From assembly GCF_003254545.1 (NCBI RefSeq), contig NZ_QJRH01000067.1:186001-250000 (forward strand): DNA of 64,000 nucleotides. Reading direction: 5' to 3'. Within the stretch, counting starts at the first letter, position 1, and every line of letters starts with the position of its first letter. Positions 1 to 64,000 of the stretch are shown here, piece by piece. A program made the position numbers and the translations under genes. The notes beneath the pieces were generated by a model. The model saw only the letters and a program-made list of their open reading frames with translations. It was not told the DNA's origin and did not search any database. The DNA comes from Flavobacterium tistrianum. GTDB taxonomy: Bacteria; Bacteroidota; Bacteroidia; Flavobacteriales; Flavobacteriaceae.

Positions 1-551
1 GAAACGCAAACTTGTCTGTCTTCTCCAAAATACTGAACAAATTCAGCTAAAGTCTTAACGAGTTTATGCGGAGAAACATATAAAATCATGGTTCGGGTTT
101 CTTCGGCTAAAGCCAAAAAGCGAGTCTGGCGTCCTTTTTTATCAGGCAAGAAACCTTCAAAAACAAATTTATCATTTGGAAGTCCGCTGTTTACCAATGC
201 CGGAACAAAAGCCGTTGCACCCGGAAGACATTCAACTTCAATTTTATTTTCGACACAAGCGCGCGTTAATAGAAAACCTGGATCTGAAATCGCTGGAGTT
301 CCTGCGTCTGAAATTAAAGCGATGGTTTCGCCAGCTTTTAAACGTGCAATTAAATTTTCGGTCGTTTTATGTTCATTGTGCATATGATGGCTGTGCATGT
401 GCGTGCCAATTTCAAAATGCTTCAATAATTTTCCGCTTGTGCGGGTATCTTCAGCCAAAATCAAATCTACTTCTTTCAAAACCCGAATGGCTCTAAAAGT
501 CATGTCTTCAAGATTGCCAATTGGCGTTGGAACGATATATAATTTTGACAT
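1..551 (-). CDS. rsmI: RsmI, 16S rRNA (cytidine-1402-2'-O)-methyltransferase, 3' part outside window
   Basis: Reverse-strand reading from the ATG at 551 gives MSKLYIVPTPIGNLEDMTFR, then LILAEDTRTSGKLLKHF and LISDAGTPAISDPGF, the hallmark N-terminal motifs of the tetrapyrrole-methylase fold of RsmI. The family uses S-adenosylmethionine to 2'-O-methylate C1402 in the decoding centre of 16S rRNA. About 183 residues are present; the C-terminus runs off the left edge. A His-rich stretch (HMHSHHMHNEH) lies near residue 55. The next gene on the same strand ends about 105 bp upstream, so co-transcription is possible. Identification is firm; only the 3' end is unseen. Confidence 0.93.
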   Translation of the reverse strand, partial: MSKLYIVPTPIGNLEDMTFRAIRVLKEVDLILAEDTRTSGKLLKHFEIGTHMHSHHMHNEHKTTENLIARLKAGETIALISDAGTPAISDPGFLLTRACVENKIEVECLPGATAFVPALVNSGLPNDKFVFEGFLPDKKGRQTRFLALAEETRTMILYVSPHKLVKTLAEFVQYFGEDRQVCV

Positions 552-656
552 AATTTATTTTAATGTTTGAAAACGAATTGCACGAATTGGAACAAATTCT
601 AATTTATCTAAAAACTGCATCCAGTAAATTCGTGTGAATTCTTGAAATTTGTGTTT

Positions 657-1694
657 TTAAGAGAATTTCTTTTCGATAATCCCCATAAAACGTTCTGCGT
701 AATCGTCTTTTCCTTCCCAGTTATTGTAGTCTGGTTTTACCATATTTTCTATAAAATCTTTTGCTTCGCTATAAGAATCAAAAGTCATTAATTGGTTTAA
801 AACACGGCTGTAATCTTCTGTGCTGTTTCCAAAGAGATTTTTGGTAAAGGCAATTCTGTCATTCAGATCAATATGAAATCCTCTTGCCAGTTTCTCATTT
901 AAGCTTACAGCTTTTGGCTGAACTGGAGTTTCAAGAATAGCTGTTTCTACTTTTTTAGGTTCTTTGAAATCATTTATTGAAGGAGTTGGAGTTGATGGAA
1001 TAGCTTCAAAACTATCCACTTTTACAAACTGCGCATCGGCATAATTAATTCCGAAATCTTCAAATTGAATAGTTGGCTGTGCAGGAGTTTCTTTCTTTGG
1101 TTCTTCTTTAACTTCTTCTATGATTGGTTCCGTTTCCAATTCAAAAGCTGGTTTGAAATCTGGAATTGGTTTCAATTCATTTATAGTTGTGAACGAAAGA
1201 TCATCAATAGCTTTTTCTGCTTCTTCTGTCTTTTCAGCAATAGGTTCAGCAATTTCTTCAATAACTGGAGTTTCAATAACAGCTTCTTCTATTTCAGCAA
1301 CAATTGGCTCAACAGTTTCCTCGATTAGAGGTTCTTCAGCTTCAACAATTGGTTCAGCAGCTTCAACAATTTCTGCTGGTTTTTCCTCTGAAATTTCAGG
1401 TTCGTAAGATTCTTCAAGCGCAATCACTTTTTCTTCGGCAGGAGCTTCAAGTTCAATTATAGCAGGAGTTGCGATTTCTTCTTTTTCAAAAATCGTTTCC
1501 AATTCGGCCGTAATATCATTTTGCCCGATTGTTGGTTTTGCAGTGTCGAAATTCTCTTCTACAAATTTTAATACCGCTAATTTCTCGTATAATTTCTGAG
1601 TTTCAAGGTACAATTGATTGATATCGGATTTATTTTTAAGTTTTAAAATTCGATGTGCAATGCTAATTAAATCAGCTTCCAATTTTTTTTTCAT
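657..1694 (-). CDS. acidic Glu/Pro/Ala-rich protein of unknown function with a conserved-looking C-terminal domain
   Basis: 345 residues with three visible parts: a helical, charged N-terminus (1-60); a long low-complexity acidic stretch (about 65-215) built from degenerate EEPIVEA / IEEIAEPI-like units; and an ordered C-terminal 80-90 residues (ARGFHIDLNDRIAFTKNLF ... FIENMV ... ERFMGIIEKKFS). No signal peptide or membrane segment, so it is probably cytoplasmic. The middle resembles an intrinsically disordered spacer. It lies between rsmI (same strand) and tdk (divergent). I do not recognise a characterised family and assign no function. Confidence 0.8.
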   Translation of the reverse strand: MKKKLEADLISIAHRILKLKNKSDINQLYLETQKLYEKLAVLKFVEENFDTAKPTIGQNDITAELETIFEKEEIATPAIIELEAPAEEKVIALEESYEPEISEEKPAEIVEAAEPIVEAEEPLIEETVEPIVAEIEEAVIETPVIEEIAEPIAEKTEEAEKAIDDLSFTTINELKPIPDFKPAFELETEPIIEEVKEEPKKETPAQPTIQFEDFGINYADAQFVKVDSFEAIPSTPTPSINDFKEPKKVETAILETPVQPKAVSLNEKLARGFHIDLNDRIAFTKNLFGNSTEDYSRVLNQLMTFDSYSEAKDFIENMVKPDYNNWEGKDDYAERFMGIIEKKFS

Positions 1695-1832
1695 AACTGT
1701 TGAAAATTATAGTGAATAAGGTATTTTAGTGTATTTAATGTTTGAATGTCTCTATTCTCAAGGAAATTCAAAAGATAATTTTTTATTTCTGTTAATACGC
1801 TTTCGCGAATCTAAGGTTTGATAAAAATTTTC

Positions 1833-1840
1833 TACTTTTG
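1833..1840 (+). promoter_or_regulatory. -7 element TACTTTTG of the tdk promoter
   Basis: Perfect match to the Bacteroidota -7 consensus TAnnTTTG, about 90 bp upstream of the tdk ATG at 1931. Because the element would lie inside any longer reading frame (an in-frame TTG is at 1838), it argues for the 1931 start. No TTG stands at ideal -33 spacing; the nearest (1818-1820) is too close. Confidence 0.45.
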
Positions 1841-1930
1841 AAAAAATGTAAAACAGTACATTTTTACATCAATTTATTGCCAGTACAAAGTAATAAAAAC
1901 TATTCATTTTTAAAGGTAGAAAAATACAAA

Positions 1931-2521
1931 ATGTTTCTCGAAAATACAGTAAATCACAAAGAACAATTTGGTTGGATTGAAGTTATTTGTGGATCAATGT
2001 TTTCGGGTAAAACCGAAGAGTTAATCCGAAGATTAAAGCGCGCCCAATTTGCCAAACAAAGAGTTGAAATCTTTAAACCAGCTATTGATACTCGTTATCA
2101 TGACGAAATGGTTGTGTCTCATGACGCCAACGAAATTCGTTCTACGCCTGTTCCAGCAGCAGCTAACATATTGATTTTAGCTCAAGGATGCGATGTAATC
2201 GGTATTGACGAAGCACAATTTTTTGATGATGAAATTATCACTGTTTGCAACGATTTGGCTAATCAAGGAATCCGTGTGATTGTGGCTGGATTGGATATGG
2301 ATTTTAAAGGAAATCCGTTTGGGCCAATGCCTGGACTTATGGCAACGGCAGAATATGTAACGAAAGTTCATGCCGTTTGTACCAGAACGGGAAATTTAGC
2401 CAATTATAGTTTTAGAAAGACTGATAATGATAAATTAGTAATGCTTGGAGAAACAGAAGAATACGAGCCACTTAGCCGTGCAGCGTATTTTAAAGCAATG
2501 AAAAAGAATCACGAAAAATAG
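1931..2521 (+). CDS. tdk: thymidine kinase (type II, Tdk)
   Basis: ATP-dependent phosphorylation of thymidine to dTMP (pyrimidine salvage). From the ATG at 1931 the protein is 196 residues, the usual length. Seen: Walker A GSMFSGKT (21-28), Walker B and catalytic Glu in IDEAQFF (E93), and the substrate lasso region [20 protein letters not shown]. The frame is open upstream but that stretch overlaps the -7 element and is not family-like, so 1931 is chosen. Odd: of the four zinc-binding cysteines known from other type II thymidine kinases only C150 remains; the other positions look like T153, S182 and A185. Followed after 30 bp by a small membrane-protein gene on the same strand. Confidence 0.95.
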
Positions 2522-2551
2522 ATTGTTTTACTTAATATAAGCCTTAACAAA

Positions 2552-2983
2552 ATGTACAAAAATATGAGAAAATCGACTGTTTTATTGTTAGTATTAATTG
2601 GAATTGCTGTCGCTTTCGTAGTTTATTTTCAATTTTACCTAGGCGCAAAAGAAGATGAAGTAAACACTGAAGTAGTAGAATTAATTGCAAAATATAATAA
2701 AAGCTGTCCATTAAATATTCAAGAAGGAATTCGTTTGGACAGTGTAAGTTTACATGAAGAAAAAACAGTTCAATACAATTTGACATTATTGAATGTGATT
2801 AAAGAAACTGCTGAAGTTAGCGTAATTCAAGAAGAAATTAGAAAAAGTCTTCTAAGTACTGCAAAAGAAAATACAGGACTTCAGGTTTTCAGAGAAAATG
2901 ATTATACACTGAATTATAGTTATAGTGATAAAAAGAAAGATTTTTTGTTTGATATAAAAATATTGCCAGACGAATATAAATAA
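2552..2983 (+). CDS. small single-pass membrane or exported protein of unknown function
   Basis: 143 residues. The N-terminus has basic residues followed by a strongly hydrophobic segment (about 8-28, VLLLVLIGIAVAFVVYFQF), an uncleaved anchor or signal sequence; the rest is hydrophilic, charged and soluble-looking, presumably periplasmic. It starts 30 bp after tdk and ends 22 bp before a strong hairpin, so it is probably the last gene of a tdk operon. A second ATG at 2564 is an equally plausible start. No family recognised. Confidence 0.7.
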   Translation: MYKNMRKSTVLLLVLIGIAVAFVVYFQFYLGAKEDEVNTEVVELIAKYNKSCPLNIQEGIRLDSVSLHEEKTVQYNLTLLNVIKETAEVSVIQEEIRKSLLSTAKENTGLQVFRENDYTLNYSYSDKKKDFLFDIKILPDEYK

Positions 2984-3004
2984 AGATTTATAGATATTAT
3001 AATT

Positions 3005-3036
3005 AAACCCGACAGGTTCTGAAGCCTGTCGGGTTT
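3005..3036 (+). terminator. rho-independent terminator hairpin of the CCCGACAGG family
   Basis: Perfect 12-bp stem (AAACCCGACAGG / CCTGTCGGGTTT) with an 8-nt loop, followed by TATTTTTG, just downstream of the tdk-operon gene ending at 2983. Nearly the same palindrome recurs at 3758, 32133 and 63848. Confidence 0.75.
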
Positions 3037-3058
3037 ATTTTTGTACGGATGTTTTTTG

Positions 3059-3066
3059 TATATTTG
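3059..3066 (+). promoter_or_regulatory. -7 element TATATTTG of the toxin-antitoxin operon
   Basis: Exact TAnnTTTG match 26 bp before the antitoxin ATG (3093) and just after the upstream terminator. A TTG at 3041-3043 gives a short 15-bp spacer. It indicates that the pair is transcribed independently of tdk. Confidence 0.5.
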
Positions 3067-3092
3067 TACGTATAGAATAAAGTGTGAAAATT

Positions 3093-3347
3093 ATGGATGC
3101 GAAATTAACATTGAAACTAGATAAAAACGTTATCGATAGGGCCAAAATATATGCCGCAGAACATAAGCAAAGCTTGTCACTCTTGGTCGAAAATTATTTA
3201 AAAACAATAATTGAAAAAGATAGTAATTCGGAGAATTGTGAAATAAGCGCTTTTGTGAAAAGTCTTGCAGTTGGGAAAGGCAAAATTGATAATGATTTTG
3301 ACTATAAAAAAGATAGACAAGACTACTTGTCTGAAAAATATAAGTAA
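3093..3347 (+). CDS. DUF6364-type putative antitoxin
   Basis: 84 residues from the ATG at 3093 (a GTG at 3084 in the same frame would add three residues, but the family normally starts with MDAKLTLKLD as here). The sequence begins with a short strand (KLTLKLDKNVIDRAKIYA) and a helix, followed by LSLLVENYLKTI, the pattern of DUF6364/ribbon-helix-helix-like antitoxins. The C-terminal half (AVGKGKIDNDFDYKKDRQDYLSEKYK) is the expected flexible toxin-neutralising tail. Its stop codon overlaps the start of the PIN toxin gene by one base (TAATG), indicating translational coupling. It probably represses its own promoter, as usual for such antitoxins; that is inference. Confidence 0.82.
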   Translation: MDAKLTLKLDKNVIDRAKIYAAEHKQSLSLLVENYLKTIIEKDSNSENCEISAFVKSLAVGKGKIDNDFDYKKDRQDYLSEKYK

Positions 3348-3769
3348 TGAAGCTGTTTTTAGATACAAATGTCTTAATTGATTTAATAGGAGAACGAGAA
3401 CCCTTTTTTAACGATATTGCAACGATAGCTTCACTTGCAGAAAATAAAAATTTTAGATTAGCAAGCTCATCTTTGTCTTTTGTAAATACGGTTTATGTAA
3501 TTTCCAAAGTTGTAGAAAAGAAAGTTGTTTTGGAAGCTTTGAGAAAATTTCGTTTTATATGTGAAGTTTCTGATATTGATGAAATTGTAATTGATAAAAG
3601 TCTAATCTCAAACTTTAATGATTTCGAAGATGCTGTCCAGTATTTTAGTGCATTACATCATAAATGTAGTGTGTTGCTAACCAGAAATAAAAAAGATTTT
3701 AAAAATTCCGAAATTCCAGTCATGACTCCTTCGGAATTTCTTACTTCAATAAAAAATAAAACCCGATAG
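3347..3769 (+). CDS. PIN-domain ribonuclease toxin (VapC-like)
   Basis: 140 residues covering one PIN domain. Probable metal-binding acids are D6 in MKLFLDTNVLIDL, E94/D95 in DFEDAVQYF and D117 in LLTRNKKDF, as in VapC toxins, which cleave tRNA or rRNA. It overlaps the DUF6364 antitoxin by one base. The stop codon lies inside the terminator hairpin that follows. The two-gene cassette sits between the tdk operon and convergent rpoN. Catalytic residues appear intact, so the toxin should be active; the RNA target cannot be read from sequence. Confidence 0.87.
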   Translation: MKLFLDTNVLIDLIGEREPFFNDIATIASLAENKNFRLASSSLSFVNTVYVISKVVEKKVVLEALRKFRFICEVSDIDEIVIDKSLISNFNDFEDAVQYFSALHHKCSVLLTRNKKDFKNSEIPVMTPSEFLTSIKNKTR

Positions 3770-3789
3770 TTTTTAAAACTATCGGGTTT
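3758..3789. terminator. bidirectional terminator between the PIN toxin and rpoN
   Basis: AAAACCCGATAG ... CTATCGGGTTT hairpin overlapping the toxin stop codon, with T-rich flanks on both sides, placed between convergent genes. Same palindrome family as the hairpin at 3005. Confidence 0.7.
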
Positions 3790-3832
3790 ATTATTTTAAA
3801 TGAACTTATATCTCTTCCATGGTTTAAAAATC

Positions 3833-5293
3833 TTAGATTTTCTTTCTCATTCTTGCTACCGGAATATCAAGTTGCTCACGGTATTTTGCAATAGTTCTTC
3901 TCGCAATCGGATATCCTTTTTCTTTTAAGATTTCTGCCAGTTGATCATCTGGAAGCGGTTTTCTCTTATCTTCTTCTTCAATTGTATTTTGAAGAATTTT
4001 TTTAATTTCTAAAGTTGAAACATCTTCTCCCTGATCATTTTTCATGGCTTCAGAGAAGAATTCCTTAATAAGTTTGGTTCCGTATGGAGTTTCAACATAT
4101 TTGCTGTTTGCCACACGCGAAATGGTTGAAATATCTAAACCAACCATATCAGCAATGTCTTTTAAGATCATTGGTTTTAGTTTGGTTTCGTCGCCGTCTA
4201 AGAAATATTCTTCCTGATAATGCATTATGGCATTCATCGTTACAAAAAGCGTTTCCTGACGTTGTCTAATAGCATCAATAAACCATTTAGCAGAATCCAG
4301 TTTTTGTTTGATAAACTGAACGGCATCTTTTTGTGCAGTCGATTTATCGCGAGATTCTTTGTATGTCTGCATCATTTCCTGATAATCTTTAGAAACGTGC
4401 AGAGAAGGAGCATTTCTTCCGTTTAAAGTCAGTTCCAGTTCGCCGTCAACAATTCTGATAGCAAAATCGGGAACAATGTTTTCTGTAACTTTATTGTTTC
4501 CTGCAAAAGAACCGCCCGGTTTTGGATTTAATCTTTCAATTTCGTGAATTGCTTTTTTAAGCTGTTCGTTTGAAATGCTGTATTTCTGTAAAAGCTTATC
4601 GTAATGTTTCTTCGTAAAAGCATCAAACTGATTTTCGATAATGTCAATGGCTAAATCAACATATTCAGTTGGCGTTTTATGTTTTAATTGAAGCAGTAAA
4701 CATTCCTGTAAATCACGTGCGCCAACTCCTGAAGGTTCTAATTCATGAATTACGGTCAACATTTTTTCGACCATTGCTTCGTCAGTATAAATTCCCTGAG
4801 TAAAAGCCATATCGTCTACAATGTCCGGAATACTTCTTCGGATATAACCCATATCATCAATACTTCCGACAAGGAATTCGGCGATTTCGCGTTCCTCATC
4901 ATTTAAAATGAAAGTATTCAGTTGATTGATTAAATCCTGATGAAAACTAATCGGAGCCGCAAAAGGAGTTTCGCGTTCTTCATCGTCACTGTAATTGTTT
5001 ACTTGAGTTTTGTAGTCAGGCGTATCGTCGTCGCTTAGATATTCGTCAATATTAATGTCGTCTGCTTCGATTCTGTCGGATTCATTATCATCATAATCGT
5101 CATAGTCGTCATTAGCGTATTCATCAGCTTCATATTCGTCTTCTTTACCCGCTTCAAGAGCTGGGTTTTCGTTCATTTCTTCTAATAAACGCTGTTCAAA
5201 AGCTTGCGTAGGCAATTGAATTAACTTCATCAGCTGAATTTGCTGTGGAGATAATTTTTGGGATAATTTTAAATTTAAAAATTGCTTTAGCAT
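3833..5293 (-). CDS. rpoN: RNA polymerase sigma-54 factor RpoN
   Basis: 486 residues with full sigma-54 architecture. Region I (1-50) is Gln/Leu-rich (LSQKLSPQQIQLMKLIQLP), the part contacted by enhancer-binding activators. Region II (55-110) is very acidic (DDYDDYDDNESD). The core-binding and DNA-binding domains follow, with a helix-turn-helix at LKDIADMVGLDISTISRVAN. The RpoN box is ARRTIAKYRE (464-473), against the canonical ARRTVAKYRE. It directs core polymerase to -24/-12 promoters and needs an AAA+ activator; none is encoded in this window. asnS lies upstream on the same strand across a 144-bp gap with repeats. Confidence 0.97.
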   Translation of the reverse strand: MLKQFLNLKLSQKLSPQQIQLMKLIQLPTQAFEQRLLEEMNENPALEAGKEDEYEADEYANDDYDDYDDNESDRIEADDINIDEYLSDDDTPDYKTQVNNYSDDEERETPFAAPISFHQDLINQLNTFILNDEEREIAEFLVGSIDDMGYIRRSIPDIVDDMAFTQGIYTDEAMVEKMLTVIHELEPSGVGARDLQECLLLQLKHKTPTEYVDLAIDIIENQFDAFTKKHYDKLLQKYSISNEQLKKAIHEIERLNPKPGGSFAGNNKVTENIVPDFAIRIVDGELELTLNGRNAPSLHVSKDYQEMMQTYKESRDKSTAQKDAVQFIKQKLDSAKWFIDAIRQRQETLFVTMNAIMHYQEEYFLDGDETKLKPMILKDIADMVGLDISTISRVANSKYVETPYGTKLIKEFFSEAMKNDQGEDVSTLEIKKILQNTIEEEDKRKPLPDDQLAEILKEKGYPIARRTIAKYREQLDIPVARMRKKI

Positions 5294-5304
5294 TTGTTTT
5301 TGTT

Positions 5305-5430
5305 AAAAGTTTCAAGTTTCAAGTTTCAGGTTGCAGAACGTGCCACAACTTGAAACTTGAAACCTGAAACAAATATTATTATTTTAGTTCAAGTTCCAAC
5401 AACCTGAAACTTGAAACCTGAAACTTTTTA
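5305..5430. repeat. TTTCAAGTTTCAGG-type dispersed intergenic repeat, inverted copies
   Basis: The asnS-rpoN gap consists largely of variants of AAGTTTCAAGTTTCAGG and the complement CCTGAAACTTGAAACTT, so it can fold into long imperfect hairpins. A shorter related run (TTTCAAGTTTCAGG) occurs at 63806-63830 after fbp. Confidence 0.6.
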
Positions 5431-5437
5431 AAACTTC

Positions 5438-6883
5438 TTAGAACTCAGCACTTCCAGGAGTTCTTGGGAAAGGAATTACATCTCTAATATTTGTCATGCC
5501 TGTTACAAACAATACCAAACGTTCAAATCCTAAACCGAAACCTGCGTGAGTTGCAGAACCAAATCTTCTGGTGTCTAAATACCAGTATAATTCTTCTTTA
5601 TCAATTCCAAGTTTTTCCATTTTCTCAACTAAAACATCGTAACGCTCTTCTCTTTCAGAACCGCCTACAATTTCTCCAATTCCAGGGAAAAGGATATCCA
5701 TTGCACGAACTGTTTCTCTTCCTGGTTCTGTGTTGTCGTTCAAACGCATGTAAAACGCTTTAATGTTTGCTGGGTAATCGTATAAAATTACAGGACATTT
5801 AAAGTGTTTTTCAACCAAGAAACGCTCGTGTTCTGATTGTAAGTCAGCTCCCCATTCGTTGATTAAATATTGGAATTTCTTCTTTTTATTTGGAGTTGAA
5901 TCTCTTAAAATGTCAATCGCCTCAGTATAAGAAACACGTTTGAAGTTGTTTTCTAAAACAAAACTTAATTTCTCTAACAACGTCATTTCGCTTCTTTCAG
6001 CCTGTGGTTTTGATTTTTCTTCTTCAAGAAGTCTTCCTTCTAAGAATTTCAAATCATCTTTACAGTTGTCTAAAGCATATTTAATTACATACTGAATAAA
6101 ATCTTCAGCCAAATCCATGTTGTCGTCAAGGTCGTTGAAAGCAACTTCAGGCTCGATCATCCAGAATTCTGCCAAGTGACGAGAAGTGTTTGAGTTTTCT
6201 GCTCTAAAAGTTGGTCCAAAAGTATAAATCTGACCCAAAGCCATTGCAAAAGTTTCTCCTTCTAATTGTCCAGAAACTGTCAAGTTCGTATGTTTTCCGA
6301 AGAAATCTTTTTTGAAATCAATGTTTCCTTCTTCATTTTTTGGAAGATTATCCAATGGCAAAGAAGTAACTTGAAACATTTCTCCAGCACCTTCAGCATC
6401 GGCCCCAGTGATAATTGGTGTATTTACATAAACGAAACCTTTATCTTGAAAATATTTGTGAACCGCATAAGACAATACCGAACGCACACGCATAATTGCA
6501 CCAAAAGCATTTGTACGAACACGTAAGTGAGCGTTTTCACGTAAAAATTCTAAAGAGTGTTTTTTAGGCTGCATTGGGAATTTCTCAGCGTCAGAATCTC
6601 CAAGAATTTCAAGTTTGTTTACCTGAATTTCGTATTTCTGACCTGCACCTTTGCTTTCAACCAAAGTTCCGATTACAGAAACTGCAGCTCCAGTAGTGAT
6701 TCTTTTTAAAGTCTCTTCTGGTGTATTTTCAAAATCAACAACACATTGAATATTATTAATTGTAGAACCGTCATTTAAAGCGATGAACTGATTATTTCTA
6801 AAAGTTCTCACCCAACCTTTTGCATTCACTTCCTGTAACGTCGTCGTACTGTTTAATAAGTCTCTAACTTTTGTGTGTTTCAT
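5438..6883 (-). CDS. asnS: asparaginyl-tRNA synthetase
   Basis: 481 residues, a class II synthetase of the AspRS/AsnRS subgroup that charges tRNA-Asn. An N-terminal OB-fold anticodon-binding domain (about 15-105, [16 protein letters not shown]) is followed by the catalytic core: motif 2 region [21 protein letters not shown] and C-terminal motif 3 [15 protein letters not shown] ending in the [16 protein letters not shown] tail typical of AsnRS. Length and ends are normal. A TATATTTG -7 element lies 46-53 bp upstream of the start. Confidence 0.97.
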
Positions 6884-6928
6884 TTTTATATATAATTGAT
6901 ATTAAATAATATTCGTTTTGAACAACTG

Positions 6929-6936
6929 CAAATATA
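6929..6936 (-). promoter_or_regulatory. -7 element TATATTTG of asnS
   Basis: Reverse-strand TATATTTG matches TAnnTTTG, about 46 bp upstream of the asnS ATG. No clear -33 TTG at proper spacing. Confidence 0.45.
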
Positions 6937-7010
6937 ATCGATAATAATTAATTTTTGAAGCTGTTTCCAGTTCCTTTTGTTGTTCTGATAATTGTTCGTA
7001 TAAATTTATT

Positions 7011-7059
7011 CGCCACGAATTCACGAATTATTTGTTTTTTTATTCGTGAATTCGTGGCG
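7011..7059. repeat. CGCCACGAATTCACGAAT inverted repeat
   Basis: Two 18-bp arms, CGCCACGAATTCACGAAT and its exact complement, separated by a short T-rich loop between asnS and the exporter gene. The same palindrome recurs at 14347, 25866 and 62055. It may also end transcription, but it does not sit consistently after one gene end. Confidence 0.75.
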
Positions 7060-7085
7060 GATATCTTTAAGGTTATGAAGAAAAC

Positions 7086-9452
7086 TTACTTCTCCAAACT
7101 CTCCAATTCCTCTTTTCTCGTTTTCTTCTTCTCGAAAGTTAAAACCAGCGATGGCAAAACAACCAAGTTAGCAAACATCGCAAAAACCAAAGTACAAGAA
7201 ATTAATCCTCCTAAAGCAATTGTTCCGCTGAAGCTTGATAAAGTAAAAGTGGCAAAACCTAAGATCAAAACGATAGAAGTGTAAAATGTACTTACTCCAG
7301 TTTCTCTCAAAGCGCTGAAAACAGATTTTTTTACTTTTCCTCTATTTTGAGTTAATTCATCTTTGTATTTCGCCATAAACTGAATAGCATTATCAACCGA
7401 GATTCCGAAAGCGATACTGAATACCAAAATCGTCGAAGGTTTTAACGGAATTCCGAAATAACCCATTAATCCAGAAGTAATACAAAGCGGTAAAATATTC
7501 GTAATTAAAGAAGCTGCTACCATTTTGAACGATCTAAACAAGTACAGCATCAAAATTGCAATAGTCAAAATGGCAAACAATAATGATTCAATTAAGTTAT
7601 GCGCCAAATAAGTTGTCCCTTTTTGGAAAACCAATGCTTTTCCTGTAATCGTAACTTCATAACGGTCTTTAGGGAAAATTTCGTCAATTTTTTTGCGAAG
7701 TTTTCCTTCCACTTTTGCCATTTCATCCGTTCCAATATCTTTCATGAAAGTCGTGATTCTCGCATATTGTCCCGTCGAATCCACATACGCTTTCATTAAG
7801 TTTTCTTTGCTGTTTTTGGTTGCATTTTTAGCATAGCCCAAAATAAAAGTCTGTTCTTGAGAAGTCGGCAATTGATAATATTCAGGATTTCCGTTGTAGA
7901 AAGCCTGTTTTGCATATTTAACCAAATTGACAACCGAAACAGGTTTTGCCAATTCTGGAATTTCAGAAATAGTATTCTGCAATTCGTCCATTTTACGAAT
8001 GGTTGACGGTTTCATAACACCTTTTTTCTTTTTGGTGTCAATCATGATTTCAAGAGGCATAACACCGTTGAATTCTTTTTCGTAAAATAAAATATCTTTA
8101 AAGAAAGAAGCGCTTTTTGGCATTTCACCAATCAAACTTCCTGAAACTTTCATCTGTCTAACTCCATTCAAACTCACAAGAAACAGAACAGCGTAAATGC
8201 AATAAACAATTGTCTTTTTGCCTTTAACGATAGTTGTAACTGTATTTAAAAGTGTCGAAATATACGTTTTGTCCAAATGATATAAATGTTTTTCTTTTGG
8301 CAGTGGCATAAAACTGTAAATAATTGGCACGATAAAAAGTGTCAAAGTATAAACAGAAATCACGTTGATAGAAGTTACCAATCCGAACTCAAAAAGCAGT
8401 TCATTTCCTGTAATCATTAAGGTTGCAAAACCAATTGCAGCAGTTAAATTGGTCATAAAAGTTGAATGCCCAATTTTTGAAATCACACGCTGTAAAGCTT
8501 TTGCCTGATTGTTGTGTATTTTGATTTCCTGCTGATATTTGTTGATCAGGAAAATACAGTTGGTAATTCCGATTACGATAATCAGTGGTGGAATAATTGC
8601 TGTTAAAATCGTGATTTTATAACCAAACAATCCCAGTGTCCCAAACGACCAAGTTACGCCGACAATTAAAATACAAATCGAAATAAACGTAGCTCTGAAC
8701 GAACGGAAGAAGAAAAAGAAAATCAAAGAAACGGTCAATAAAGACGCTCCAATGAAAAGTCCGATTTCGCCTTTCATATTATCCGCATTGATTGTACGGA
8801 TGTATGGCATTCCAGAAACTTTAAGGTCGATTCCGGTCGTTTTTTCGAATTTATCGATTTTTGGAACTAAATCATTTAAGATAAAAGTCTTTCTTTCTGC
8901 CGTGTTTACCAGCGCTTTGTTCATGTAAATCGCAGAACGAACGCTTCCGCTTTCTTTGTTAAACAAAAGGCCTTCGTAAAAAGGAAGATTGTGAAACAAA
9001 TCATATTGAACACTTTTTAAATAATTGGCGTCAAGTGCTTTGCTTTCTTCAATAAATGGCGCTAAAACAAACTTTTGGTTTACAGTATCTTTTTCAAGTT
9101 TCTTTAAATCATTCAAAGAAATTACCAAATCAACTTCTTTGGCTTTTTTCAAACCGTTCATTAATTCAGTCCAAGCAGCATAATTTCTTGGTGTAAAGAA
9201 CTTAGGATCTTTAAAACCAATAACAATTAAGTTCCCTTCTTCACCAAATTTGTCTAAGAATTTTTGATAATCTTTATTTGCAATATGATCTTTTGGAAGC
9301 AAGTTGGCTTCGGTATAAGTCATAGAAAGATTCTTCCACTGATAACCAAAGAAAAGAGTTAAAGCAGAAAGTATAACCAGAATCGTAATTCGGTTTTTAA
9401 GTATGATTCGGGCCAATTTTTCCCAAAATCCAACTTGGACAGCGTTTTTCAT
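7086..9452 (-). CDS. MMPL/RND-superfamily exporter (patched-like)
   Basis: 788 residues with the duplicated RND layout. TM1 is near residues 20-38, followed by a large periplasmic loop (about 40-225), then a bundle of hydrophobic segments (about 228-385) containing the GITNCIFLINKY region. A second TM (about 418-435), a second periplasmic loop and a second bundle (about 630-775, with FGISVDNAIQFMAKY) complete the repeat. MMPL proteins move lipids or hydrophobic compounds out of the inner membrane using proton motive force. No adaptor or outer-membrane channel is nearby, which fits a lipid-type MMPL exporter better than tripartite drug efflux. Substrate unknown. A -7 element lies just upstream. 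Confidence 0.88.
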   Translation of the reverse strand: MKNAVQVGFWEKLARIILKNRITILVILSALTLFFGYQWKNLSMTYTEANLLPKDHIANKDYQKFLDKFGEEGNLIVIGFKDPKFFTPRNYAAWTELMNGLKKAKEVDLVISLNDLKKLEKDTVNQKFVLAPFIEESKALDANYLKSVQYDLFHNLPFYEGLLFNKESGSVRSAIYMNKALVNTAERKTFILNDLVPKIDKFEKTTGIDLKVSGMPYIRTINADNMKGEIGLFIGASLLTVSLIFFFFFRSFRATFISICILIVGVTWSFGTLGLFGYKITILTAIIPPLIIVIGITNCIFLINKYQQEIKIHNNQAKALQRVISKIGHSTFMTNLTAAIGFATLMITGNELLFEFGLVTSINVISVYTLTLFIVPIIYSFMPLPKEKHLYHLDKTYISTLLNTVTTIVKGKKTIVYCIYAVLFLVSLNGVRQMKVSGSLIGEMPKSASFFKDILFYEKEFNGVMPLEIMIDTKKKKGVMKPSTIRKMDELQNTISEIPELAKPVSVVNLVKYAKQAFYNGNPEYYQLPTSQEQTFILGYAKNATKNSKENLMKAYVDSTGQYARITTFMKDIGTDEMAKVEGKLRKKIDEIFPKDRYEVTITGKALVFQKGTTYLAHNLIESLLFAILTIAILMLYLFRSFKMVAASLITNILPLCITSGLMGYFGIPLKPSTILVFSIAFGISVDNAIQFMAKYKDELTQNRGKVKKSVFSALRETGVSTFYTSIVLILGFATFTLSSFSGTIALGGLISCTLVFAMFANLVVLPSLVLTFEKKKTRKEELESLEK

Positions 9453-9472
9453 AAAATCTTTAAAAATGGATG

Positions 9473-9480
9473 CAAATGTA
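9473..9480 (-). promoter_or_regulatory. -7 element TACATTTG of the MMPL exporter gene
   Basis: Reverse-strand TACATTTG, an exact TAnnTTTG match, 21 bp upstream of the ATG at 9452. -33 element not evident. Confidence 0.45.
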
Positions 9481-9738
9481 GTGAAAAGTGCTCGAAATCA
9501 TAAATATTCCCTTCTATTTTACTTAACGTTAACACAAATTTGATAGTGCTGTTTTTGCGATAATTTGCCTTGTTTTATCTGTAAACCGTTAGGTTTTCTC
9601 ATATTTGCAAACAATTTCGATTTTAAGAAAGTTTAATTTGAATTGTTTTCTTAACGAAAAAGACTCACGCAGATTCAACAGATTGAAGCAGATTCAGTAA
9701 TTTTATTCTTGAATTGACTTAAATATAAAATCACGCAA

Positions 9739-10500
9739 ATGCAGCAAAACAATACAACCACTTTTATTTTTCTGGCAATTCTATTGCTTTTAGTTGTCAT
9801 TATTTGTTTTATGGTGTATCAATTAATGCAAACCAAAAAAGCAAAAGAAGATGCCGAAAAAAGTTTTTATGCTTTAGAATCAAAAGTCAATGATTTGCAA
9901 TTGGAAAATTTGGAATCAAAACTGAATCCGCATTTGTTTAAGAATATTTTAAACTCGATCCAGTCGCATGCTTACCAGACGTATTTTGCTTTAGATAAAT
10001 TGGCCAATGTTCTGGATTATATTCTTTACGAAAGCAAAAAGAAATTTGTAACGGCCAAAGAAGAAATTGATTTTGCGATGAATTTAATCGAAATCAATAA
10101 AATTAAAATCAGTCCGCTTTTTGAACTTAAAGTCAAAACCAATATCAATCAAGAAGACAAATTGTACGATCAGCCTTTGCTGGCGCCTTTAATTTCGATT
10201 GATTTAATTGAGAATGCTTTTAAACACGCCGATCTTCAAAGTGCAGATGCTTTTATTTCGGTAGTTTTTGAATTTAAAAATAATGCTTTTTTTATGACGG
10301 TTTCCAACAAAATCTCTGATAAAAAAGTACTGAAAAAAGAGCGAAGCGGTTTTGGCCACGCGACTTTAGAACATCGACTGCGAATTATTTACAAGAATAA
10401 TTTCAAACTCGATAAGTTTGTAGAAAATGACGTTTACATTGCTCATCTAAAAATAGATTTACTTGAATACAAAACTGAAATGCTTGCTTCTGGACGATGA
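9739..10500 (+). CDS. LytS/YehU-type sensor histidine kinase
   Basis: 253 residues. One N-terminal membrane segment (about 8-28) leads into a short coiled linker, then a His_kinase-type domain (LESKLNPHLFKNILNSI, phospho-accepting H65) and an HATPase with N box LIENAFKHA and the GFGHATLEHRLRIIY lid/G box. There is no periplasmic sensor domain, so the stimulus is probably sensed in or near the membrane or through a partner. The 3' end overlaps the response regulator gene by 38 bp, so the two are co-transcribed. The 286-bp gap upstream holds a CACGCAGATT-type repeat and no clear promoter. Confidence 0.9.
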   Translation: MQQNNTTTFIFLAILLLLVVIICFMVYQLMQTKKAKEDAEKSFYALESKVNDLQLENLESKLNPHLFKNILNSIQSHAYQTYFALDKLANVLDYILYESKKKFVTAKEEIDFAMNLIEINKIKISPLFELKVKTNINQEDKLYDQPLLAPLISIDLIENAFKHADLQSADAFISVVFEFKNNAFFMTVSNKISDKKVLKKERSGFGHATLEHRLRIIYKNNFKLDKFVENDVYIAHLKIDLLEYKTEMLASGR

Positions 10501-11182
10501 GATTCCAGGATTGACTTATTTGAAAATGCTTTGTGAGCAAATTCCAGAATTGGAAATTGTAAAAACATTTAATAATCCTGAAAAACTTTTGTCTGATATT
10601 CCCGAACTGGATTTTGATCTCTTAATTTCTGATATCGAAATGCCAGGAATTGATGGTTTGCATTTGGCCGAAATGTTAGATAACAAATTGGTTATTTTCT
10701 GTACGGCCTATAAAGAATATGCGGCAGAAGCTTTTAATATTGATGCCGTAGATTATATCACCAAACCTGTGAAATTGGAACGTCTCCAAAAAGCAGTTTC
10801 TAAGGCTTTTGAACGTTTCGATAAATCGGATAATTCGAAAAAATTCATTCAACTTAATACTGACAAAGGAAAAACGTTATTGTATTTTAATAAAATCCAG
10901 TATATCACAACAACATTAAGCGACAGTCGGGATAAAACAGTTTTGTTAACTGACGGTAGTTTTCTGAATTTAAAAAACGTAAAATTCGATACACTTTTAA
11001 ACGAATTGCCCGATTCCGATTTCTGCCGAATCAATAAAAAAGAAATTGTAGCTGTAAAAGCCATCAAATTCTTTAATCACAATGAAATTGTGCTTCATCA
11101 TTTAGAAGAAAATAATAAAAATACTGCTCTAATTCTGAGCGAAACCTATCGTTCTGATTTTTTGAAAAAGGTAAAATTATAA
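10463..11182 (+). CDS. LytR/AlgR-type response regulator (receiver + LytTR)
   Basis: 239 residues. The receiver domain starts at once (CLLLDDEIPG, acidic pocket D11/D12), with phospho-accepting D57 in LLISDIEMPG and conserved Lys in YITKPV. A LytTR DNA-binding domain occupies about 140-239. Start choice: an in-frame TAG at 10454-10456 blocks any upstream start, and the first plausible initiator is TTG at 10463; the next in-frame ATG would delete the receiver's acidic pocket. The gene therefore starts with TTG inside the kinase gene, overlapping it by 38 bp. Partner of the LytS-type kinase; targets unknown. Confidence 0.88.
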   Translation: MNTKLKCLLLDDEIPGLTYLKMLCEQIPELEIVKTFNNPEKLLSDIPELDFDLLISDIEMPGIDGLHLAEMLDNKLVIFCTAYKEYAAEAFNIDAVDYITKPVKLERLQKAVSKAFERFDKSDNSKKFIQLNTDKGKTLLYFNKIQYITTTLSDSRDKTVLLTDGSFLNLKNVKFDTLLNELPDSDFCRINKKEIVAVKAIKFFNHNEIVLHHLEENNKNTALILSETYRSDFLKKVKL

Positions 11183-11295
11183 CTTATTACAAAGTTTTTC
11201 CGACTTGTTACATACATTGAAAATTAGCTGGAAATTTGCTTTTTCACTTAAAACTCAGTTCTGATATTTGCTGCAATAAATCAAAAGAACGAGTT

Positions 11296-13566
11296 ATGAA
11301 TAACATTAAGAACTCTTTATTCTACGTAACCATTATTGGTGGTTTTACAGCGCTAATCTATTGGGTAATTTCAAAAGGCGCCGCATTAGAAGTGGGGCGA
11401 AATATTGTAAAGAAAAGTGTTGAAAGCAATCATTGGAAAGACTTTCTTCATTCTATGGTTGATAATCTACAGCATCCTTTGGCCATTTTATTGGCGCAGA
11501 TCGTTACCATCATTTTAGTAGCACGTTTATTTGGATGGTTTTTTAGAAAAATAGGACAGCCGTCTGTAATTGGCGAAATGATCGCGGGAATTGTCTTAGG
11601 GCCTTCTTTGGTCGGAATGTATTTTCCAGAATTTTCGGCGGTTTTGTTTCCAAAAGAATCTTTAGGCAATCTACAGTTCTTAAGCCAAATCGGTTTAATC
11701 CTTTTCATGTTTGTTATCGGAATGGAATTGGATTTGAAAGTGCTAAAAAATAAAGCGCATGATGCTGTTGTTATCAGTCACGCAAGTATTGTAATTCCGT
11801 TTGCTTTAGGATTATCATTGGCTTATTTTATTTATGAAATCTATGCTCCGATGGGAGTAGAATTTTCTTCTTTCGGATTGTTTATGGGTATTGCTATGAG
11901 TATCACAGCTTTTCCTGTTTTAGCTAGAATTGTCCAAGAACGAGGCATGCAGAAAACGAAACTAGGAACTATTGCTATTACTTGTGCAGCTGCAGATGAT
12001 ATTACAGCTTGGTGTATTTTGGCAGTGGTTATTGCAATTGTAAAAGCAGGTTCGCTTTTAAGTTCGCTATATGTAATCGGAATGGCGATTTTGTATGTAA
12101 TAATAATGCTTAAAATTGTTCGTCCATTCTTAAAAAGAGTAGGAGATTTGAATGCAACGCGCGAAAGCTTGAACAAACCTGTTGTTGCAATTTTCTTTAT
12201 TACGCTTTTAATTTCTGCTTACGCATCAGAATTAATCGGAATTCACGCTTTGTTTGGAGCATTTTTAGCGGGAGCAATAATGCCTGAAAACAATAAATTC
12301 AGAAATATATTTATTGAAAAAGTTGAAGACGTTTCAATCATTGTTCTTTTGCCATTATTTTTCGTGTTTACTGGTTTGCGTACACAAATAGGGTTATTGA
12401 ATGATCCAGAATTATGGAAAATTACTGGTTTGATCATTTTGGTTGCTGTAGTTGGTAAATTTTTCGGTAGCGCTTTGGCTGCAAAATTCATGGGACAGAA
12501 CTGGAAAGACAGTTTATCCATTGGTGCCTTAATGAACACCAGAGGATTAATGGAATTGGTGGTTTTAAATATTGGTTATGACTTAGGAGTGTTATCAACA
12601 GAGATTTTTACTATGATGGTAATTATGGCTTTGGTGACTACTTTTATGACAGGCCCAGCATTAGATTTTATCGGATTTATTTTTAAAGATAAAGCAACAG
12701 CTGTTCCAGAAGAGATCGGAGCCAAAAGCAAGTATAAAATTCTGCTTTCATTTGCCACTCCAGAAAGAGGCAAAAAATTACTTCAAATCGCAAATAGCTT
12801 AGTCAAAAAACAAGGAGACAATTCTATTGTAACGGCAATGCATTTGTCTTTAAGTACTGAAGTCCATTCATTTGATATTAAAGAGCACGAACGCAAAATG
12901 TTGGTTCCTGTAATTGAAGAATCAGAACGTTTGAATCAGAATGTGGTGAGTTTGTTTAAAGTTTCTAATGATATTGACTCGGATATTATTGATACTGCAA
13001 ATCAAGGCGAATATGATTTACTGCTTATTGGTTTAGGACAATCTATTTTTGAAGGAACTTTACTCGGAAAAATTCTTGGTTTTACGACTAGAATTGTAAA
13101 TCCAGATCGTTTGATTGACAAGTTTACAGGAAAAGAAGGATTGTTTGAAAATTCTCCATTTGATGAAAGAACACGACATATTATTGCTAAAGCTAAAATG
13201 CCAGTTGGAATTTTCATCGAAAAAAATCTGGAAGAAGTCAATCAAGTCTTTATACCTGTTTTTAGCAAGGAAGATGCTTTTTTAATTGATTATGCTAAAA
13301 AACTAATCAATAATAACGGTTCTCAAATTACAGTTTTAGATGCTGGTGGAGAAGTGAAAAATACAAGAGATATTCAAGAAACCATTCGTTCTATTGAGCA
13401 GATTGCCCCAAATCACATCATGGTTATGAATGACAGAACCTTGAAGAAAGAGTTTTTAGAAAGCCAAGATTTGATGATTATCAGTCTAGAAAGCTGGAAA
13501 AAACTAATAGAATCTCAAAGTATTTGGCTGAATAATTCTCCATCAGTTTTGATTCTTAAACCATAG
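11296..13566 (+). CDS. CPA2-family cation/proton antiporter with cytoplasmic USP-like tail
   Basis: 756 residues from the ATG at 11296; the open frame extends 60 bp upstream but without membrane-protein character. An N-terminal TM (about 9-27) precedes a Na+/H+-exchanger domain (about 60-465) with 11-12 hydrophobic segments. IGEMIAGIVLGPSLVG, SITAFPVLARI and the paired acids in ITCAAADDITAWC (the ion-binding DD/ND-type motif) are the CPA2 signatures. The C-terminal about 280 residues are soluble and resemble two universal-stress-protein-like halves (LLSFATPERGKKLLQIA ... LLIGLG). Likely K+ or Na+/H+ exchange in the inner membrane. Followed by a hairpin terminator. Confidence 0.9.
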   Translation: MNNIKNSLFYVTIIGGFTALIYWVISKGAALEVGRNIVKKSVESNHWKDFLHSMVDNLQHPLAILLAQIVTIILVARLFGWFFRKIGQPSVIGEMIAGIVLGPSLVGMYFPEFSAVLFPKESLGNLQFLSQIGLILFMFVIGMELDLKVLKNKAHDAVVISHASIVIPFALGLSLAYFIYEIYAPMGVEFSSFGLFMGIAMSITAFPVLARIVQERGMQKTKLGTIAITCAAADDITAWCILAVVIAIVKAGSLLSSLYVIGMAILYVIIMLKIVRPFLKRVGDLNATRESLNKPVVAIFFITLLISAYASELIGIHALFGAFLAGAIMPENNKFRNIFIEKVEDVSIIVLLPLFFVFTGLRTQIGLLNDPELWKITGLIILVAVVGKFFGSALAAKFMGQNWKDSLSIGALMNTRGLMELVVLNIGYDLGVLSTEIFTMMVIMALVTTFMTGPALDFIGFIFKDKATAVPEEIGAKSKYKILLSFATPERGKKLLQIANSLVKKQGDNSIVTAMHLSLSTEVHSFDIKEHERKMLVPVIEESERLNQNVVSLFKVSNDIDSDIIDTANQGEYDLLLIGLGQSIFEGTLLGKILGFTTRIVNPDRLIDKFTGKEGLFENSPFDERTRHIIAKAKMPVGIFIEKNLEEVNQVFIPVFSKEDAFLIDYAKKLINNNGSQITVLDAGGEVKNTRDIQETIRSIEQIAPNHIMVMNDRTLKKEFLESQDLMIISLESWKKLIESQSIWLNNSPSVLILKP

Positions 13567-13589
13567 AGTTTTTAAGTTCCAAAATTTTA

Positions 13590-13630
13590 AAATCCCAAAT
13601 TCCAAGAATCAATTGGAGTTGGGATTTTTT
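13590..13630 (+). terminator. terminator hairpin after the antiporter gene
   Basis: AAAATCCCAA ... TTGGGATTTTTT inverted repeat with inner complementary TTCCAA/TTGGA arms, 24 bp after the stop. Same AATCCCAA style as the terminators after leuS (25811) and tyrS (41249). Confidence 0.65.
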
Positions 13631-13653
13631 ATTCTGTACCAATATTCTGTAGA

Positions 13654-13720
13654 GACGCATGCAGTGCGTCTAGTCCATGATGATATTCTTTGCGTAGACG
13701 CACTGTGGTGCGTCTACGCA
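13654..13720. repeat. paired GACGCA/TGCGTC palindromes
   Basis: Two adjacent hairpins: GACGCATGCAGTGCGTC (13654-13670) and a 30-bp one with 13-bp arms TGCGTAGACGCAC / GTGCGTCTACGCA around TGTG (13691-13720). More G+C-rich than the surroundings. Looks like a REP-type dispersed element. No gene in the 13567-13842 gap. Confidence 0.65.
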
Positions 13721-13809
13721 GATATAGGTTGTGTTAATTTTTGCCTTCAAATTGGGGTTTGGGATTTTTTTTTACGAAGTCTCGTATCATATATGTTCAA
13801 TAAAGCAGC

Positions 13810-13817
13810 TATATTTG
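13810..13817 (+). promoter_or_regulatory. -7 element TATATTTG of the ankyrin gene
   Basis: Exact TAnnTTTG match 25 bp upstream of the ATG at 13843; no good -33. Confidence 0.5.
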
Positions 13818-13842
13818 TAGGATTTTATTTTAAAATTTTGTC

Positions 13843-14283
13843 ATGAAAAAATTTGATGATACCCAACTTTATAAATTATTATATGGAAAAGATTTTTCTA
13901 ATATTAAAGATTTCTTAGAAAAATACGGTTTAGATAGCGTTGATCGAAATGGTCGTACTTTTTTAATGACTGCAGTTGTAGATAGTGATGAAGAATTGGT
14001 GAGAAATCTTCTATTGATTGGTTGCGATATTGATAAACAAGACGAACAAGGTTTAACGGCTTTACATTTATCTGCAATGAATAATAAAACGGATTCGATT
14101 AAAATTTTACTTGATTTTAAAGCAGATGTTAATCTTGTAGATAATATGGGAAATTCAGCTTTATGGCGTGCTGCGATGGAATTGGAAAGTGATTCAGAGA
14201 TAATTAAACTCCTATTAGAAAATGGAGCAGATGTAAATTTAGAAAACAAAAATGGTGTCTCTCCTAAAGATCTTTTAGGGTGA
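13843..14283 (+). CDS. ankyrin-repeat protein
   Basis: 146 residues. About three ankyrin repeats fill the protein from residue 33 (NGRTFLMTAVVDSDEELVRNL, GLTALHLSAMNNKTDSIKIL, GNSALWRAAMELESDSEIIKL) and end in GADVNLENKNGVSP. No signal peptide or TM, so cytoplasmic. Ankyrin repeats bind proteins; small stand-alone ones like this are often toxin-immunity proteins or orphan binding scaffolds, but no toxin lies next to it and I infer no specific role. It has its own -7 element and is monocistronic. Confidence 0.85.
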   Translation: MKKFDDTQLYKLLYGKDFSNIKDFLEKYGLDSVDRNGRTFLMTAVVDSDEELVRNLLLIGCDIDKQDEQGLTALHLSAMNNKTDSIKILLDFKADVNLVDNMGNSALWRAAMELESDSEIIKLLLENGADVNLENKNGVSPKDLLG

Positions 14284-14346
14284 TATTTTTTCAATTTTTA
14301 AAGATTAAATTCCAATTTTAGTTATTGAAGTTTGGGATTTTTTTTA

Positions 14347-14486
14347 GTCACGAATTCACGAATTTTAATGAATTTTTTTACGCGGTACTTGTCAATAATT
14401 TCACAAATTACCGCTAGGTTAATTTGTGAAATTCATCGGTAAAGTTTTCATAAAGTTTAAGTAGATAAATTTGTGAATTCGTGGCG
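14347..14486. repeat. GTCACGAATTCACGAATT ... AATTTGTGAATTCGTGGCG inverted repeat pair
   Basis: Arms at 14347-14364 and 14468-14486 are diverged complements of the palindrome at 7011, here split by about 100 bp that hold a second small imperfect inverted repeat (AATTTCACAAATT / AATTTGTGAAATT). Lies between the convergent ankyrin and DUF5686 genes. Confidence 0.55.
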
Positions 14487-14505
14487 AAAAAATGATTTTG
14501 AGAAA

Positions 14506-17001
14506 TTAAAGCCCCAAATCAAGAACATAAGAAATCTTAACGGCGATATTGTCTTCAAACCTCATTAACTGATTTGGTCCATATCTATAGAATCCGCCTA
14601 AACCAAAACCTTTAAAAATTCTGTTCAATTCTAATCCCGATTCAAAATAACCTTTATCCAACGTTTTGTAAGCTGGACCAACGTGCTGTTCTGGATTTTC
14701 CATGCTTCCCCAAGCCATTCTGGTAACTAAAACCAATGATGGACGAACTTTCCTCATTATTCTAATTCGGTCGAAGCCATGTTTAATTTGAAACATCAGA
14801 TATTGACTCGAAAAAAATTCGTTAAAAAACATCGTTTCAAAAGAATTTCTCCCTGCAAAAGTAATACGCTGAATAACTGTTTCCTTTGTTAAGTTGTTAG
14901 GAGCTGTGTTGTATAAATGCGTAATAGGAACATCTCCCATTGCTAGACCTCCTTGTAAAAGCAAACTTGTTTTCTGACGGTTTAAGTACTGTTTTTCGTA
15001 TTCAGCTTTAAAATCTATTTTGCTAAAAGTAAAATCGTTTTCAAAAACATTTGGCAATGATTGTGTGTATTGGAACGTAAAACGAGGAAATTTTTTATCA
15101 CTTTCAGTTCTTCCAGTTGGAGTTTGCATATAATTACTGAAAGGCGCCCAAACTATAGAAAGCATTGCTGTAGTCATAATATAGTTAGAATACAGTTTTC
15201 CGTTAAGATTATAGAGATAATCAAATTTTGGTTCGATATAATTTCTTGAAAGCTCTAGAACAGCCTCAGTTTTCGGAATAAATTTGGTTTGAACATTGGC
15301 ACGCCATCCAACATATTCATAAAAAGTACTAATGTTGATTGGACGCGGATCGTAAATTTTAAAAACGCGTTTATCAACAGAAAAAACTGTACTTGCAATC
15401 TCTCGTACATCATCTGCATAATATCCATTAAACCAAGTGTTGGTATGTTTGTCTAGCAAAACGCCACCGCCGATGCTATATTTAAAAACACCATCTTTTG
15501 TTCCATAAGCGCCATAACCTTCAACACGGAAATATTTAGACAAACGATCATTTGTAATACCTCCAACACCTAAGCGAAAACCTTCATAATTGTTATAACT
15601 TATGATTTTTTTTAAATCTAAATCGATAGGGCCAATTGGATAAAAACCATTGATGATTTTTCGGCCAATTCCTAAACGTTTTTCAATCCTATTTCGAACC
15701 GAAAGACTGTCAAGTAGTAAATATGTTTTTTGGCTTTTTAAATCAAGATTTTCTTTTCTATAAGCTTCCCAGAAACTTTCAGGTTTTTTTGCTGCATCAT
15801 CTTTAATTTCGATATAAAGCGACGGGGTTTTTATTGGAGTGTCAGTATTTACGCGAATATCAAAGCTATTGCTTTCTGAAAGCAGATAGGTAAAGTCTGA
15901 AGCCACTTTTTTTCTGCGTTCGAAATTGTCCTCAACATCTCCGTCAAATTGAATGGTACCTCCTAAAATTCTAATATCGTCGTCATTTTTTCCTTTTACG
16001 ATTTTAAAAGTGGTATTGCTCTGAAACCAGATTTTTTCTTTCGGAATATATTCAAATTCATGAATGCCGCTGATGTCCAAAACGCCTTTAATTCGCATTA
16101 CCGCTTTCGCGACAGCGTAATTTTCTTTATCGATATATAAAACCCCTTCCAGTCCAGAAGTTCTGTATTTAGATTTATTTTTGAAGTAAATCATATACAC
16201 ATCACGGCCTTTTATGGTAACAGTGTCCAATAATTTGTAATTATAGCTTGAAGGAGCATTTTTAGAAATTGGGTTTTCGTATTTGGTTTCGAATAATTCA
16301 TAATTAGAATCATAAATCGAAATAGATTGAAGGTTGAAAGCCAAAACTTCGTAAATAGGCTGCTTGAAACCCGCTATTTTTGTTCCTAAAACAGTTTCCT
16401 TCAGTTTGTTGTTTCCAAACTGATATTGAGAAACTTTTTCGGTCTGAAACAAATGCTGTTTGCTTACAATTTCTTTAAACTTATAATCAGAAGAGTCAAT
16501 GTTAATGATCTTTTTGTTTAAATCTTTGTATGCTGCCGAAGTATCGATACGCCCGTCAATCGAATCTGGATTGGCAGTTACGATAAGTTTGTTATAGGTT
16601 TTATATTCAAAATTATTGAGTTTCTTCTGCGGATCGTTTGCCGATTTATTGGCAATAACTTTTTTTATTATCGTTAAAGCAGGGTTTTCATTAGAAACTA
16701 CAACTTCTTTTAAATCGTCTGTTTTCTGTAAAAGTGAAATCGAATAAAAGGTTTTGCTGTTAATTAAGGCAATATTTTTTGATTGAAAACCGATATAAGA
16801 AACCGTAAGAGAGGTCGCAGAGGAACTGATTTTAAAAATAAATTTTCCGTCAACATCTGTAATCGTGTTATTGTTTTCTGAAGTGGTAATGGTGGCAAAC
16901 GGAAGAGGTTTGTTGTTTGAATCGGTTACGATTCCGTTTATTTGAATTTGCGCTTGAAGTGTAAGCGTAAAAAACAAAGTCAAAAAACAAAATAGCTTCA
17001 T
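14506..17001 (-). CDS. DUF5686 outer-membrane protein with N-terminal carboxypeptidase-like domain
   Basis: 831 residues. Signal peptide (1-18, LTLFFTLTLQAQ), a CarboxypepD_reg-like Ig-fold domain (about 20-95, GIVTDSNNKPLPFATITT ... GKFIFKI), then the DUF5686 body ending in beta-barrel-like strands with a final aromatic-rich strand (IAVKISYVLDLGL). Architecture fits an outer-membrane protein related to SusC-type receptors but without a TonB plug. Function unknown. It follows pyrH-frr on the same strand but is separated by a strong terminator and has its own promoter. Confidence 0.88.
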   Translation of the reverse strand: MKLFCFLTLFFTLTLQAQIQINGIVTDSNNKPLPFATITTSENNNTITDVDGKFIFKISSSATSLTVSYIGFQSKNIALINSKTFYSISLLQKTDDLKEVVVSNENPALTIIKKVIANKSANDPQKKLNNFEYKTYNKLIVTANPDSIDGRIDTSAAYKDLNKKIINIDSSDYKFKEIVSKQHLFQTEKVSQYQFGNNKLKETVLGTKIAGFKQPIYEVLAFNLQSISIYDSNYELFETKYENPISKNAPSSYNYKLLDTVTIKGRDVYMIYFKNKSKYRTSGLEGVLYIDKENYAVAKAVMRIKGVLDISGIHEFEYIPKEKIWFQSNTTFKIVKGKNDDDIRILGGTIQFDGDVEDNFERRKKVASDFTYLLSESNSFDIRVNTDTPIKTPSLYIEIKDDAAKKPESFWEAYRKENLDLKSQKTYLLLDSLSVRNRIEKRLGIGRKIINGFYPIGPIDLDLKKIISYNNYEGFRLGVGGITNDRLSKYFRVEGYGAYGTKDGVFKYSIGGGVLLDKHTNTWFNGYYADDVREIASTVFSVDKRVFKIYDPRPINISTFYEYVGWRANVQTKFIPKTEAVLELSRNYIEPKFDYLYNLNGKLYSNYIMTTAMLSIVWAPFSNYMQTPTGRTESDKKFPRFTFQYTQSLPNVFENDFTFSKIDFKAEYEKQYLNRQKTSLLLQGGLAMGDVPITHLYNTAPNNLTKETVIQRITFAGRNSFETMFFNEFFSSQYLMFQIKHGFDRIRIMRKVRPSLVLVTRMAWGSMENPEQHVGPAYKTLDKGYFESGLELNRIFKGFGLGGFYRYGPNQLMRFEDNIAVKISYVLDLGL

Positions 17002-17048
17002 ACAGAATGATATAGTTTCAAAAACGAAAAGAAATTAATTTTCGTATG

Positions 17049-17085
17049 CAAAAATAGCAATAAAAAAATCCGTCTGATGCAATAA
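17049..17085 (-). promoter_or_regulatory. promoter of the DUF5686 gene, nested in the frr terminator
   Basis: Reverse strand: TATTTTTG at 17049-17056 (-7, exact TAnnTTTG) and a TTG 23 bp further upstream, which lies in the loop of the frr terminator hairpin. About 48 bp before the ATG at 17001. Confidence 0.5.
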
Positions 17086-17102
17086 ACCAGACGGATTTTT
17101 AT
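17062..17102 (-). terminator. rho-independent terminator of frr
   Basis: Stem AATCCGTCTG / CAGACGGATT, extended by A/T runs, with an 11-nt loop and a T tract on the minus strand, about 20 bp after the frr stop. Confidence 0.8.
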
Positions 17103-17120
17103 TTTATAACCAAATCTTAC

Positions 17121-17684
17121 TTAGACTTTCATGATTTCAGCTTCTTTTGCAGCCAATAACTCATCAATTTTTTTAATGTAAGCATTTGTTAAGTTTTGAA
17201 CTTCATCTTCTGCAGATTTACAGATATCTTCTGAAGTTCCTTCTTTTTCTAATTTTTTGATATCAGTATTAGCATCTTTACGAGAGTTACGAATACCAAT
17301 TTTAGCATCTTCTGCTTCAGATTTTGCTTGTTTAGCCAAATCACGACGACGCTCTTCAGTTAATGGCGGTACGCTAATGATTACCATATCTCCATTATTC
17401 ATTGGGTTAAAACCAATGTTAGCGATTAAGATTGCTTTTTCAATTGCTTGCAGCATATTTTTTTCAAATGGCTGTAATGTAATTGTTCTAGCATCTGGAA
17501 CACTAATTTTAGATACTTGAGAAAGCGGCGTTGCAGATCCGTAATAATCTACAAAAACACCTCCAAGCATTGCTGGAGAAGCTTTTCCTGCACGAATATT
17601 AAGAAATTCTTTCTCTAAGTGTGCAATAGTACCATTCATTGATTCCTCAGTACTTTCTAAAATAAAGTCTATTTCTTCAGTCAT
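17121..17684 (-). CDS. frr: ribosome recycling factor
   Basis: 187 residues, the standard length for RRF, which splits post-termination ribosomes together with EF-G. Family landmarks: NIRAGKASPAMLGGVFVDYYG near residues 30-50, VPDARTITLQPFEKNML, VPPLTEERRRDL, and the C-terminal coiled helix rich in Lys/Glu (KSEAEDAKIGIRNSRKDAN). It lies 78 bp downstream of pyrH on the same strand; pyrH-frr adjacency is very common in bacteria. The gap contains a CAGTTTTCAG repeat. Confidence 0.97.
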   Translation of the reverse strand: MTEEIDFILESTEESMNGTIAHLEKEFLNIRAGKASPAMLGGVFVDYYGSATPLSQVSKISVPDARTITLQPFEKNMLQAIEKAILIANIGFNPMNNGDMVIISVPPLTEERRRDLAKQAKSEAEDAKIGIRNSRKDANTDIKKLEKEGTSEDICKSAEDEVQNLTNAYIKKIDELLAAKEAEIMKV

Positions 17685-17696
17685 TTTTTCTTTAGT

Positions 17697-17728
17697 TTTC
17701 AGTTTTCATTCTCAGTTTTCAGTTAAAG
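17697..17728. repeat. CAGTTTTCAG-type dispersed repeat
   Basis: AGTTTTCAGTTTTCATTCTCAG-like run in the pyrH-frr gap; the same simple motif with its complement appears at 42419-42566 and 63917-63950. Confidence 0.45.
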
Positions 17729-17762
17729 TCTTATTATGCGACTGTAAAACTGTTACTGATGA

Positions 17763-18470
17763 CTATATATTTACTACAGTTCCGATGTTTTCGCCTTCGC
17801 AGATTTTCAAAAGGTTTCCGATTTTATTCATATCAAAAACAACGATTGGCAATTTGTTTTCTTGGCTCAATGTAAACGCAGTAGTGTCCATTACATTCAA
17901 TCCTTTTTTGATTACATCGTCAAACGAGATAAAATCAAATTTTACTGCAGAAGCATTTTTCTCTGGATCAGAATCGTAAACACCATCAACGCGAGTCCCT
18001 TTTAGGATAACATCAGCATTGATTTCGATACCTCTTAAAACAGCAGCAGTGTCAGTTGTAAAATATGGATTTCCAGTTCCTGCACCAAAAATTACAATTC
18101 TGCCTTTCTCAAGGTGGCGATCAGCTCTTCTTTTGATATATGGTTCTGCAATAGATTCCATTTTTAAAGCTGTCTGCAGACGCGTTTTCATTCCTTTATC
18201 TTCAAGAGCGCCTTGCAAAGCCATTCCGTTGATAACAGTTGCAAGCATTCCCATATAATCTCCTTGCACTCTGTCCATTCCTGAGCTTGCTCCGGCAACG
18301 CCTCTAAAAATATTTCCTCCTCCAATAACAATAGCAATTTCTACTCCTTTGTCGTGAATCTGCTTGATTTCATCTGCATATTCGCCTAATCTTTTCGGGT
18401 CAATACCGTATTGTAAATCACCCATTAAGGCCTCGCCGCTAAGTTTAAGAAGAATTCTTTTATATTTCAT
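17763..18470 (-). CDS. pyrH: UMP kinase
   Basis: 235 residues, amino-acid-kinase fold. Phosphorylates UMP to UDP in pyrimidine nucleotide synthesis. Motifs: N-terminal [24 protein letters not shown] (30s to 50s), [17 protein letters not shown] and [20 protein letters not shown], all typical of bacterial PyrH. A perfect -7 element (TATATTTG) lies 23 bp upstream. First gene of a pyrH-frr unit. Confidence 0.97.
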
Positions 18471-18492
18471 GTGTGTGTTGCGTTAATTTGTG

Positions 18493-18500
18493 CAAATATA
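18493..18500 (-). promoter_or_regulatory. -7 element TATATTTG of pyrH-frr
   Basis: Reverse-strand TATATTTG exact consensus match, 23 bp before the pyrH ATG; -33 element unclear. Confidence 0.5.
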
Positions 18501-18665
18501 GACATATTCTGATTTTTAAAAATAATGTTTGCAAAAAATTAATTATTGCTTCAATTTTAGATTTAAAACGGCTTTGCAGTTATTTTATTTGAAATGTGAC
18601 ATATGTCATTTCCTTCATCTTCCTAAATTTTGTATTTTTATTATATCCTAAAAAATGAAACAAAT

Positions 18666-19283
18666 ATGAAAAGCATCGTAGCCAAAGCATTATTCAATAG
18701 TCATTCTTATGCTGAATACAGAAAAATAGTAACCGATTTATTGACCGAAGGAAAATCAACGGGAAACGAACAATCTGAAAGTCTTACCAATTATTCTAAA
18801 TTGAATGAAGCCAGAATGAACAGGCTGGAAAAAACGATAACTATTTCAGATTCTGTTGCTGAGAAACTTCAAAACTTGGATAATCATTATATCTGGCTGG
18901 TACTTTCTGAAGGCTGGTGCGGAGACGCGGCGCAGATACTTCCTATTTTAAATAAAATGGCTTTGGCTTCTCATAAAAAGATCGATTTGAGAATTGCATT
19001 TCGCGATGAAAACGACGATTTGATGAGTCATTATTTAACAAATGGGGGAAGAGCAATTCCAAAAATAATCGTGATTTGTAAAGAAGCTGGAATTGTGCGT
19101 GCCGATTGGGGACCAAGACCAAAAGGAGCAACCGAATTAATGGAAAAACATAAAAGAGAAGTTGGTGCTATCGATGAAAAGATAAAAACCGATTTACAGT
19201 TATGGTATCTGGCCGATAAAGGAATTTCGGTTCAGGAAGAACTGGTTGAGATTATGGAAAATATTAAGTATAATCGCCTTTAA
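18666..19283 (+). CDS. thioredoxin-family protein
   Basis: 205 residues from the ATG at 18666 (the frame is open for 36 bp more, but that region is not conserved-looking). The core reads YIWLVLSEGWCGDAAQILPILNKM, a thioredoxin fold in which the usual CxxC is WCGDA: one Cys only, as in the TlpA/YbbN-like thioredoxin_9 group common in Flavobacteria. cis-Pro loop AIPKIIVI. No signal peptide, so cytoplasmic. With a single cysteine it is unlikely to be a dithiol oxidoreductase; peroxidase, monothiol or structural roles are possible. Monocistronic. Confidence 0.85.
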   Translation: MKSIVAKALFNSHSYAEYRKIVTDLLTEGKSTGNEQSESLTNYSKLNEARMNRLEKTITISDSVAEKLQNLDNHYIWLVLSEGWCGDAAQILPILNKMALASHKKIDLRIAFRDENDDLMSHYLTNGGRAIPKIIVICKEAGIVRADWGPRPKGATELMEKHKREVGAIDEKIKTDLQLWYLADKGISVQEELVEIMENIKYNRL

Positions 19284-19456
19284 TCGGATTAATGTGTTGA
19301 TAAACAGGTTGTTTGTTAATAAAATTATCTTAAAGTCTTTTCGGCTTCAAAAGAATTTTGTAACTTAGTGATGTTAACCCACTTCTATTATAACTTTCTG
19401 ATTTACTCTTTTTATTGGTGTTTATTTAATGTTTCACAATTAAAAAATACACTATT
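19284..19456. other. leader region before the small ORF
   Basis: No gene. Possible weak -7 elements on the plus strand: GAATTTTG (19353-19360) and TAACTTTC (19391-19398), each one mismatch from TAnnTTTG. The region would be the 5' leader of the small transcript that ends at the hairpin at 19580. Confidence 0.35.
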
Positions 19457-19534
19457 ATGAAAAAGTTATTCGAAAGATTTTATGATTTCTTTTCTAAGTT
19501 TTTGTTTGGAGGGAAAAATGTGCCTCACTATTAA
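19457..19534 (+). CDS. candidate 25-residue basic, aromatic peptide
   Basis: ATG at 19457 to TAA at 19534 encodes 25 residues: a Lys/Arg and Phe/Tyr/Leu-rich segment that can form an amphipathic helix (KKLFERFYDFFSKFLFG), followed by a GGKNVPHY tail. Only one codon series is open, so the length alone proves little. Support is contextual: it is followed 45 bp later by a strong terminator whose T tract is on the plus strand only, and no other plus-strand gene could use that terminator (the upstream stop is nearly 300 bp away). Either a small-protein gene or a short RNA lies here. No family recognised. Confidence 0.45.
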   Translation: MKKLFERFYDFFSKFLFGGKNVPHY

Positions 19535-19579
19535 ATCAAAGATGAGTATGGAATAAAATTACTTTTCTTAAGAGCTTTG

Positions 19580-19617
19580 GCACATTACTTTTTCAACAAT
19601 GTAATGTGCTTTTTTTG
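19580..19617 (+). terminator. strong terminator ending the small plus-strand transcript
   Basis: GCACATTAC / GTAATGTGC perfect 9-bp stem, 12-nt loop, then a run of seven T on the plus strand. On the minus strand the hairpin is not followed by a T tract, so it belongs to the plus-strand small ORF rather than to truB. Confidence 0.75.
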
Positions 19618-20307
19618 TTATTTAAAGCTTTGTTCAAACAAAGTAATATCAATCGCATTTTTTACATCGTAATCGCCAATTTTTGTTCGGCGTAAAACAG
19701 TTAAATGCGAACCAGAATTCATGGCTTTTCCAAAATCGTAAGCTAGAGAACGAATGTAAGTTCCTTTAGAACAAACTACTCTAAAATCTACTTCTGGAAG
19801 TGCAATTCTTGTAATTTCAAACTCGTGAATAGTAGTTTTTCTGCTTTCAATTTCAATAGATTCTCCCGCACGCGCATGTTCATATAAACGAACACCATCT
19901 TTTTTAATAGCAGAAAAAATTGGCGGTTTCTGATCGATTTCGCCTAAAAATTGTTTTACAGTTTCGTGAATCAAAGCTTCATCGATATGTTCTGTTGGAA
20001 ATGTTTGATCGATTTCAGTTTCCAAGTCATAAGATGGAGTAGTGGCTCCGATATAGAAAGTACCCTTATATTCTTTTGCTTGACCTTGAAGTTCAGAAAT
20101 CTTTTTAGTGAATTTTCCTGTACAGATTAATAAAAGCCCAGTTGCCAAAGGATCTAAAGTTCCTGCATGGCCAATTTTGAACTTTTTAGGAAGTCCGACT
20201 TTATTAATTAAAAGGTATTTTAATTTATTGACAGCTTGAAATGAACTCCATTTTAAAGGTTTGTCAATCAATAAAACTTGTCCTTCTAAATATTCTTCAG
20301 GTGTCAT
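19618..20307 (-). CDS. truB: tRNA pseudouridine-55 synthase TruB
   Basis: 229 residues. Makes pseudouridine 55 in the T-loop of tRNAs. Catalytic Asp52 in GHAGTLDPLATGLL; other family motifs are GKFTKKISELQGQAKEYKG and CSKGTYIRSLAYDFG. Slightly short because the C-terminal PUA domain of the E. coli protein is missing, as usual in this phylum. The ATG overlaps the uppP stop by one base (TAATG), so it is the translationally coupled last gene of ftsX-DUF3098-uppP-truB. Confidence 0.96.
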   Translation of the reverse strand: MTPEEYLEGQVLLIDKPLKWSSFQAVNKLKYLLINKVGLPKKFKIGHAGTLDPLATGLLLICTGKFTKKISELQGQAKEYKGTFYIGATTPSYDLETEIDQTFPTEHIDEALIHETVKQFLGEIDQKPPIFSAIKKDGVRLYEHARAGESIEIESRKTTIHEFEITRIALPEVDFRVVCSKGTYIRSLAYDFGKAMNSGSHLTVLRRTKIGDYDVKNAIDITLFEQSFK

Positions 20308-21104
20308 TATATAATCGTAAGCGGATGAATGAAAAAGTGAATCAGTAATAAAATGATTCCAGCAATGATTCGGTAATAACCAAAAACTTTAAATCCGTTT
20401 TTAGTCAAAAATCCGATGAACGTTTTTATAGCTAATAATGCTACAGCAAAAGCAACAATATTACCAATAACCAGCATATTAACTTGGTCATGAGATAATT
20501 CAAAACCAGCTTTGTAATAATCGTAACATTTTTTTGCAGTTGCACCTAACATAGTTGGAACAGCTAGGAAAAATGAAAATTCTGCTGCAGAAGTTCTAGT
20601 CAATTTTTGCGCCATACCTCCAACAATACTTGCACCGCTTCGAGAAACCCCAGGAATCATGGCAAGACATTGGAATAATCCAATTTTAAAAGCTTTTGCA
20701 TAAGTAATTTCATTTGAAACTTCTGGATCGTTTGGTTTATTAAACCATTCGTCTACTTTCAATAAAATAATACCTCCAATTAAAAGGGAAATCGCAACCG
20801 TTACTGGATTTTCTAGTAAACTATCAATAAAATCACTTAAAAGTAATCCTAAAACAACCGCAGGAATAAAAGCGACTAAAAGTTTAAAATAGAAATCAAA
20901 AGTTTGAAAGAAACGTTTGAAGTATAAAATTACAACCGAAAGTATCGCGCCAAGCTGAATTACAATGGTGAAAAGTTTTGTGAAATCGTCATGAGCGATT
21001 CCGAAAAAAGAAGAAGCAATAATCATGTGTCCTGTCGAAGAAACAGGCAAAAACTCTGTAATTCCTTCAATAATGGCAAGAACAATAGCTTGTAATGTGT
21101 TCAT
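20307..21104 (-). CDS. uppP: undecaprenyl-diphosphatase UppP (BacA)
   Basis: 265 residues, integral membrane protein with about eight hydrophobic segments. Dephosphorylates undecaprenyl pyrophosphate to recycle the cell-wall lipid carrier. Signatures: [18 protein letters not shown] at the N-terminus (E/Q-rich catalytic motif) and [12 protein letters not shown] in the middle (second active-site motif). Standard length. Coupled to truB by a 1-bp overlap; 160 bp after DUF3098, a gap holding 9-bp tandem repeats. Confidence 0.96.
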
Positions 21105-21190
21105 TTAATTGAGATTGTTAGATATTTAGACTTCTTAGATCTTTAGATTATTTAGACTTCTTAGATTTTCAGAAAAGTTTAATCTAAAAT

Positions 21191-21256
21191 TCTAACTTGT
21201 CTAACTTGTCTAAGACGTCTAAGATGTCTAAGATGTCTAAGATGTCTAAGATGTCT
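21191..21256. repeat. 9-bp tandem repeat (GTCTAAGAT)n
   Basis: About seven copies of a 9-bp unit, TTGTCTAAC then GTCTAAGAC/GTCTAAGAT, the last four perfect. It sits between DUF3098 and uppP inside an operon; the flank at 21124-21170 has related TTAGACTTCTTAGAT copies in opposite sense. Confidence 0.8.
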
Positions 21257-21264
21257 GATAAAGT

Positions 21265-21522
21265 CTATTTAGATTTTTTAAATATAGAGTAAATCGTGAT
21301 TCCAAAACCGATTAAAACAGTTGTTGGTGCTAAACGAATACGTCTAAAGTTGAAAATTTCTTCGTTAAAAACATTTGGATCTTTACTTCCTCCGCCAGAC
21401 ATTAAAATAAATCCTAGCGCAATTACAGCAATACCAACCAATAAAATTTTATAATTGATGCTGTCAAAAAGGAATTCCTGTTTTTGAACTTGTTGTTCTT
21501 CTTTATTATTGTTGTTTTTCAT
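21265..21522 (-). CDS. DUF3098 family small membrane protein
   Basis: 85 residues. Hydrophilic N-terminus (1-18), then two hydrophobic segments (about 27-43 and 66-80) split by a short loop containing the GGSKDPNVFNEEIFNFRRIRLAPTTV region, which is the DUF3098 signature known from Bacteroidota next to ftsX and uppP. Probably acts with envelope or division proteins; function unknown. 83 bp downstream of ftsX. Confidence 0.88.
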   Translation of the reverse strand: MKNNNNKEEQQVQKQEFLFDSINYKILLVGIAVIALGFILMSGGGSKDPNVFNEEIFNFRRIRLAPTTVLIGFGITIYSIFKKSK

Positions 21523-21534
21523 TTTTATGTATTT

Positions 21535-21560
21535 GTCAGCCCGAGCGAAGTCAAAGGCAT
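21535..21560. repeat. GAGCGAAGTC-type dispersed repeat
   Basis: TGTCAGCCCGAGCGAAGTCAAAGGC, related to the copy at 32183. Short G+C-rich island between ftsX and DUF3098. Confidence 0.5.
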
Positions 21561-21605
21561 TTTTTTTAAATCTAAAATCTGCAATCTAAAATCTGGAATC
21601 AAAAA

Positions 21606-22481
21606 TTAATAAAGGTCGTCAGTTCTTAAATTCAAGAAACGTTGTGTTGCAAAATGTGTACTAACCCAAGTAATTAGAACTCCTAATCCGAAAACAGCAA
21701 CCAAAACCAAACCAGTTAAAACTTTGTCTTCTAGAATTCCTAAACCAGGGAAATTAGTGTCTACATATAATAAAAGCGCGATTAAAGCAATAATGGCCAA
21801 ACCAGCACCAAGCATTCCCAATTTTACGCTTCGCATTACAAAAGGCTTACGTATAAATGCTTTTGTTGCTCCAACCATCTGCATGGTTTTGATAATAAAA
21901 CGATTTGAATGTATCGATAAACGCAATGAACTATTGATTAGTAAAACTGCAATTACTGTCAAGAAACCGCTAATAATCAAAATCCACATGCTTACTTTTT
22001 TGATATTGTCATTTACCAGATTCACCAATTGTTTGTCGTACACAATGTCAGAAATCATAGCATTTTTACGAAGACGACTTTCAATTTTTACAATACTATC
22101 TCTTTCAACATAGTCTGCTTTTAAGTGAATGTCGTATGAATTCAATAACGGATTTTCTCCCAAAAAGGTTAAGAAATCTTCTCCGATAATATCAGTGTGT
22201 TCTTTTGCCGCTTTCTCTTTCGTTACATAAACAAAAGATTTAGCGAAAGGAGCTCTTTTAAGTTCTGTATTAAATGCTTTGATAATACTATCATTCGCTT
22301 CATTTTTGAAGAAAACCGTCATGGCGATTTTTTCTTTAAAATCGTCAGCCAATTGTTTAGAATTAATGATGAATAATCCTAATACTCCCAAAAGGAATAA
22401 AACCAAGAATACACTTAAAACTACCGAAAAATAAGAGGAAATTAACCTGCGCTTTTGAAATTTATCAAAGTTAGAACTCAT
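21606..22481 (-). CDS. ftsX: cell division protein FtsX
   Basis: 291 residues. N-terminal TM (about 20-40), a periplasmic domain (about 45-165, with the FLGENPLLNSYDIHLKADY region), and three more TMs (about 170-190, 215-240, 255-280) ending at a cytoplasmic tail: the FtsX/type 7 permease layout. FtsX pairs with the ATPase FtsE and controls peptidoglycan hydrolases at the septum; ftsE is not adjacent here, as usual in Bacteroidota. First gene of the minus-strand operon ftsX-DUF3098-uppP-truB. Confidence 0.93.
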   Translation of the reverse strand: MSSNFDKFQKRRLISSYFSVVLSVFLVLFLLGVLGLFIINSKQLADDFKEKIAMTVFFKNEANDSIIKAFNTELKRAPFAKSFVYVTKEKAAKEHTDIIGEDFLTFLGENPLLNSYDIHLKADYVERDSIVKIESRLRKNAMISDIVYDKQLVNLVNDNIKKVSMWILIISGFLTVIAVLLINSSLRLSIHSNRFIIKTMQMVGATKAFIRKPFVMRSVKLGMLGAGLAIIALIALLLYVDTNFPGLGILEDKVLTGLVLVAVFGLGVLITWVSTHFATQRFLNLRTDDLY

Positions 22482-22828
22482 AGATACTTAAATTATGTGG
22501 TAAAAATAATAAAGAATTTCTTTATTTAAAGTTAATAACAAACTTTTATACTTAAAAGTACGATTTAAATCTAGAAAAGAAGTTTTTATTTAGTGCAAAG
22601 TGTTGCATGAAAAATTAACGCAAAGAACGCAAAGTCTTTCATAAGGTCTGAAAAGTAAGAAGTTTTTCACAGATTAAAAAGATTAAAAATGATTTTTAAG
22701 TCTGCGTAAATTCTTTAATCTGTGGCAGAAAAAGAATTAAGTACGTATTTTTAATCGGAATAATGCCTGTTTTTACTTAATCCTGAACAAGTAATTTATT
22801 ATTTTATTTGTTTGTCAGTGAAATAGCT
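22482..22828. other. intergenic region between divergent ftsX and leuS
   Basis: No gene. Contains a CGCAAAGAACGCAAAG run near 22618 and an imperfect inverted repeat (TTTTTCACAGATTAAA ... TTTAATCTGTGGCAGAAAAA, about 22662-22735) of the kind scattered in this genome. Confidence 0.5.
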
Positions 22829-22858
22829 TTGCTACAATGCGCAATAAATGTAAATTTG
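22829..22858 (+). promoter_or_regulatory. leuS promoter
   Basis: TTG (22829-22831), 19-bp spacer, TAAATTTG (22851-22858): full match to the Bacteroidota housekeeping consensus TTG-N17-23-TAnnTTTG. The start codon is 67 bp downstream. Confidence 0.7.
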
Positions 22859-22925
22859 CGCCATAATTCACAAAGTGAGAAAACCTTAGAGCCTTTGTCA
22901 CTTTGCAACTTTGAACCTTTAAAAA

Positions 22926-25790
22926 ATGAAGTACAATCCAAACGAAATTGAAGCCAAATGGCAAAAATATTGGGCAGAAAATCAAACTTTTGCAGCAAAG
23001 AATAACTCTGAAAAGCCGAAACATTATGTTCTCGATATGTTTCCTTATCCGTCTGGAGCAGGATTACACGTAGGGCATCCGCTGGGTTATATTGCTTCAG
23101 ATGTATATTCTCGTTTCAAAAGACATCAAGGTTTCAATGTTTTGCATCCAATGGGTTACGATAGTTTCGGATTGCCAGCAGAACAATATGCAATCCAGAC
23201 AGGTCAGCGTCCAGAAGATACAACGCGTGTAAATATTGATGGTGGAGTTGATAAAGAAGGAAAACAAATTGCGGGTTACAGAAAACAATTAGATAAAATC
23301 GGTTTTTCTTTTGACTGGGCGCGTGAAGTTCGTACATCGAATCCTGATTACTATAAACATACACAATGGATTTTTATCCAGTTGTTTAATTCTTGGTATA
23401 ATAAAACGGCTGACAAAGCAGAAGATATTTCAACTTTAGTTGCTGTTTTTGAAAAAGAAGGAAATGCAAATGTAAATGCAGTTTCTGATGATAATATTGC
23501 CGTTTTTTCGTCAAGCGAATGGAATGCATTTTCTAAAGATGAGCAAGAAAAAATCCTTTTGCAATACAGATTAACGTATTTGGCAGAAACTGAAGTGAAC
23601 TGGTGTCCAGGCTTAGGAACTGTTTTGGCAAATGACGAAATCGTAAACGGAGTTTCAGAACGTGGAGGCTTTCCTGTTATAAGAAAAAAAATGACACAAT
23701 GGAGTATGCGAATTTCTGCTTATGCCGAACGCTTGCTTCAAGGTCTAAATGATATTGATTGGAGTGAGTCTATCAAAGAATCTCAAAGAAACTGGATTGG
23801 AAAATCAGTAGGAGCATTGGTAACTTTTAATGTGAAAGATCACAATGAAGTAATCGAGGTTTTTACTACTCGTCCTGATACAATTTTCGGAGTAACTTTT
23901 ATGACTTTGGCCCCAGAACACGATTTGGTTGCTAAAATTACAACTCCAGAACAAAAAGCAGAAGTTGAAGCGTATATCGAAAAAACAGCAAAACGTTCTG
24001 AGCGTGAGCGTATGGCTGATGTAAAAACGATTTCTGGTGCATTTACAGGAGCCTATGCAGAACATCCGTTTACAAAAGAACCAATTCCGGTTTGGATTGG
24101 AGATTATGTTTTGGCAGGTTATGGGACTGGTGCTGTAATGGCGGTTCCTTGCGGAGACGAAAGAGATTACGCTTTTGCTAATTTCTTTAAAGGTCAAAAC
24201 GGAATGCAGGAAATCAAAAATATCTTCGCGAATGTTGATATTTCTGAGGCTGCTTATGGATCAAAAGACAACGTTGAAATCGCAAATTCTGATTTCTTAA
24301 ACGGATTAAATTATAAAGAAGGAACTAAAAAAGCGATCGAGAAATTAGAAGAAATCGGTCAAGGAAAAGGTAAAACTAATTACCGTTTGCGTGATGCAGT
24401 TTTCTCTCGCCAACGTTACTGGGGAGAGCCATTCCCAGTCTATTATGTAAATGGATTGCCTAAAATGATTGACACACAACACTTGCCGATTATTTTGCCT
24501 GAAGTTGAGAAATATTTGCCAACTGAAGACGGTTTGCCACCATTAGGAAACGCAGCGGTTTGGGCTTGGGATACAAAACAAAATAAAGTTGTTGCAACTG
24601 ATTTAGTTGATAATGTTTCGATTTTTCCTTTAGAATTAAACACAATGCCAGGTTGGGCGGGAAGTTCATGGTATTGGATGCGTTATATGGATGCGCACAA
24701 TGAAAATGAATTTACAAGCAAAGAAGCTTTGGCGTATTGGGAAAATGTAGATTTATATATTGGAGGAAGCGAACACGCAACGGGTCACTTATTGTATTCT
24801 CGTTTCTGGAATAAATTTTTAAAAGACAAAGGATTTGCTCCGACTGAAGAGCCATTCAAAAAACTGATCAATCAGGGAATGATTTTGGGTACGACGGCTT
24901 ATGTTTACAGATTGGAAGGAACTAATACTTTTGTGTCTAAAAATAAAATTGAAGGTCAAAATGTACAACCAATTCGTGTTGATGTTCATTTTGTAAATTC
25001 TTCTGATGAATTGAATATCGAAAAGTTCAAAACTTGGAGAGAAGACTTCAATACAGCAGAATTTATTTTAGACGAAAACGGAAAATACATTGTAGGACGT
25101 GAAGTAGAAAAAATGTCTAAGTCATACTATAATGTTGTAACTCCAGATGATATCTGCGCAGAATACGGTGCTGATACATTACGTTTATACGAAATGTTCT
25201 TAGGGCCATTAGAGCAGGCAAAACCTTGGAATACTGCTGGAATTTCTGGAGTATTTGGTTTCTTGAAAAAATTATGGAGATTGTATTTTGATGATAACGG
25301 TTTAATTGTAAACAACGACGAGCCAACAAAAGACAACTTGAAATCGTTACACAAAACCATCAAAAAAGTAGCAGAAGATATCGAGAATTTCTCTTTCAAT
25401 ACTTCAGTTTCTCAGTTTATGATTTGTGTGAATGAATTGTCTTCTCAAAACTGTCATTCTAGAGCAATTTTAGAACCTTTAGCAATTTTGGTGTCGCCTT
25501 ATGCTCCTCATATCGCTGAAGAATTATGGTCACAGTTAGGACATACAACTTCAATTTCTGAAGTAGCTTTCCCAGCTTTTGATGCAAAACATTTAGTTGA
25601 AACAAATAAAGAATATCCAGTTTCTTTCAACGGAAAAATGCGTTTCACAATCGAATTGCCTTTGGATTTAACCAAAGAACAAATCGAAGAAATCGTAATG
25701 AAAGACGAAAGAACGCAAAAACACTTAGACGGAAGAACGCCAAATAAAGTGATTATTGTTCCTGGGAAAATAATTAACCTAGTAGGTTAA
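22926..25790 (+). CDS. leuS: leucyl-tRNA synthetase
   Basis: 954 residues, class Ia synthetase. HIGH-type motif HVGH (48-51) in YPSGAGLHVGHPLGY, a CP1 editing domain (about 235-440, with TTRPDTIFGVTFM and GTGAVMAVPCGDERD) that hydrolyses misacylated tRNA-Leu, zinc/insert regions, KMSKS at about 729-733, and an anticodon-binding helical domain. Longer than E. coli LeuRS (860) owing to an insertion near residues 160-190 (KTADKAEDISTLVAVFEKEG), normal in Flavobacteria. Own promoter and a terminator at 25811. Confidence 0.97.
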   Translation: MKYNPNEIEAKWQKYWAENQTFAAKNNSEKPKHYVLDMFPYPSGAGLHVGHPLGYIASDVYSRFKRHQGFNVLHPMGYDSFGLPAEQYAIQTGQRPEDTTRVNIDGGVDKEGKQIAGYRKQLDKIGFSFDWAREVRTSNPDYYKHTQWIFIQLFNSWYNKTADKAEDISTLVAVFEKEGNANVNAVSDDNIAVFSSSEWNAFSKDEQEKILLQYRLTYLAETEVNWCPGLGTVLANDEIVNGVSERGGFPVIRKKMTQWSMRISAYAERLLQGLNDIDWSESIKESQRNWIGKSVGALVTFNVKDHNEVIEVFTTRPDTIFGVTFMTLAPEHDLVAKITTPEQKAEVEAYIEKTAKRSERERMADVKTISGAFTGAYAEHPFTKEPIPVWIGDYVLAGYGTGAVMAVPCGDERDYAFANFFKGQNGMQEIKNIFANVDISEAAYGSKDNVEIANSDFLNGLNYKEGTKKAIEKLEEIGQGKGKTNYRLRDAVFSRQRYWGEPFPVYYVNGLPKMIDTQHLPIILPEVEKYLPTEDGLPPLGNAAVWAWDTKQNKVVATDLVDNVSIFPLELNTMPGWAGSSWYWMRYMDAHNENEFTSKEALAYWENVDLYIGGSEHATGHLLYSRFWNKFLKDKGFAPTEEPFKKLINQGMILGTTAYVYRLEGTNTFVSKNKIEGQNVQPIRVDVHFVNSSDELNIEKFKTWREDFNTAEFILDENGKYIVGREVEKMSKSYYNVVTPDDICAEYGADTLRLYEMFLGPLEQAKPWNTAGISGVFGFLKKLWRLYFDDNGLIVNNDEPTKDNLKSLHKTIKKVAEDIENFSFNTSVSQFMICVNELSSQNCHSRAILEPLAILVSPYAPHIAEELWSQLGHTTSISEVAFPAFDAKHLVETNKEYPVSFNGKMRFTIELPLDLTKEQIEEIVMKDERTQKHLDGRTPNKVIIVPGKIINLVG

Positions 25791-25810
25791 TATTTAAATT
25801 TCAAATATTT

Positions 25811-25852
25811 AAAATCCCAAATTCCAATTGTTGGAGTTTGGGATTTTTTTTG
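25811..25852 (+). terminator. leuS terminator
   Basis: AAAATCCCAAA ... TTTGGGATTTTTTTT hairpin with inner TTCCAA/TTGGA arms, 21 bp after the leuS stop, T-rich end on the plus strand. Confidence 0.75.
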
Positions 25853-25865
25853 TGTAATTTTTTTT

Positions 25866-25928
25866 CGCCACGAATTCACGAATTATTTTTGACAATCTTT
25901 GAGACTAAAAATTCGTGAATTCGTGGCG
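25866..25928. repeat. CGCCACGAATTCACGAATT inverted repeat
   Basis: 18-bp arms identical to those at 7011, with a 27-bp spacer. Rest of the 25791-26124 gap holds the leuS terminator and the candidate ECF promoter. Confidence 0.75.
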
Positions 25929-26029
25929 AAAAATTACCCAAATCGGTTTGGAATTTTGAATTTTAGTATTGGAATTTCCCCCGTAAACATTGGGATTTGT
26001 AATTTTTTCATTAAAAATTTAAAAACTTT

Positions 26030-26055
26030 TGTAACATTTTAGTAGTTGCCGTATC
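26030..26055 (+). promoter_or_regulatory. candidate ECF-type promoter of the hydrolase-sigma operon
   Basis: TGTAAC (26030-26035) and CGTATC (26050-26055), separated by 14 bp, resemble ECF sigma -35 (AAC core) and -10 (CGT core) elements and lie 70 bp before the hydrolase ATG. No TAnnTTTG is present in the gap. Spacer slightly shorter than usual, so low confidence. Confidence 0.3.
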
Positions 26056-26124
26056 AAAAGCATGGATCCGATTTAATTAACAATTTATTGCTATTAAAAT
26101 TTTAACAACTTAAAACTATTAAAA

Positions 26125-26973
26125 ATGAAAAAGTATATCATCTTAATTATCGCATTCTTATTCTCAGCATTATGTCTAAATGTTTTTGCACAAACAAAAT
26201 CATATCCGTTTGAAGTTTTAAAAACTGGAAAAGGGAAACAATCAATAATCTTCATTCCTGGGTTTGCTTCTTCTGGAGAAGTTTGGAATGATACCAAAAC
26301 AGCATTCGAAAAAGACTTCACTTGTTATACGCTTACAATGTCAGGTTTTGCAGGAGTAAAACCACAAGCAAATCCATCATTTGAAAATTGGAAAAACGAA
26401 ATTGCAGCTTATATAAAAGACAATAAAATTGAAAAGCCAATTGTAATTGGCCACAGTATGGGAGGAGGATTAGCACTTGCTATTGCATCAGATTATCCAG
26501 AATTAATTGGAAAAATTGTGGTTGTGGATGCGCTTCCGTGTTTGGCGGCTTTGAGCGATCCATCTTTTAAATCAAAAGAAAATAATGACTGTTCGGCAAC
26601 TGTAAATCAAATGACGGGAATGAACGAAACTCAATTCTATGATATGCAGAAACAAATGATGCCAAGGCTTTTGCAAGATCAATCAAAGTTGGAAACAGTT
26701 GTAAGCTGGAGCGTAAAGTCAGACCGAAACACTTTTGGACAAATGTATTGTGATTTTTATAATACCGATTTAAGAGCGAAAATCTCACAGATAAAATGTC
26801 CATCTTTAGTTTTATTAGAATCTTATTTTATAAATTTAAAACCAGCAATTGAAACACAATATGCAAATTTGAAAACAGCCGATTTTAAATACGCTAATAA
26901 AGGCCTTCATTTTATTATGTATGATGATAAAGATTGGTATTTGGCACAATTGAATAATTTTTTAAAATCTTAA
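26125..26973 (+). CDS. exported alpha/beta hydrolase
   Basis: 282 residues. Signal peptide (1-23, IIAFLFSALCLNVFAQ). Alpha/beta hydrolase fold: oxyanion region FIPGFASSGEVW (43-54), nucleophile elbow GHSMGGG with Ser111, and His near the C-terminus in GLHFIMYDD. Probably a periplasmic esterase or lipase; substrate unknown. It ends one base before the start of the ECF sigma factor gene, so expression of the hydrolase is tied to the regulator. Confidence 0.88.
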   Translation: MKKYIILIIAFLFSALCLNVFAQTKSYPFEVLKTGKGKQSIIFIPGFASSGEVWNDTKTAFEKDFTCYTLTMSGFAGVKPQANPSFENWKNEIAAYIKDNKIEKPIVIGHSMGGGLALAIASDYPELIGKIVVVDALPCLAALSDPSFKSKENNDCSATVNQMTGMNETQFYDMQKQMMPRLLQDQSKLETVVSWSVKSDRNTFGQMYCDFYNTDLRAKISQIKCPSLVLLESYFINLKPAIETQYANLKTADFKYANKGLHFIMYDDKDWYLAQLNNFLKS

Positions 26974-26974
26974 A

Positions 26975-27448
26975 ATGGAATTCGAACAGATATATAAAAC
27001 TTATTGGGATAGAATTTTCAGGCTTTGTATGGGTTTCGTAAACGATTATGATGCCGCTCAGGATTTGGCTCAGGAAACTTTTATAATTGTCTGGCAGAAA
27101 CTGGAAACCTTCAGAAATGAATCTTCTATTGGAACGTGGATTTTCAGAATCGCTTCCAATAATTGCCTGAGGCAGATAGAAAAGCAGAAACGTTTTCCAA
27201 AATCTGAACTTCCTGTTCATCTTTCTGAAGAAAAACAAACCTCATTAGAACCTCAGATTCAATTCTTGTATAAATGTATTGCCGAGCTTCCAGAAACCGA
27301 TCGTATTATTATTTCGTTAGAATTAGAGGATATCAAACAAAATGAAATTGCCAAAATCGTCGGACTTTCTGAAGCCAATGTTAGAGTGAAAATTCACAGA
27401 ATAAAAGAAAAACTGACTCAAAAATTTAAAGAAAATGGACAACGATAA
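26975..27448 (+). CDS. ECF-family RNA polymerase sigma factor
   Basis: 157 residues with only sigma regions 2 and 4. Region 2: FEQIYKTYWDRIFRLCMGFVNDYDAAQDLAQETFIIVWQKL (about 2-45); region 4: ELPETDRIIISLELEDIKQNEIAKIVGLSEANVRVKIHRIKEKL (about 103-148), a clear helix-turn-helix. It is the second gene of the hydrolase operon and overlaps the next gene by 14 bp. That partner should be its anti-sigma factor by position. Confidence 0.93.
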   Translation: MEFEQIYKTYWDRIFRLCMGFVNDYDAAQDLAQETFIIVWQKLETFRNESSIGTWIFRIASNNCLRQIEKQKRFPKSELPVHLSEEKQTSLEPQIQFLYKCIAELPETDRIIISLELEDIKQNEIAKIVGLSEANVRVKIHRIKEKLTQKFKENGQR

Positions 27449-28031
27449 TAATATAGATTTTAAAGATTTATGGAAAAAACAATCCGTAAGTCAGCCAGAT
27501 ATGACCGATTTGCTGGCACGAATAAATAAGTTTAAAAAAACTGGACTGCGTTGTTTATGGATTACCAATATTCTGCTTTTAGCAACCAGCGCCTTCATTG
27601 CTTTTGTTTGGTTTTATTATCAGCCACAATTTATTTCGACTAAAATCGGAATTGTTTTGGTGATTTTGGCAATGGTGATTTATTTAATGGTCTACAACAA
27701 ACTATTAGGCAATTATAAAAATATAGAAGCAAATCAAACCAATCAGGAGTATTTGCAAAACTTAATTTTAATTAAAAAGAAACAAAACTTCATGCAGACG
27801 AAACTGATGACTTTATATTTTGTTTTGTTAACGGTTGGAATTTGTTTGTATATGTATGAATATGCAAGCAGGATGGCAGCTTGGATGGCGATTTTAACTT
27901 ATGGAATCACATTGTTCTGGATGTTGTTTAACTGGTTGTATATTCATCCAAAACAAACCAAAAAACAGCAAGAAAAAATAAATAGTCTAATTGAAAAATT
28001 TGAAGAAGTTAATCATCAATTAGAGTTATAA
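27435..28031 (+). CDS. four-TM membrane protein, probable anti-sigma factor by position
   Basis: 198 residues. A cytoplasmic N-terminus (1-36, DFKDLWKKQSVSQPDMTDLL) is followed by four hydrophobic segments (about 40-58, 66-84, 119-137, 148-165) and a charged C-terminal helix (170-198). No zinc-binding HxxxCxxC motif, so it is not a classical ZAS anti-sigma. The 14-bp overlap with the ECF sigma gene is the usual arrangement for sigma/anti-sigma pairs, which is the main argument; no homology is claimed. Followed by a perfect-palindrome terminator. Confidence 0.72.
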   Translation: MDNDNNIDFKDLWKKQSVSQPDMTDLLARINKFKKTGLRCLWITNILLLATSAFIAFVWFYYQPQFISTKIGIVLVILAMVIYLMVYNKLLGNYKNIEANQTNQEYLQNLILIKKKQNFMQTKLMTLYFVLLTVGICLYMYEYASRMAAWMAILTYGITLFWMLFNWLYIHPKQTKKQQEKINSLIEKFEEVNHQLEL

Positions 28032-28036
28032 AAAAG

Positions 28037-28062
28037 AAGCTTCGCAATTGCGAAGCTTTCTT
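28037..28062 (+). terminator. terminator of the hydrolase-sigma operon
   Basis: Perfect palindrome from AAGCTTCGCAA to its complement (28037-28058) directly after the stop, followed by TCTTTT. Confidence 0.75.
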
Positions 28063-28102
28063 TTACCAAAAACAAAAATCTAAAATTTTAAATTTCTATA
28101 AA

Positions 28103-28501
28103 CTATTGTCCGAAAACGTAAGGTGTAAGAGATAATACAATTATTCCATCACTATTTGCTGTAGCAGTCAATTCATTCTCTAGTTTTCCTCCAATGTAAA
28201 TTTTTCCAGTTAATGTTTGTCCAGCAACTCCACCGTATCCACCAGCGCTTAATGAAGCTCCCATAGATTTTGCTTCTGCAGTGAACTCTTTAGTCCATGG
28301 AAGTTTAGTAAGATCTTCATTCAATGCGTTACCGCCTTTTTCAAAATAGGTAACAGATGTTGTTCCTGAATAGTTTCCTGTTATCTCATATTTAACGTCT
28401 CTTGAGTTATTTCCTCCTTTATTATCATCATCACTGCTGCAAGAAACTGCTGTAAAAGCAAGAGTCATTACAATTGCTAAGGTTTTCAAAATTGATTTCA
28501 T
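28103..28501 (-). CDS. small lipoprotein of unknown function
   Basis: 132 residues. Lipoprotein signal peptide with lipobox (FTAVSCSSDDDNKGG, Cys at about 21) followed by the acidic/Ser linker often seen on surface-exposed Flavobacterium lipoproteins. The remainder is a compact 100-residue domain of beta-strand character (YEITGNYSGTTSVTYFE; GKIYIGGKLENELTATA). No family recognised. It is divergent from the TPR histidine kinase gene and its promoter sits next to a palindromic operator, so it is a likely target of that system. Confidence 0.8.
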   Translation of the reverse strand: MKSILKTLAIVMTLAFTAVSCSSDDDNKGGNNSRDVKYEITGNYSGTTSVTYFEKGGNALNEDLTKLPWTKEFTAEAKSMGASLSAGGYGGVAGQTLTGKIYIGGKLENELTATANSDGIIVLSLTPYVFGQ

Positions 28502-28535
28502 AGTATATATTTTTAATTAATAGTAAGATCTACAA

Positions 28536-28563
28536 CAAAATTAGACCCTTACCTACGAGACAA
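28536..28563 (-). promoter_or_regulatory. promoter of the 28.1-kb lipoprotein gene
   Basis: Reverse strand: TTG (28563-28561), 17-bp spacer, TAATTTTG (28543-28536); both elements exact. A TACCTGATA half-site (28567-28575) ends just upstream of the -33. Confidence 0.65.
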
Positions 28564-28566
28564 CAA

Positions 28567-28607
28567 TACCTGATAAAGTGTATTTTTTATTACCTGATAT
28601 CAGGTAA
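28567..28607. promoter_or_regulatory. operator: TACCTGATA half-site plus 18-bp palindrome
   Basis: Perfect palindrome TTACCTGATATCAGGTAA at 28590-28607, with a further TACCTGATA at 28567-28575. It lies between divergent promoters: immediately upstream of the lipoprotein -33 and 17 bp upstream of the kinase -33. This is the arrangement of an activator or dual regulator; the neighbouring NarL-type regulator is the obvious candidate binder (inference). Confidence 0.6.
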
Positions 28608-28624
28608 AAGCAAGCAATTTCTTT

Positions 28625-28653
28625 TTGAAAGTCATTAAGCTTTAATAACTTTG
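28625..28653 (+). promoter_or_regulatory. promoter of the TPR histidine kinase gene
   Basis: TTG (28625-28627), 18-bp spacer, TAACTTTG (28646-28653); exact consensus, 16 bp before the ATG at 28670. Confidence 0.65.
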
Positions 28654-28669
28654 GGTAAATGCCACATTT

Positions 28670-30682
28670 ATGAAGAAACTCTACGCCTTTTTATTTTTTT
28701 TGTTTTTCACTGCAATTTCCAATTCACAAGTAATTCTTTCCTTAGATGATGATACTGTTTATATTGACAGTATTGTTAAAATCACAAAAAACACAAAATC
28801 TGATAGTGTCAAAAGTTTGAATAGTTTCAGATTGTCAAAACTGTTTTTGATGGCGCAGGATGCAAAAAAGTCTAAAGAATATTTGGAACAGGCAAATAAG
28901 CTTAAAGCCAAATTTCCTTTTCTAAAAGATGCTTCTATTTTCTATAATGCCTATAATTTTATAGAAAAGGGCGATTTGGAAGGTTTTGAAAAAGCTTTAC
29001 TAGAAGCCAATTCTAAACTTAAAAAATACCGTAATAAAGAAGCTTATAAACTTCGTGCTGTCATACTTCAGAATTATGGAATTATGCAACAGCGCAAGAA
29101 CAACGAAAACGCTTATATGAAATTGCTGGTTAATGAGGCTATTCCGATTGCTAAAAGAAGTGGCGATTACGAATTGATCAGTGCGTTAAATAAAGCAGTT
29201 GCCATTATTTTTATGAATAATGATGAACGCGAAAAAGCAGCTGAATATCTAGATCAAGCGCAGAAATATATCGAGAGTGCTACCAAAAAATCTGCAACTT
29301 TAGCAGAGTCTAAGATGGAAACGTATATTATAAATGCGGAAAATTTAGTTGAGCTGAAACATTTTTATGACGCTAAAGAAATTCTGGATAAAGCTTATGA
29401 GACTTTAGAAAAATATCCTGAATCCAATTTGAATGATTCTTATTTTTATTCGGAAGGGCTTTATTATGCGAAACAGAACAAACACAAAGAAGCACTAGTG
29501 AGTTTTGAAAAAGGAATAAAATCGGCAGAAAACCATCAAAATGCCATTGCAGTAAACCGATTGAAATTTGCAGAATATGAAGTGCTTTTTAAACTGAAAA
29601 ATTACGATAAAGCTAAAAGCAATTTAGAATATCTAATTGCAAAAACACCTTTTATTGTAGATAAAAAAAATTATTACAAAGAGCTGTCTAAAGTTTATAA
29701 TGCGACAAAAGAATATCCGAAAGCTTATTATTATTCGAATAAATACAATGTTATAAACGATAGTTTAAACGATGCTAAACTGAAAACGGAAATTGTTGAG
29801 CTTGAAGCAAAATATAAAAAAGCCGAAAGTGAAAAGAAAATTGGTTTGCTGCAGTCGGAGAATGAAAAAGCAGTTTTGCAGGTTAATAATAACCGTTTGA
29901 ATATGTTGCTTTTCGCAGTGCTTTCGTTTGTTTTGTTTTTGACAGTTTTGTTTTTGTGGAGCTGGAATAACTATCAGAAAAAAATAAGTTTTCAAAAAGA
30001 AGTCAATCACAAACAAGAACTTGAAGCATTAGAAAATCAGCAGAAATTATCTGTTTCAAACGCTTTGATTGAAGGGGAAGAAATTGAACGTAAAAGAATT
30101 GCCAGAGATCTTCACGACGGACTTGGAAGTATGCTTTCTGGTCTTAAAATGCATTTGAATCTTGCTGATCGCGAGAATAAAGAAAATGCGCCCAACATTA
30201 ATGGTTTATTAAATGATTCGATAAAAGAACTTCGCAATATTTCTCAGAATCTAATGCCCGAAAGTTTAATGAAATTGGGTCTAGAGCATGCGCTTAGAGA
30301 TTTGTGCGCTTCGCATTCAACGACCGAAACCACAATCGAATTTCAGTATTTGATTAAAAAGACAACCTTGCCACAGCATTTTAAAATCATGATTTTCAGA
30401 ATTATTCAAGAACTTTTGAATAATTCTTTAAAATATGCCAAAGCATCGCAGATTTTAGTTTCCTGTTCGCAAAATAAAGATGTGTTTTTTATTACAGTAG
30501 AGGATAATGGAATTGGCTTTAATGTAGAATATGCTGAAAAAAGGGACGGAATGGGCTTGCGGAATATTAAAAACCGCGTGGCTTTTTTGAATGGAAAAAT
30601 AGAAATTGATTCGGTTCTGGATAAAGGAACTTCAACTTATATCGAATTAAAATATAACCCAAATCATGATTATGAAGTATAA
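28670..30682 (+). CDS. TPR-containing NarX-type sensor histidine kinase
   Basis: 670 residues. Signal peptide (1-19), an exported helical region with TPR-like repeats (about 45-375), a TM segment (about 408-428, LLFAVLSFVLFLTVLFLW), a coiled linker, then HisKA_3 (ERKRIARDLHDGLGSMLSGL, H482) and an HATPase with N box RIIQELLNNSLKYA and DNGIGFNVE. This is the family in which periplasmic TPRs sense a ligand or protein. The 3' end overlaps the LuxR regulator gene, so they form one operon. Divergent from a lipoprotein gene with a shared operator. Confidence 0.92.
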   Translation: MKKLYAFLFFLFFTAISNSQVILSLDDDTVYIDSIVKITKNTKSDSVKSLNSFRLSKLFLMAQDAKKSKEYLEQANKLKAKFPFLKDASIFYNAYNFIEKGDLEGFEKALLEANSKLKKYRNKEAYKLRAVILQNYGIMQQRKNNENAYMKLLVNEAIPIAKRSGDYELISALNKAVAIIFMNNDEREKAAEYLDQAQKYIESATKKSATLAESKMETYIINAENLVELKHFYDAKEILDKAYETLEKYPESNLNDSYFYSEGLYYAKQNKHKEALVSFEKGIKSAENHQNAIAVNRLKFAEYEVLFKLKNYDKAKSNLEYLIAKTPFIVDKKNYYKELSKVYNATKEYPKAYYYSNKYNVINDSLNDAKLKTEIVELEAKYKKAESEKKIGLLQSENEKAVLQVNNNRLNMLLFAVLSFVLFLTVLFLWSWNNYQKKISFQKEVNHKQELEALENQQKLSVSNALIEGEEIERKRIARDLHDGLGSMLSGLKMHLNLADRENKENAPNINGLLNDSIKELRNISQNLMPESLMKLGLEHALRDLCASHSTTETTIEFQYLIKKTTLPQHFKIMIFRIIQELLNNSLKYAKASQILVSCSQNKDVFFITVEDNGIGFNVEYAEKRDGMGLRNIKNRVAFLNGKIEIDSVLDKGTSTYIELKYNPNHDYEV

Positions 30683-31301
30683 AACGGTAATAGTAGACGA
30701 TCATCCGATTGTGATTTCTGGAATTTCAGGTTTGCTTTCAGATTTAGATAATATAGAAATTGTCGAAAAATTCGAATCGGGAATTGCACTTTTAGATTAT
30801 ATAGAAGACAATAAAGTCGACTTGATTTTAATGGATATTTTTCTTCCTGTAATAAATGGAGTTGATCTATGTAAAACCATCAAGCAAAAGCATCCTAAAA
30901 TTGTAATTATAGGTATGAGCAGCCAATCTGAAAGAAGTTTGGTGATGCAATTTATTCAGAATGGCGGAAACGGATATATTCTGAAAAACGCTTCTTTTGA
31001 TGAGTTTAAAGAATGTATTTATAAAGCTATTGATGGCGAAATTGTTTTTAGCGAAGAAGTGAAAACCATAATTAGCCAGCCTTTGTCTGAAGATTTAGAA
31101 AGAATTCCAGGGTTAAGCCGAAGAGAGCGCGATATTGCATTATTGCTTTCGCAAGGAAAATCGACTCAAGAAATCGCCGATGATTTGTTTTTGAGCTTTC
31201 TAACCGTTCAAACACACCGACGCAATATTCTTCAGAAGTATAAAATGAAAAATGTGGCAGAATTGATTGCCTTTTTGCTTAAAAACAACATGTTGAATTA
31301 A
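30666..31301 (+). CDS. NarL/LuxR-type response regulator
   Basis: 211 residues from 30666, or 209 if translation starts at the second Met (30672), which the family alignment of MKYKTVIVDDHP favours slightly. Receiver domain with D57 (DLILMDIFLP) and a C-terminal GerE/LuxR helix-turn-helix (LSRRERDIALLLSQGKSTQEIA ... TVQTHRRNIL). Overlaps the kinase by 11-17 bp. Probable binder of the palindrome at 28590; that is inference from position. Confidence 0.92.
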   Translation: MIMKYKTVIVDDHPIVISGISGLLSDLDNIEIVEKFESGIALLDYIEDNKVDLILMDIFLPVINGVDLCKTIKQKHPKIVIIGMSSQSERSLVMQFIQNGGNGYILKNASFDEFKECIYKAIDGEIVFSEEVKTIISQPLSEDLERIPGLSRRERDIALLLSQGKSTQEIADDLFLSFLTVQTHRRNILQKYKMKNVAELIAFLLKNNMLN

Positions 31302-31404
31302 GTCAAAAGTGGTAAAAAAATGTCAAAATGGCATTTTGTTAAAATGGTTCGCATTTTGCAGTTTGTTTTGTAAATTTAAAAATCAATCTAAAAACACAAA
31401 AAAA

Positions 31405-32091
31405 ATGGGATCAGGATATTTAATTATTGCTGGAGCTATAATGTTGTTCAGCTGGCTAGTAAGTTCGCAGCTGAAGAGCAAATTTGAATTGTATTCGAAG
31501 TTGCAATTAAGAAACGGAATGAGCGGACGTGAAATTGCTGAAAAAATGCTTGCCGATAACGGAATTACAGATGTTCGTGTTATTTCAACGCCAGGTCAGT
31601 TAACAGATCATTATAATCCATCAGATAAAACAGTAAACTTAAGCGAAGCAGTTTATAATCATCGTAACGCGGCAGCGGCGGCTGTTGCAGCACACGAATG
31701 CGGTCACGCAGTGCAGCATGCAATTGGTTACGAGTGGCTGACGATGCGTTCTAAATTGGTGCCGATTGTAAGCGTGGCTTCTAATTTTGTACAATGGATT
31801 TTGATTGCAGGAATTCTAATGATTAAAGTTTTTCCAGGTTTATTATTAATAGGAATCATCATTTTCGCGGCTACAACTTTGTTTTCAATTATTACACTTC
31901 CGGTAGAATATGATGCTAGTAACCGTGCGTTGGCTTGGTTAGAAAATAAGCATATGCTGACGCAAGAAGAACAAGCAGGAGCAAAAGATGCTTTAAAATG
32001 GGCAGCAAGAACTTATGTGGTAGCAGCAATTGGTTCTATTGCAACGTTGCTGTACTATATATCAATTTATTCTGGAAGTAGAAGGAACTAA
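31405..32091 (+). CDS. zinc metallopeptidase (YugP/PF04298 family), membrane-anchored
   Basis: 228 residues from the ATG at 31405; the open frame extends 96 bp upstream through non-coding-like sequence after the regulator stop. N-terminal TM (about 4-20), then an extracytoplasmic or cytoplasmic peptidase domain with HECGH (zinc site) in AAVAAHECGHAVQHAIGYEW, and three further hydrophobic segments (about 120-145, 150-172, 200-218). Same layout as B. subtilis YugP. Function unclear. Downstream hairpin at 32133. Confidence 0.88.
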   Translation: MGSGYLIIAGAIMLFSWLVSSQLKSKFELYSKLQLRNGMSGREIAEKMLADNGITDVRVISTPGQLTDHYNPSDKTVNLSEAVYNHRNAAAAAVAAHECGHAVQHAIGYEWLTMRSKLVPIVSVASNFVQWILIAGILMIKVFPGLLLIGIIIFAATTLFSIITLPVEYDASNRALAWLENKHMLTQEEQAGAKDALKWAARTYVVAAIGSIATLLYYISIYSGSRRN

Positions 32092-32132
32092 TTAGTTAAT
32101 TGAGATAATTAGTCAATTAGATAATTTATTGC

Positions 32133-32166
32133 AAACCCGACAGTTTTTTAAAATCTGTCGGGTTTT
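32133..32166 (+). terminator. terminator, CCCGACAG family
   Basis: AAACCCGACAG ... CTGTCGGGTTTTG hairpin followed by T-rich sequence, 42 bp after the peptidase stop. Third member of the hairpin family seen at 3005 and 3758. Confidence 0.7.
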
Positions 32167-32182
32167 GTTTTTTTATTAAGTT

Positions 32183-32248
32183 GTCAGGCTGAGCGGAGTC
32201 GAAGCCTTTATAGGTAATTAAGCCCTTTGACTTCACTCAGGATAACAG
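32183..32248. repeat. GAGCGGAGTCGAAG repeat with inverted partner
   Basis: GTCAGGCTGAGCGGAGTCGAAGCC and, 20 bp later, its diverged complement (TTTGACTTCACTCAGGATAAC). Resembles the dispersed CTGAGCGAAGTCGAAG element known from many Bacteroidota genomes; related copy at 21535. Confidence 0.65.
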
Positions 32249-32293
32249 CTAACATAAAATTATCTAATTTTCAAATTGGCACATTATCTAATT

Positions 32294-32764
32294 CTAAAGC
32301 TGTATTTGCCTATCAATCTGCTGATCTAATGAGATGAACGTTTCAGTTCTCGAAACTCCTTCAATGGCTTGGATTTTATTATTCAAAAGTTGCATTAAAT
32401 GTTCATTGTCACGACAGATAATTTTAATTAAAACCGACCAGTTTCCTGTAGTATAATGGCATTCTAAAACTTCTGGGATTTTTCTAAGTTCTTTTACGGC
32501 TTCAGAGTTTCTTGAAGCTTTATCTAGATAAACTCCAACAAATGCCATTGTATTATATCCCAAAACTTTTGGGTTTACAGTAAATTTAGATCCAGAAATA
32601 ACACCAGATTGTTCTAGCTTTTTTAATCTCTGGTGGATTGCGGCGCCTGAAATTCCTATTTTATTAGCAATTTGCAAGATTGGTTTTCGGGCATCGTCCA
32701 TGAGATAGCGAAGTATTTCTTTGTCGATTCCGTCAATTTCAATTAAAAGGGAGTTGATTTTCAT
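32294..32764 (-). CDS. Lrp/AsnC-family transcriptional regulator
   Basis: 156 residues. N-terminal winged helix-turn-helix (about 10-60: LLIEIDGIDKEILRYLMDDARKPILQIANKIGISGAAIHQRLKKLEQSGVI) and C-terminal RAM/ligand domain (about 75-150) containing YTTGNWSVLIKI. Members bind amino acids and control amino-acid metabolism. Target here unknown; it is monocistronic with a TACATTTG -7 upstream. Confidence 0.93.
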   Translation of the reverse strand: MKINSLLIEIDGIDKEILRYLMDDARKPILQIANKIGISGAAIHQRLKKLEQSGVISGSKFTVNPKVLGYNTMAFVGVYLDKASRNSEAVKELRKIPEVLECHYTTGNWSVLIKIICRDNEHLMQLLNNKIQAIEGVSRTETFISLDQQIDRQIQL

Positions 32765-33021
32765 AACTTATAATTTGAAACTATTTTTAAGATTTGGGTT
32801 ATCAATAGAAATCAAATGTAGTCAAAATGCTGTAGAAATGGAAATTCCAATATTGAAATCCCAAATCCCAAATCCCAAACTTCAAATTGCTTCACCTGTT
32901 CGTTATCGCTCAAGTTCGTTTTTAAACATAGCTCGTGGTTTCAACCACTGGAGACGTATTGATATGCGTTGTGTTCCCATGGTTGAAACCACGGGAAACG
33001 TATCGAATAAATCATAAAAAC
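32765..33021. other. intergenic region upstream of the Lrp gene, repeats only
   Basis: Contains the Lrp -7 element (TACATTTG on the minus strand, 32813-32820), AAATCCCAAATCCC runs (32850-32885) and the GTGGTTTCAACCAC palindrome pair listed separately. No open reading frame worth reporting. Confidence 0.5.
32934..32994. repeat. CGTGGTTTCAACCACTGG inverted repeat
   Basis: Arms CGTGGTTTCAACCACTGG and CCATGGTTGAAACCACGG (17 of 18 complementary) around a 25-bp loop rich in GCG/CGT. More G+C than the surroundings; REP-type element. Confidence 0.7.
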
Positions 33022-33065
33022 AAAAATTCCAAATTTCAAGCGATTAACTTGGAATTTGGAATTTT
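33022..33065 (-). terminator. probable hemD terminator
   Basis: AAAATTCCAAATT ... AATTTGGAATTTT inverted repeat 25 bp past the hemD stop on the minus strand, A/T-rich both sides. Confidence 0.5.
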
Positions 33066-33089
33066 AAAAATTGTATATTTTAAAAAGGA

Positions 33090-33839
33090 TTATTTCCCTT
33101 TGTTTGCTTCTGCAACGTATTTTTCTAAAGCCATTGTCATAGAAGGCGTTTCAGGAGTTGGAGCAAGAATATCAATTCTTAAACCATGATCCAAAGCCTC
33201 TTTTTGAGTTGTGCTTCCGAATACGGCGATTCTGGTGTCGTTTTGTTTAAAATCTGGGAAATTTTTAAACAATGATTTAATTCCTGTCGGACTGAAAAAA
33301 GCTAAGACATCATAATAAACATCTGCTAAATCAGATAAATCACTCATTACAGTTCTGTAGAAAATTGCTTGTGCCCAATCTACTTTTAAACCGTTTAATG
33401 TAACAGGAGCATCTGCATTTAATTGGTCAGATGCAGGAAGTAAAAACTTCTCATCTTTGTACTTCTTAATTAGCGGAGATAAATCTGCAAAATCTTTTGC
33501 TCCAACGTAAATCTTACGTTTTCTGTACACAACATACTTTTGAAGGTAAAACGCAACAGCCTCAGATTGACAAAAATACTTCAACCCTTCAGGAACTTTG
33601 TAACGCATTTCATCAGCCACTCTAAAAAAATGATCTACAGCATTTCTACTTGTTAAAATGATCGCAGTGTAATGATTAAGATCGATTTTTTGTAATCGAA
33701 TCTCTTTTGCGCTAACCCCTTCTACATGAATAAATGGTCTGAAATCAATTTTTATTTTGTGTTTTTGTTGGAGCTCAAAGTAAGGAGAATTCTCCACTTT
33801 AGGTTCAGGCTGTGACACCAAAATTGTTTTCACTTTCAT
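33090..33839 (-). CDS. hemD: uroporphyrinogen-III synthase (HemD)
   Basis: 249 residues from the ATG at 33839 (MKVKTILVSQPEP); an upstream in-frame ATG at 33878 would overlap the preceding gene and add 13 unconserved residues. HemD cyclises hydroxymethylbilane to uroporphyrinogen III in heme synthesis. Family features: N-terminal VSQPEP, FFRVADE and YKDEKFLLPASDQLN, and C-terminal AFFSPTGIKSLFKNF ... IAVFGSTTQKEALDHGL. HemD is poorly conserved, so the call rests on fold-level similarity and on the usual DUF4271-hemD neighbourhood in Flavobacteria. Confidence 0.87.
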   Translation of the reverse strand: MKVKTILVSQPEPKVENSPYFELQQKHKIKIDFRPFIHVEGVSAKEIRLQKIDLNHYTAIILTSRNAVDHFFRVADEMRYKVPEGLKYFCQSEAVAFYLQKYVVYRKRKIYVGAKDFADLSPLIKKYKDEKFLLPASDQLNADAPVTLNGLKVDWAQAIFYRTVMSDLSDLADVYYDVLAFFSPTGIKSLFKNFPDFKQNDTRIAVFGSTTQKEALDHGLRIDILAPTPETPSMTMALEKYVAEANKGK

Positions 33840-33853
33840 ATTATAAATATTTT

Positions 33854-34522
33854 CTAAGCACTCCCTTTTGTTATCCAATAATAGAGAAAATAATAAGGGG
33901 CTATTTCAAGAGCGCAAAGATACAAAATAAAATAAAATAACTTGCCGATAATTACGTTTTGATACGTTTTAATTGAAATAAAGTAAGAGTATACGCTAAT
34001 ACACAGCGAAATGCCTATGATTGCTAAGGGTATAATTTGCGGAATATTGTTGTAATAAAACAAAACGGCATTGATTGGAAGGATTAAAACGCCAATATAA
34101 GTTCTGTACGTTACTTTTTGTAAGTTAAAAAGCTCTACAAATTCATCAATGTTGAAAGAAGCTGCTACAATTTTCTCGATTAAATATTTTCCAAGAATGA
34201 AATAAAGCAGAAAAGTTGCAATTCGGATAAATAAAAGCCAGTCGGTTTTTGAAGCATAGCCAAAAATATTCATCGTTAGCAGAATAAAAAAAGCAAACGA
34301 TACAACCTGCACAAAAAATAATCCAACCGTAAAGCTGTTTTTCATGTGGCTGTTATCTCGATAAATTTTGGCGTATTTGTCAGAAAAAATAAGTTTACTA
34401 AACTCACTAAATCTTGTTTCGTAAGCCGATTTTGTCATGGCAACAACAGCAAAGGTCAGCACAAATAAAAGTGTTGCCCAGTCTTTGTTTTCAAGAATTC
34501 GAGGGTGTAATTGTTCAATCAT
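33854..34522 (-). CDS. DUF4271 membrane protein
   Basis: 222 residues with about six hydrophobic segments (about 17-33, 67-87, 100-118, 140-158, 163-182, 195-212). The layout and the arrangement in front of hemD, 14 bp away, fit DUF4271, a Bacteroidota-specific inner-membrane family. Function unknown. A TAATTTTG -7 element lies 8-15 bp upstream of the start. Confidence 0.83.
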   Translation of the reverse strand: MIEQLHPRILENKDWATLLFVLTFAVVAMTKSAYETRFSEFSKLIFSDKYAKIYRDNSHMKNSFTVGLFFVQVVSFAFFILLTMNIFGYASKTDWLLFIRIATFLLYFILGKYLIEKIVAASFNIDEFVELFNLQKVTYRTYIGVLILPINAVLFYYNNIPQIIPLAIIGISLCISVYSYFISIKTYQNVIIGKLFYFILYLCALEIAPYYFLYYWITKGSA

Positions 34523-34529
34523 AGCGATA

Positions 34530-34537
34530 CAAAATTA
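34530..34537 (-). promoter_or_regulatory. -7 element TAATTTTG of DUF4271-hemD
   Basis: Exact TAnnTTTG on the minus strand, very close to the ATG at 34522, implying an almost leaderless mRNA. Confidence 0.4.
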
Positions 34538-34599
34538 GTAATTTTTTGATGCAATACTTTTATTATATATTTATTATGAATCAAATGCTATAAAAAGTT

Positions 34600-34607
34600 T
34601 ACTTTTG
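34600..34607 (+). promoter_or_regulatory. -7 element TACTTTTG of the glycosyltransferase-pyrC operon
   Basis: Exact TAnnTTTG 21 bp before the ATG at 34629; no clear -33. Confidence 0.5.
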
Positions 34608-34628
34608 CGGTGAAATTACCGAGAAAAA

Positions 34629-35354
34629 ATGAATGATAGCATTGTCATAATTCCCACTTATAACGAAATTGAAAACATAGAAAGTATAGTTAGAGCTGTA
34701 CTTTCACAACATAAATCTTTTCATCTGCTGATTATCGACGATAATTCTCCTGATCATACTGCAAAAAAAGTAATTGCATTGCAGGAAGAATATCCAGGAA
34801 AACTGTTTTTAGAGCAGAGAACTAAAAAATCAGGATTAGGAACAGCGTATGTTCACGGCTTTAAATGGGCTTTGGAGCGCGACTATCAATTTATTTTTGA
34901 GATGGATGCCGATTTTTCGCATAACCCAAATGATTTAGAAAAATTATATGATGCTTGTCATTTTGGAGGAGCAGATCTTGCTATTGGTTCTCGTTATGTA
35001 AAAGGTGTAAATGTTGTCAACTGGCCTTTAAGCCGAGTTTTGATGTCTTATTTTGCATCGGTTTATGTGAAATTCATAACCGGAATGAAAATTCACGATG
35101 CAACTGCGGGTTTTGTATGTTACAAAAGAGAAGTTCTGGAGAAAATCAATTTGAATAAAATAAAGTTTGTCGGATACGCGTTTCAAATTGAAATGAAGTA
35201 CAGAACGTATTGCGCCAAATTTCAAATTACCGAAGTCCCAATTATTTTTACAGATAGAACAAAAGGAGTTTCTAAAATGAGTAATGCCATTATCAAAGAA
35301 GCTATTCTTGGAGTGATTTCACTTAGATTAAGAAAATTAGTCAATTCATTATAA
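34629..35354 (+). CDS. polyprenol-phosphate mannosyltransferase-like GT2 glycosyltransferase
   Basis: 241 residues, a single GT-A domain without C-terminal TMs. IIPTYNEIENIESIVRAVL, IIDDNSPDHTAKK, the metal-binding DxD in FEMDADFSHNP, and GSRYVKGVNVVNWPLSR / MKIHDATAGFVCYKREVL are the Dpm1/polyprenol monophosphomannose synthase signatures. It transfers a sugar from GDP- or UDP-sugar to a lipid phosphate carrier at the inner membrane. First gene of a tight unit with pyrC (10-bp gap) and DUF4296 (9-bp gap). Confidence 0.92.
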   Translation: MNDSIVIIPTYNEIENIESIVRAVLSQHKSFHLLIIDDNSPDHTAKKVIALQEEYPGKLFLEQRTKKSGLGTAYVHGFKWALERDYQFIFEMDADFSHNPNDLEKLYDACHFGGADLAIGSRYVKGVNVVNWPLSRVLMSYFASVYVKFITGMKIHDATAGFVCYKREVLEKINLNKIKFVGYAFQIEMKYRTYCAKFQITEVPIIFTDRTKGVSKMSNAIIKEAILGVISLRLRKLVNSL

Positions 35355-35364
35355 ACCAACCGAA

Positions 35365-36705
35365 ATGAACAGGATTTTAATAAAAAATGCCAAAATTGTA
35401 AACGAAGGGACAATTTTTGAAGGTGATGTTTTAATTGAAAACGATCTGATTGTTGAAATTGCAGACAGCATTTCATTAAAAACTTCAGATTGTATTGTAA
35501 TCGATGCTGAAGGAAATTATTTAATGCCAGGCGCGATAGACGATCAAGTGCATTTTAGAGAACCAGGTTTAACGCACAAAGGAGATATTGAATCGGAATC
35601 TCGTGCGGCAGTTGCGGGCGGAATTACCTCTTTTATAGAACAGCCTAATACAGTTCCTAATGCGGTTACTCAGGAAATTTTAGAAGATAAATATCAAATT
35701 GCGTCTAAAAAATCATTTGCGAATTATTCGTTTATGATGGGCGCAACAAACGATAATTTGGAAGAAGTTTTAAAAACCAATCCAAAAAATGTTGCTGGAA
35801 TTAAGATTTTCTTAGGTTCATCTACGGGAAATATGCTGGTTGATAATGAAGCAGTTTTAGAAAAGATATTCTCAAGCACACCAATGTTAATTGCAGTTCA
35901 TTGTGAAGATGAAACTACGATTAAAAATAATCTAGCGGCTTTTAAAGAGCAATATGGAGACGACGTTCCTGTTACGGCGCATAATTTAATTAGAAGTGCA
36001 GAAGCTTGTTATATTTCTTCATCAAAAGCAGTAGCTTTAGCAAAAAGAACTGGCGCAAGATTGCATATTTTCCATCTTTCAACTGCAAAAGAAATGGAAT
36101 TGTTTACGAATAAAATTCCATTAGAAGAGAAAAAAATCACTGCTGAGGTTTGTGTACACCACCTTTGGTTTACTGACGAAGATTATAAAACAAAAGGAAA
36201 TTTCATTAAATGGAATCCTGCCGTTAAAACAGCCGAAGATCGGGCAGAACTTTGGAAAGCTCTTAATGACGGAAGAATTGATGTAATCGCGACAGATCAC
36301 GCCCCACATACCAAAGAAGAAAAACAGCAATCTTATCTGAATGCTCCTTCTGGAGGTCCGTTGGTGCAGCACGCTGTTGTGGCAATGTTTGAAGCACATC
36401 ATCAAGGAAAAATTAGTGTGGAGAAAATCGTGGAGAAAATGTGCCACAATCCAGCTAAGCTTTTCAAAATAGAAAAAAGAGGTTTTATCAGAGAAGGTTA
36501 CCACGCCGATTTGGTAATCGTAAATCCAAGTCTGCCTTGGAACGTGAAACCAGAAAATATTTTATACAAATGCGGATGGTCTCCGTTTGAAGGTTATACT
36601 TTCAAATCTAGAATTACGCATACTTTTGTAAATGGTGAATTGGTTTACAATAATTTCAAAGTAAAAGATACCAGAGCGGGTAAAAGATTATTGTTTGACA
36701 GATAA
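35365..36705 (+). CDS. pyrC: dihydroorotase
   Basis: 446 residues, amidohydrolase fold. Third step of UMP synthesis. Metal-site and substrate motifs: IDDQVHFREPG, carbamylated-Lys region GIKIFLGSSTG, LIAVHCEDE, HIFHLSTAKE and IATDHAPHTKEEK. The first metal ligand pair is QVH, not the usual HxH, so one His is replaced by Gln (Q61, H63). Other ligands appear intact. Downstream of a GT2 gene and upstream of DUF4296, a neighbourhood typical of Flavobacteria. Confidence 0.93.
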   Translation: MNRILIKNAKIVNEGTIFEGDVLIENDLIVEIADSISLKTSDCIVIDAEGNYLMPGAIDDQVHFREPGLTHKGDIESESRAAVAGGITSFIEQPNTVPNAVTQEILEDKYQIASKKSFANYSFMMGATNDNLEEVLKTNPKNVAGIKIFLGSSTGNMLVDNEAVLEKIFSSTPMLIAVHCEDETTIKNNLAAFKEQYGDDVPVTAHNLIRSAEACYISSSKAVALAKRTGARLHIFHLSTAKEMELFTNKIPLEEKKITAEVCVHHLWFTDEDYKTKGNFIKWNPAVKTAEDRAELWKALNDGRIDVIATDHAPHTKEEKQQSYLNAPSGGPLVQHAVVAMFEAHHQGKISVEKIVEKMCHNPAKLFKIEKRGFIREGYHADLVIVNPSLPWNVKPENILYKCGWSPFEGYTFKSRITHTFVNGELVYNNFKVKDTRAGKRLLFDR

Positions 36706-36714
36706 AAAGCAACT

Positions 36715-37191
36715 ATGAAGAATTTTATAGTAATAATATTGGTTTTGTTTCTTTCTATCAGCTGTAAAAAAGATGTGGTAAAACAGCCTGCAAAGCTTAT
36801 CGAGAAAGATAAAATGATTGATATTATGTATGATTTATCTCTTTTGGAAGCAATGAGATATCAGAAACCATTGTCTATGGATTCAGTAGATAATGATCCG
36901 AAAAGGTTTATTTTGAAAAAATACAAAGTAGACAGTCTTCAGTTTGCGCAGAGTAACATGTATTATGCTTCTGATTATGATAGTTATAAAGACATGTTTG
37001 ATCAAGTCAATAAAAGAATTGAAGTCAATCAGAGAGCAGCTGATTCTTTAGTTAAAATTGATGAGAAAAAAGCAGCGAAGGAAGCAAGAAAAAAACTGAA
37101 AGAAATGTCAAAAGATCCTGTTCAAAAAACAACTCCAAAAGTTAATATTGATTCTATACAACAAGCTCACAGAAATAGAAGAAAACTATAA
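36715..37191 (+). CDS. DUF4296 lipoprotein
   Basis: 158 residues. Lipobox SISCKKD (Cys at 17) after a hydrophobic signal peptide. The body has DKMIDIMYDLSLLEAMRYQ and a Lys/Glu-rich C-terminal coiled region, as in DUF4296, found after pyrC in this phylum. Its last bases overlap the end of the convergent epimerase gene by 6 bp. Function unknown. Confidence 0.87.
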   Translation: MKNFIVIILVLFLSISCKKDVVKQPAKLIEKDKMIDIMYDLSLLEAMRYQKPLSMDSVDNDPKRFILKKYKVDSLQFAQSNMYYASDYDSYKDMFDQVNKRIEVNQRAADSLVKIDEKKAAKEARKKLKEMSKDPVQKTTPKVNIDSIQQAHRNRRKL

Positions 37192-38187
37192 TTTTGAGCT
37201 ATTAATAATATATTGATGAATATCTGTAAAAACCGTTCCTAGAGCGGTTTTTATTTTTTCATTACTATAGAGGTTTTTTGAGTAAGAAGCTTTTGCTGTT
37301 GCTTTTGTAATGCTTCTTTTTCTAAAGAATAAAGTCGAAAATATTCCGTCAGCCATCCACAAGAAATTCATTAAAAAAGGTGTGGCATGAATATGTGGTC
37401 TCTTTACTTTTAGAGCATCAGCAACAGTGTTTAAAAGGTCTTTAAAAACGATATTATCAGAGATTAATGAGAAGCGTTCGTTTTTTATGTCGCTTTTCAT
37501 TAGTTCAGAAGTAGTTTTTACGACATCATCAACAGAGATGAAACCAGTGCTTCCTAATGTATAGAATGGAAGCCCTTTTGAAACTTTCCCATAAATCTCA
37601 CTACTGCCTTCATCAAAAATATCCATCATTTTTGGCGGGCCTAAAATTACACCTGGATTTACAATAATAATATTTAAGCCTTCTTGATGTCCGCGCCAAA
37701 CTTCCATTTCGGCACCATATTTAGAAATGGCATAATCGCTGTGCGGTTTTTCAGGATTCCAGTCTGTTTCTTCGGTAATGTGTGTTTCGTGAGCAGTAAT
37801 ATCTCCTAAAGCGGCAATCGAACTGATGTAGCAAAATTTTTCTACTTCTTTAGCAATAGCAAAATTGACCATGTTTGCAGTGCCTTCTATATTGGTTTTT
37901 CTAAGGGTTTCTTCGTCTTTTGGTTCAAAAGAAATAAATGCTGCTGAATGATAGACTTGGTTGATGCCAATAAATGCGGTTTCAAGTGAAGGTATGTCTA
38001 GAATATCAGCTTCAAGCCAATTGATTTTTTCAAACAAATCTGTTTTTTTATATAAATCAAAAACCGACTTTGTTTTCTGAATATTCTTTTCGGTTCTGTA
38101 AATTGCCCGAACATTTTCTCCATTTTCAACTAAATGAAGCAATAAATGCGCGCCTACTAAACCAGTTCCTCCAGTTACTAATATCAT
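37186..38187 (-). CDS. NAD-dependent epimerase/dehydratase (extended SDR)
   Basis: 333 residues from the ATG at 38187; the frame stays open to 38328 but only from 38187 does it start with the nucleotide-binding motif MILVTGGTGLVGAHLLLHL. Active-site YxxxK is YAISKYGAEM; ISSIAALG supplies the Ser. No membrane signal. Similar to dihydroflavonol-4-reductase-like SDRs; substrate unknown. Convergent with DUF4296, 6-bp overlap. Confidence 0.9.
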   Translation of the reverse strand: MILVTGGTGLVGAHLLLHLVENGENVRAIYRTEKNIQKTKSVFDLYKKTDLFEKINWLEADILDIPSLETAFIGINQVYHSAAFISFEPKDEETLRKTNIEGTANMVNFAIAKEVEKFCYISSIAALGDITAHETHITEETDWNPEKPHSDYAISKYGAEMEVWRGHQEGLNIIIVNPGVILGPPKMMDIFDEGSSEIYGKVSKGLPFYTLGSTGFISVDDVVKTTSELMKSDIKNERFSLISDNIVFKDLLNTVADALKVKRPHIHATPFLMNFLWMADGIFSTLFFRKRSITKATAKASYSKNLYSNEKIKTALGTVFTDIHQYIINSSKL

Positions 38188-38294
38188 GTTGTAAAGATAA
38201 GTTTTTGTTGGAAAGGTGCAAAGTTGCAGAGGGACAAAGTTGCAAAATTTCAAAGGCAGAGTTTCAAAGTGTTTTTTGTTATTGATATTGCAAT

Positions 38295-38349
38295 TGCTTT
38301 TTGTAATTGCGATTGCCATTGATTGCATTTGCGTAAATTATTTAAAAAA
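38295..38349. repeat. degenerate copy of the tyrS promoter (left direct repeat)
   Basis: 52 bp (38298-38349) align without gaps, 5 mismatches, to 39846-39897, the tyrS promoter. Here the -7 reads TGCATTTG instead of TACATTTG, and the ATGAAG start is TAAAG, so this copy should be inactive. Confidence 0.75.
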
Positions 38350-38411
38350 TAAAGCAACGGATAAATGTTTACCCATTGCTTTATTATCTTTTATAGAATT
38401 TCTGTTGTTTA

Positions 38412-39644
38412 TTAGAAAATAGTATAGGCAAATACCAAATCAATTGCATTATATTCAACAGAAAAGGTGTTGTAATCTCCTAATAGCTGTTTATTTGTAT
38501 TTGTTCTAATTTCAGCACTGAATTTGTTTTTGAAGTTATAGCCAACGCCAAAAGCAAAATTGGATCCTGTTTTGCTTTCAAGTTCTGCATTTTTATCAAA
38601 GGATAAACTCGCTTTACCATTTATATCAAAAGAGTAAGCGGCATTTATGAAAACTTTTGAATTACTATTGATAAGAAAATAATAACGTAGTCCTATCGGA
38701 AGCTGGATGCTAGTGTATTTAATGTCTACATTTCGAGTTATAGTCGGAGATCCCGCAAAAAGGCCTGGTCTGCTATATTGTTTGGTGGTTTCGTATTTTT
38801 GATAAGCAGGATTTACAAAGAGGCTCCATTTGTTTTTATTAAAAGGAAGAAGATATTCTGCTTCTAAACCTATTTTGAAATTAGTATTGCTATCTAAATT
38901 TACATCTAATGATGGGCTGTCTCCATCATTCATAGATCCTGAGATGAAACTAAGTTCAGGTGTTATTTTTAAATGAAAATGACCTTCACTAGATTTTGAT
39001 AGTACGCTGTTTTTTGTTTTCTTGTCAGTATTGTTGTATTTTAGAAAGTATCTGGTAAGATCAGATTTTTTATATTTTAGATTCGTAATCTCGCTATCGG
39101 TTATATTTGCAGATCTTACATTATTGTTTAACTGCTGTTTGTAGGAATTGTTTTCTTTTAATTCTCTAGCGAGACTACCTTCTGTCAAATTGTATTTTAA
39201 GTATAGTAATTGTTCTAATGGAGTACTTTTTGTTTCGTAAAAATATCGGATAAGATTTCCTTCTGTGTACGAGTATAATGTTGCTTCTCCCTGAACCAAT
39301 AACCTTAGAAAAAGAGTGTTTTCTTCCTATACAGGTTGTCCGGTTTCTGATAGTTTGTCTAAATTGTCACTGGAACGATCCATTTTTACTTTGGCTCTTT
39401 TGAAAGTTACAGTATTGTCGATACCAAATTCCTGAACATTAGCAATGGTTTCTGTTTTGTAATCATTATCGCTAATCTGGGATTTATATTTGAAATCGGT
39501 TGGATTGTTTTTCCAGTCCAAATTTCGGATGAAACATTCTGTTCGTATTCCATTGTTGGAAATAAAGCATCCTTTTTCAAATGAAATCTGTGCATTGCTA
39601 AAGGTGCAGTAAAGAAAAAGAATTAGTAATAAAGTTTTTTTCAT
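38412..39644 (-). pseudogene. outer-membrane beta-barrel protein gene interrupted by an in-frame TAG
   Basis: Two same-frame halves separated by a single TAG at 39327-39329: an N-terminal 105 residues with signal peptide (1-19, LLLILFLYCTFSNAQ) and a C-terminal part that resumes at once (EENTLFLRLLVQGEATLY) and runs to a terminal Phe strand, FAYTIF. No frameshift is needed: one base change (for example TAG from TAT, TAC, AAG or CAG) restores a 410-residue protein. The C-terminal half has alternating strands of an 8-12 stranded outer-membrane barrel (GLRYYFLINSNSKVFINAAY ... FAFGVGYNFKNKFSAEIRTN). The gene is flanked by direct repeats derived from the tyrS promoter. Confidence 0.8.
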
Positions 39645-39845
39645 TTTTTTTGGTAGTTTTTGGTGGGCGAATCTAAAGAAAAAATAGAATAGATTTTTAC
39701 GGGTTTACGTAAAATGATTTTTTACTATCCTTTTGGACTTTTGCGTTAGAAAATTGAGTTTTGAATTAATCTCATTACCATGTTTTTAGCTTAAATGATT
39801 AAATTTTATATTGAAACTGCTTTTTATGGTTGATAATGAAACTGC

Positions 39846-39897
39846 TTTTTGTGATTGCCATTGACATTGATTACATTTGCGCAAATTATTTAAAAAA
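39846..39897 (+). promoter_or_regulatory. tyrS promoter (right direct repeat)
   Basis: TTG (39849-39851), 20-bp spacer, TACATTTG (39872-39879): complete consensus, 18 bp before the ATG. The whole element is duplicated at 38298. Confidence 0.7.
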
Positions 39898-41193
39898 ATG
39901 AAGAATCTAGTTGAAGAATTAAAATGGCGCGGGTTATACCATGATAGTATGCCTGGAACGGAAGAACAATTGCTAAAAGAAGCAACCACTGCCTATATCG
40001 GTTTTGATCCAACGGCAGATTCACTGCACATCGGAAGTATGGTACAGATTATTTTATTGGTTCACTTAAAGAATTTCGGGCATAGACCGATCGCTTTAGT
40101 AGGTGGAGCAACAGGAATGATTGGTGACCCTTCTGGTAAATCTGATGAAAGAAACTTGCTTGATGAAGAAGCTCTGGCTAAAAACGTAGCTGGAATCAAA
40201 AGTGTTTTGTCTCGTTTCTTAGATTTTAATTCAACCGAAGCAAATGCACCTGTAATGGTGAATAACTACGATTGGATGAAAGAATTCTCTTTTATCGATT
40301 TTGCACGTGAAGTTGGAAAAAGAATTACCGTAAACTATATGATGGCTAAAGATTCTGTAAAAAAGAGATTTAGCGGAGAAGGTGAGGGAATGTCTTTTAC
40401 AGAATTTACATATCAGTTAATTCAAGGTTACGATTTCTATCATTTATATAAAAACAACAATTGTATTCTGCAAATGGGAGGTTCTGACCAATGGGGAAAT
40501 ATTACCACAGGAACAGAATTAGTGCGCAGAATGGGAGGTGAGAATGCTAAAGCTTACGCCTTAACAACTCCTCTTATTACAAAAGCAGACGGATCTAAAT
40601 TTGGTAAATCTGAAGGTGGAAACGTTTGGTTGGATGCTGATAAAACTTCTGTATACAAATTCTACCAATTTTGGGTAAATACCACAGATGTTGATGCTGA
40701 GAAATACATTAAAATCTTTACTTTCTTAGATAAAGATACTATTGAAGCTTTAATTGAAGAGCACAAAACGGCTCCGCATTTAAGAGTTTTACAAAAGAAA
40801 TTAGCAGAAGAAATTACTGTTTTTGTTCACAATAGAGAAGAACTAGAAAAAGCAATTCAGGCTTCGAATATTTTGTTCGGAAATTCAACTGCAGAAGATT
40901 TGAAAAAATTGGACGAAGCAACTTTTTTAGAAGTTTTTGATGGAGTTCCACAAGCTGAAATCGCAAAAGCAGATTTAGAAAACGGATTGGATATTATTAC
41001 GGTTTTAAACGAAAAAACAGGTTTTTTTAAATCTAACGGAGAAGCAAGAAGAGCTTTAACTGCAAACTCAATTTCTGTAAACAGAGAAAAAATAAAAGAA
41101 GATTTCGTTTTATCAGCAAATGATTTAATCAACAATCAATTCGTTTTATTGCAAAGCGGAAAGAAAAACTATTTTGTGATTCGTGTCGTTTAA
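39898..41193 (+). CDS. tyrS: tyrosyl-tRNA synthetase
   Basis: 431 residues from the ATG at 39898. Class Ic synthetase: [16 protein letters not shown] (HIGH-type HIGS), [41 protein letters not shown], and KFGKSEGG (KMSKS-type). C-terminal S4-like RNA-binding domain (about 360-431, [12 protein letters not shown]). A seven-residue upstream extension in frame begins with TTG but would start inside the promoter. Own promoter; terminator follows. Confidence 0.97.
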
Positions 41194-41248
41194 GCGTTTA
41201 ATCGGTTAATTGTTTAATCGATTCATGAAATCTTAATTTTGAGTATAT

Positions 41249-41284
41249 AAATCCCAATGTTCGAAAGAATATTGGGATTTTTTA
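41249..41284 (+). terminator. tyrS terminator
   Basis: AAATCCCAAT ... ATTGGGATTT hairpin with inner TTC/GAA pair and T6 tail, about 55 bp after the stop. Confidence 0.75.
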
Positions 41285-41289
41285 TTGAA

Positions 41290-41360
41290 AAAAACATTCC
41301 GTAGGAATGTCTCGTCGGTAGAATTAAAATTTGTTTTGCAGTTTCCGTAGGAACGTTTGA
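41290..41360. repeat. ATTCCGTAGGAATGT repeat
   Basis: ACATTCCGTAGGAATGTCTCG and, about 40 bp later, TTTCCGTAGGAACGTTTG: two small palindromes with a GTAGG centre, same general style as the cluster at 52345. Confidence 0.55.
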
Positions 41361-41412
41361 ACAGCACAGTGAATATCGATTAACCGATTAATCAAATCAA
41401 CGATTAACCGAT

Positions 41413-42408
41413 TTAAAGTACCATCAAATTACAACCTCGAATATCAGAATTATCAAAACGTCCCAATACTTCAAAAGAGTTGTTTGAATATTTTTTGCCT
41501 AAATCTTGCGTAGCAATAAAAGAGCATGAATTGATATTGGCTAAATCAATTACGTTTATGCCACCCGTTTTTCCATCATTCACGTAAGTAAGAGCATCTT
41601 CTGGATCACGAACTAAGATATGCATCCAAGAAGGGCATTCAAAAACACCTTCACCCAGAGAATAGGCTTGCGCTAAAAGTTCTGTCATTCCGTATTCTGA
41701 ATGAATAGAAGAAACGCCAAAACCTTTGCAAAGTATTTCGTGCAGTTCTTCACGAATCATTTCTTTGCGTTTTCCCTTCATTCCTCCAGTTTCCATAATA
41801 ATGGTATTTCGAAGATTGAATTGGTGTTTTTCGATCAAATCCAACAAAGCATACGTAACTCCAATTAAAATTACATTTTGACCTGCTTCATCCAATTCAA
41901 GAAGTTTTTTGATTAAGTCGTCGTGGTTGTGCAAATAAAACCCGCTTTCAGGCTGATTGGAGAGTTTTATCAAATCTTCTACCATATAAATTAACGAAGA
42001 GCCTTCGCGTTCTAAATAAGACGGCAAAAGGGCTAAAACAACGTAATCTTCTATATTGCCATAAAATTGAGAAAATCCTTTGCGGTAACTTTCCTCATAT
42101 AGGGAAATATCGGTCACTAAATGTCTGCTGGTAATCATTCCGGTTGTACCGCTGCTGGTAAAAGTTACTTGTGCAGGATCAGTATTAGAAACCACATCGT
42201 GACTTTTGAAAAACTGAATAGGTAAAAATGGAATTTGTTGCAGTGATTTTACCTGTTGTGGATTAACATTCAAAAAATCACAGAATTCACGATAAACTTT
42301 ATTGTTCTCGTACTGAAAACGAAAAACTTTTAATGCTATTTTTTCAAATTGCTTCTGACTTGAAATGGTAAAGATATCGTTGGCTGTAATCAAAACTTTT
42401 TTTTGCAA
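41413..42408 (-). CDS. LuxE-like acyl-protein synthetase / AMP-binding enzyme
   Basis: 331 residues. Contains the adenylation motif TFTSSGTTGMITSRH and, further on, IIMETGGMKGKRKEMIREEL and SEYGMTELLAQAY, signatures of the LuxE (PF04443) branch of the ANL superfamily, which activates a carboxylic acid as acyl-AMP. It lacks the large C-terminal domain of full acyl-CoA ligases. Substrate unknown. No luciferase or fatty-acid reductase partner is present. Monocistronic on the minus strand. Confidence 0.85.
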   Translation of the reverse strand: MQKKVLITANDIFTISSQKQFEKIALKVFRFQYENNKVYREFCDFLNVNPQQVKSLQQIPFLPIQFFKSHDVVSNTDPAQVTFTSSGTTGMITSRHLVTDISLYEESYRKGFSQFYGNIEDYVVLALLPSYLEREGSSLIYMVEDLIKLSNQPESGFYLHNHDDLIKKLLELDEAGQNVILIGVTYALLDLIEKHQFNLRNTIIMETGGMKGKRKEMIREELHEILCKGFGVSSIHSEYGMTELLAQAYSLGEGVFECPSWMHILVRDPEDALTYVNDGKTGGINVIDLANINSCSFIATQDLGKKYSNNSFEVLGRFDNSDIRGCNLMVL

Positions 42409-42418
42409 AGATACTTTT

Positions 42419-42566
42419 TTTTAGTTTTCAGTCTCGGTTTTCAGTCTCAGTTTTCGGTGAGGATTTTTACGAAAGGGTATAATTGAAAGAAGTATTCAGT
42501 CTCGGTTTTTAGTCGGAGTATTCAGCAAAGCATATAAACTGAAAACTGTGACTGTGACTGAAAACT
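42419..42566. repeat. CAGTTTTCAGTCTC repeats and complement
   Basis: Variants of TTTTCAGTCTCGGTTTTCAG followed about 100 bp later by the complement ACTGAAAACTGTGACTGTGACTGAAAAC, giving a large imperfect hairpin upstream of the LuxE-like gene. Confidence 0.55.
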
Positions 42567-42567
42567 A

Positions 42568-42590
42568 AAAAAGCTCCAAAGGAGCTTTAT
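42568..42590 (-). terminator. terminator overlapping the mini-T9SS stop codon
   Basis: AAAGCTCC AAA GGAGCTTT hairpin at the 3' end of the minus-strand gene, T-rich tail toward lower coordinates. Confidence 0.65.
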
Positions 42591-42925
42591 CTTATAATGA
42601 GTTTTCGTGTTGCCGATGCGTTTTGTTCGCTTATTTTGATGATGTAAACACCTGGAGGCAGTTCTGAAACACTTAGTTCTTTTGATACTAAATGTGCTTG
42701 CAATACTTTTTTGCCTAAAAGATCAAACACAATAATTTCTTTCTCTAAATCGTTTTTAGATGATATGTACACTTTTCCATTTGTAACTGGGTTAGGATAC
42801 AAGCTTAGACCCTCAATAGAAGTAGATTCTTGAGGTTTTGGTAATTGCTTATTATCTTGCGCCGAAACGCTTAGAGTAAAGAAAAATGCCAATAAGAAAG
42901 TAATATAAAAGTAGTTTTTTGCCAT
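42587..42925 (-). CDS. minimal protein made of signal peptide and T9SS type A sorting domain
   Basis: 112 residues from the ATG at 42925 (an upstream in-frame ATG at 42955 would put extra charged residues before the signal peptide). Signal peptide MAKNYFYITFLLAFFFTLSV-SAQ, a 20-residue linker, then a complete type IX secretion C-terminal domain: LSLYPNPVTNGKVYI, IIVFDLLGKKVLQ, LPPGVYIIKI, ATRKLIIR. There is no cargo domain. Either it is exported and anchored as a bare CTD, or it is the remnant of a larger surface protein. Ends in a hairpin terminator. Confidence 0.88.
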   Translation of the reverse strand: MAKNYFYITFLLAFFFTLSVSAQDNKQLPKPQESTSIEGLSLYPNPVTNGKVYISSKNDLEKEIIVFDLLGKKVLQAHLVSKELSVSELPPGVYIIKISEQNASATRKLIIR

Positions 42926-42982
42926 CGCATGTATTTGATTACCGTAAATATACAAAAAAAATTACAAAAATGACGCCAAAAA

Positions 42983-43010
42983 AAAACATCCTAAATATTT
43001 AGGATGTTTT
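42983..43010 (-). terminator. terminator of the beta-helix lipoprotein gene
   Basis: Perfect palindrome AAAACATCCTAAAT / ATTTAGGATGTTTT, 22 bp after the stop on the minus strand. Confidence 0.75.
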
Positions 43011-43031
43011 TAACATTGTATAAGGCTATTC

Positions 43032-44219
43032 TTATTTGATTAAGCTAGCTCCATCAACTGAAGCCCAAGCTCCTGCTGCTAATGAAGCTCCAGTAGCTGT
43101 AGTGCTTGTTGTAAAAGTTCCTGTAGGGAAAGCAACTGTAAAACCAGCAGCGCCTGCAATTGGAGTTACATTTGTTGTGTTAGAAATTTTTACATTTAAA
43201 ATTTTAATTTTAGATGTATTTACTTGGTGTGTGTTAGTAGCTGCGTCTAAGATGCTAACTACTGAACCTTGGTAAGTTGTAGCTCCGGTTGTGAAGTTTC
43301 CATAACCATCAACAATGATGTTGCTGTATTCTCCGTTACCTTCTCTTTTGAATTGGAAAGCATCAACTTGGTTATCACCAACTTCAGGAACGTTTCCAGC
43401 TTCTCTTTTTAAAGTAATGTTAGTAACTTTTGGTCCGAAAGAATTGTCATTAGCAGATGCTTCGATTTCCATTCCGTAGTTTCCTTTTCCAGTTTGGTAA
43501 GCATACCAGTTTGTATTAGCAGTACCTTGCCATCCATCTTGCCAGTCAAAAGCGTCATCATAGTTACCATAAGAGATAGCGTTTGTCATACTTACAGTTC
43601 CTCCGAAGAATTCGAATCCGTCGTCAGCACCTTTGTAAGCTACTAAGTGATCTAAAGTTGTTCCAGAACCTACAGAGTAGAATGTGAAAGCGTTGTTTTC
43701 TTTTGTTCCGTCAGCTAATTTAGAACCAGCGTACTCAACTCTTACGTAGTTTAATGAACCACCATTGTGAGTTGCGTTAGATCCTCCGTAAGAAATATTG
43801 TTTCCATCTTCTGAAGTAGAAGAAGTTCCTCCTCCAGCAACTTTTGCAGGTGCATCACCGTACATGATGATACCTCCCCAAGAACCAGGAACTTTAGATT
43901 TTTCTGTAAAAACAACTGGTTTGTCAGCAGTTCCGTTGATGATAAGTTTTCCTCCGTTTAAAACAACTAAAGCGTTGTCTCCAGTAGCTTTGTCTATAGT
44001 GATTGTAGATCCTGCATCAAAAGTTACAGTTACACCAGAATTAATTTTTACAATTCCTTTTAATGTGTAGTTTCCGTAAGCATAAGTTTTGTTTGCAGTG
44101 ATAGGACCTGTAATTTCTCCTGTAGCAGGTGTCGGTGCAGGAGTCGGATCGTCGCTGCTTGAGCAAGAATTAAAAAATAAACCTGTAGCAAGTGCTAAAG
44201 CAAGAATTTTAGTTTTCAT
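43032..44219 (-). CDS. surface lipoprotein with a parallel beta-helix-like domain, probable phosphate-starvation protein
   Basis: 395 residues. Lipoprotein signal (FFNSCSSSDDPTPAP, Cys at 19) and acidic linker, then a repetitive body of short strands (GGKLIINGTADKPVVF, GTTLDHLVAYKGADDGFEFFGGTVSMTNAISY, DNQVDAFQFKREGN) typical of a right-handed beta-helix. Such proteins sit on the cell surface and bind or process polysaccharides or other ligands. The promoter holds six TAACAT-like hexamers at 11-bp spacing in front of a perfect -7 element, the same array as at the neighbouring TonB receptor and porin, so phosphate-starvation control is inferred. Confidence 0.8.
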   Translation of the reverse strand: MKTKILALALATGLFFNSCSSSDDPTPAPTPATGEITGPITANKTYAYGNYTLKGIVKINSGVTVTFDAGSTITIDKATGDNALVVLNGGKLIINGTADKPVVFTEKSKVPGSWGGIIMYGDAPAKVAGGGTSSTSEDGNNISYGGSNATHNGGSLNYVRVEYAGSKLADGTKENNAFTFYSVGSGTTLDHLVAYKGADDGFEFFGGTVSMTNAISYGNYDDAFDWQDGWQGTANTNWYAYQTGKGNYGMEIEASANDNSFGPKVTNITLKREAGNVPEVGDNQVDAFQFKREGNGEYSNIIVDGYGNFTTGATTYQGSVVSILDAATNTHQVNTSKIKILNVKISNTTNVTPIAGAAGFTVAFPTGTFTTSTTATGASLAAGAWASVDGASLIK

Positions 44220-44253
44220 AGTTTTGTGTTGTATTATTCGTTTTTATTTTTGT

Positions 44254-44341
44254 CAAAATTATGAGGTTAATCTTTTTAGGGTGTTATCTGAGTATTACAT
44301 TACGGTTATCAAAAATTGACCAAAATGTGAAGGGAATGTTA
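44254..44341 (-). promoter_or_regulatory. Pho-box-like array and promoter of the beta-helix lipoprotein gene
   Basis: Minus strand hexamers starting at 44341 TAACAT, 44330 TCACAT, 44319 TCAATT, 44308 TAACCG, 44297 TAATAC and 44286 TAACAC: exact 11-bp period. The -7 TAATTTTG is at 44261-44254, 25 bp from the start of the last box. Resembles PhoP-box TTAACA-N5 direct repeats. Confidence 0.65.
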
Positions 44342-44370
44342 AGTGGGTTTATGCAAATTGCTGCCATAAA

Positions 44371-44398
44371 AAAAGCCCCAGAATTTCTGGGGCTTTTG
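44371..44398 (-). terminator. terminator of the TonB receptor gene
   Basis: AAAAGCCCCAGAA / TTCTGGGGCTTTT hairpin 19 bp after the stop; it separates the receptor transcript from the lipoprotein's Pho-box promoter. Confidence 0.8.
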
Positions 44399-44416
44399 AT
44401 ATCTTTATTATTAACA

Positions 44417-47221
44417 TTAAAAAGTATAACCAAGTTTTACTGAGAATCCAACGCCTTTTTTGTAGCTGTTTGCTAATAAAGATGGCTCATCAACTTTTAC
44501 AGTTCCGTTATTTCCAAATTCTAATTGTCTTGCAGGGTTTAATAAGTTGTCTGCTGTAAATTTCACATCAAAATGTTCTGAGATTTTACTTCCCCAAACA
44601 AAATCTAATTGAGATACAGGCAATTCGTAAGTATTATCCTGACCGTTTGTTCCTACTGCATAAATTCTTTTTCCAAATACTCCATAAACAAGAGACATCG
44701 TGTTTGTCCAGTCTTTGCCTAAATTGAATTCATATTTCAAATCTGAGTTTACTAACCAATCTGATGCACCTTGCAATGATCTAGAGCTATGTGTTTCGAT
44801 TGAATTTTTAACCGTTACATTTCCGTCCTCATCCTGAGATTCGTAAGTTTTTGCAACATTTACTTTCGTAGACATTAATGAGGCATTTAATCCGAAAGAG
44901 AAATGCTCAAGATTTTCGCTAATTCTGTTTAATCCTAAAAGGAATTCAACTTCTGCTCCGTACAAAGTTGCATTGTCAGAATTTAAGAAAGTAGTTACTG
45001 TTCCCGATGTAGCGTTTGCAATAAAGGTTCTTTCAATTGGATTGTCAATATATTTTCCAAATATTCCAAAAGTGATCATTTCTTTAGCAGTTGGGAACAA
45101 TTCGTATTTCAAGTCAACATTATAGTTGTCACTGTTTTTTAATAATGAGTTACCTTGTGTTGAAGTGTTATCTGCATTGATATATGAGATAGGGAAAGAT
45201 TCCATTACAACTGGTTTTGTATATGTTTTACTTGCAGCGAAACGAATATTAGACGTTTCTGTCATTAGGTATTTCAAGTTTACAGAAGGCAAAACATAAA
45301 GATTGTTGTATGTTTTCTTTTTGAATGGATCATCAAAAGAACCTAAAGTTCTGAAGTATGTTTCTTTAATTGTGTTTTCAACTCTTACACCTCCGTTAAG
45401 TTCAAACTTGTCAGCAAATTTCCAGAATAAGTTTGCGTATCCTGCATTTGCGCTTTCATTAAGTTTTACTTTATAAGTTGTGTTTGAACTTTCAGCAAAA
45501 GCAACTACGTTGTTGTTAATGTCAGTTGTAATTTTCGAATCGATATTGTTGATATCGTTTGATGAAAAAGTACCACCATAACTTGATACAAAACGGTAAG
45601 AAGATTCCATTTTAGATGCATTTCCGTTATAACCAACAGTCAATTTGTTTTGTTTGTCTTTTCCGAATTTCAAATTGTATTCTAATAATCCAGAAACAAA
45701 TACATTTCCGTCTACAGTTAAATATTGACGTAAGAAGTTGTTACCTCCGTAAGAAGTGTTGATTTGGTTATCTGCTTCCTGAGTACCAGTATAGAATTTT
45801 CTGTCTGGCTGACCGTATTTAGTATTTGCATAAGATACACCACCTTTTAAAGTTTGGTTTTTATCTTCTGTCAAATTGTATTCACCTAATAATTGAGCAT
45901 TTAAATAATCCGTTTTGTCTAATTGATTCGTACGGATAAAGTTATTCGTGATACCATTATTGCTTAAAACCCCGTATTGATCTAAGATTGAGTTTAATGT
46001 GGTTTTTAAGTATAAAGTGTTGAAAGATAATTTATATCGTTCAGCTGAATAATTTACACCAACTAAAGCAGAAGTGCTAGTTTTGAAACGGTATTCAGTG
46101 TTGATGAAGTCATTGTTATATTTATCACCAAGTGTTTGCAATGTTCTATTAACACCTTCTCTAACTGCATAGCTATTATCAAAATTAAGAGATAATAAAT
46201 AGGAAATGTTACGGTTGTCGCTTAAGTCAAATTTTTCAGCATGCAGAAAATTGAAGCTTGAGTTAAGAGGGCTTTTGCTTTTGCTTACGTTAAAACCTTT
46301 GTCTCCGCTTACAGAGTTTAATGCCTGATCTTTTGTGAAAGTTGTTCTTCCAGCAGTTTCACCTAAGAAACTTGGCAATTCTCTGTCTTTACCATTAAAT
46401 CCGAAGAAACCAGCAGCAGTATCTGCATCTCCAGAAAGCAAGAAATCCTTGAAGCTGTTTCCAGTTGTGTATCCTGCTCCAATATTTATTTTAGTGATAT
46501 CTTTCGTTGGTTTTGAAGTTTGGATATTGAAAGTTCCTCCAGCAAAATCTCCGTAAATATTTGGATTGAAAGTTTTGTAAACATCAATTACTCCTACAAT
46601 GTTCGTTGGAAATAAATCTAGCGGAACGATTTTTGAATATGGGCTGTTTGATGGAGCGGCAAGATCATTAATCAATAAGTTATTGTAACGATCTTCAAGA
46701 CCACGTACAAATATCCCTCTTGAACCTACTTTTGAGATTCCAGTTACTTTTGTCAAACCCTCTTCAACATCGCTTACACCTTTTCGAGACATTTCCTGTG
46801 CACCAATACTTTGCTTGATTACCACAGCATTTTTTTGATCTAAAAGTAAAGCAGTTTCTTTTTCTTTGTTAGCAGTTGATTTTACAACTACATCTTTAAG
46901 AGTATAACTTCCAGAAGAAAGTCCTTTGTTAATCGTTACAGTCTCGTTTGCTTTTACAGCTACTGGAGCTTCAACAGATTCATATCCTAAAAAACTAAAG
47001 ATTAAAGTATAATTTCCAGGATTTACGCTTAAGGAATATTTTCCATCTACGTCGGTATTTACGCTAATATTTGTACCTTTAACTAAAACATTAGCAAATG
47101 GCAGCGCTTCGTTGTTCATGTCCTTGTCGGTTAGAACTCCAGAAATCGTACCTTTGTTTTGCGCGATCGAGATCGTACAGATAAATAATGCAATAAAGAG
47201 AAATCTTAAATTGAATTTCAT
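44417..47221 (-). CDS. TonB-dependent receptor with N-terminal CarboxypepD_reg-like domain, probable Pho-regulated
   Basis: 934 residues. Signal peptide (1-20), CarboxypepD_reg-like domain (about 24-105, GTISGVLTDKDMNNEALPFANV), plug domain (about 125-235, with RGLEDRYNNLLINDLAAPSN), and a 22-strand-type beta barrel to the final aromatic strand GVGFSVKLGYTF. No SusD partner follows; the downstream gene is instead a beta-helix lipoprotein, which may take the SusD-like capture role. The promoter carries TAACAT-like hexamers at 11-bp spacing with the same offset to the -7 element as in the lipoprotein and porin. Divergent from the PhoB-like gene. A role in scavenging phosphate-containing compounds is inferred. 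Confidence 0.9.
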   Translation of the reverse strand: MKFNLRFLFIALFICTISIAQNKGTISGVLTDKDMNNEALPFANVLVKGTNISVNTDVDGKYSLSVNPGNYTLIFSFLGYESVEAPVAVKANETVTINKGLSSGSYTLKDVVVKSTANKEKETALLLDQKNAVVIKQSIGAQEMSRKGVSDVEEGLTKVTGISKVGSRGIFVRGLEDRYNNLLINDLAAPSNSPYSKIVPLDLFPTNIVGVIDVYKTFNPNIYGDFAGGTFNIQTSKPTKDITKINIGAGYTTGNSFKDFLLSGDADTAAGFFGFNGKDRELPSFLGETAGRTTFTKDQALNSVSGDKGFNVSKSKSPLNSSFNFLHAEKFDLSDNRNISYLLSLNFDNSYAVREGVNRTLQTLGDKYNNDFINTEYRFKTSTSALVGVNYSAERYKLSFNTLYLKTTLNSILDQYGVLSNNGITNNFIRTNQLDKTDYLNAQLLGEYNLTEDKNQTLKGGVSYANTKYGQPDRKFYTGTQEADNQINTSYGGNNFLRQYLTVDGNVFVSGLLEYNLKFGKDKQNKLTVGYNGNASKMESSYRFVSSYGGTFSSNDINNIDSKITTDINNNVVAFAESSNTTYKVKLNESANAGYANLFWKFADKFELNGGVRVENTIKETYFRTLGSFDDPFKKKTYNNLYVLPSVNLKYLMTETSNIRFAASKTYTKPVVMESFPISYINADNTSTQGNSLLKNSDNYNVDLKYELFPTAKEMITFGIFGKYIDNPIERTFIANATSGTVTTFLNSDNATLYGAEVEFLLGLNRISENLEHFSFGLNASLMSTKVNVAKTYESQDEDGNVTVKNSIETHSSRSLQGASDWLVNSDLKYEFNLGKDWTNTMSLVYGVFGKRIYAVGTNGQDNTYELPVSQLDFVWGSKISEHFDVKFTADNLLNPARQLEFGNNGTVKVDEPSLLANSYKKGVGFSVKLGYTF

Positions 47222-47259
47222 TTTTTTCAGTGTTGTGTTTGTGTCTTATTATTTTTGTG

Positions 47260-47336
47260 CAAAGAAAGAACCGCTCTGTGAAGTCCATGTTACCGACTTG
47301 TTATGTTTTTGTGTTGTTAAGATTATCAAATTGTTA
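47260..47336 (-). promoter_or_regulatory. Pho-box-like array and promoter of the TonB receptor gene
   Basis: Minus-strand hexamers starting at 47336 TAACAA, 47325 TAATCT, 47314 ACACAA, 47303 TAACAA, 47292 TAACAT and 47281 TCACAG, each exactly 11 bp apart. -7-like TTTCTTTG at 47267-47260, 25 bp from the 47292 box and 14 bp from the 47281 box. Confidence 0.65.
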
Positions 47337-47384
47337 CGAGATTAAATTACGGTTAACACCATTTTTTAAAGGTTCTTTTGTTAG

Positions 47385-47392
47385 TATATTTA
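47385..47392 (+). promoter_or_regulatory. possible -7 element TATATTTA of the PhoB-like gene
   Basis: One mismatch from TAnnTTTG, 72 bp before the ATG; no phased boxes on the plus strand here. Confidence 0.3.
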
Positions 47393-47463
47393 CCCTGTGA
47401 AATAAGAAATATCGAATGTTTAATGAAGAAGTTTCGATATAAAAATCTCAATTTTTGCTATTT

Positions 47464-48147
47464 ATGAAAAAAACACAAACTAAGATTTTATTAGTTGACG
47501 ACGAACCAGATATCTTAGAAATCGTTGGCTATAACCTTGCTCAGGAAGGCTACCAGATTGTTACAGCTTCTAACGGAAAAGATGCTATAGCAAAAGCACA
47601 GAAAGAGCTGCCAGAACTAATCATTATGGACGTAATGATGGCAGAAATGGACGGAATGGAGGCTTGCGAGCATATTAGAAAAATTCCAGAATTAAATAAT
47701 GTTATCATAACATTCCTTACAGCAAGAAGCGAAGATTATTCTCAAGTAGCTGGTTTTGATGCCGGTGCCGACGACTATATTACAAAACCAATTAAACCAA
47801 AATTATTGGTCTCAAAAGTAAAGGCGCTGTTAAGAAGGTTAAAAGAACAAGAAGTTGTTACAGATACTTTAAATGTAGGCGGAATCGAAATTAACCGTGA
47901 GGAATACAAAATCATAAAAGGCAATGTAGAAATTGCCTTGCCAAGAAAAGAATTCGAATTATTTTATTTATTAGCTTCAAAACCTGGGAAAGTTTTCAAA
48001 AGAGACGAAATCTTGGATAAAGTTTGGGGTAACGAAGTTGTAGTTGGAGGTAGAACAATCGATGTTCACATCAGAAAACTGCGCGAAAAAATAGGCGAAG
48101 ATCTTTTTAAAACCATAAAAGGTGTTGGTTACAAATTTGAAGTTTAG
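47464..48147 (+). CDS. PhoB-like OmpR-family response regulator
   Basis: 227 residues from the ATG at 47464 (the frame opens with a TTG nine bases earlier). Receiver with acidic VDDEPD, phospho-accepting D56 (LIIMDVMMAEMDG), and Lys in YITKPIKPK; winged helix-turn-helix effector (about 130-227, LPRKEFELFYLLASKPGKVFKRDEIL ... VDVHIRKLREKI). No target can be read from the protein alone, but the adjacent kinase, the OprP-like porin and the 11-bp-repeat promoters support a PhoB role. Ends at a terminator before the kinase gene. Confidence 0.88.
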   Translation: MKKTQTKILLVDDEPDILEIVGYNLAQEGYQIVTASNGKDAIAKAQKELPELIIMDVMMAEMDGMEACEHIRKIPELNNVIITFLTARSEDYSQVAGFDAGADDYITKPIKPKLLVSKVKALLRRLKEQEVVTDTLNVGGIEINREEYKIIKGNVEIALPRKEFELFYLLASKPGKVFKRDEILDKVWGNEVVVGGRTIDVHIRKLREKIGEDLFKTIKGVGYKFEV

Positions 48148-48215
48148 ATTTTTAAGATACTAAGTTGCTAAGATTTAAACCCTTTCAAATTTTTTTAAAA
48201 ATATTCAATACATTT

Positions 48216-48267
48216 AAACCATATAAGAATTGAAGTTGTACAATCTTCATTTTCTTATATGGTTTTT
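48216..48267 (+). terminator. hairpin between the PhoB-like and PhoR-like genes
   Basis: AAACCATATAAGAA ... TTCTTATATGGTTT outer stem with an inner TGAAG/CTTCA stem and a T run after it. Either the PhoB-like terminator or an attenuator controlling the kinase. Confidence 0.6.
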
Positions 48268-48362
48268 GAGTTATTCCTTTTTTGTTTTCTGGTTTATTCA
48301 AAAGAAAATAATTTAAAAGCAAAACTTAATTTTCTTAATTTCTTAATGGTTCAATTTTTTCA

Positions 48363-49448
48363 ATGAAGATTAATTTTAAAAAAACATACAAGTTTGCCAT
48401 AAAATCGGCATTGTATATCAGTCTCTTTACAACGGCATTTGTACTGATGTTAATGTCATTATTTTATAAAAATCAATTAAAACATCAAGTTGCGTTTGGA
48501 ATAATTTTTATAATTGCAGTCTATATTTTCTCTTTTTTGGTTTTGCAATATCGTGTAGAACGATTTATTTATAGAAGAGTAAAGAAAATTTACGATGAGG
48601 TTTCGTTGTTAGAATCAACAACATTAATCAATCAGCCGATTAATACCGATATGGAAACGCTTTCACGTGAAGTGAAAAAGTTTGCAACCGATAAAAAACT
48701 AGAAATCGAAATGCTTGAAATTCGTGAGCAATATAGAAGAGAATTTTTAGGAAACGTTTCGCACGAATTGAAAACGCCTCTCTTTACCGTTCAAGGTTAT
48801 GTTTCGACTTTGCTTGATGGCGCAATGGACGATAAAAATATTAGAAAAAAATATTTAAAACGCGCCGAAAAAGGTGTAGAGCGTCTTATCTATATTGTAG
48901 AAGATTTGGATATGATTACCAAATTAGAATCGGGCGATTTAGATCTAAACATGACTGATTTTGATATTGTCGAATTAATTCAAAACGTTTTTGAGTTGCT
49001 TGAAATGAAAGCTGATAAAAAGAAAATTAAATTGGCTTTTGAAAGCAAAAATGTTCAGTCAGTAATGATTAGAGGGGATCAGGACAGAATTCAGCAAGTG
49101 CTCGAGAATCTGATTGTGAATTCTATTAAGTACGGAAAAGAAGGCGGTCTGACTGAAGTTGGCGTCGTAAATTTAACCAAGAAAAAAGTTTTAATTCGTA
49201 TTAGCGATAACGGAGAAGGTGTTGAAAAACAAAATATTCCAAGACTTTTTGAGCGTTTCTATCGAGTGGATAAAAGCGGAACAAGATCAGAAGGTGGTTC
49301 TGGTTTAGGATTGGCAATTGTAAAGCATATTATTGAAGCACATAAAGAGAAAGTTTATGTAGAAAGTGAGTTCGGAATTGGCTCTGAATTCTCTTTTACA
49401 CTCGAAAAAGCAAATAAAATAACAAAAACTGACGTTAAAAAATCGTAA
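48363..49448 (+). CDS. PhoR-like sensor histidine kinase
   Basis: 361 residues. Two close N-terminal TMs (about 14-31 and 38-58) with almost no periplasmic loop, a cytoplasmic linker, HisKA (FLGNVSHELKTPLFTVQGY, H134), and HATPase with N box QQVLENLIVNSIKYG, DNGEGVEKQNIPRLFERFYR and GGSGLGLAIVKHII. Lack of a sensor domain matches PhoR-type kinases that listen to the phosphate transporter rather than bind a ligand; no Pst genes are in this window. The stop codon is inside a terminator hairpin. Confidence 0.88.
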   Translation: MKINFKKTYKFAIKSALYISLFTTAFVLMLMSLFYKNQLKHQVAFGIIFIIAVYIFSFLVLQYRVERFIYRRVKKIYDEVSLLESTTLINQPINTDMETLSREVKKFATDKKLEIEMLEIREQYRREFLGNVSHELKTPLFTVQGYVSTLLDGAMDDKNIRKKYLKRAEKGVERLIYIVEDLDMITKLESGDLDLNMTDFDIVELIQNVFELLEMKADKKKIKLAFESKNVQSVMIRGDQDRIQQVLENLIVNSIKYGKEGGLTEVGVVNLTKKKVLIRISDNGEGVEKQNIPRLFERFYRVDKSGTRSEGGSGLGLAIVKHIIEAHKEKVYVESEFGIGSEFSFTLEKANKITKTDVKKS

Positions 49449-49458
49449 CGTCAGTTTT
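49425..49458 (+). terminator. terminator of the PhoR-like gene
   Basis: AAAACTGACGTTA ... TAACGTCAGTTTT hairpin that contains the gene's own TAA stop. Confidence 0.75.
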
Positions 49459-49515
49459 GCTGAAAGCCCTAAAACAAAGGTGTTTAACAATAAATAAACA
49501 TTTCAGTTTAGGTCA

Positions 49516-49581
49516 TAACATTAAATTTTTATTATAGTAACATCTGGTTAATGATTTCTTAACATAGGTGCTCCATCTTTG
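49516..49581 (+). promoter_or_regulatory. Pho-box-like array and promoter of the OprP-like porin gene
   Basis: TAACAT at 49516, 49538 and 49560, exactly 22 bp apart, with weaker TTTTAT (49527) and TAATGA (49549) at the intervening 11-bp positions. The -7-like CATCTTTG is at 49574-49581, 25 bp from the 49549 box and 14 bp from the 49560 box. Confidence 0.65.
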
Positions 49582-49611
49582 CATCCTGAAATTAAGGGAA
49601 TTACAGAACTA

Positions 49612-50922
49612 ATGATAAAAAGAAAACTATTAGCCGTTTTATTACTGCTAACTTGTGCGGCCAATGCACAAGAAACAAATAAGCAAGAGCTGAATAAACA
49701 GGATGTAAAAAACGAGGTAATGCGTATTTTAGATTCTATAAACAAAGCAAAACTTCCGGAAACTAAATCTGGAGGAGGAGTTGAGGAACATTGGTACGAT
49801 AGAATCTCTTTAAGAGGTTATGCACAAATTAGGTACAATGGCCTACTTTCTACAAACGATAAAGTTTCTTGCGAGCAATGTGATAGATCTTGGGGAACAA
49901 CTTCTACGGCTCCAGATGCAAAAGCAAACAACGGGCTTTTTATTCGTCGTGCTCGTTTAGTGTTTTCTGGACAAGTTCATCCAAATGTATTTTTCTACTT
50001 TCAGCCTGATTTTGCAAGTTCGCCGTCAAGCGGAATTAATAACTTCGTACAGATTCGTGACTTGTATTTTGATCTTTCTTTCGATAAGAAAAAAGAATAT
50101 CGAGTACGTGTTGGACAGAGTAAAATTCCATACGGATTTGAAAACATGCAGTCAAGTTCGCAGCGTTTAACTTTAGACCGTGCTGATGCGATTAACTCTT
50201 CAATTTTAAATGAGCGTGATTTGGGAATATTCTTTTATTGGGCTCCAGCCGAAATCAGACAACGTTTTGAAATGCTCGTTAAAGACGGTTACAAAGGTTC
50301 TGGAGATTTTGGTGTTTTTGCGCTTGGTGTTTACAACGGTCAAATTGCAAACAAATTGGATGGAAATAGAGACTTAAATGTTGTCGGGAGAGTAACTTAT
50401 CCTTTTGTTATTGGAAGTCAGATTATAGAACCTGGAATTCAGGCTTACACTGGAAAATGGGCTTTTACTGGAGAAGTTTCACCGGGAGTTACGGTTAACG
50501 ATCCTCAATATGTAAAAGATCAGCGAGTTGGAGCAACTTTTGTTTTATACCCAAGACCTTTCGGAATCCAAACTGAATACAATATCGGAACTGGGCCTCG
50601 ATATAATCCAGCAACAAATAGAATTGACCAAACCGATTTGAACGGAGGTTACGTTTTATTAAACTATAAATGGGATCTAAAAAAGCAACGTATTTATCCT
50701 TTCGCCAAATTCCAATATTATGATGGAGGAAAAAAATATGAGAAAGATGCAAGAAGTTATATAGTTAGAGATTATGAATTTGGTGTAGAATGGCAGCCGA
50801 TTAAAGCTTTCGAACTTACTGCAGAATACGTAGTAGCCGACCGAACTTTTGAAGATAGCGCACTGCCAATAAACAGACAGCAAGGAAATGTTCTAAGATT
50901 GCAAGTGCAGTTTAACTTCTAA
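49612..50922 (+). CDS. phosphate-selective porin (OprP/OprO family)
   Basis: 436 residues from the ATG at 49612 (33 bp of open frame precede it, overlapping the promoter). Signal peptide (1-20, LLAVLLLLTCAANAQ), a short helical N-terminus, then a 16-strand-type barrel of the porin O/P family: ISLRGYAQIRYNGL, FIRRARLVFSGQVHPNVFFYFQPDFA, RDLYFDLSFDKKKEYRVRVGQSKIPYGFE and the final aromatic strand NVLRLQVQFNF. Family members pass phosphate or polyphosphate across the outer membrane. Promoter with phased TAACAT hexamers; PhoB/PhoR-like genes directly upstream. Confidence 0.92.
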   Translation: MIKRKLLAVLLLLTCAANAQETNKQELNKQDVKNEVMRILDSINKAKLPETKSGGGVEEHWYDRISLRGYAQIRYNGLLSTNDKVSCEQCDRSWGTTSTAPDAKANNGLFIRRARLVFSGQVHPNVFFYFQPDFASSPSSGINNFVQIRDLYFDLSFDKKKEYRVRVGQSKIPYGFENMQSSSQRLTLDRADAINSSILNERDLGIFFYWAPAEIRQRFEMLVKDGYKGSGDFGVFALGVYNGQIANKLDGNRDLNVVGRVTYPFVIGSQIIEPGIQAYTGKWAFTGEVSPGVTVNDPQYVKDQRVGATFVLYPRPFGIQTEYNIGTGPRYNPATNRIDQTDLNGGYVLLNYKWDLKKQRIYPFAKFQYYDGGKKYEKDARSYIVRDYEFGVEWQPIKAFELTAEYVVADRTFEDSALPINRQQGNVLRLQVQFNF

Positions 50923-51002
50923 AATCAGTACGCAGATAAAACGGATTTGCTTTTGCAAAGACGCGGATAAAAACTGATTTATATTTGAGAAAAAATTCAA
51001 TT

Positions 51003-51030
51003 ACCTCCAGCTTTAGCTGGAGGTTTTTTT
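51003..51030 (+). terminator. porin terminator
   Basis: ACCTCCAGCT / AGCTGGAGGT stem followed by T7, 80 bp after the stop. Confidence 0.8.
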
Positions 51031-51073
51031 ATAGGAAGAAACAATAGATAAAATCCGTTTTATCCGCGTTCAA

Positions 51074-52162
51074 TTACGCAATTTTGTCTTCGAAAACTTT
51101 AAATAGTGAATCCCAATCAATATTATTTTCAAATTGAGATAATCCTTTAAACGATTTTACTTTTGATAAATCTTCAAGAGTGAAGTCGTCTTGCATGGCA
51201 TAAGGCACAAGATTTTCTTCCTGAAGTTTTACTGCGAGATATTCCTGCTCATATTGTCCTGGTGTTGGAATAAAAAAGGCTTTTTTGCCCAACTTTGCCA
51301 AATCCATAACAGTGGTATAACCCGAACGGCACAATACAAACTCACTTTCGTTAAAAGTCTGTTCAAGCTGTTTGGAGTTCATGAAATTATAATAGGTAAC
51401 ATTTCCAGCCTGCCATTTTTCCTGCGATTTTTCTACTTTTCCTTGTACAAAAACTACTTTTCCAGGATATTTTGCCGCTTCTTTCTGCAGTTTTTCGTCC
51501 AAGAAAGTACGCTGCGGTTCCGGGCCAGACAATATAATCATGAGATCAAATACCTTTGGGGTATCCTTCTTTTTCATGCGACTCAATGGGCCGATGTATT
51601 TTAGATTCAGCTCGTTATTTTTTAAATGGCCTAAATCTCCAGTTAGGTTTATTTTTTCGTTAGTGTCAGGAACCCAACACTCATTGTATTTTTTAATAAA
51701 ATGCTGATGGCATTTGCTGGTAAACCACGTTGTGTTTCCTGTCATTACATTCAACTGGTGTGTAATAAAAACAGAAGGCACTTTTTTACTGATAACTCCC
51801 AATCTATTATCTGAAATTATACCGTCAATGCCATGTTTTTTGATCCAATGATTCACCATTTTTTTCTCATCCAAAATAGCAGTAATCATTTTCGGAAGAT
51901 TTTTAATCAGCTTCCATTTAAAGTTTTTACCATTTTTAGCATATTCAATATGATAAGAAGGCAGTTCTAAAGTCTGTATATAAGGAAATTCTTTTCGTAA
52001 TAAAGCCAGAGCAACTCCATCAGAAGCAATAATCGGAATAAAATTATTCTCTTGAAGCGCTTTGATAATCGGAATGCATCGAGTAGCATGTCCAAGTCCC
52101 CAATTTAATGGAGCCACTAAAATAGTTTTATTCGCAGAATAATCTATGCTCATTTTTAACAC
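51074..52162 (-). CDS. MurG/UGT-like glycosyltransferase (GT-B fold)
   Basis: 362 residues, or 359 if started at the ATG at 52153. N-terminal domain with ILVAPLNWGLGHATRCIPIIKAL (the GT28-like glycine loop) and C-terminal donor-binding part with LMIILSGPEPQRT, VLCRSGYTTVMDLAKLGKKAFFIPTPGQYEQEYLA, typical of GT1/GT28 enzymes. No TMs, so cytoplasmic or membrane-associated. Acceptor unknown. Monocistronic. Confidence 0.85.
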   Translation of the reverse strand: MLKMSIDYSANKTILVAPLNWGLGHATRCIPIIKALQENNFIPIIASDGVALALLRKEFPYIQTLELPSYHIEYAKNGKNFKWKLIKNLPKMITAILDEKKMVNHWIKKHGIDGIISDNRLGVISKKVPSVFITHQLNVMTGNTTWFTSKCHQHFIKKYNECWVPDTNEKINLTGDLGHLKNNELNLKYIGPLSRMKKKDTPKVFDLMIILSGPEPQRTFLDEKLQKEAAKYPGKVVFVQGKVEKSQEKWQAGNVTYYNFMNSKQLEQTFNESEFVLCRSGYTTVMDLAKLGKKAFFIPTPGQYEQEYLAVKLQEENLVPYAMQDDFTLEDLSKVKSFKGLSQFENNIDWDSLFKVFEDKIA

Positions 52163-52344
52163 GTTTTAAAAACGAAGATAGACAAATATGTTTTCTATGT
52201 TATTTCGAAGGTATTACTAAATTATTAACTTAAGGTTCTGAGGAGCTGAGGGACTAAGGTTTGTTGGTTTGAATAAAAAGAAGTTATCTCAAAAATACAG
52301 TCATTTTGAGTTAAAAGAATATTTATAATTTTTTTTACGAGCAA

Positions 52345-52645
52345 GCCTCAGTGGGTAAAATATTTATAGAATTCCAATAAGACAAATAAAAAAATATGTC
52401 GCTCCTCCGGAGCTTTAGATTGCAAAAAACATCCTTGGCTATAAACATTTCGCTTCTCCGAAGCTTACCTAAAAAAAGATTTTACAAACATATTAAAAAG
52501 CCCCAGCGGGGTAACATATCTATAGAAATCTATTGCGAAAAGACAAAGAGCTCCAGCGGAGCGACATATAATTTTTCGCAATAAAATATGTCGCTCCACT
52601 GGAGCTTTATATTGTAAAAATATTTTTAACTATAAATATTTCGCT
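52345..52645. repeat. cluster of CGCTCCxxxxGGAGC-type palindromic repeats
   Basis: Roughly seven degenerate units in both orientations, such as ATGTCGCTCCTCCGGAGCTTT, CGCTTCTCCGAAGCTT, GCCCCAGCGGGGTAAC, GAGCTCCAGCGGAGCGACAT and TGTCGCTCCACTGGAGCTTT, each a small hairpin followed by an ATATxTATAGAA-like linker. No gene lies in the 52163-52750 gap; a 62-codon open frame at 52396 runs through the repeats and is not considered real. Confidence 0.75.
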
Positions 52646-52665
52646 TTTTCAAAGCTTACAAAAAG

Positions 52666-52693
52666 AAGAAGCTGTCCAAAAGGACAGCTTCTT
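52666..52693 (-). terminator. terminator of the Lys/Ala-rich protein gene
   Basis: AAGAAGCTGTCC / GGACAGCTTCTT, 12-bp perfect stem with an AAAA loop, 57 bp beyond the stop on the minus strand. Confidence 0.75.
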
Positions 52694-52750
52694 TAAAATT
52701 TCGTATTAAAACCTTAGCACCTCAGAACCTTAGTCCCTCAGCACCTTTAT

Positions 52751-53326
52751 TTAATCCTGAATATACGTTTTATTTCCATTTTTGTTAATGTAGTATTTAC
52801 CGCCTCTTGGTCCAGTATATACTTTTTTGCCATTGTACTCGCCAGTAACTTTATCTGGTACAGATGGCGCTTTTTCGTTAGTTTCTTTTAAAGTTTTTGT
52901 TGCCGATTTTTTAGCAGCTGTGGCATCTTTCTTAGTAGCGTCAGCTTTTGCAGTTGTTTTCTTTGCGTCAGCTTTTGCTTTGTCGGCAGAGCTTTTTGCT
53001 TTGTCAGCGGTACTTTTTGCTTTGTCAGATTCTACAGTAGCTTTTTTGGCATCAGCTTTAGCTTTAGATGTTTGTTTGTCTGCAGTCTTTTTAGCTGCGT
53101 CAGCAGATTCTTTTTTGGCTTTTGTTGAAGCAGTTTTTGCGTCATCTGCAGCTTTTTTAGATTTTGCAGCTTCTTTTTTTGCGTCAGCCGAAGCTTTGTC
53201 TGCGCTTGCTTTAGCTTTTTTTGCCGAAGCTTCTGTTTTACTTTTCGTAGTTTTTGCAGTTGTTTCCTGTGCGTAAAAATTAGAAGAGAAAACCACCATT
53301 AAACATAATAATACTAATTTTTTCAT
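52751..53326 (-). CDS. exported Lys/Ala/Asp-rich coiled protein with C-terminal basic YTGPRGGKYY domain
   Basis: 191 residues. Signal peptide (1-19, LLCLMVVFSSNFYAQ). Residues about 24-145 are almost only Ala, Lys, Asp, Ser and Thr in KSKADAKKATVESDKAKSTADKAKS-like repeats with heptad character, resembling histone-H1-like tails or an extended coiled coil. The last 30 residues (GKKVYTGPRGGKYYINKNGNKTYI) match the consensus of the PBCV-type basic adaptor domain, a short module found in chlorella virus and bacterial secreted proteins. It may be a periplasmic or surface polyanion-binding protein. Domain call from motif memory, not a search. Confidence 0.82.
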   Translation of the reverse strand: MKKLVLLCLMVVFSSNFYAQETTAKTTKSKTEASAKKAKASADKASADAKKEAAKSKKAADDAKTASTKAKKESADAAKKTADKQTSKAKADAKKATVESDKAKSTADKAKSSADKAKADAKKTTAKADATKKDATAAKKSATKTLKETNEKAPSVPDKVTGEYNGKKVYTGPRGGKYYINKNGNKTYIQD

Positions 53327-53389
53327 AAGGCTAAAAGTTTAAATTTCAATTAAAATTAAGCAATTTATTGTCATCTTTTTCGTGTTACA

Positions 53390-56300
53390 TTAAAAATATG
53401 CACGAAGCTGCACATTTCCTGTGTGAATTGTATTTCCTGTTTCGCTTTTTCTTCCCTGATAATTTAAATTAATATCGAGAAAAGACGTAATGTTCTTTTG
53501 CAGAAGCAGTTTCCAAACCAAATTTGATCCCGCCTGAAGTCCTTCGAGCATCTGAAAACCGACTGACGAAAATTCATTTCCATTAAATTTATTTTCATAA
53601 AAAGAAAATTCTCCATTAACCGTAACTTTCTTTTCGCCTGCATAAGAAAAAGAAGTTCCGATTCTGTTTTGGTCTAAAGTTTCAAGATTCCCAATTTGGT
53701 TTTTTTTGTTTTGAAGTTCATAAAAGAAATCCAATTTGGTGTTTTTAGAAAATAAATAACTGACTTTTGGTGCCAGCTGCCAGCCTTGAATATCATAATT
53801 TTTCTCCGCGAAATCTTTAGAAACCAAATCGGTTTTTATGGTTTTGGTGAAGAAATTAAATAGCCAGCTATTTTGGTATAAATGGGTGTATTGAATTTGA
53901 TGCGAATAATTCTGCACATGCTGCGAACCAACAGAAAGCAGAATTTTACCTTTATTTATAAGATAAGAATACGTAACCGAATGTTTCTGTTTGCCTCGGT
54001 TGTAAAATAAACTATTTCTGAAACTCGAATTTAAACCCAAAATATTGTCTTCAGATGAATTAAACGGATTAAGTTCTAGTTTTCCGCCCTCGCTTTTTAC
54101 CTTTCGATCCATTATAAATGAGGTCTGATTATAAAAATAAGACAGCAGTTTTTTAAATCCTTTTTCATTTTGCCATTGCAACGGATTCAAAGTTAATGAT
54201 TGTGAAAACTTGTTTTGATTGGTTTTTATATAAATCCGATTCGGCAAAAAGACTCTGACATAACGCGCTTGATCTTGATAAACGGCAACTTCAAACTCTT
54301 CCAATTCCTGAATTCCGTTGCCATTATAATCATTCCAAGTGTAAACTCCTTGACCTGTTGGCACTTCTACATATGTAAATTCTTGTTGAGCAATAGTTCC
54401 CGAACTGGTTTCGTAAGCTGTTCCAATCTGCATGAACTGATTAAAAAAACGATCGTTGTACAAAATTCTCGAATTTAATGAAGGTTCGTTCTGTCTCGAT
54501 TTGTCTGTAAAATCTAAATTTCGATAACTCGCATAAACCGCCAAATCGGTTGTTTTGTTTTGAATTAATTTTGATTTTAAATAATACGTCTGCGAATTAT
54601 TGACGTGCTGTAATAATCCGTTTTGCAAACTATCATTTCGTCTTTGAAGAAAACCAACTTCAACAAAAACTTTAGTGCTGTCGCCACGTCCTGTAAATAC
54701 ACCATATTCTGAAAATCTTTGGCTTAAAGCCGAAAACTGATCGGTAATTTTATCTTTTTGCTGATTATCCTCCAACTGCATAGTTCCTCCAACCCAATTC
54801 TTTCCAAAATGATATTTGGTTCTGCTTTGGTTTCTAATGAATTTTGAAGTCGAAGCTATCTCATCAGAATTTAGGAAACTTCCATTATTTTCAATAGTCC
54901 AATTTTTCAATTTGAATAAAGCGTTTGTTGTATGTCTTGCTCCAGAATAGCTTTCGCTGTAATCTAATTTCTCAAATTGATAGGTTAGCAAACCAATATT
55001 TGAAGTTTCTTTTTTCGAAAATAAATCAAAATTCAAACCCGTAACCAAAAGACTCTGATTTCCATAAAGAGTTCCCGTTAAATTCCAATCGCGATTAAAT
55101 TCAATATTATACAAACGTTCCACCGATTTAAAATTTTGCTGTACAAATTGATAATTTGCGAAAGCGTCTAAATTCCAGCTTCTAGAAAAAAGACGTTTTT
55201 TAAGATTGGTTTTAAAAGCGACTCCTTGATTATTAGCATCATCAATTCCAGAAAATAAATTTTGGTCATTATTGCTAACAGCCAATTCAAAATCAACCAG
55301 AGTTTTTTCATTCGGATTATATTTTCCTAAAAAAGTCGCCACCTGAAGTTTCATTGGTGCGACAAGCTGAACGATTGGCTCGTAATTTCCTTGCAGGATT
55401 CCGTTAACTGGTTCTACATATTGATAAATTCGTTCAACAGAATTATTGTTTTGAATGATATAATTTCCAGCATTTGCCCCAACTTGGCTAAATCTTACAT
55501 TGTACAAAACATCGGCAGGATTATTCGAATATTCATAAGCTTCAACCGAATTGACCAATATTTTTTTGTACAAAATTTTATTCTCGGCATAAGTATCTTC
55601 ATAGGCAGAAGGCGCTTTCATCAAATTCACATCATCGCCCGCCTGACTTAAAATCTGAATTTGTTCTGGAGAAAGATTTTGCTGCAAAGGCTGATTTTTC
55701 ATATCATTTTCAGAATAAATATATCCGCCAAAACTCCAATTTTTATTTTCGTGCGTTGCACCTGCGTATGTTACGAGACGATTATAATTTCTTTCAGAGT
55801 ATTGGTATTCGACATTAATACGCATTTCTGACGTGATGGTAAAAAGGGAAGTGAAGACAATTTCTCCTGCATTGTAGTCAATCACATAATCATTGTTTTC
55901 ACCACGTTTTAGCAAAACACCATTTACATAAACACGTTCTGAACCCGAAATAACGAGAACATACAATTCGCCATTCTGGCCTTTTAGTTTGTACGGACCT
56001 TGATTGCCTTCCTGACCTGTAAAAGTACTTTTGGCATATTGTCCTTTTACAAAAGCAACCGAAGCAAAAACATTGGTTTTACTTTTATCGGTATCAAAAT
56101 CAAAGTTGGCAGAAAGTCCCTGAACCTTTTTATTAAAGCCTAAAAATTGAGTTTTTCTGTTTTCTAAAAATACATCGCCGGCGCGAATGTTCCAGTCATC
56201 GCTAAAAAGTTCTATGAAAATATTATCAAACTGATCGAGTTTCTGCGAATAGCCTCCATCTTGCAGCGGAATATTATTGTCCTGAAGCGAAGCCCTTAAA

Positions 56301-56824
56301 CTTACTTTCTCTGAAAGTTTTCCTGTAATCTGTAAATCTAAATTGGAGTTTAAAACCGTACTTTGATTATTACCAACCGTAACGCCACGAGTAATACTTC
56401 CGGAAGTTTCAAGTCCGTCAAAAGGAGTTGCTTTTTTGGCATTTGAGTTATTGTCTATTCTATATAGTTTATCTGTTCCAATATCACCGTTTACAATTTG
56501 ATCCGATTTGTACAAACTGTATTCTCTAGTCAAGAGATCTGGATAATTAAGATAATTTACAATTAAAGTATCTGAAACCGATTGAAAATTTTCATTTAAA
56601 AGCAAATATCCTTTTTGAAAATCAACCTTATAAAAAGCCGAATCGATAGGTTCGTTTTTAGTGTTCAGAATCTGAAAAAATCCAGAGTTGATGGACATTT
56701 TTTCAAGCCGAATGGTATCTTTTGAAACGATGACTTTTTTGGTTTTGTACAGTGATTCAGTTTCCTGAGCCTGAAGCGCAGAAAACCAGAAGAAAACCGT
56801 CAAAAACAGTAATTTTTTCAACAT
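53390..56824 (-). CDS. giant outer-membrane beta-barrel protein, SprA-like N-terminal features
   Basis: 1144 residues. Signal peptide (1-19, FLTVFFWFSALQAQ). N-terminal section (about 130-370) contains GSITRGVTVGNNQSTVLNSN, SEKVSLRASLQDNNIPLQ, FDNIFIELFSDDWNIRAGDVFL and VNGVLLKRGENNDYVIDYNAGEIVFT, the kind of sequence found in SprA, the T9SS translocon, and related Bacteroidota proteins. The rest is a long series of amphipathic strands ending in NVQLRAYF. Much shorter than SprA (over 2000 residues), so it is not SprA itself. Function unknown. Monocistronic. Confidence 0.78.
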   Translation of the reverse strand: MLKKLLFLTVFFWFSALQAQETESLYKTKKVIVSKDTIRLEKMSINSGFFQILNTKNEPIDSAFYKVDFQKGYLLLNENFQSVSDTLIVNYLNYPDLLTREYSLYKSDQIVNGDIGTDKLYRIDNNSNAKKATPFDGLETSGSITRGVTVGNNQSTVLNSNLDLQITGKLSEKVSLRASLQDNNIPLQDGGYSQKLDQFDNIFIELFSDDWNIRAGDVFLENRKTQFLGFNKKVQGLSANFDFDTDKSKTNVFASVAFVKGQYAKSTFTGQEGNQGPYKLKGQNGELYVLVISGSERVYVNGVLLKRGENNDYVIDYNAGEIVFTSLFTITSEMRINVEYQYSERNYNRLVTYAGATHENKNWSFGGYIYSENDMKNQPLQQNLSPEQIQILSQAGDDVNLMKAPSAYEDTYAENKILYKKILVNSVEAYEYSNNPADVLYNVRFSQVGANAGNYIIQNNNSVERIYQYVEPVNGILQGNYEPIVQLVAPMKLQVATFLGKYNPNEKTLVDFELAVSNNDQNLFSGIDDANNQGVAFKTNLKKRLFSRSWNLDAFANYQFVQQNFKSVERLYNIEFNRDWNLTGTLYGNQSLLVTGLNFDLFSKKETSNIGLLTYQFEKLDYSESYSGARHTTNALFKLKNWTIENNGSFLNSDEIASTSKFIRNQSRTKYHFGKNWVGGTMQLEDNQQKDKITDQFSALSQRFSEYGVFTGRGDSTKVFVEVGFLQRRNDSLQNGLLQHVNNSQTYYLKSKLIQNKTTDLAVYASYRNLDFTDKSRQNEPSLNSRILYNDRFFNQFMQIGTAYETSSGTIAQQEFTYVEVPTGQGVYTWNDYNGNGIQELEEFEVAVYQDQARYVRVFLPNRIYIKTNQNKFSQSLTLNPLQWQNEKGFKKLLSYFYNQTSFIMDRKVKSEGGKLELNPFNSSEDNILGLNSSFRNSLFYNRGKQKHSVTYSYLINKGKILLSVGSQHVQNYSHQIQYTHLYQNSWLFNFFTKTIKTDLVSKDFAEKNYDIQGWQLAPKVSYLFSKNTKLDFFYELQNKKNQIGNLETLDQNRIGTSFSYAGEKKVTVNGEFSFYENKFNGNEFSSVGFQMLEGLQAGSNLVWKLLLQKNITSFLDINLNYQGRKSETGNTIHTGNVQLRAYF

Positions 56825-57010
56825 AAATACTCTAACTCTAAAAAGTCAAAAGTAGTATTTATAATCAAGAAATTACGAGGCTTTTATTTATTGAAAAATG
56901 AAGTAGTTCTGAGGTTTTTAAAATTGGAGAATAAAAAATATTCGCAGAAAAAATCTCATGTTAAGCCAATCTTTTTTTTAGCTTTGTTTAGGATATAACT
57001 AACTTAAATT

Positions 57011-58069
57011 ATGGATACTAGCAAAGAACTTCTATTCTTTTTTAGTGCTTTAGGAGCTTTCAACGGAATTATTCTCGGAGTTTATTTTTTCTTTTTTACC
57101 AAGAAAAAATACTTGACGAATTATTTTCTGGGCGCGCTTTTGTTTGCGCTAAGCATCCGAATTGCAAAATCTGTATTTGTTTATTTTCATCCCGAATTGC
57201 CAAGAATGTACTTGCAATTTGGACTTACAGCTTGTTTTTTCATTGGACCTTGTTTGTATTATTTTATCAAATCGGCAGTTGACGAAGTTCAGATAATGCC
57301 CAAACTATGGAAATTTATATTGACTTTTTGGGGAACTTTAATTGTTGTCGTTGGCATTTTGTATCCGTACGAAGTATATCCAAAACTTTGGAATGGCATT
57401 TTTATAAGAATCATTTATTTTCAATGGTTGGTTTACATTGTTTCTGCTGGTTTTGCACTTCGTAGTGTTTTGAAAAACATCCTCAGCCGAAAAGAAAAAA
57501 CTACTCCTGCCGAAATGTGGTTTTCAATGCTCTATTTTGGAAACTGTTTATTATTCCTGTTTTACTTCTTGGCAATTATGGGAGCTTCTGCTGCAACTTA
57601 TATAAGTGGGGCAGTAGTTTTTTCATTCATTTTATATTTAGGAATTTCAATTCTTTTGTATAGAAAAAAAACAGACGATTTATTTTTATTGAATGGAAAG
57701 ATTTCGAATAAAAAAATAGAATCAGCGGATGCAATAATGTGGTCAGAAAAACTGGAAAAGGTTATGTCTGAAAAAAGTTTATATAAAAATCCGAATCTTA
57801 CGCTTCAAGATTTGTCACAAGAAATTAATGTTTCAAGCCATCAATTATCGCAGTTTCTGAATAATAATTTGGGAAAGAATTTTACAAGTTATGTAAACGA
57901 ATTCAGGATTAACGAAGCTTGTAAAATTATCACTTCTTCAGATAAATTAACGTTAGAATCCATTGGTTACGATGTTGGTTTTAATTCTAAATCTACCTTC
58001 TTCACGGCGTTCAAAAAACATAAAGGAACCACTCCGCTTAACTATCAGATTCAGGCTTTGCAATCGTAA
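57011..58069 (+). CDS. AraC-family transcriptional regulator with N-terminal 7-TM domain
   Basis: 352 residues. Residues 1-215 hold about seven hydrophobic segments (for example 6-28, 38-52, 66-85, 96-116, 133-150, 165-188, 195-214), then a cytoplasmic AraC domain (about 250-348) with two helix-turn-helices: LTLQDLSQEINVSSHQLSQFLNNNLGKNFTSYVNEFRINEA and IGYDVGFNSKSTFFTAFKKHKGTTP. A membrane-bound one-component regulator; signal unknown. The next gene, on the same strand after 116 bp, is a TonB-type receptor and is a reasonable target. Confidence 0.9.
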   Translation: MDTSKELLFFFSALGAFNGIILGVYFFFFTKKKYLTNYFLGALLFALSIRIAKSVFVYFHPELPRMYLQFGLTACFFIGPCLYYFIKSAVDEVQIMPKLWKFILTFWGTLIVVVGILYPYEVYPKLWNGIFIRIIYFQWLVYIVSAGFALRSVLKNILSRKEKTTPAEMWFSMLYFGNCLLFLFYFLAIMGASAATYISGAVVFSFILYLGISILLYRKKTDDLFLLNGKISNKKIESADAIMWSEKLEKVMSEKSLYKNPNLTLQDLSQEINVSSHQLSQFLNNNLGKNFTSYVNEFRINEACKIITSSDKLTLESIGYDVGFNSKSTFFTAFKKHKGTTPLNYQIQALQS

Positions 58070-58185
58070 ATAGGAGTATTAATTTATAAATCCGTACTCC
58101 TGATTTCGTTTTTTGGAATCTCATTTATTGATTTTCAGATGACTTTTGTTCTAAATAAAAGTCAAACTGCTAATCGTTAAAGTTT

Positions 58186-60426
58186 ATGAGATTTCTAAAA
58201 TTGGTTATCATTTCTATTTTTTTCCTTGCTTTTTTATCAATGGAAATAAAAGCGCAACGCATAAAAAATGTTAAAGACAAAAGTTATTATAGCGATGATG
58301 TAATCCTCGGAAAAAAGCCATTAAAGTCCGCTCAAGACACTGTGCTTATTAAAGAGAAAGAGCACAATGAGTTAAATGAACTGATTATAAAAAGACAAGC
58401 TTCATTATTAAAATATGGAGCCAACGGAAACATTGATGTCAATGTAAACGGAACTGTCCTCGCAACCAGCAGTACGGTAAGCGAATTGCTTGGAAGAGTG
58501 CCAAATGTTGTGGTTGCTGACGGAGAAATAAGCGTTGTCGGAAAAGGCGAAGCGATTATTTATCTTAACGGAGTTCTGATTAATTACGAACGTTTTGCCG
58601 CAATTCCCGTTTCGCAGATTCATAAAATTGAAGTCATTTCTAATCCTTCTTCCAGATACGATGCCGAAGGAAAAGCAGTAATCAATATTATAACCAAGCG
58701 AAATATGGATAGCGACATAATGGGCTCTGTCAATCAGCATGTAACGATTTCTAAATTTGGCGGAACACTTTATAACACGCTTTTGGATTTTAATTATTCT
58801 AAAGGAAAATTCTCTTTTGTAACCAATTACGGTTTGCAATTAGGAAGAAACCGCGAGTTACTTTACACCACAAGAACTCGCCCAAATCCTGACGACTTTA
58901 TGAAATCTGAATTGACAACGGATTGGAAAAGAAGATTCAATAATTATTCAAATTTCGGATTCGGACTTCAGTATAGTTTTTCTCCAAATAATTATATTTC
59001 ATTGGCTTATAGCGGAAATGTGAATGATTTGGGTGGAATTACAGAAAGTAGAAATTCAATAACCAATAATTCAGGAAAGAGTTTTTACGCCACAGATGTT
59101 GACCGAAATGATGTTTTGTTGAATCAGTTCATCAATTTGAATTATAATTGGACAACAGCTAAAGGTTCTTCATTATTTATTGGATCGCAATTTTCAAATT
59201 ACAATCAAACCATAAGAGATTTTATTGAAGAAAGCAGTTTGGTAGAACAAACAGATTCTGAAAGATTTTTAAAGAATAATGTGGGAAGCCGAATCAATAT
59301 AATTGCAATTCAAGCAGATTATTCGAAGAAAATAGATGAAAAAACAAAACTAGAAATAGGAGCAAAGTTTAGCCACGCCACCATAAATTCAGGAACAGAT
59401 TTTTTGATTTCTAATGATAATATAGATTTTGAGTTGGATGATGAGCTTTCGAGTGATTTTGAATACAACGAAAAAATTGCTGCCGCTTACTTTAATTATA
59501 TTATGACATTAAATGAAAAAGTCAATTTTTCGCTTGGTGCCAGAGCTGAGAGAACCAGTTATAATTTATTTACAAATGCAAACGGAATTCAGAAATTTGA
59601 GAAATCGTACGGCAATTTTTTCCCAAACATGCTTTTAAATTTTAATCTTTCAGAAGATTGGAAGGGACATTTTTCGTATGTTTCCAGAATTACAAGACCT
59701 AGATATCAAGCGTTAAATCCGTATGTGATTTATCAGGATCCTTTTACGACGATTGAAGGAAATCCAAATCTGCTTCCAGAAAAAACACACGCTTTTGAAA
59801 TAGGTACGATGTACAAAAAGTTCGATTTTAAAATTGGCTACACTTATAAAATTGATCCAATTTCAGCAGCAGCTTTGCGCGGAGATACGCCAAACAGCTA
59901 TATTTTAAGAGCGCTGAATCTGGAAAAAGGACATACTTTTTTTACTTCCCTTTCAAGGTCTTTTAATGTTAAATGGTGGAATTCTGTCAATACTGCGAGC
60001 ATTACATGGCAGAAATCGGTAGACAATTATTATGAGTTTGAATTTAGTCCTGTAAAACCCCAGATTTATTTATATACCAATAATACATTTACGATTCCTA
60101 ATCTTTTTAGACTGCAGCTTTTGGCCTGGTATTTAAGCGATAGAAGTTATGGATTAGGAAGCGAAAACGGACGTTCGACAGTAACTTTAGGAATAGAGAG
60201 AAACTTTTTTAAAGATGCATTAAAACTTAATTTTACTGCAAACGACATCTTTCATAAGTTTATGGTTTCTGGCGATTATAATGTCGGACAAACTCAGATT
60301 TATTATCACCGAACTTATAGTACTGATTATTTTAAATTAATTGCAACGTATAGCTTTGGAGATTCAAAAAAGACGACTTATAAAAAATCGGAAGTTGAGC
60401 AGTCGGAGAATAATAGGGCGAGGTAG
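58186..60426 (+). CDS. TonB-dependent-receptor-like outer-membrane protein (OMP_b-brl_3)
   Basis: 746 residues. Signal peptide (1-23), no carboxypeptidase-like domain, a plug-like domain (about 70-165, SELLGRVPNVVVADGEISVVGKGEAIIYLNGVLI ... VISNPSSRYDAEGKAVINIITK), then a barrel of the outer-membrane beta-barrel family 3 ending with an aromatic strand (YFKLIATYSFG) and a 20-residue charged tail. Likely import or signalling function; substrate unknown. Downstream of an AraC regulator. Confidence 0.87.
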   Translation: MRFLKLVIISIFFLAFLSMEIKAQRIKNVKDKSYYSDDVILGKKPLKSAQDTVLIKEKEHNELNELIIKRQASLLKYGANGNIDVNVNGTVLATSSTVSELLGRVPNVVVADGEISVVGKGEAIIYLNGVLINYERFAAIPVSQIHKIEVISNPSSRYDAEGKAVINIITKRNMDSDIMGSVNQHVTISKFGGTLYNTLLDFNYSKGKFSFVTNYGLQLGRNRELLYTTRTRPNPDDFMKSELTTDWKRRFNNYSNFGFGLQYSFSPNNYISLAYSGNVNDLGGITESRNSITNNSGKSFYATDVDRNDVLLNQFINLNYNWTTAKGSSLFIGSQFSNYNQTIRDFIEESSLVEQTDSERFLKNNVGSRINIIAIQADYSKKIDEKTKLEIGAKFSHATINSGTDFLISNDNIDFELDDELSSDFEYNEKIAAAYFNYIMTLNEKVNFSLGARAERTSYNLFTNANGIQKFEKSYGNFFPNMLLNFNLSEDWKGHFSYVSRITRPRYQALNPYVIYQDPFTTIEGNPNLLPEKTHAFEIGTMYKKFDFKIGYTYKIDPISAAALRGDTPNSYILRALNLEKGHTFFTSLSRSFNVKWWNSVNTASITWQKSVDNYYEFEFSPVKPQIYLYTNNTFTIPNLFRLQLLAWYLSDRSYGLGSENGRSTVTLGIERNFFKDALKLNFTANDIFHKFMVSGDYNVGQTQIYYHRTYSTDYFKLIATYSFGDSKKTTYKKSEVEQSENNRAR

Positions 60427-60429
60427 CAA

Positions 60430-60621
60430 TTAATTTTTTCTTCTTTTAAGTTGGGTATAGGTTACAAGGATTCCAACTGTAGATAAAAACGGACCAATTA
60501 CCAATTTAAAATCTGAATAAGAAATGTCTTTTATGTCCTTTGCAAGCAATGGACTTAAAGATATACTAATGTATAATAAACCAAGAATAATGAAAACTAA
60601 TAAAAAGCCTTTTTTGCTCAT
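60430..60621 (-). CDS. small membrane protein of unknown function
   Basis: 63 residues from the ATG at 60621 (a longer frame exists to 60657). Two hydrophobic segments (about 7-26 and 39-56) with a short loop containing KDIKDISYSDFK and a basic C-terminus KRRKN. Convergent with the receptor gene, 3 bp apart. No family recognised; coding status moderately supported by the TM pattern. Confidence 0.5.
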   Translation of the reverse strand: MSKKGFLLVFIILGLLYISISLSPLLAKDIKDISYSDFKLVIGPFLSTVGILVTYTQLKRRKN

Positions 60622-60690
60622 TTTAAGTTCTTTAGAAAGAAAAGTAAATATAATCAAAAATTGATTAAATAAAGAAAATTCTTTCGAAAT

Positions 60691-60723
60691 AAAAAAGGCT
60701 CCACAATTAAGTGAAGCCTTTTC
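60691..60723 (-). terminator. terminator of the aspartate kinase gene
   Basis: AAAAGGCTTCAC ... GTGGAGCCTTTT hairpin (one G-T mismatch) with T6 on the minus strand, about 42 bp beyond the kinase stop. Confidence 0.75.
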
Positions 60724-60764
60724 AATAATTTTTGAATTAAATAATTACCTTTTATAAAGCAATA

Positions 60765-62024
60765 TTAGATTAATTCTTTAGTGACAATCTGCATCGTTTC
60801 GCGGCTAACTTGTTTCAATAAAACTTCTTTGTTAGCTTCAACAGTCTGCGCTGCCTCTTCTGTAAAGTGACGGATTGTATATAAGGTTACATTTTCGCTG
60901 TATTCTACTTTGAATTTTTTAGAAAGAATAGCATTCAATTCTGGGAAATTTCCAAATTTATCTTCCACGCAAACAGAGAAACTAATTGCAGAGTTCTGAA
61001 TCAAGTTTACTTTGATTTTAAATTCGTGGAATAAACCAAAAATCTCACTAATGTTTTCTTCCATAATGAAAGAGAAATCAATTGATGAAAGCGAAATTAA
61101 AAGCTGTTCTCTTTTTACGATAAAACATGGATATTGTGGTTCCAAATCAACTCCTTTAGAAACGCAAGTTCCTTTTAATAACGGGTTGATAAAAGATTTT
61201 ACGTATAACGGAATTTCTTTTTTCTGTAACGGCTGTAATGTTTTTGGGTGAATAACCGTTGCTCCGTAAAACGCCAATTCGATAGCCTCACGATATGAAA
61301 TTTGGTTTAACAAACTTGCATTTTCAAAATAACGCGGATCGGCATTCATAACTCCAGGAACATCTTTCCAGATCGTTACGCTTTCTGCATTTAAGCAGTA
61401 GGCAAAAATTCCGGCAGTATAATCAGAACCTTCACGGCCAAGAGTTGTTGTGAAATTGTTTTCGTCAGCACCTAAGAAACCTTGCGTGATATTTAATTGT
61501 TTTCTAGGTACATTTTTGCTGATGTTTTGTTGCGTAGTTTCCCAGTCAACTTCTGCATCTCTATAATTTGCATTGGTTTTAATGAAATTACGAACGTCAA
61601 GCCATTGCGTCTGAATTCCTCTGAAATTCATATAGTGACTTAAGATATTAGTCGAAATCAATTCACCGAAACTTACAACCTGATCGTAAACAAAGTTGTA
61701 GTTTGGAGATTTATTGTGAGCTAAGAAATATTCTAATTCGTCAAACTGAGCATTTACAGCTGCAAAAACCGCATGACTTTCATCTTCAAACAAATCCAAT
61801 AAGATTTGATTGTGATATTTTTTAATTTCTTGAACAGAAGCATTTAATTCTGTCGATTTTTCAAAGTAATTCTTGATTACAACTTCGAGAGCATTTGTAG
61901 TTTTTCCCATCGCAGAAACTACCAAAATCACGTCTTCATAACCCACTTTTTGTAAAACGTCATATACGTTTTTAATTCCATCTGCATCTTTTACTGATGC
62001 ACCACCAAATTTAAATACTCTCAT
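60765..62024 (-). CDS. aspartate kinase, monofunctional
   Basis: 419 residues from the ATG at 62024 (MRVFKFGGASVKDADG); the frame continues upstream to 62060 with charged residues not typical of the family. Amino-acid kinase domain (about 1-285) with KFGGAS, GREGSDYTAGIFAYCL and WKDVPGVMNADPR, then ACT-type regulatory domains (about 300-419) for feedback control. First step of Lys/Thr/Met synthesis. No fused homoserine dehydrogenase. Neighbour of GNAT and fbp genes, a common Flavobacterium order. Confidence 0.92.
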   Translation of the reverse strand: MRVFKFGGASVKDADGIKNVYDVLQKVGYEDVILVVSAMGKTTNALEVVIKNYFEKSTELNASVQEIKKYHNQILLDLFEDESHAVFAAVNAQFDELEYFLAHNKSPNYNFVYDQVVSFGELISTNILSHYMNFRGIQTQWLDVRNFIKTNANYRDAEVDWETTQQNISKNVPRKQLNITQGFLGADENNFTTTLGREGSDYTAGIFAYCLNAESVTIWKDVPGVMNADPRYFENASLLNQISYREAIELAFYGATVIHPKTLQPLQKKEIPLYVKSFINPLLKGTCVSKGVDLEPQYPCFIVKREQLLISLSSIDFSFIMEENISEIFGLFHEFKIKVNLIQNSAISFSVCVEDKFGNFPELNAILSKKFKVEYSENVTLYTIRHFTEEAAQTVEANKEVLLKQVSRETMQIVTKELI

Positions 62025-62054
62025 TTTTAATTTTAGATTTTTAGATTTTTTTTC

Positions 62055-62117
62055 CGCCACGAATTCACGAATTATTTTTTCTAATCTTTACGAATAAAAA
62101 TTCGTGAATTCTTGACG
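62055..62117. repeat. CGCCACGAATTCACGAATT inverted repeat
   Basis: Fourth copy of the palindrome seen at 7011, 14347 and 25866, between the GNAT and aspartate kinase genes; the right arm has drifted (ATTCGTGAATTCTTGACG). Confidence 0.65.
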
Positions 62118-62127
62118 AATAATATTT

Positions 62128-62616
62128 TTATAATTTTTCTAAGAACGAATTAATTCCAGCTTGATCCATTTGCACTACCCTCCAAGTGTCAAGGATTTTT
62201 GCTCCAGAATTTTCATAGAATTTTACGGCTGGAGTATTCCAATCTAAAACATTCCATTCTACTCTTCTAACATTATCTCTTTTTCCTTGTTTCATGATTT
62301 CAGCATAAAGAGCAGAGCCTAAACCTGTGCCTCGCATTTTTTCTTTAACAATCAAATCTTCAAGGTGTATGGTTTTTCCTTTCCAGGTAGAATAGCGGTA
62401 ATAATACAACGCAATTCCAACAATTTCTTTCTGTTTTTCTTCATTTTCGATTTCCGCTACAAAAACATTAAATAATGGTTTTTTACCAAATCCGTCACGC
62501 ACTAAATCTTCTTCTGTAATGACAACCGCATCAGGTTCTTTTTCGAATATAGCCAGCTCCTGAATAAGCCCTAACACCGATTTCATATCTTCAGGATTTC
62601 CTTTTCTAATATTCAT
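62128..62616 (-). CDS. GNAT-family N-acetyltransferase
   Basis: 162 residues with the GNAT fold: N-terminal IRKGNPEDMKSVLGLIQEL, central strands FVAEIENEEKQKEIVGIALYYYRYSTWKGKTIHLEDLIVKEKMRGTGLGSALYAEIMKQ containing the acetyl-CoA-binding RGTGLGSAL motif, and the C-terminal WNTPAVKFYENSGAKI. Resembles the diamine/spermidine acetyltransferase subgroup (YhdJ/SAT-like); substrate unknown. It has its own complete promoter and precedes aspartate kinase on the same strand. Confidence 0.9.
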   Translation of the reverse strand: MNIRKGNPEDMKSVLGLIQELAIFEKEPDAVVITEEDLVRDGFGKKPLFNVFVAEIENEEKQKEIVGIALYYYRYSTWKGKTIHLEDLIVKEKMRGTGLGSALYAEIMKQGKRDNVRRVEWNVLDWNTPAVKFYENSGAKILDTWRVVQMDQAGINSFLEKL

Positions 62617-62687
62617 ATATTCCTATTTTTAACTATTTAATATCTAAAAAAGCTTCATTTTAGCTAGTGCTTTTTGCAGATTATTAG

Positions 62688-62715
62688 CAAATATACAATA
62701 GTAGCAAACTAACAA
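62688..62715 (-). promoter_or_regulatory. promoter of the GNAT gene
   Basis: Reverse strand TTG (62715-62713), 17-bp spacer, TATATTTG (62695-62688); complete Bacteroidota consensus, about 72 bp before the ATG. Confidence 0.65.
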
Positions 62716-62787
62716 CATAATTTTTAAATCATTCTCACAAAATAAGCGATATTTGTGACTTAAAAATAAAACTATAACGATTTAGAA

Positions 62788-63795
62788 ATGGAAGAACGCA
62801 ATAAAACACTGGGAGAGTTTATTATTGAGAACCAAAAAGCATTTCAGTATTCGTCGGGAGAACTCTCGCGAATTATCAACTCTATTCGATTGGCAGCAAA
62901 AGTGGTCAATCATAAAGTAAACCAAGCGGGTTTAGTAGATATTGTGGGAGCGGCAGGCGAACAGAATATTCAAGGTGAAGACCAGCAAAAATTAGATGTC
63001 TATGCAAACGAAGTATTTATCCAGACGTTAATAAACCGTGAGATTGTCTGTGGTATTGCTTCTGAAGAAAACGACGATTTTATTACTGTTCAGGGGAGCG
63101 ACAACAGTCATAATAATAAGTACGTGATCTTAATGGATCCGCTTGACGGATCTTCAAACATTGATGTGAATGTTTCTGTGGGAACTATCTTTTCTGTTTT
63201 CAGAAGAGTAACTCCAATAGGAACTCCGGTAACTAGCGAGGATTTTTTACAGCCGGGAATCAATCAAGTTGCAGCAGGCTATGTAATTTATGGAACTTCA
63301 ACGATGTTGGTTTACACCACTGGACATGGCGTAAATGGTTTTACGTTAAATCCAGCGATTGGTACATTTTATCTTTCACATCCAAACATGAAATTTCCAG
63401 AAAACGGAAATATTTATTCGGTAAACGAAGGAAACTATGTGCATTTTCCGCAGGGAGTAAAAAATTACATTAAATACTGCCAGCGAGAAGAGGGAGACAG
63501 ACCTTATACTTCAAGATATATTGGAAGTTTAGTTGCCGATTTTCATCGAAATATGATTAAAGGCGGAATTTATATTTATCCAACAAGTTCAAAAGCACCA
63601 AAAGGGAAATTACGTTTATTGTACGAATGTAATCCGATGGCATTTTTGGCAGAACAAGCAGGAGGAAAAGCAACAGACGGTTTCGGTAGAATTATGGAAA
63701 TCCAGCCAACTGAATTGCATCAAAGAGTGCCTTTCTTCTGCGGAAGTTATAATATGGTAGAAAAAGCTGAAGAATTTATGGCTGAAGCGAATTAA
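62788..63795 (+). CDS. fbp: class I fructose-1,6-bisphosphatase
   Basis: 335 residues, inositol-phosphatase fold. Hydrolyses fructose-1,6-bisphosphate in gluconeogenesis. Metal-site motifs: [33 protein letters not shown], and [20 protein letters not shown]. Length fits FBPase I. Upstream GATATTTG (62748-62755) is one mismatch from the -7 consensus. Divergent from the GNAT gene. Confidence 0.97.
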
Positions 63796-63847
63796 AGTTT
63801 TTTTGTTTCAAGTTTCAGGTTCCAAGTTGTTTTTGACTATAAACATC

Positions 63848-63882
63848 AAGCCCGATAGGTTTTAAAAACCTGTCGGGTTTTG
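63848..63882 (+). terminator. fbp terminator, CCCGACAGG family
   Basis: AAGCCCGATAGGTTTT / AAAACCTGTCGGGTTTTG hairpin with T-rich end, 53 bp past the fbp stop; fourth member of the family seen at 3005, 3758 and 32133. Confidence 0.75.
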
Positions 63883-63895
63883 TTTTGAGTTAAAT

Positions 63896-64000
63896 TTTAA
63901 AAGTTTAAGCGTAAAACGGTTGACTGTTACTGAATACTGAAAACTAAAAAATAAGACGCAACCATTTTTAGTTTTGTCAATCTTTAAAAAGAACCAAATG
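63896..64000. other. end of window, no gene recognised
   Basis: Contains a TGACTGTTACTGAATACTGAAAAC repeat (63917-63950) of the CAGTTTTCAG family; the last bases show no clear start of a further gene. Confidence 0.4.

Follow-up and report, generated by a model that had tools for sequence, protein, structure and literature searches.

Paired 7-2-7 sites as the probable operator of a NarL-type response regulator between divergent genes of Flavobacterium tistrianum

The intergenic region between a predicted lipoprotein gene and a divergently transcribed sensor kinase/NarL-type regulator gene pair of Flavobacterium tistrianum holds two 16-bp sites, A and B, for which we have directly observed the sequence, the geometry, the conservation, the co-inheritance with the kinase-regulator pair and the co-variation with the recognition helix. 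Judging from these patterns in the DNA, we consider it highly likely that A and B form the operator of the adjacent regulator, dimers of which would occupy both sites, most likely activating the lipoprotein gene, and would control the kinase-regulator operon. Positions refer to the window, the whole 64,000-nucleotide stretch of DNA that was analyzed.

Two 7-2-7 sites between divergent genes

The features of the region are as follows.

28037..28058, minus strand: terminator-like hairpin after the lipoprotein gene (one found; 0.4 expected in shuffles)
28103..28501, minus strand: 132-aa lipoprotein with a signal peptide, then a lipobox-like SCSS, and an MmpS-like beta fold (PF05423, structure model)
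28536..28543, minus strand: -7 box TAATTTTG of the lipoprotein promoter (TAnnTTTG, consensus as given in the available portion of PMC9723704), 20 bp from the -33 element, a distance kept in 51/51 regions
28564..28566, minus strand: -33 TTG of the lipoprotein promoter (CAA on the plus strand), abutting site A; CAA in 51/51 regions
28567..28582, no strand: site A, degenerate 7-2-7 site TACCTGA-TA-AAGTGTA (51-locus alignment and distant loci)
28591..28606, no strand: site B, TACCTGA-TA-TCAGGTA, a palindrome of perfect 7-2-7 form (identity across 51 loci 99.4% for each heptamer)
28625..28627, plus strand: -33 TTG of the kinase promoter (weak conservation, 29/51 regions)
28646..28653, plus strand: -7 box TAACTTTG of the kinase promoter (TAnnTTTG in 51/51 regions)
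28670..30682, plus strand: sensor kinase, HisKA_3 and HATPase_c (Pfam domains)
30666..31301, plus strand: NarL-type response regulator, receiver and GerE/LuxR HTH, recognition helix LFLSFLTVQTHRRN (Pfam domains, helix comparison)

The gene pair has the make-up of a NarL/FixJ-type two-component system. The regulator matches PF00072 at 83.5 bits and PF00196 at 58 bits, and the HisKA_3/HATPase_c kinase lies in the same putative operon, the two ORFs overlapping (28670-30682 and 30666-31301). In the N-terminal half of the kinase, the match to TPR_12 is weak (20.3 bits against the Pfam cut-off of 30.1). Bacteroidota genomes commonly encode TPR-type kinases in pairs with NarL-type regulators. Convergent with the lipoprotein gene, positions 26975-28031 hold a gene for an ECF sigma factor and, after it, a small gene of unknown family, possibly an anti-sigma factor; the sigma gene has no match at several otherwise orthologous loci (e.g., L018, L019, and L021).

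The first-pass annotation of this DNA had described an 18-bp perfect palindrome, TTACCTGATATCAGGTAA, at 28590-28607, which is borne out as site B with its flanking T and A, and a half-site, TACCTGATA, at 28567-28575, which is correctly placed but does not stand alone: it is the strong half of a full-length 16-bp site spanning 28567-28582. Sites A and B start 24 bp apart, and both show the 7-2-7 geometry of NarL sites, that is, two inverted heptamers separated by a 2-bp gap. The 16-mer core of B occurs once in the 64-kb window and, in the genome search that had been proposed, exactly once in the 5.07-Mb genome. At up to three mismatches, shuffles give 0.11 expected matches to this core, with at least one match in 8 of 100 shuffles. 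A composite search pattern with a spacer of 16 N (against 17 N) returned 22/398 hits that are palindrome-only or chance matches and provide no evidence for site A; loci L117-L128 were taken from these hits.

To follow the sites among relatives, we aligned 51 orthologous regions, namely the window and 50 close loci (L005-L054, 78-100% regulator identity) among at least 79 relatives of the regulator, leaving out the distant loci L055-L083. The block that starts at the lipoprotein -33 and closes with the palindrome is gapless in all 51. Mean pairwise identity is 100% for both the CAA at 28564-28566 and the TACCTGA at 28567-28573, 89.8% for the right half of site A (AAGTGTA, 28576-28582), 78.5% for the 8-bp spacer between the sites, and 97.7% for the palindrome overall (99.4% in its heptamers, 85.2% in its center), while the stretches flanking the operator block fall to 52.6% and 60.7%. 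Because its right half is conserved within this gapless block, we read the half-site as the strong half of a second 16-bp site. The palindrome itself is kept at 51/51 loci, 42 with the identical 16-mer and nine changed solely within the middle four bases (TACCTGATATCAGGTA at 42 loci, TACCTGATTTCAGGTA at 7, TACCTGATTACAGGTA at 1, and TACCTGTTTTCAGGTA at 1), and the earlier expectation that orthologous loci would retain it thus holds. Chance can be dismissed: nothing beyond its small size speaks for a fortuitous palindrome, TACCTGnnnnCAGGTA at up to one mismatch is expected 0.01 times in the window, and conservation extends over 51/51 loci, leaving this explanation with a negligible probability.

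The two promoters that had been called complete are unequally so. Both -7 boxes are kept in all 51 regions, but the kinase TTG 18 bp upstream is present in just 29, so the kinase promoter is incomplete in many relatives. The proposed abutment of the lipoprotein -33 on the half-site is confirmed through the CAA at 28564-28566; the CAA originally chosen, at 28561-28563 (N17), is not conserved. According to the available portion of the start-site map for F. psychrophilum, the -7 box occupies -12 to -5 (PMC9723704), and this rule places the predicted start sites at 28531 for the lipoprotein (minus strand) and 28658 for the kinase (plus strand). Relative to the predicted lipoprotein start, sites A and B would be centered at -43.5 and -67.5; relative to the predicted kinase start, B would lie at -59.5.

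The palindrome would thus be part of neither predicted transcript, since it lies upstream of both predicted start sites. This position bears on the idea that it acts as an RNA or DNA structure such as a hairpin or terminator, which a perfect inverted repeat might suggest. No loop separates the 9-bp arms, the heptamers are retained as the center varies, and the same heptamers differ with the helix of a protein (see below). A terminator scan did not list the palindrome either, and we rejected this highly improbable reading on position and co-variation.

Co-inheritance and co-variation with the regulator

Of 299 genus genomes, 29 contain the exact 16-mer and 3 its reversed control, and a match to the kinase N-terminus is found in 47 of 299, with at least 70% identity in 32; each search covered 299 genus genomes, apparently the same draw. 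All 29 palindrome genomes fall within these 32, the remaining three (G210, G015, and G249) carry center variants of the palindrome, and the exact site is absent from the 267 of 299 genomes without a close kinase orthologue. Because the 32 genomes are close relatives, this co-inheritance taken alone is confounded by descent. Outside the 299, the exact 16-mer occurs in G317, which has only a distant kinase (locus L210), and in G334, beside unrelated genes.

Seven distant loci with the same recognition-helix type (L194-L199 and L210) all carry the operator upstream of the kinase, L197 with one mismatch and L210 having been sampled because the palindrome was already present there. Their kinases are 33-48% identical to that of the window and their regulators 51-61% (L194-L199) or 50% (L210). 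Site A is unrecognizable at 24 bp in L197, L198, and L210. The palindrome is kept where no adjoining lipoprotein homolog was found (L196, L197, L199, and L210), where the homolog lies upstream of the regulator gene instead (L198), and where the adjoining homolog is remotely similar (L195, HMM E 1.5e-6). Among closer relatives, F. reichenbachii (L021) retains the operator, and no lipoprotein was found there. A second copy of the system (L209, G183:C8:25000-33000) also has an intact operator; at this locus, a mere 29-residue remnant of the lipoprotein was matched, and an extra gene follows the regulator.

The site also differs with the recognition helix. Loci whose regulators carry a TxQTH helix have TACCTGnnnnCAGGTA within 450 bp upstream of the kinase in 59 of 59 cases (58 exact, one with one mismatch), and loci with TxE(T/S)H (TxE(T/S)HRRN) in 0 of 15, where the best candidates have three to five mismatches. 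We take the Q/E residue to sit where NarL contacts DNA. Q at this position is confined to the window's regulator among the seven NarL-type helices compared in its own genome, a comparison that left out the full-length paralogs L191 and L192. A shuffle control on 66 of the 74 loci gave one match in 1320 shuffles at one mismatch and none at zero; it omitted L050, L198, L202, and L215-L219, which failed the kinase or helix pattern and were added to the mismatch count by another rule, and L211-L213 were left out of both.

Thirteen of the 15 E loci carry other 16-bp sites, each upstream of the kinase and each paired with its own helix variant: TAATGGTnTACCATkA with S[IV]ITVE in seven loci (L200, L201, L203, L204, L206, L207, and L214), TACGGGTTTACCCTGA with SLVTVE in two (L205 and L208), and TACTGGTTTTCC[AG]GTA with SPLTVE or SPLTIE in four (L216-L219). 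In six E-type loci, site A fits better at 25 bp. No recognizable site was found in L202. L215, which has an SPLTVE helix, shows no site upstream of its kinase as called and had looked empty because the kinase ORF was called short; a targeted look located TACTGGTTTACCAGTA directly after its regulator gene. On a regulator tree of 39 rows, which took in 11 of the 51 close loci, the six site labels need six changes (least possible five, shuffled mean 18.9). The pairing of Q with TACCTGA accounts for a single change, in one strongly supported clade, so most of the 59 Q loci are not independent and the independent evidence amounts to about three switches.

These observations weigh on the possibility that another transcription factor, global or repressor-type, binds A and B and controls the lipoprotein gene and the kinase operon, leaving the adjacent regulator with other targets. 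Many factor families use perfect palindromes, and some copies of the site stand at other envelope genes (a leucine-rich-repeat protein and a beta-barrel-like gene pair, see below) or, in G334, by unrelated genes. Against this stand the absence of the exact site from genomes lacking a close kinase orthologue, the change of the heptamer with the adjacent regulator's helix, and a geometry like that of NarL sites as far as these are described in the accessible parts of PMC4549865, which make a different factor improbable. The palindrome is very probably the landing site of the adjacent regulator, because it travels with the regulator, differs with its helix, and accompanies a relocated lipoprotein gene in several relatives. 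The first-pass proposal that it serves as that regulator's operator thus gains support from its co-inheritance with the kinase-regulator pair, its change with the recognition helix, and its NarL-like 7-2-7 spacing, and site B would presumably be the high-affinity site.

Candidate output genes and mode of regulation

The lipoprotein belongs to the MmpS family by PF05423 (26.1 bits against a cut-off of 21). Among the homologs tested, only that of L240 passes, at 33.1 bits, and those of L216 (20.0) and L186 (14.7) fall short. Its structure model has a mean pLDDT of 83.7, with 29 residues below 50, all N-terminal, and matches MmpS5 (8em5) with Z 12.4 and an rmsd of 2.3 over 90 residues, a separate comparison giving E 2.9e-4 for the MmpS fold; the next structural matches after 8em5 are Bacteroides proteins, two of them DUF4425, at Z 8.7-9.9. 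A modeled fold in common with MmpS is no demonstration of a transport role. Among 23 aligned sequences (from 28103-28501 and its orthologues among L005-L054), several types of mature part can be told apart by sequence (LDVTYMEKSGAPLIED and LSTTYFEKGGNALNED, for example), and these do not track the signal-peptide types, as if the mature domain had been exchanged between lineages while the operator stayed fixed. A paralogous lipoprotein in the same genome (L186:6150-6560, G000:C1:398655-399059) has a palindrome-like TCCCTGAAAACAGGGA upstream and is flanked by a LytTR-type regulator/kinase pair on one side and by another NarL-type regulator on the other.

Searching 38 kinase-bearing genomes (the 32 close and six distant Q-type genomes, with nine E-type genomes left out) yielded 54 occurrences of TACCTGnnnnCAGGTA, against three for the reversed pattern. 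The site stands at the kinase in 38 cases and elsewhere in 16, all intergenic: at three lipoprotein homologs, four copies of a leucine-rich-repeat gene, four of a beta-barrel-like gene pair, and five other genes, some more than 200 bp away. Closer inspection of the surroundings covered 17 chosen sites, those in G323 and G334 lying outside the 38 genomes. The leucine-rich-repeat gene is preceded by the site in G000, G136, G250, and G249; in the window's own genome, this is a further exact TACCTGnnnnCAGGTA site at G000:C1:380760, 164 bp before the gene. Upstream of the beta-barrel-like gene pair, the site lies at exactly 100 bp in G042, G083, G202, and G091, and also in G323. A wide regulon in the window's own genome is not supported, near-matches with up to two mismatches numbering 12 against 10 for the reversed pattern.

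The relocated lipoprotein homologs that carry a palindrome are those of the distant genomes G274, G225, and G082 (HMM E 3.6e-33, 1.7e-12, and 2.7e-13, respectively), where it precedes the start codon by 112-124 bp; two of these genomes, G274 and G225, also have a TAC-N10-GTA 24 bp from it. Three of five relocated copies thus have a site, those in the kinase-bearing genomes G111 (C38) and G169 (C23) being without one, as is a weaker homolog in G057. Lipoprotein homologs in genomes without a kinase match (G033, G061, G186, and G192) have the site in 0 of 4, a survey that was incomplete (it missed G082 and G225, which were probably in the draw), such that more than four homologs are possible. The suggestion that the lipoprotein is a dedicated output of the system is therefore upheld in part: three relocated homologs keep a site of their own, but two relocated copies have none, the kinase gene lies on the other side of the operator, the site is also present at a few further envelope genes, and another gene replaces the lipoprotein in some lineages.

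Among E-type systems, TACTGGTTTTCCAGTA gives 11 exact sites in 8 of 299 family genomes, five at or near the kinase-regulator locus and six elsewhere; in L224, L226, and L227, it stands beside a conserved secreted or outer-membrane protein gene (YITFSP motif) away from the kinase locus. TACTGG-type sites also lie directly after the regulator gene in L215, L222, and L228, precede an outer-membrane-like gene in L215 and L222, and, in L229, occur close to where another lipoprotein gene begins. Such sites around E-type systems suggest a local envelope regulon.

Binding, its dependence on phosphorylation, cooperativity, and the sign of regulation are what we infer. The kinase would sense a signal and phosphorylate the regulator, one dimer of which would bind palindrome B and another site A, which is weaker and lies at a distance of 24 bp, beside the lipoprotein -33 at the predicted -43.5, a position that depends on the start-site rule cited above. 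The bound complex would raise transcription of the lipoprotein as the main output. Because B is at the predicted -59.5 from the kinase start, the same complex would also control the kinase-regulator operon, constituting autoregulation.

We favor activation as the probable sign because A and B lie upstream of both predicted starts and the kinase promoter often lacks a -33. The same operator and regulator could also act with the opposite sign, repressing the lipoprotein gene, its own operon, or both through site A, which abuts the -33 at a place that may serve repression as well as activation. This variant of the preferred explanation is possible, though unlikely: neither site lies over a predicted start, the predicted -43.5 lies near the positions from which NarL activates at napF and yeaR, as reported in the available parts of PMC4549865, and the kinase promoter, with a conserved -7 and often no -33 TTG, resembles activator-dependent promoters.

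We regard as evenly balanced the broader proposal that this locus belongs to a group of autoregulated sensor-kinase/NarL systems extending across the Flavobacteriaceae, with a shared layout in which a pair of 16-bp 7-2-7 sites, spaced about 24 bp, precedes the kinase gene. In this view, the heptamer changes in parallel with a few helix residues, and the core output of the present system is an MmpS-like envelope lipoprotein. If this is true, a recognition code of the NarL family could be read from the natural specificity series TACCTGA, TAATGGT, TACGGGT, and TACTGGT, and these operator/helix pairs on one conserved layout are the most interesting part of the system. Because the locus and its relatives offer a target site, a promoter layout, and an output gene along with a series of natural site/helix pairs, NarL-family DNA specificity becomes directly testable in this phylum. 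A family of small envelope lipoproteins would also acquire a likely controller, and the search for the signal a candidate reporter.

Relation to known systems

The 16-mer appears in no paper of the open-access literature searched, a scope that left subscription journals mostly outside, and narrow open-access searches returned no described operator for a TPR-type kinase/NarL-type regulator pair. Searches on MmpS gave nothing of use among the matches listed. Within that literature, the operator and regulon are undescribed; they are of a known kind.

Like flavobacterial sigma-A promoters, as characterized in the available portion of PMC9723704, both divergent promoters have a TAnnTTTG -7 box. They differ in the direct contact between site A and the lipoprotein -33 and in the poor conservation of the kinase -33.

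MmpS proteins have a transmembrane anchor and are encoded with an MmpL (RND) transporter. The lipoprotein resembles MmpS4 and MmpS5, mycobacterial periplasmic accessory proteins of MmpL transporters, in its PF05423 score above the cut-off and in the match of its model to MmpS5. Unlike them, it is a predicted lipoprotein with a cysteine anchor, and no MmpL-like gene is recognized nearby, neither among the eight proteins of 26125-32764 (the lipoprotein included) nor in the ORFs of 22000-36000.

The consensus of NarL heptamers is TACYYMT, from which TACCTGA departs at the last two positions, and the site falls outside the NarL regulon proper (nitrate control). Compared with the E. coli NarL 7-2-7 operators (napF, yeaR, frdA, and an engineered narG -89/-89), insofar as the available parts of the source describe them, the inner bases differ (TGA...TCA here versus CCT...AGG), as do the recognition helix (TVQTHRRN here), the type of sensor, and the tandem arrangement of a perfect and a degenerate site at a fixed 24 bp between divergent genes. 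The likenesses are 16-bp inverted heptamers with a 2-bp gap, outer TACC...GGTA bases, a site in the -40s, and a GerE/LuxR-type output domain. In the same parts of that source, the 7-2-7 sites through which NarL activates are placed at -40/-49 for napF and at -38/-47 for yeaR, and TACCCCTAAAGGGGTA is given as an engineered 7-2-7 site (PMC4549865). By analogy, we would class the present site not as a member of the NarL regulon but as one that works like a NarL site.
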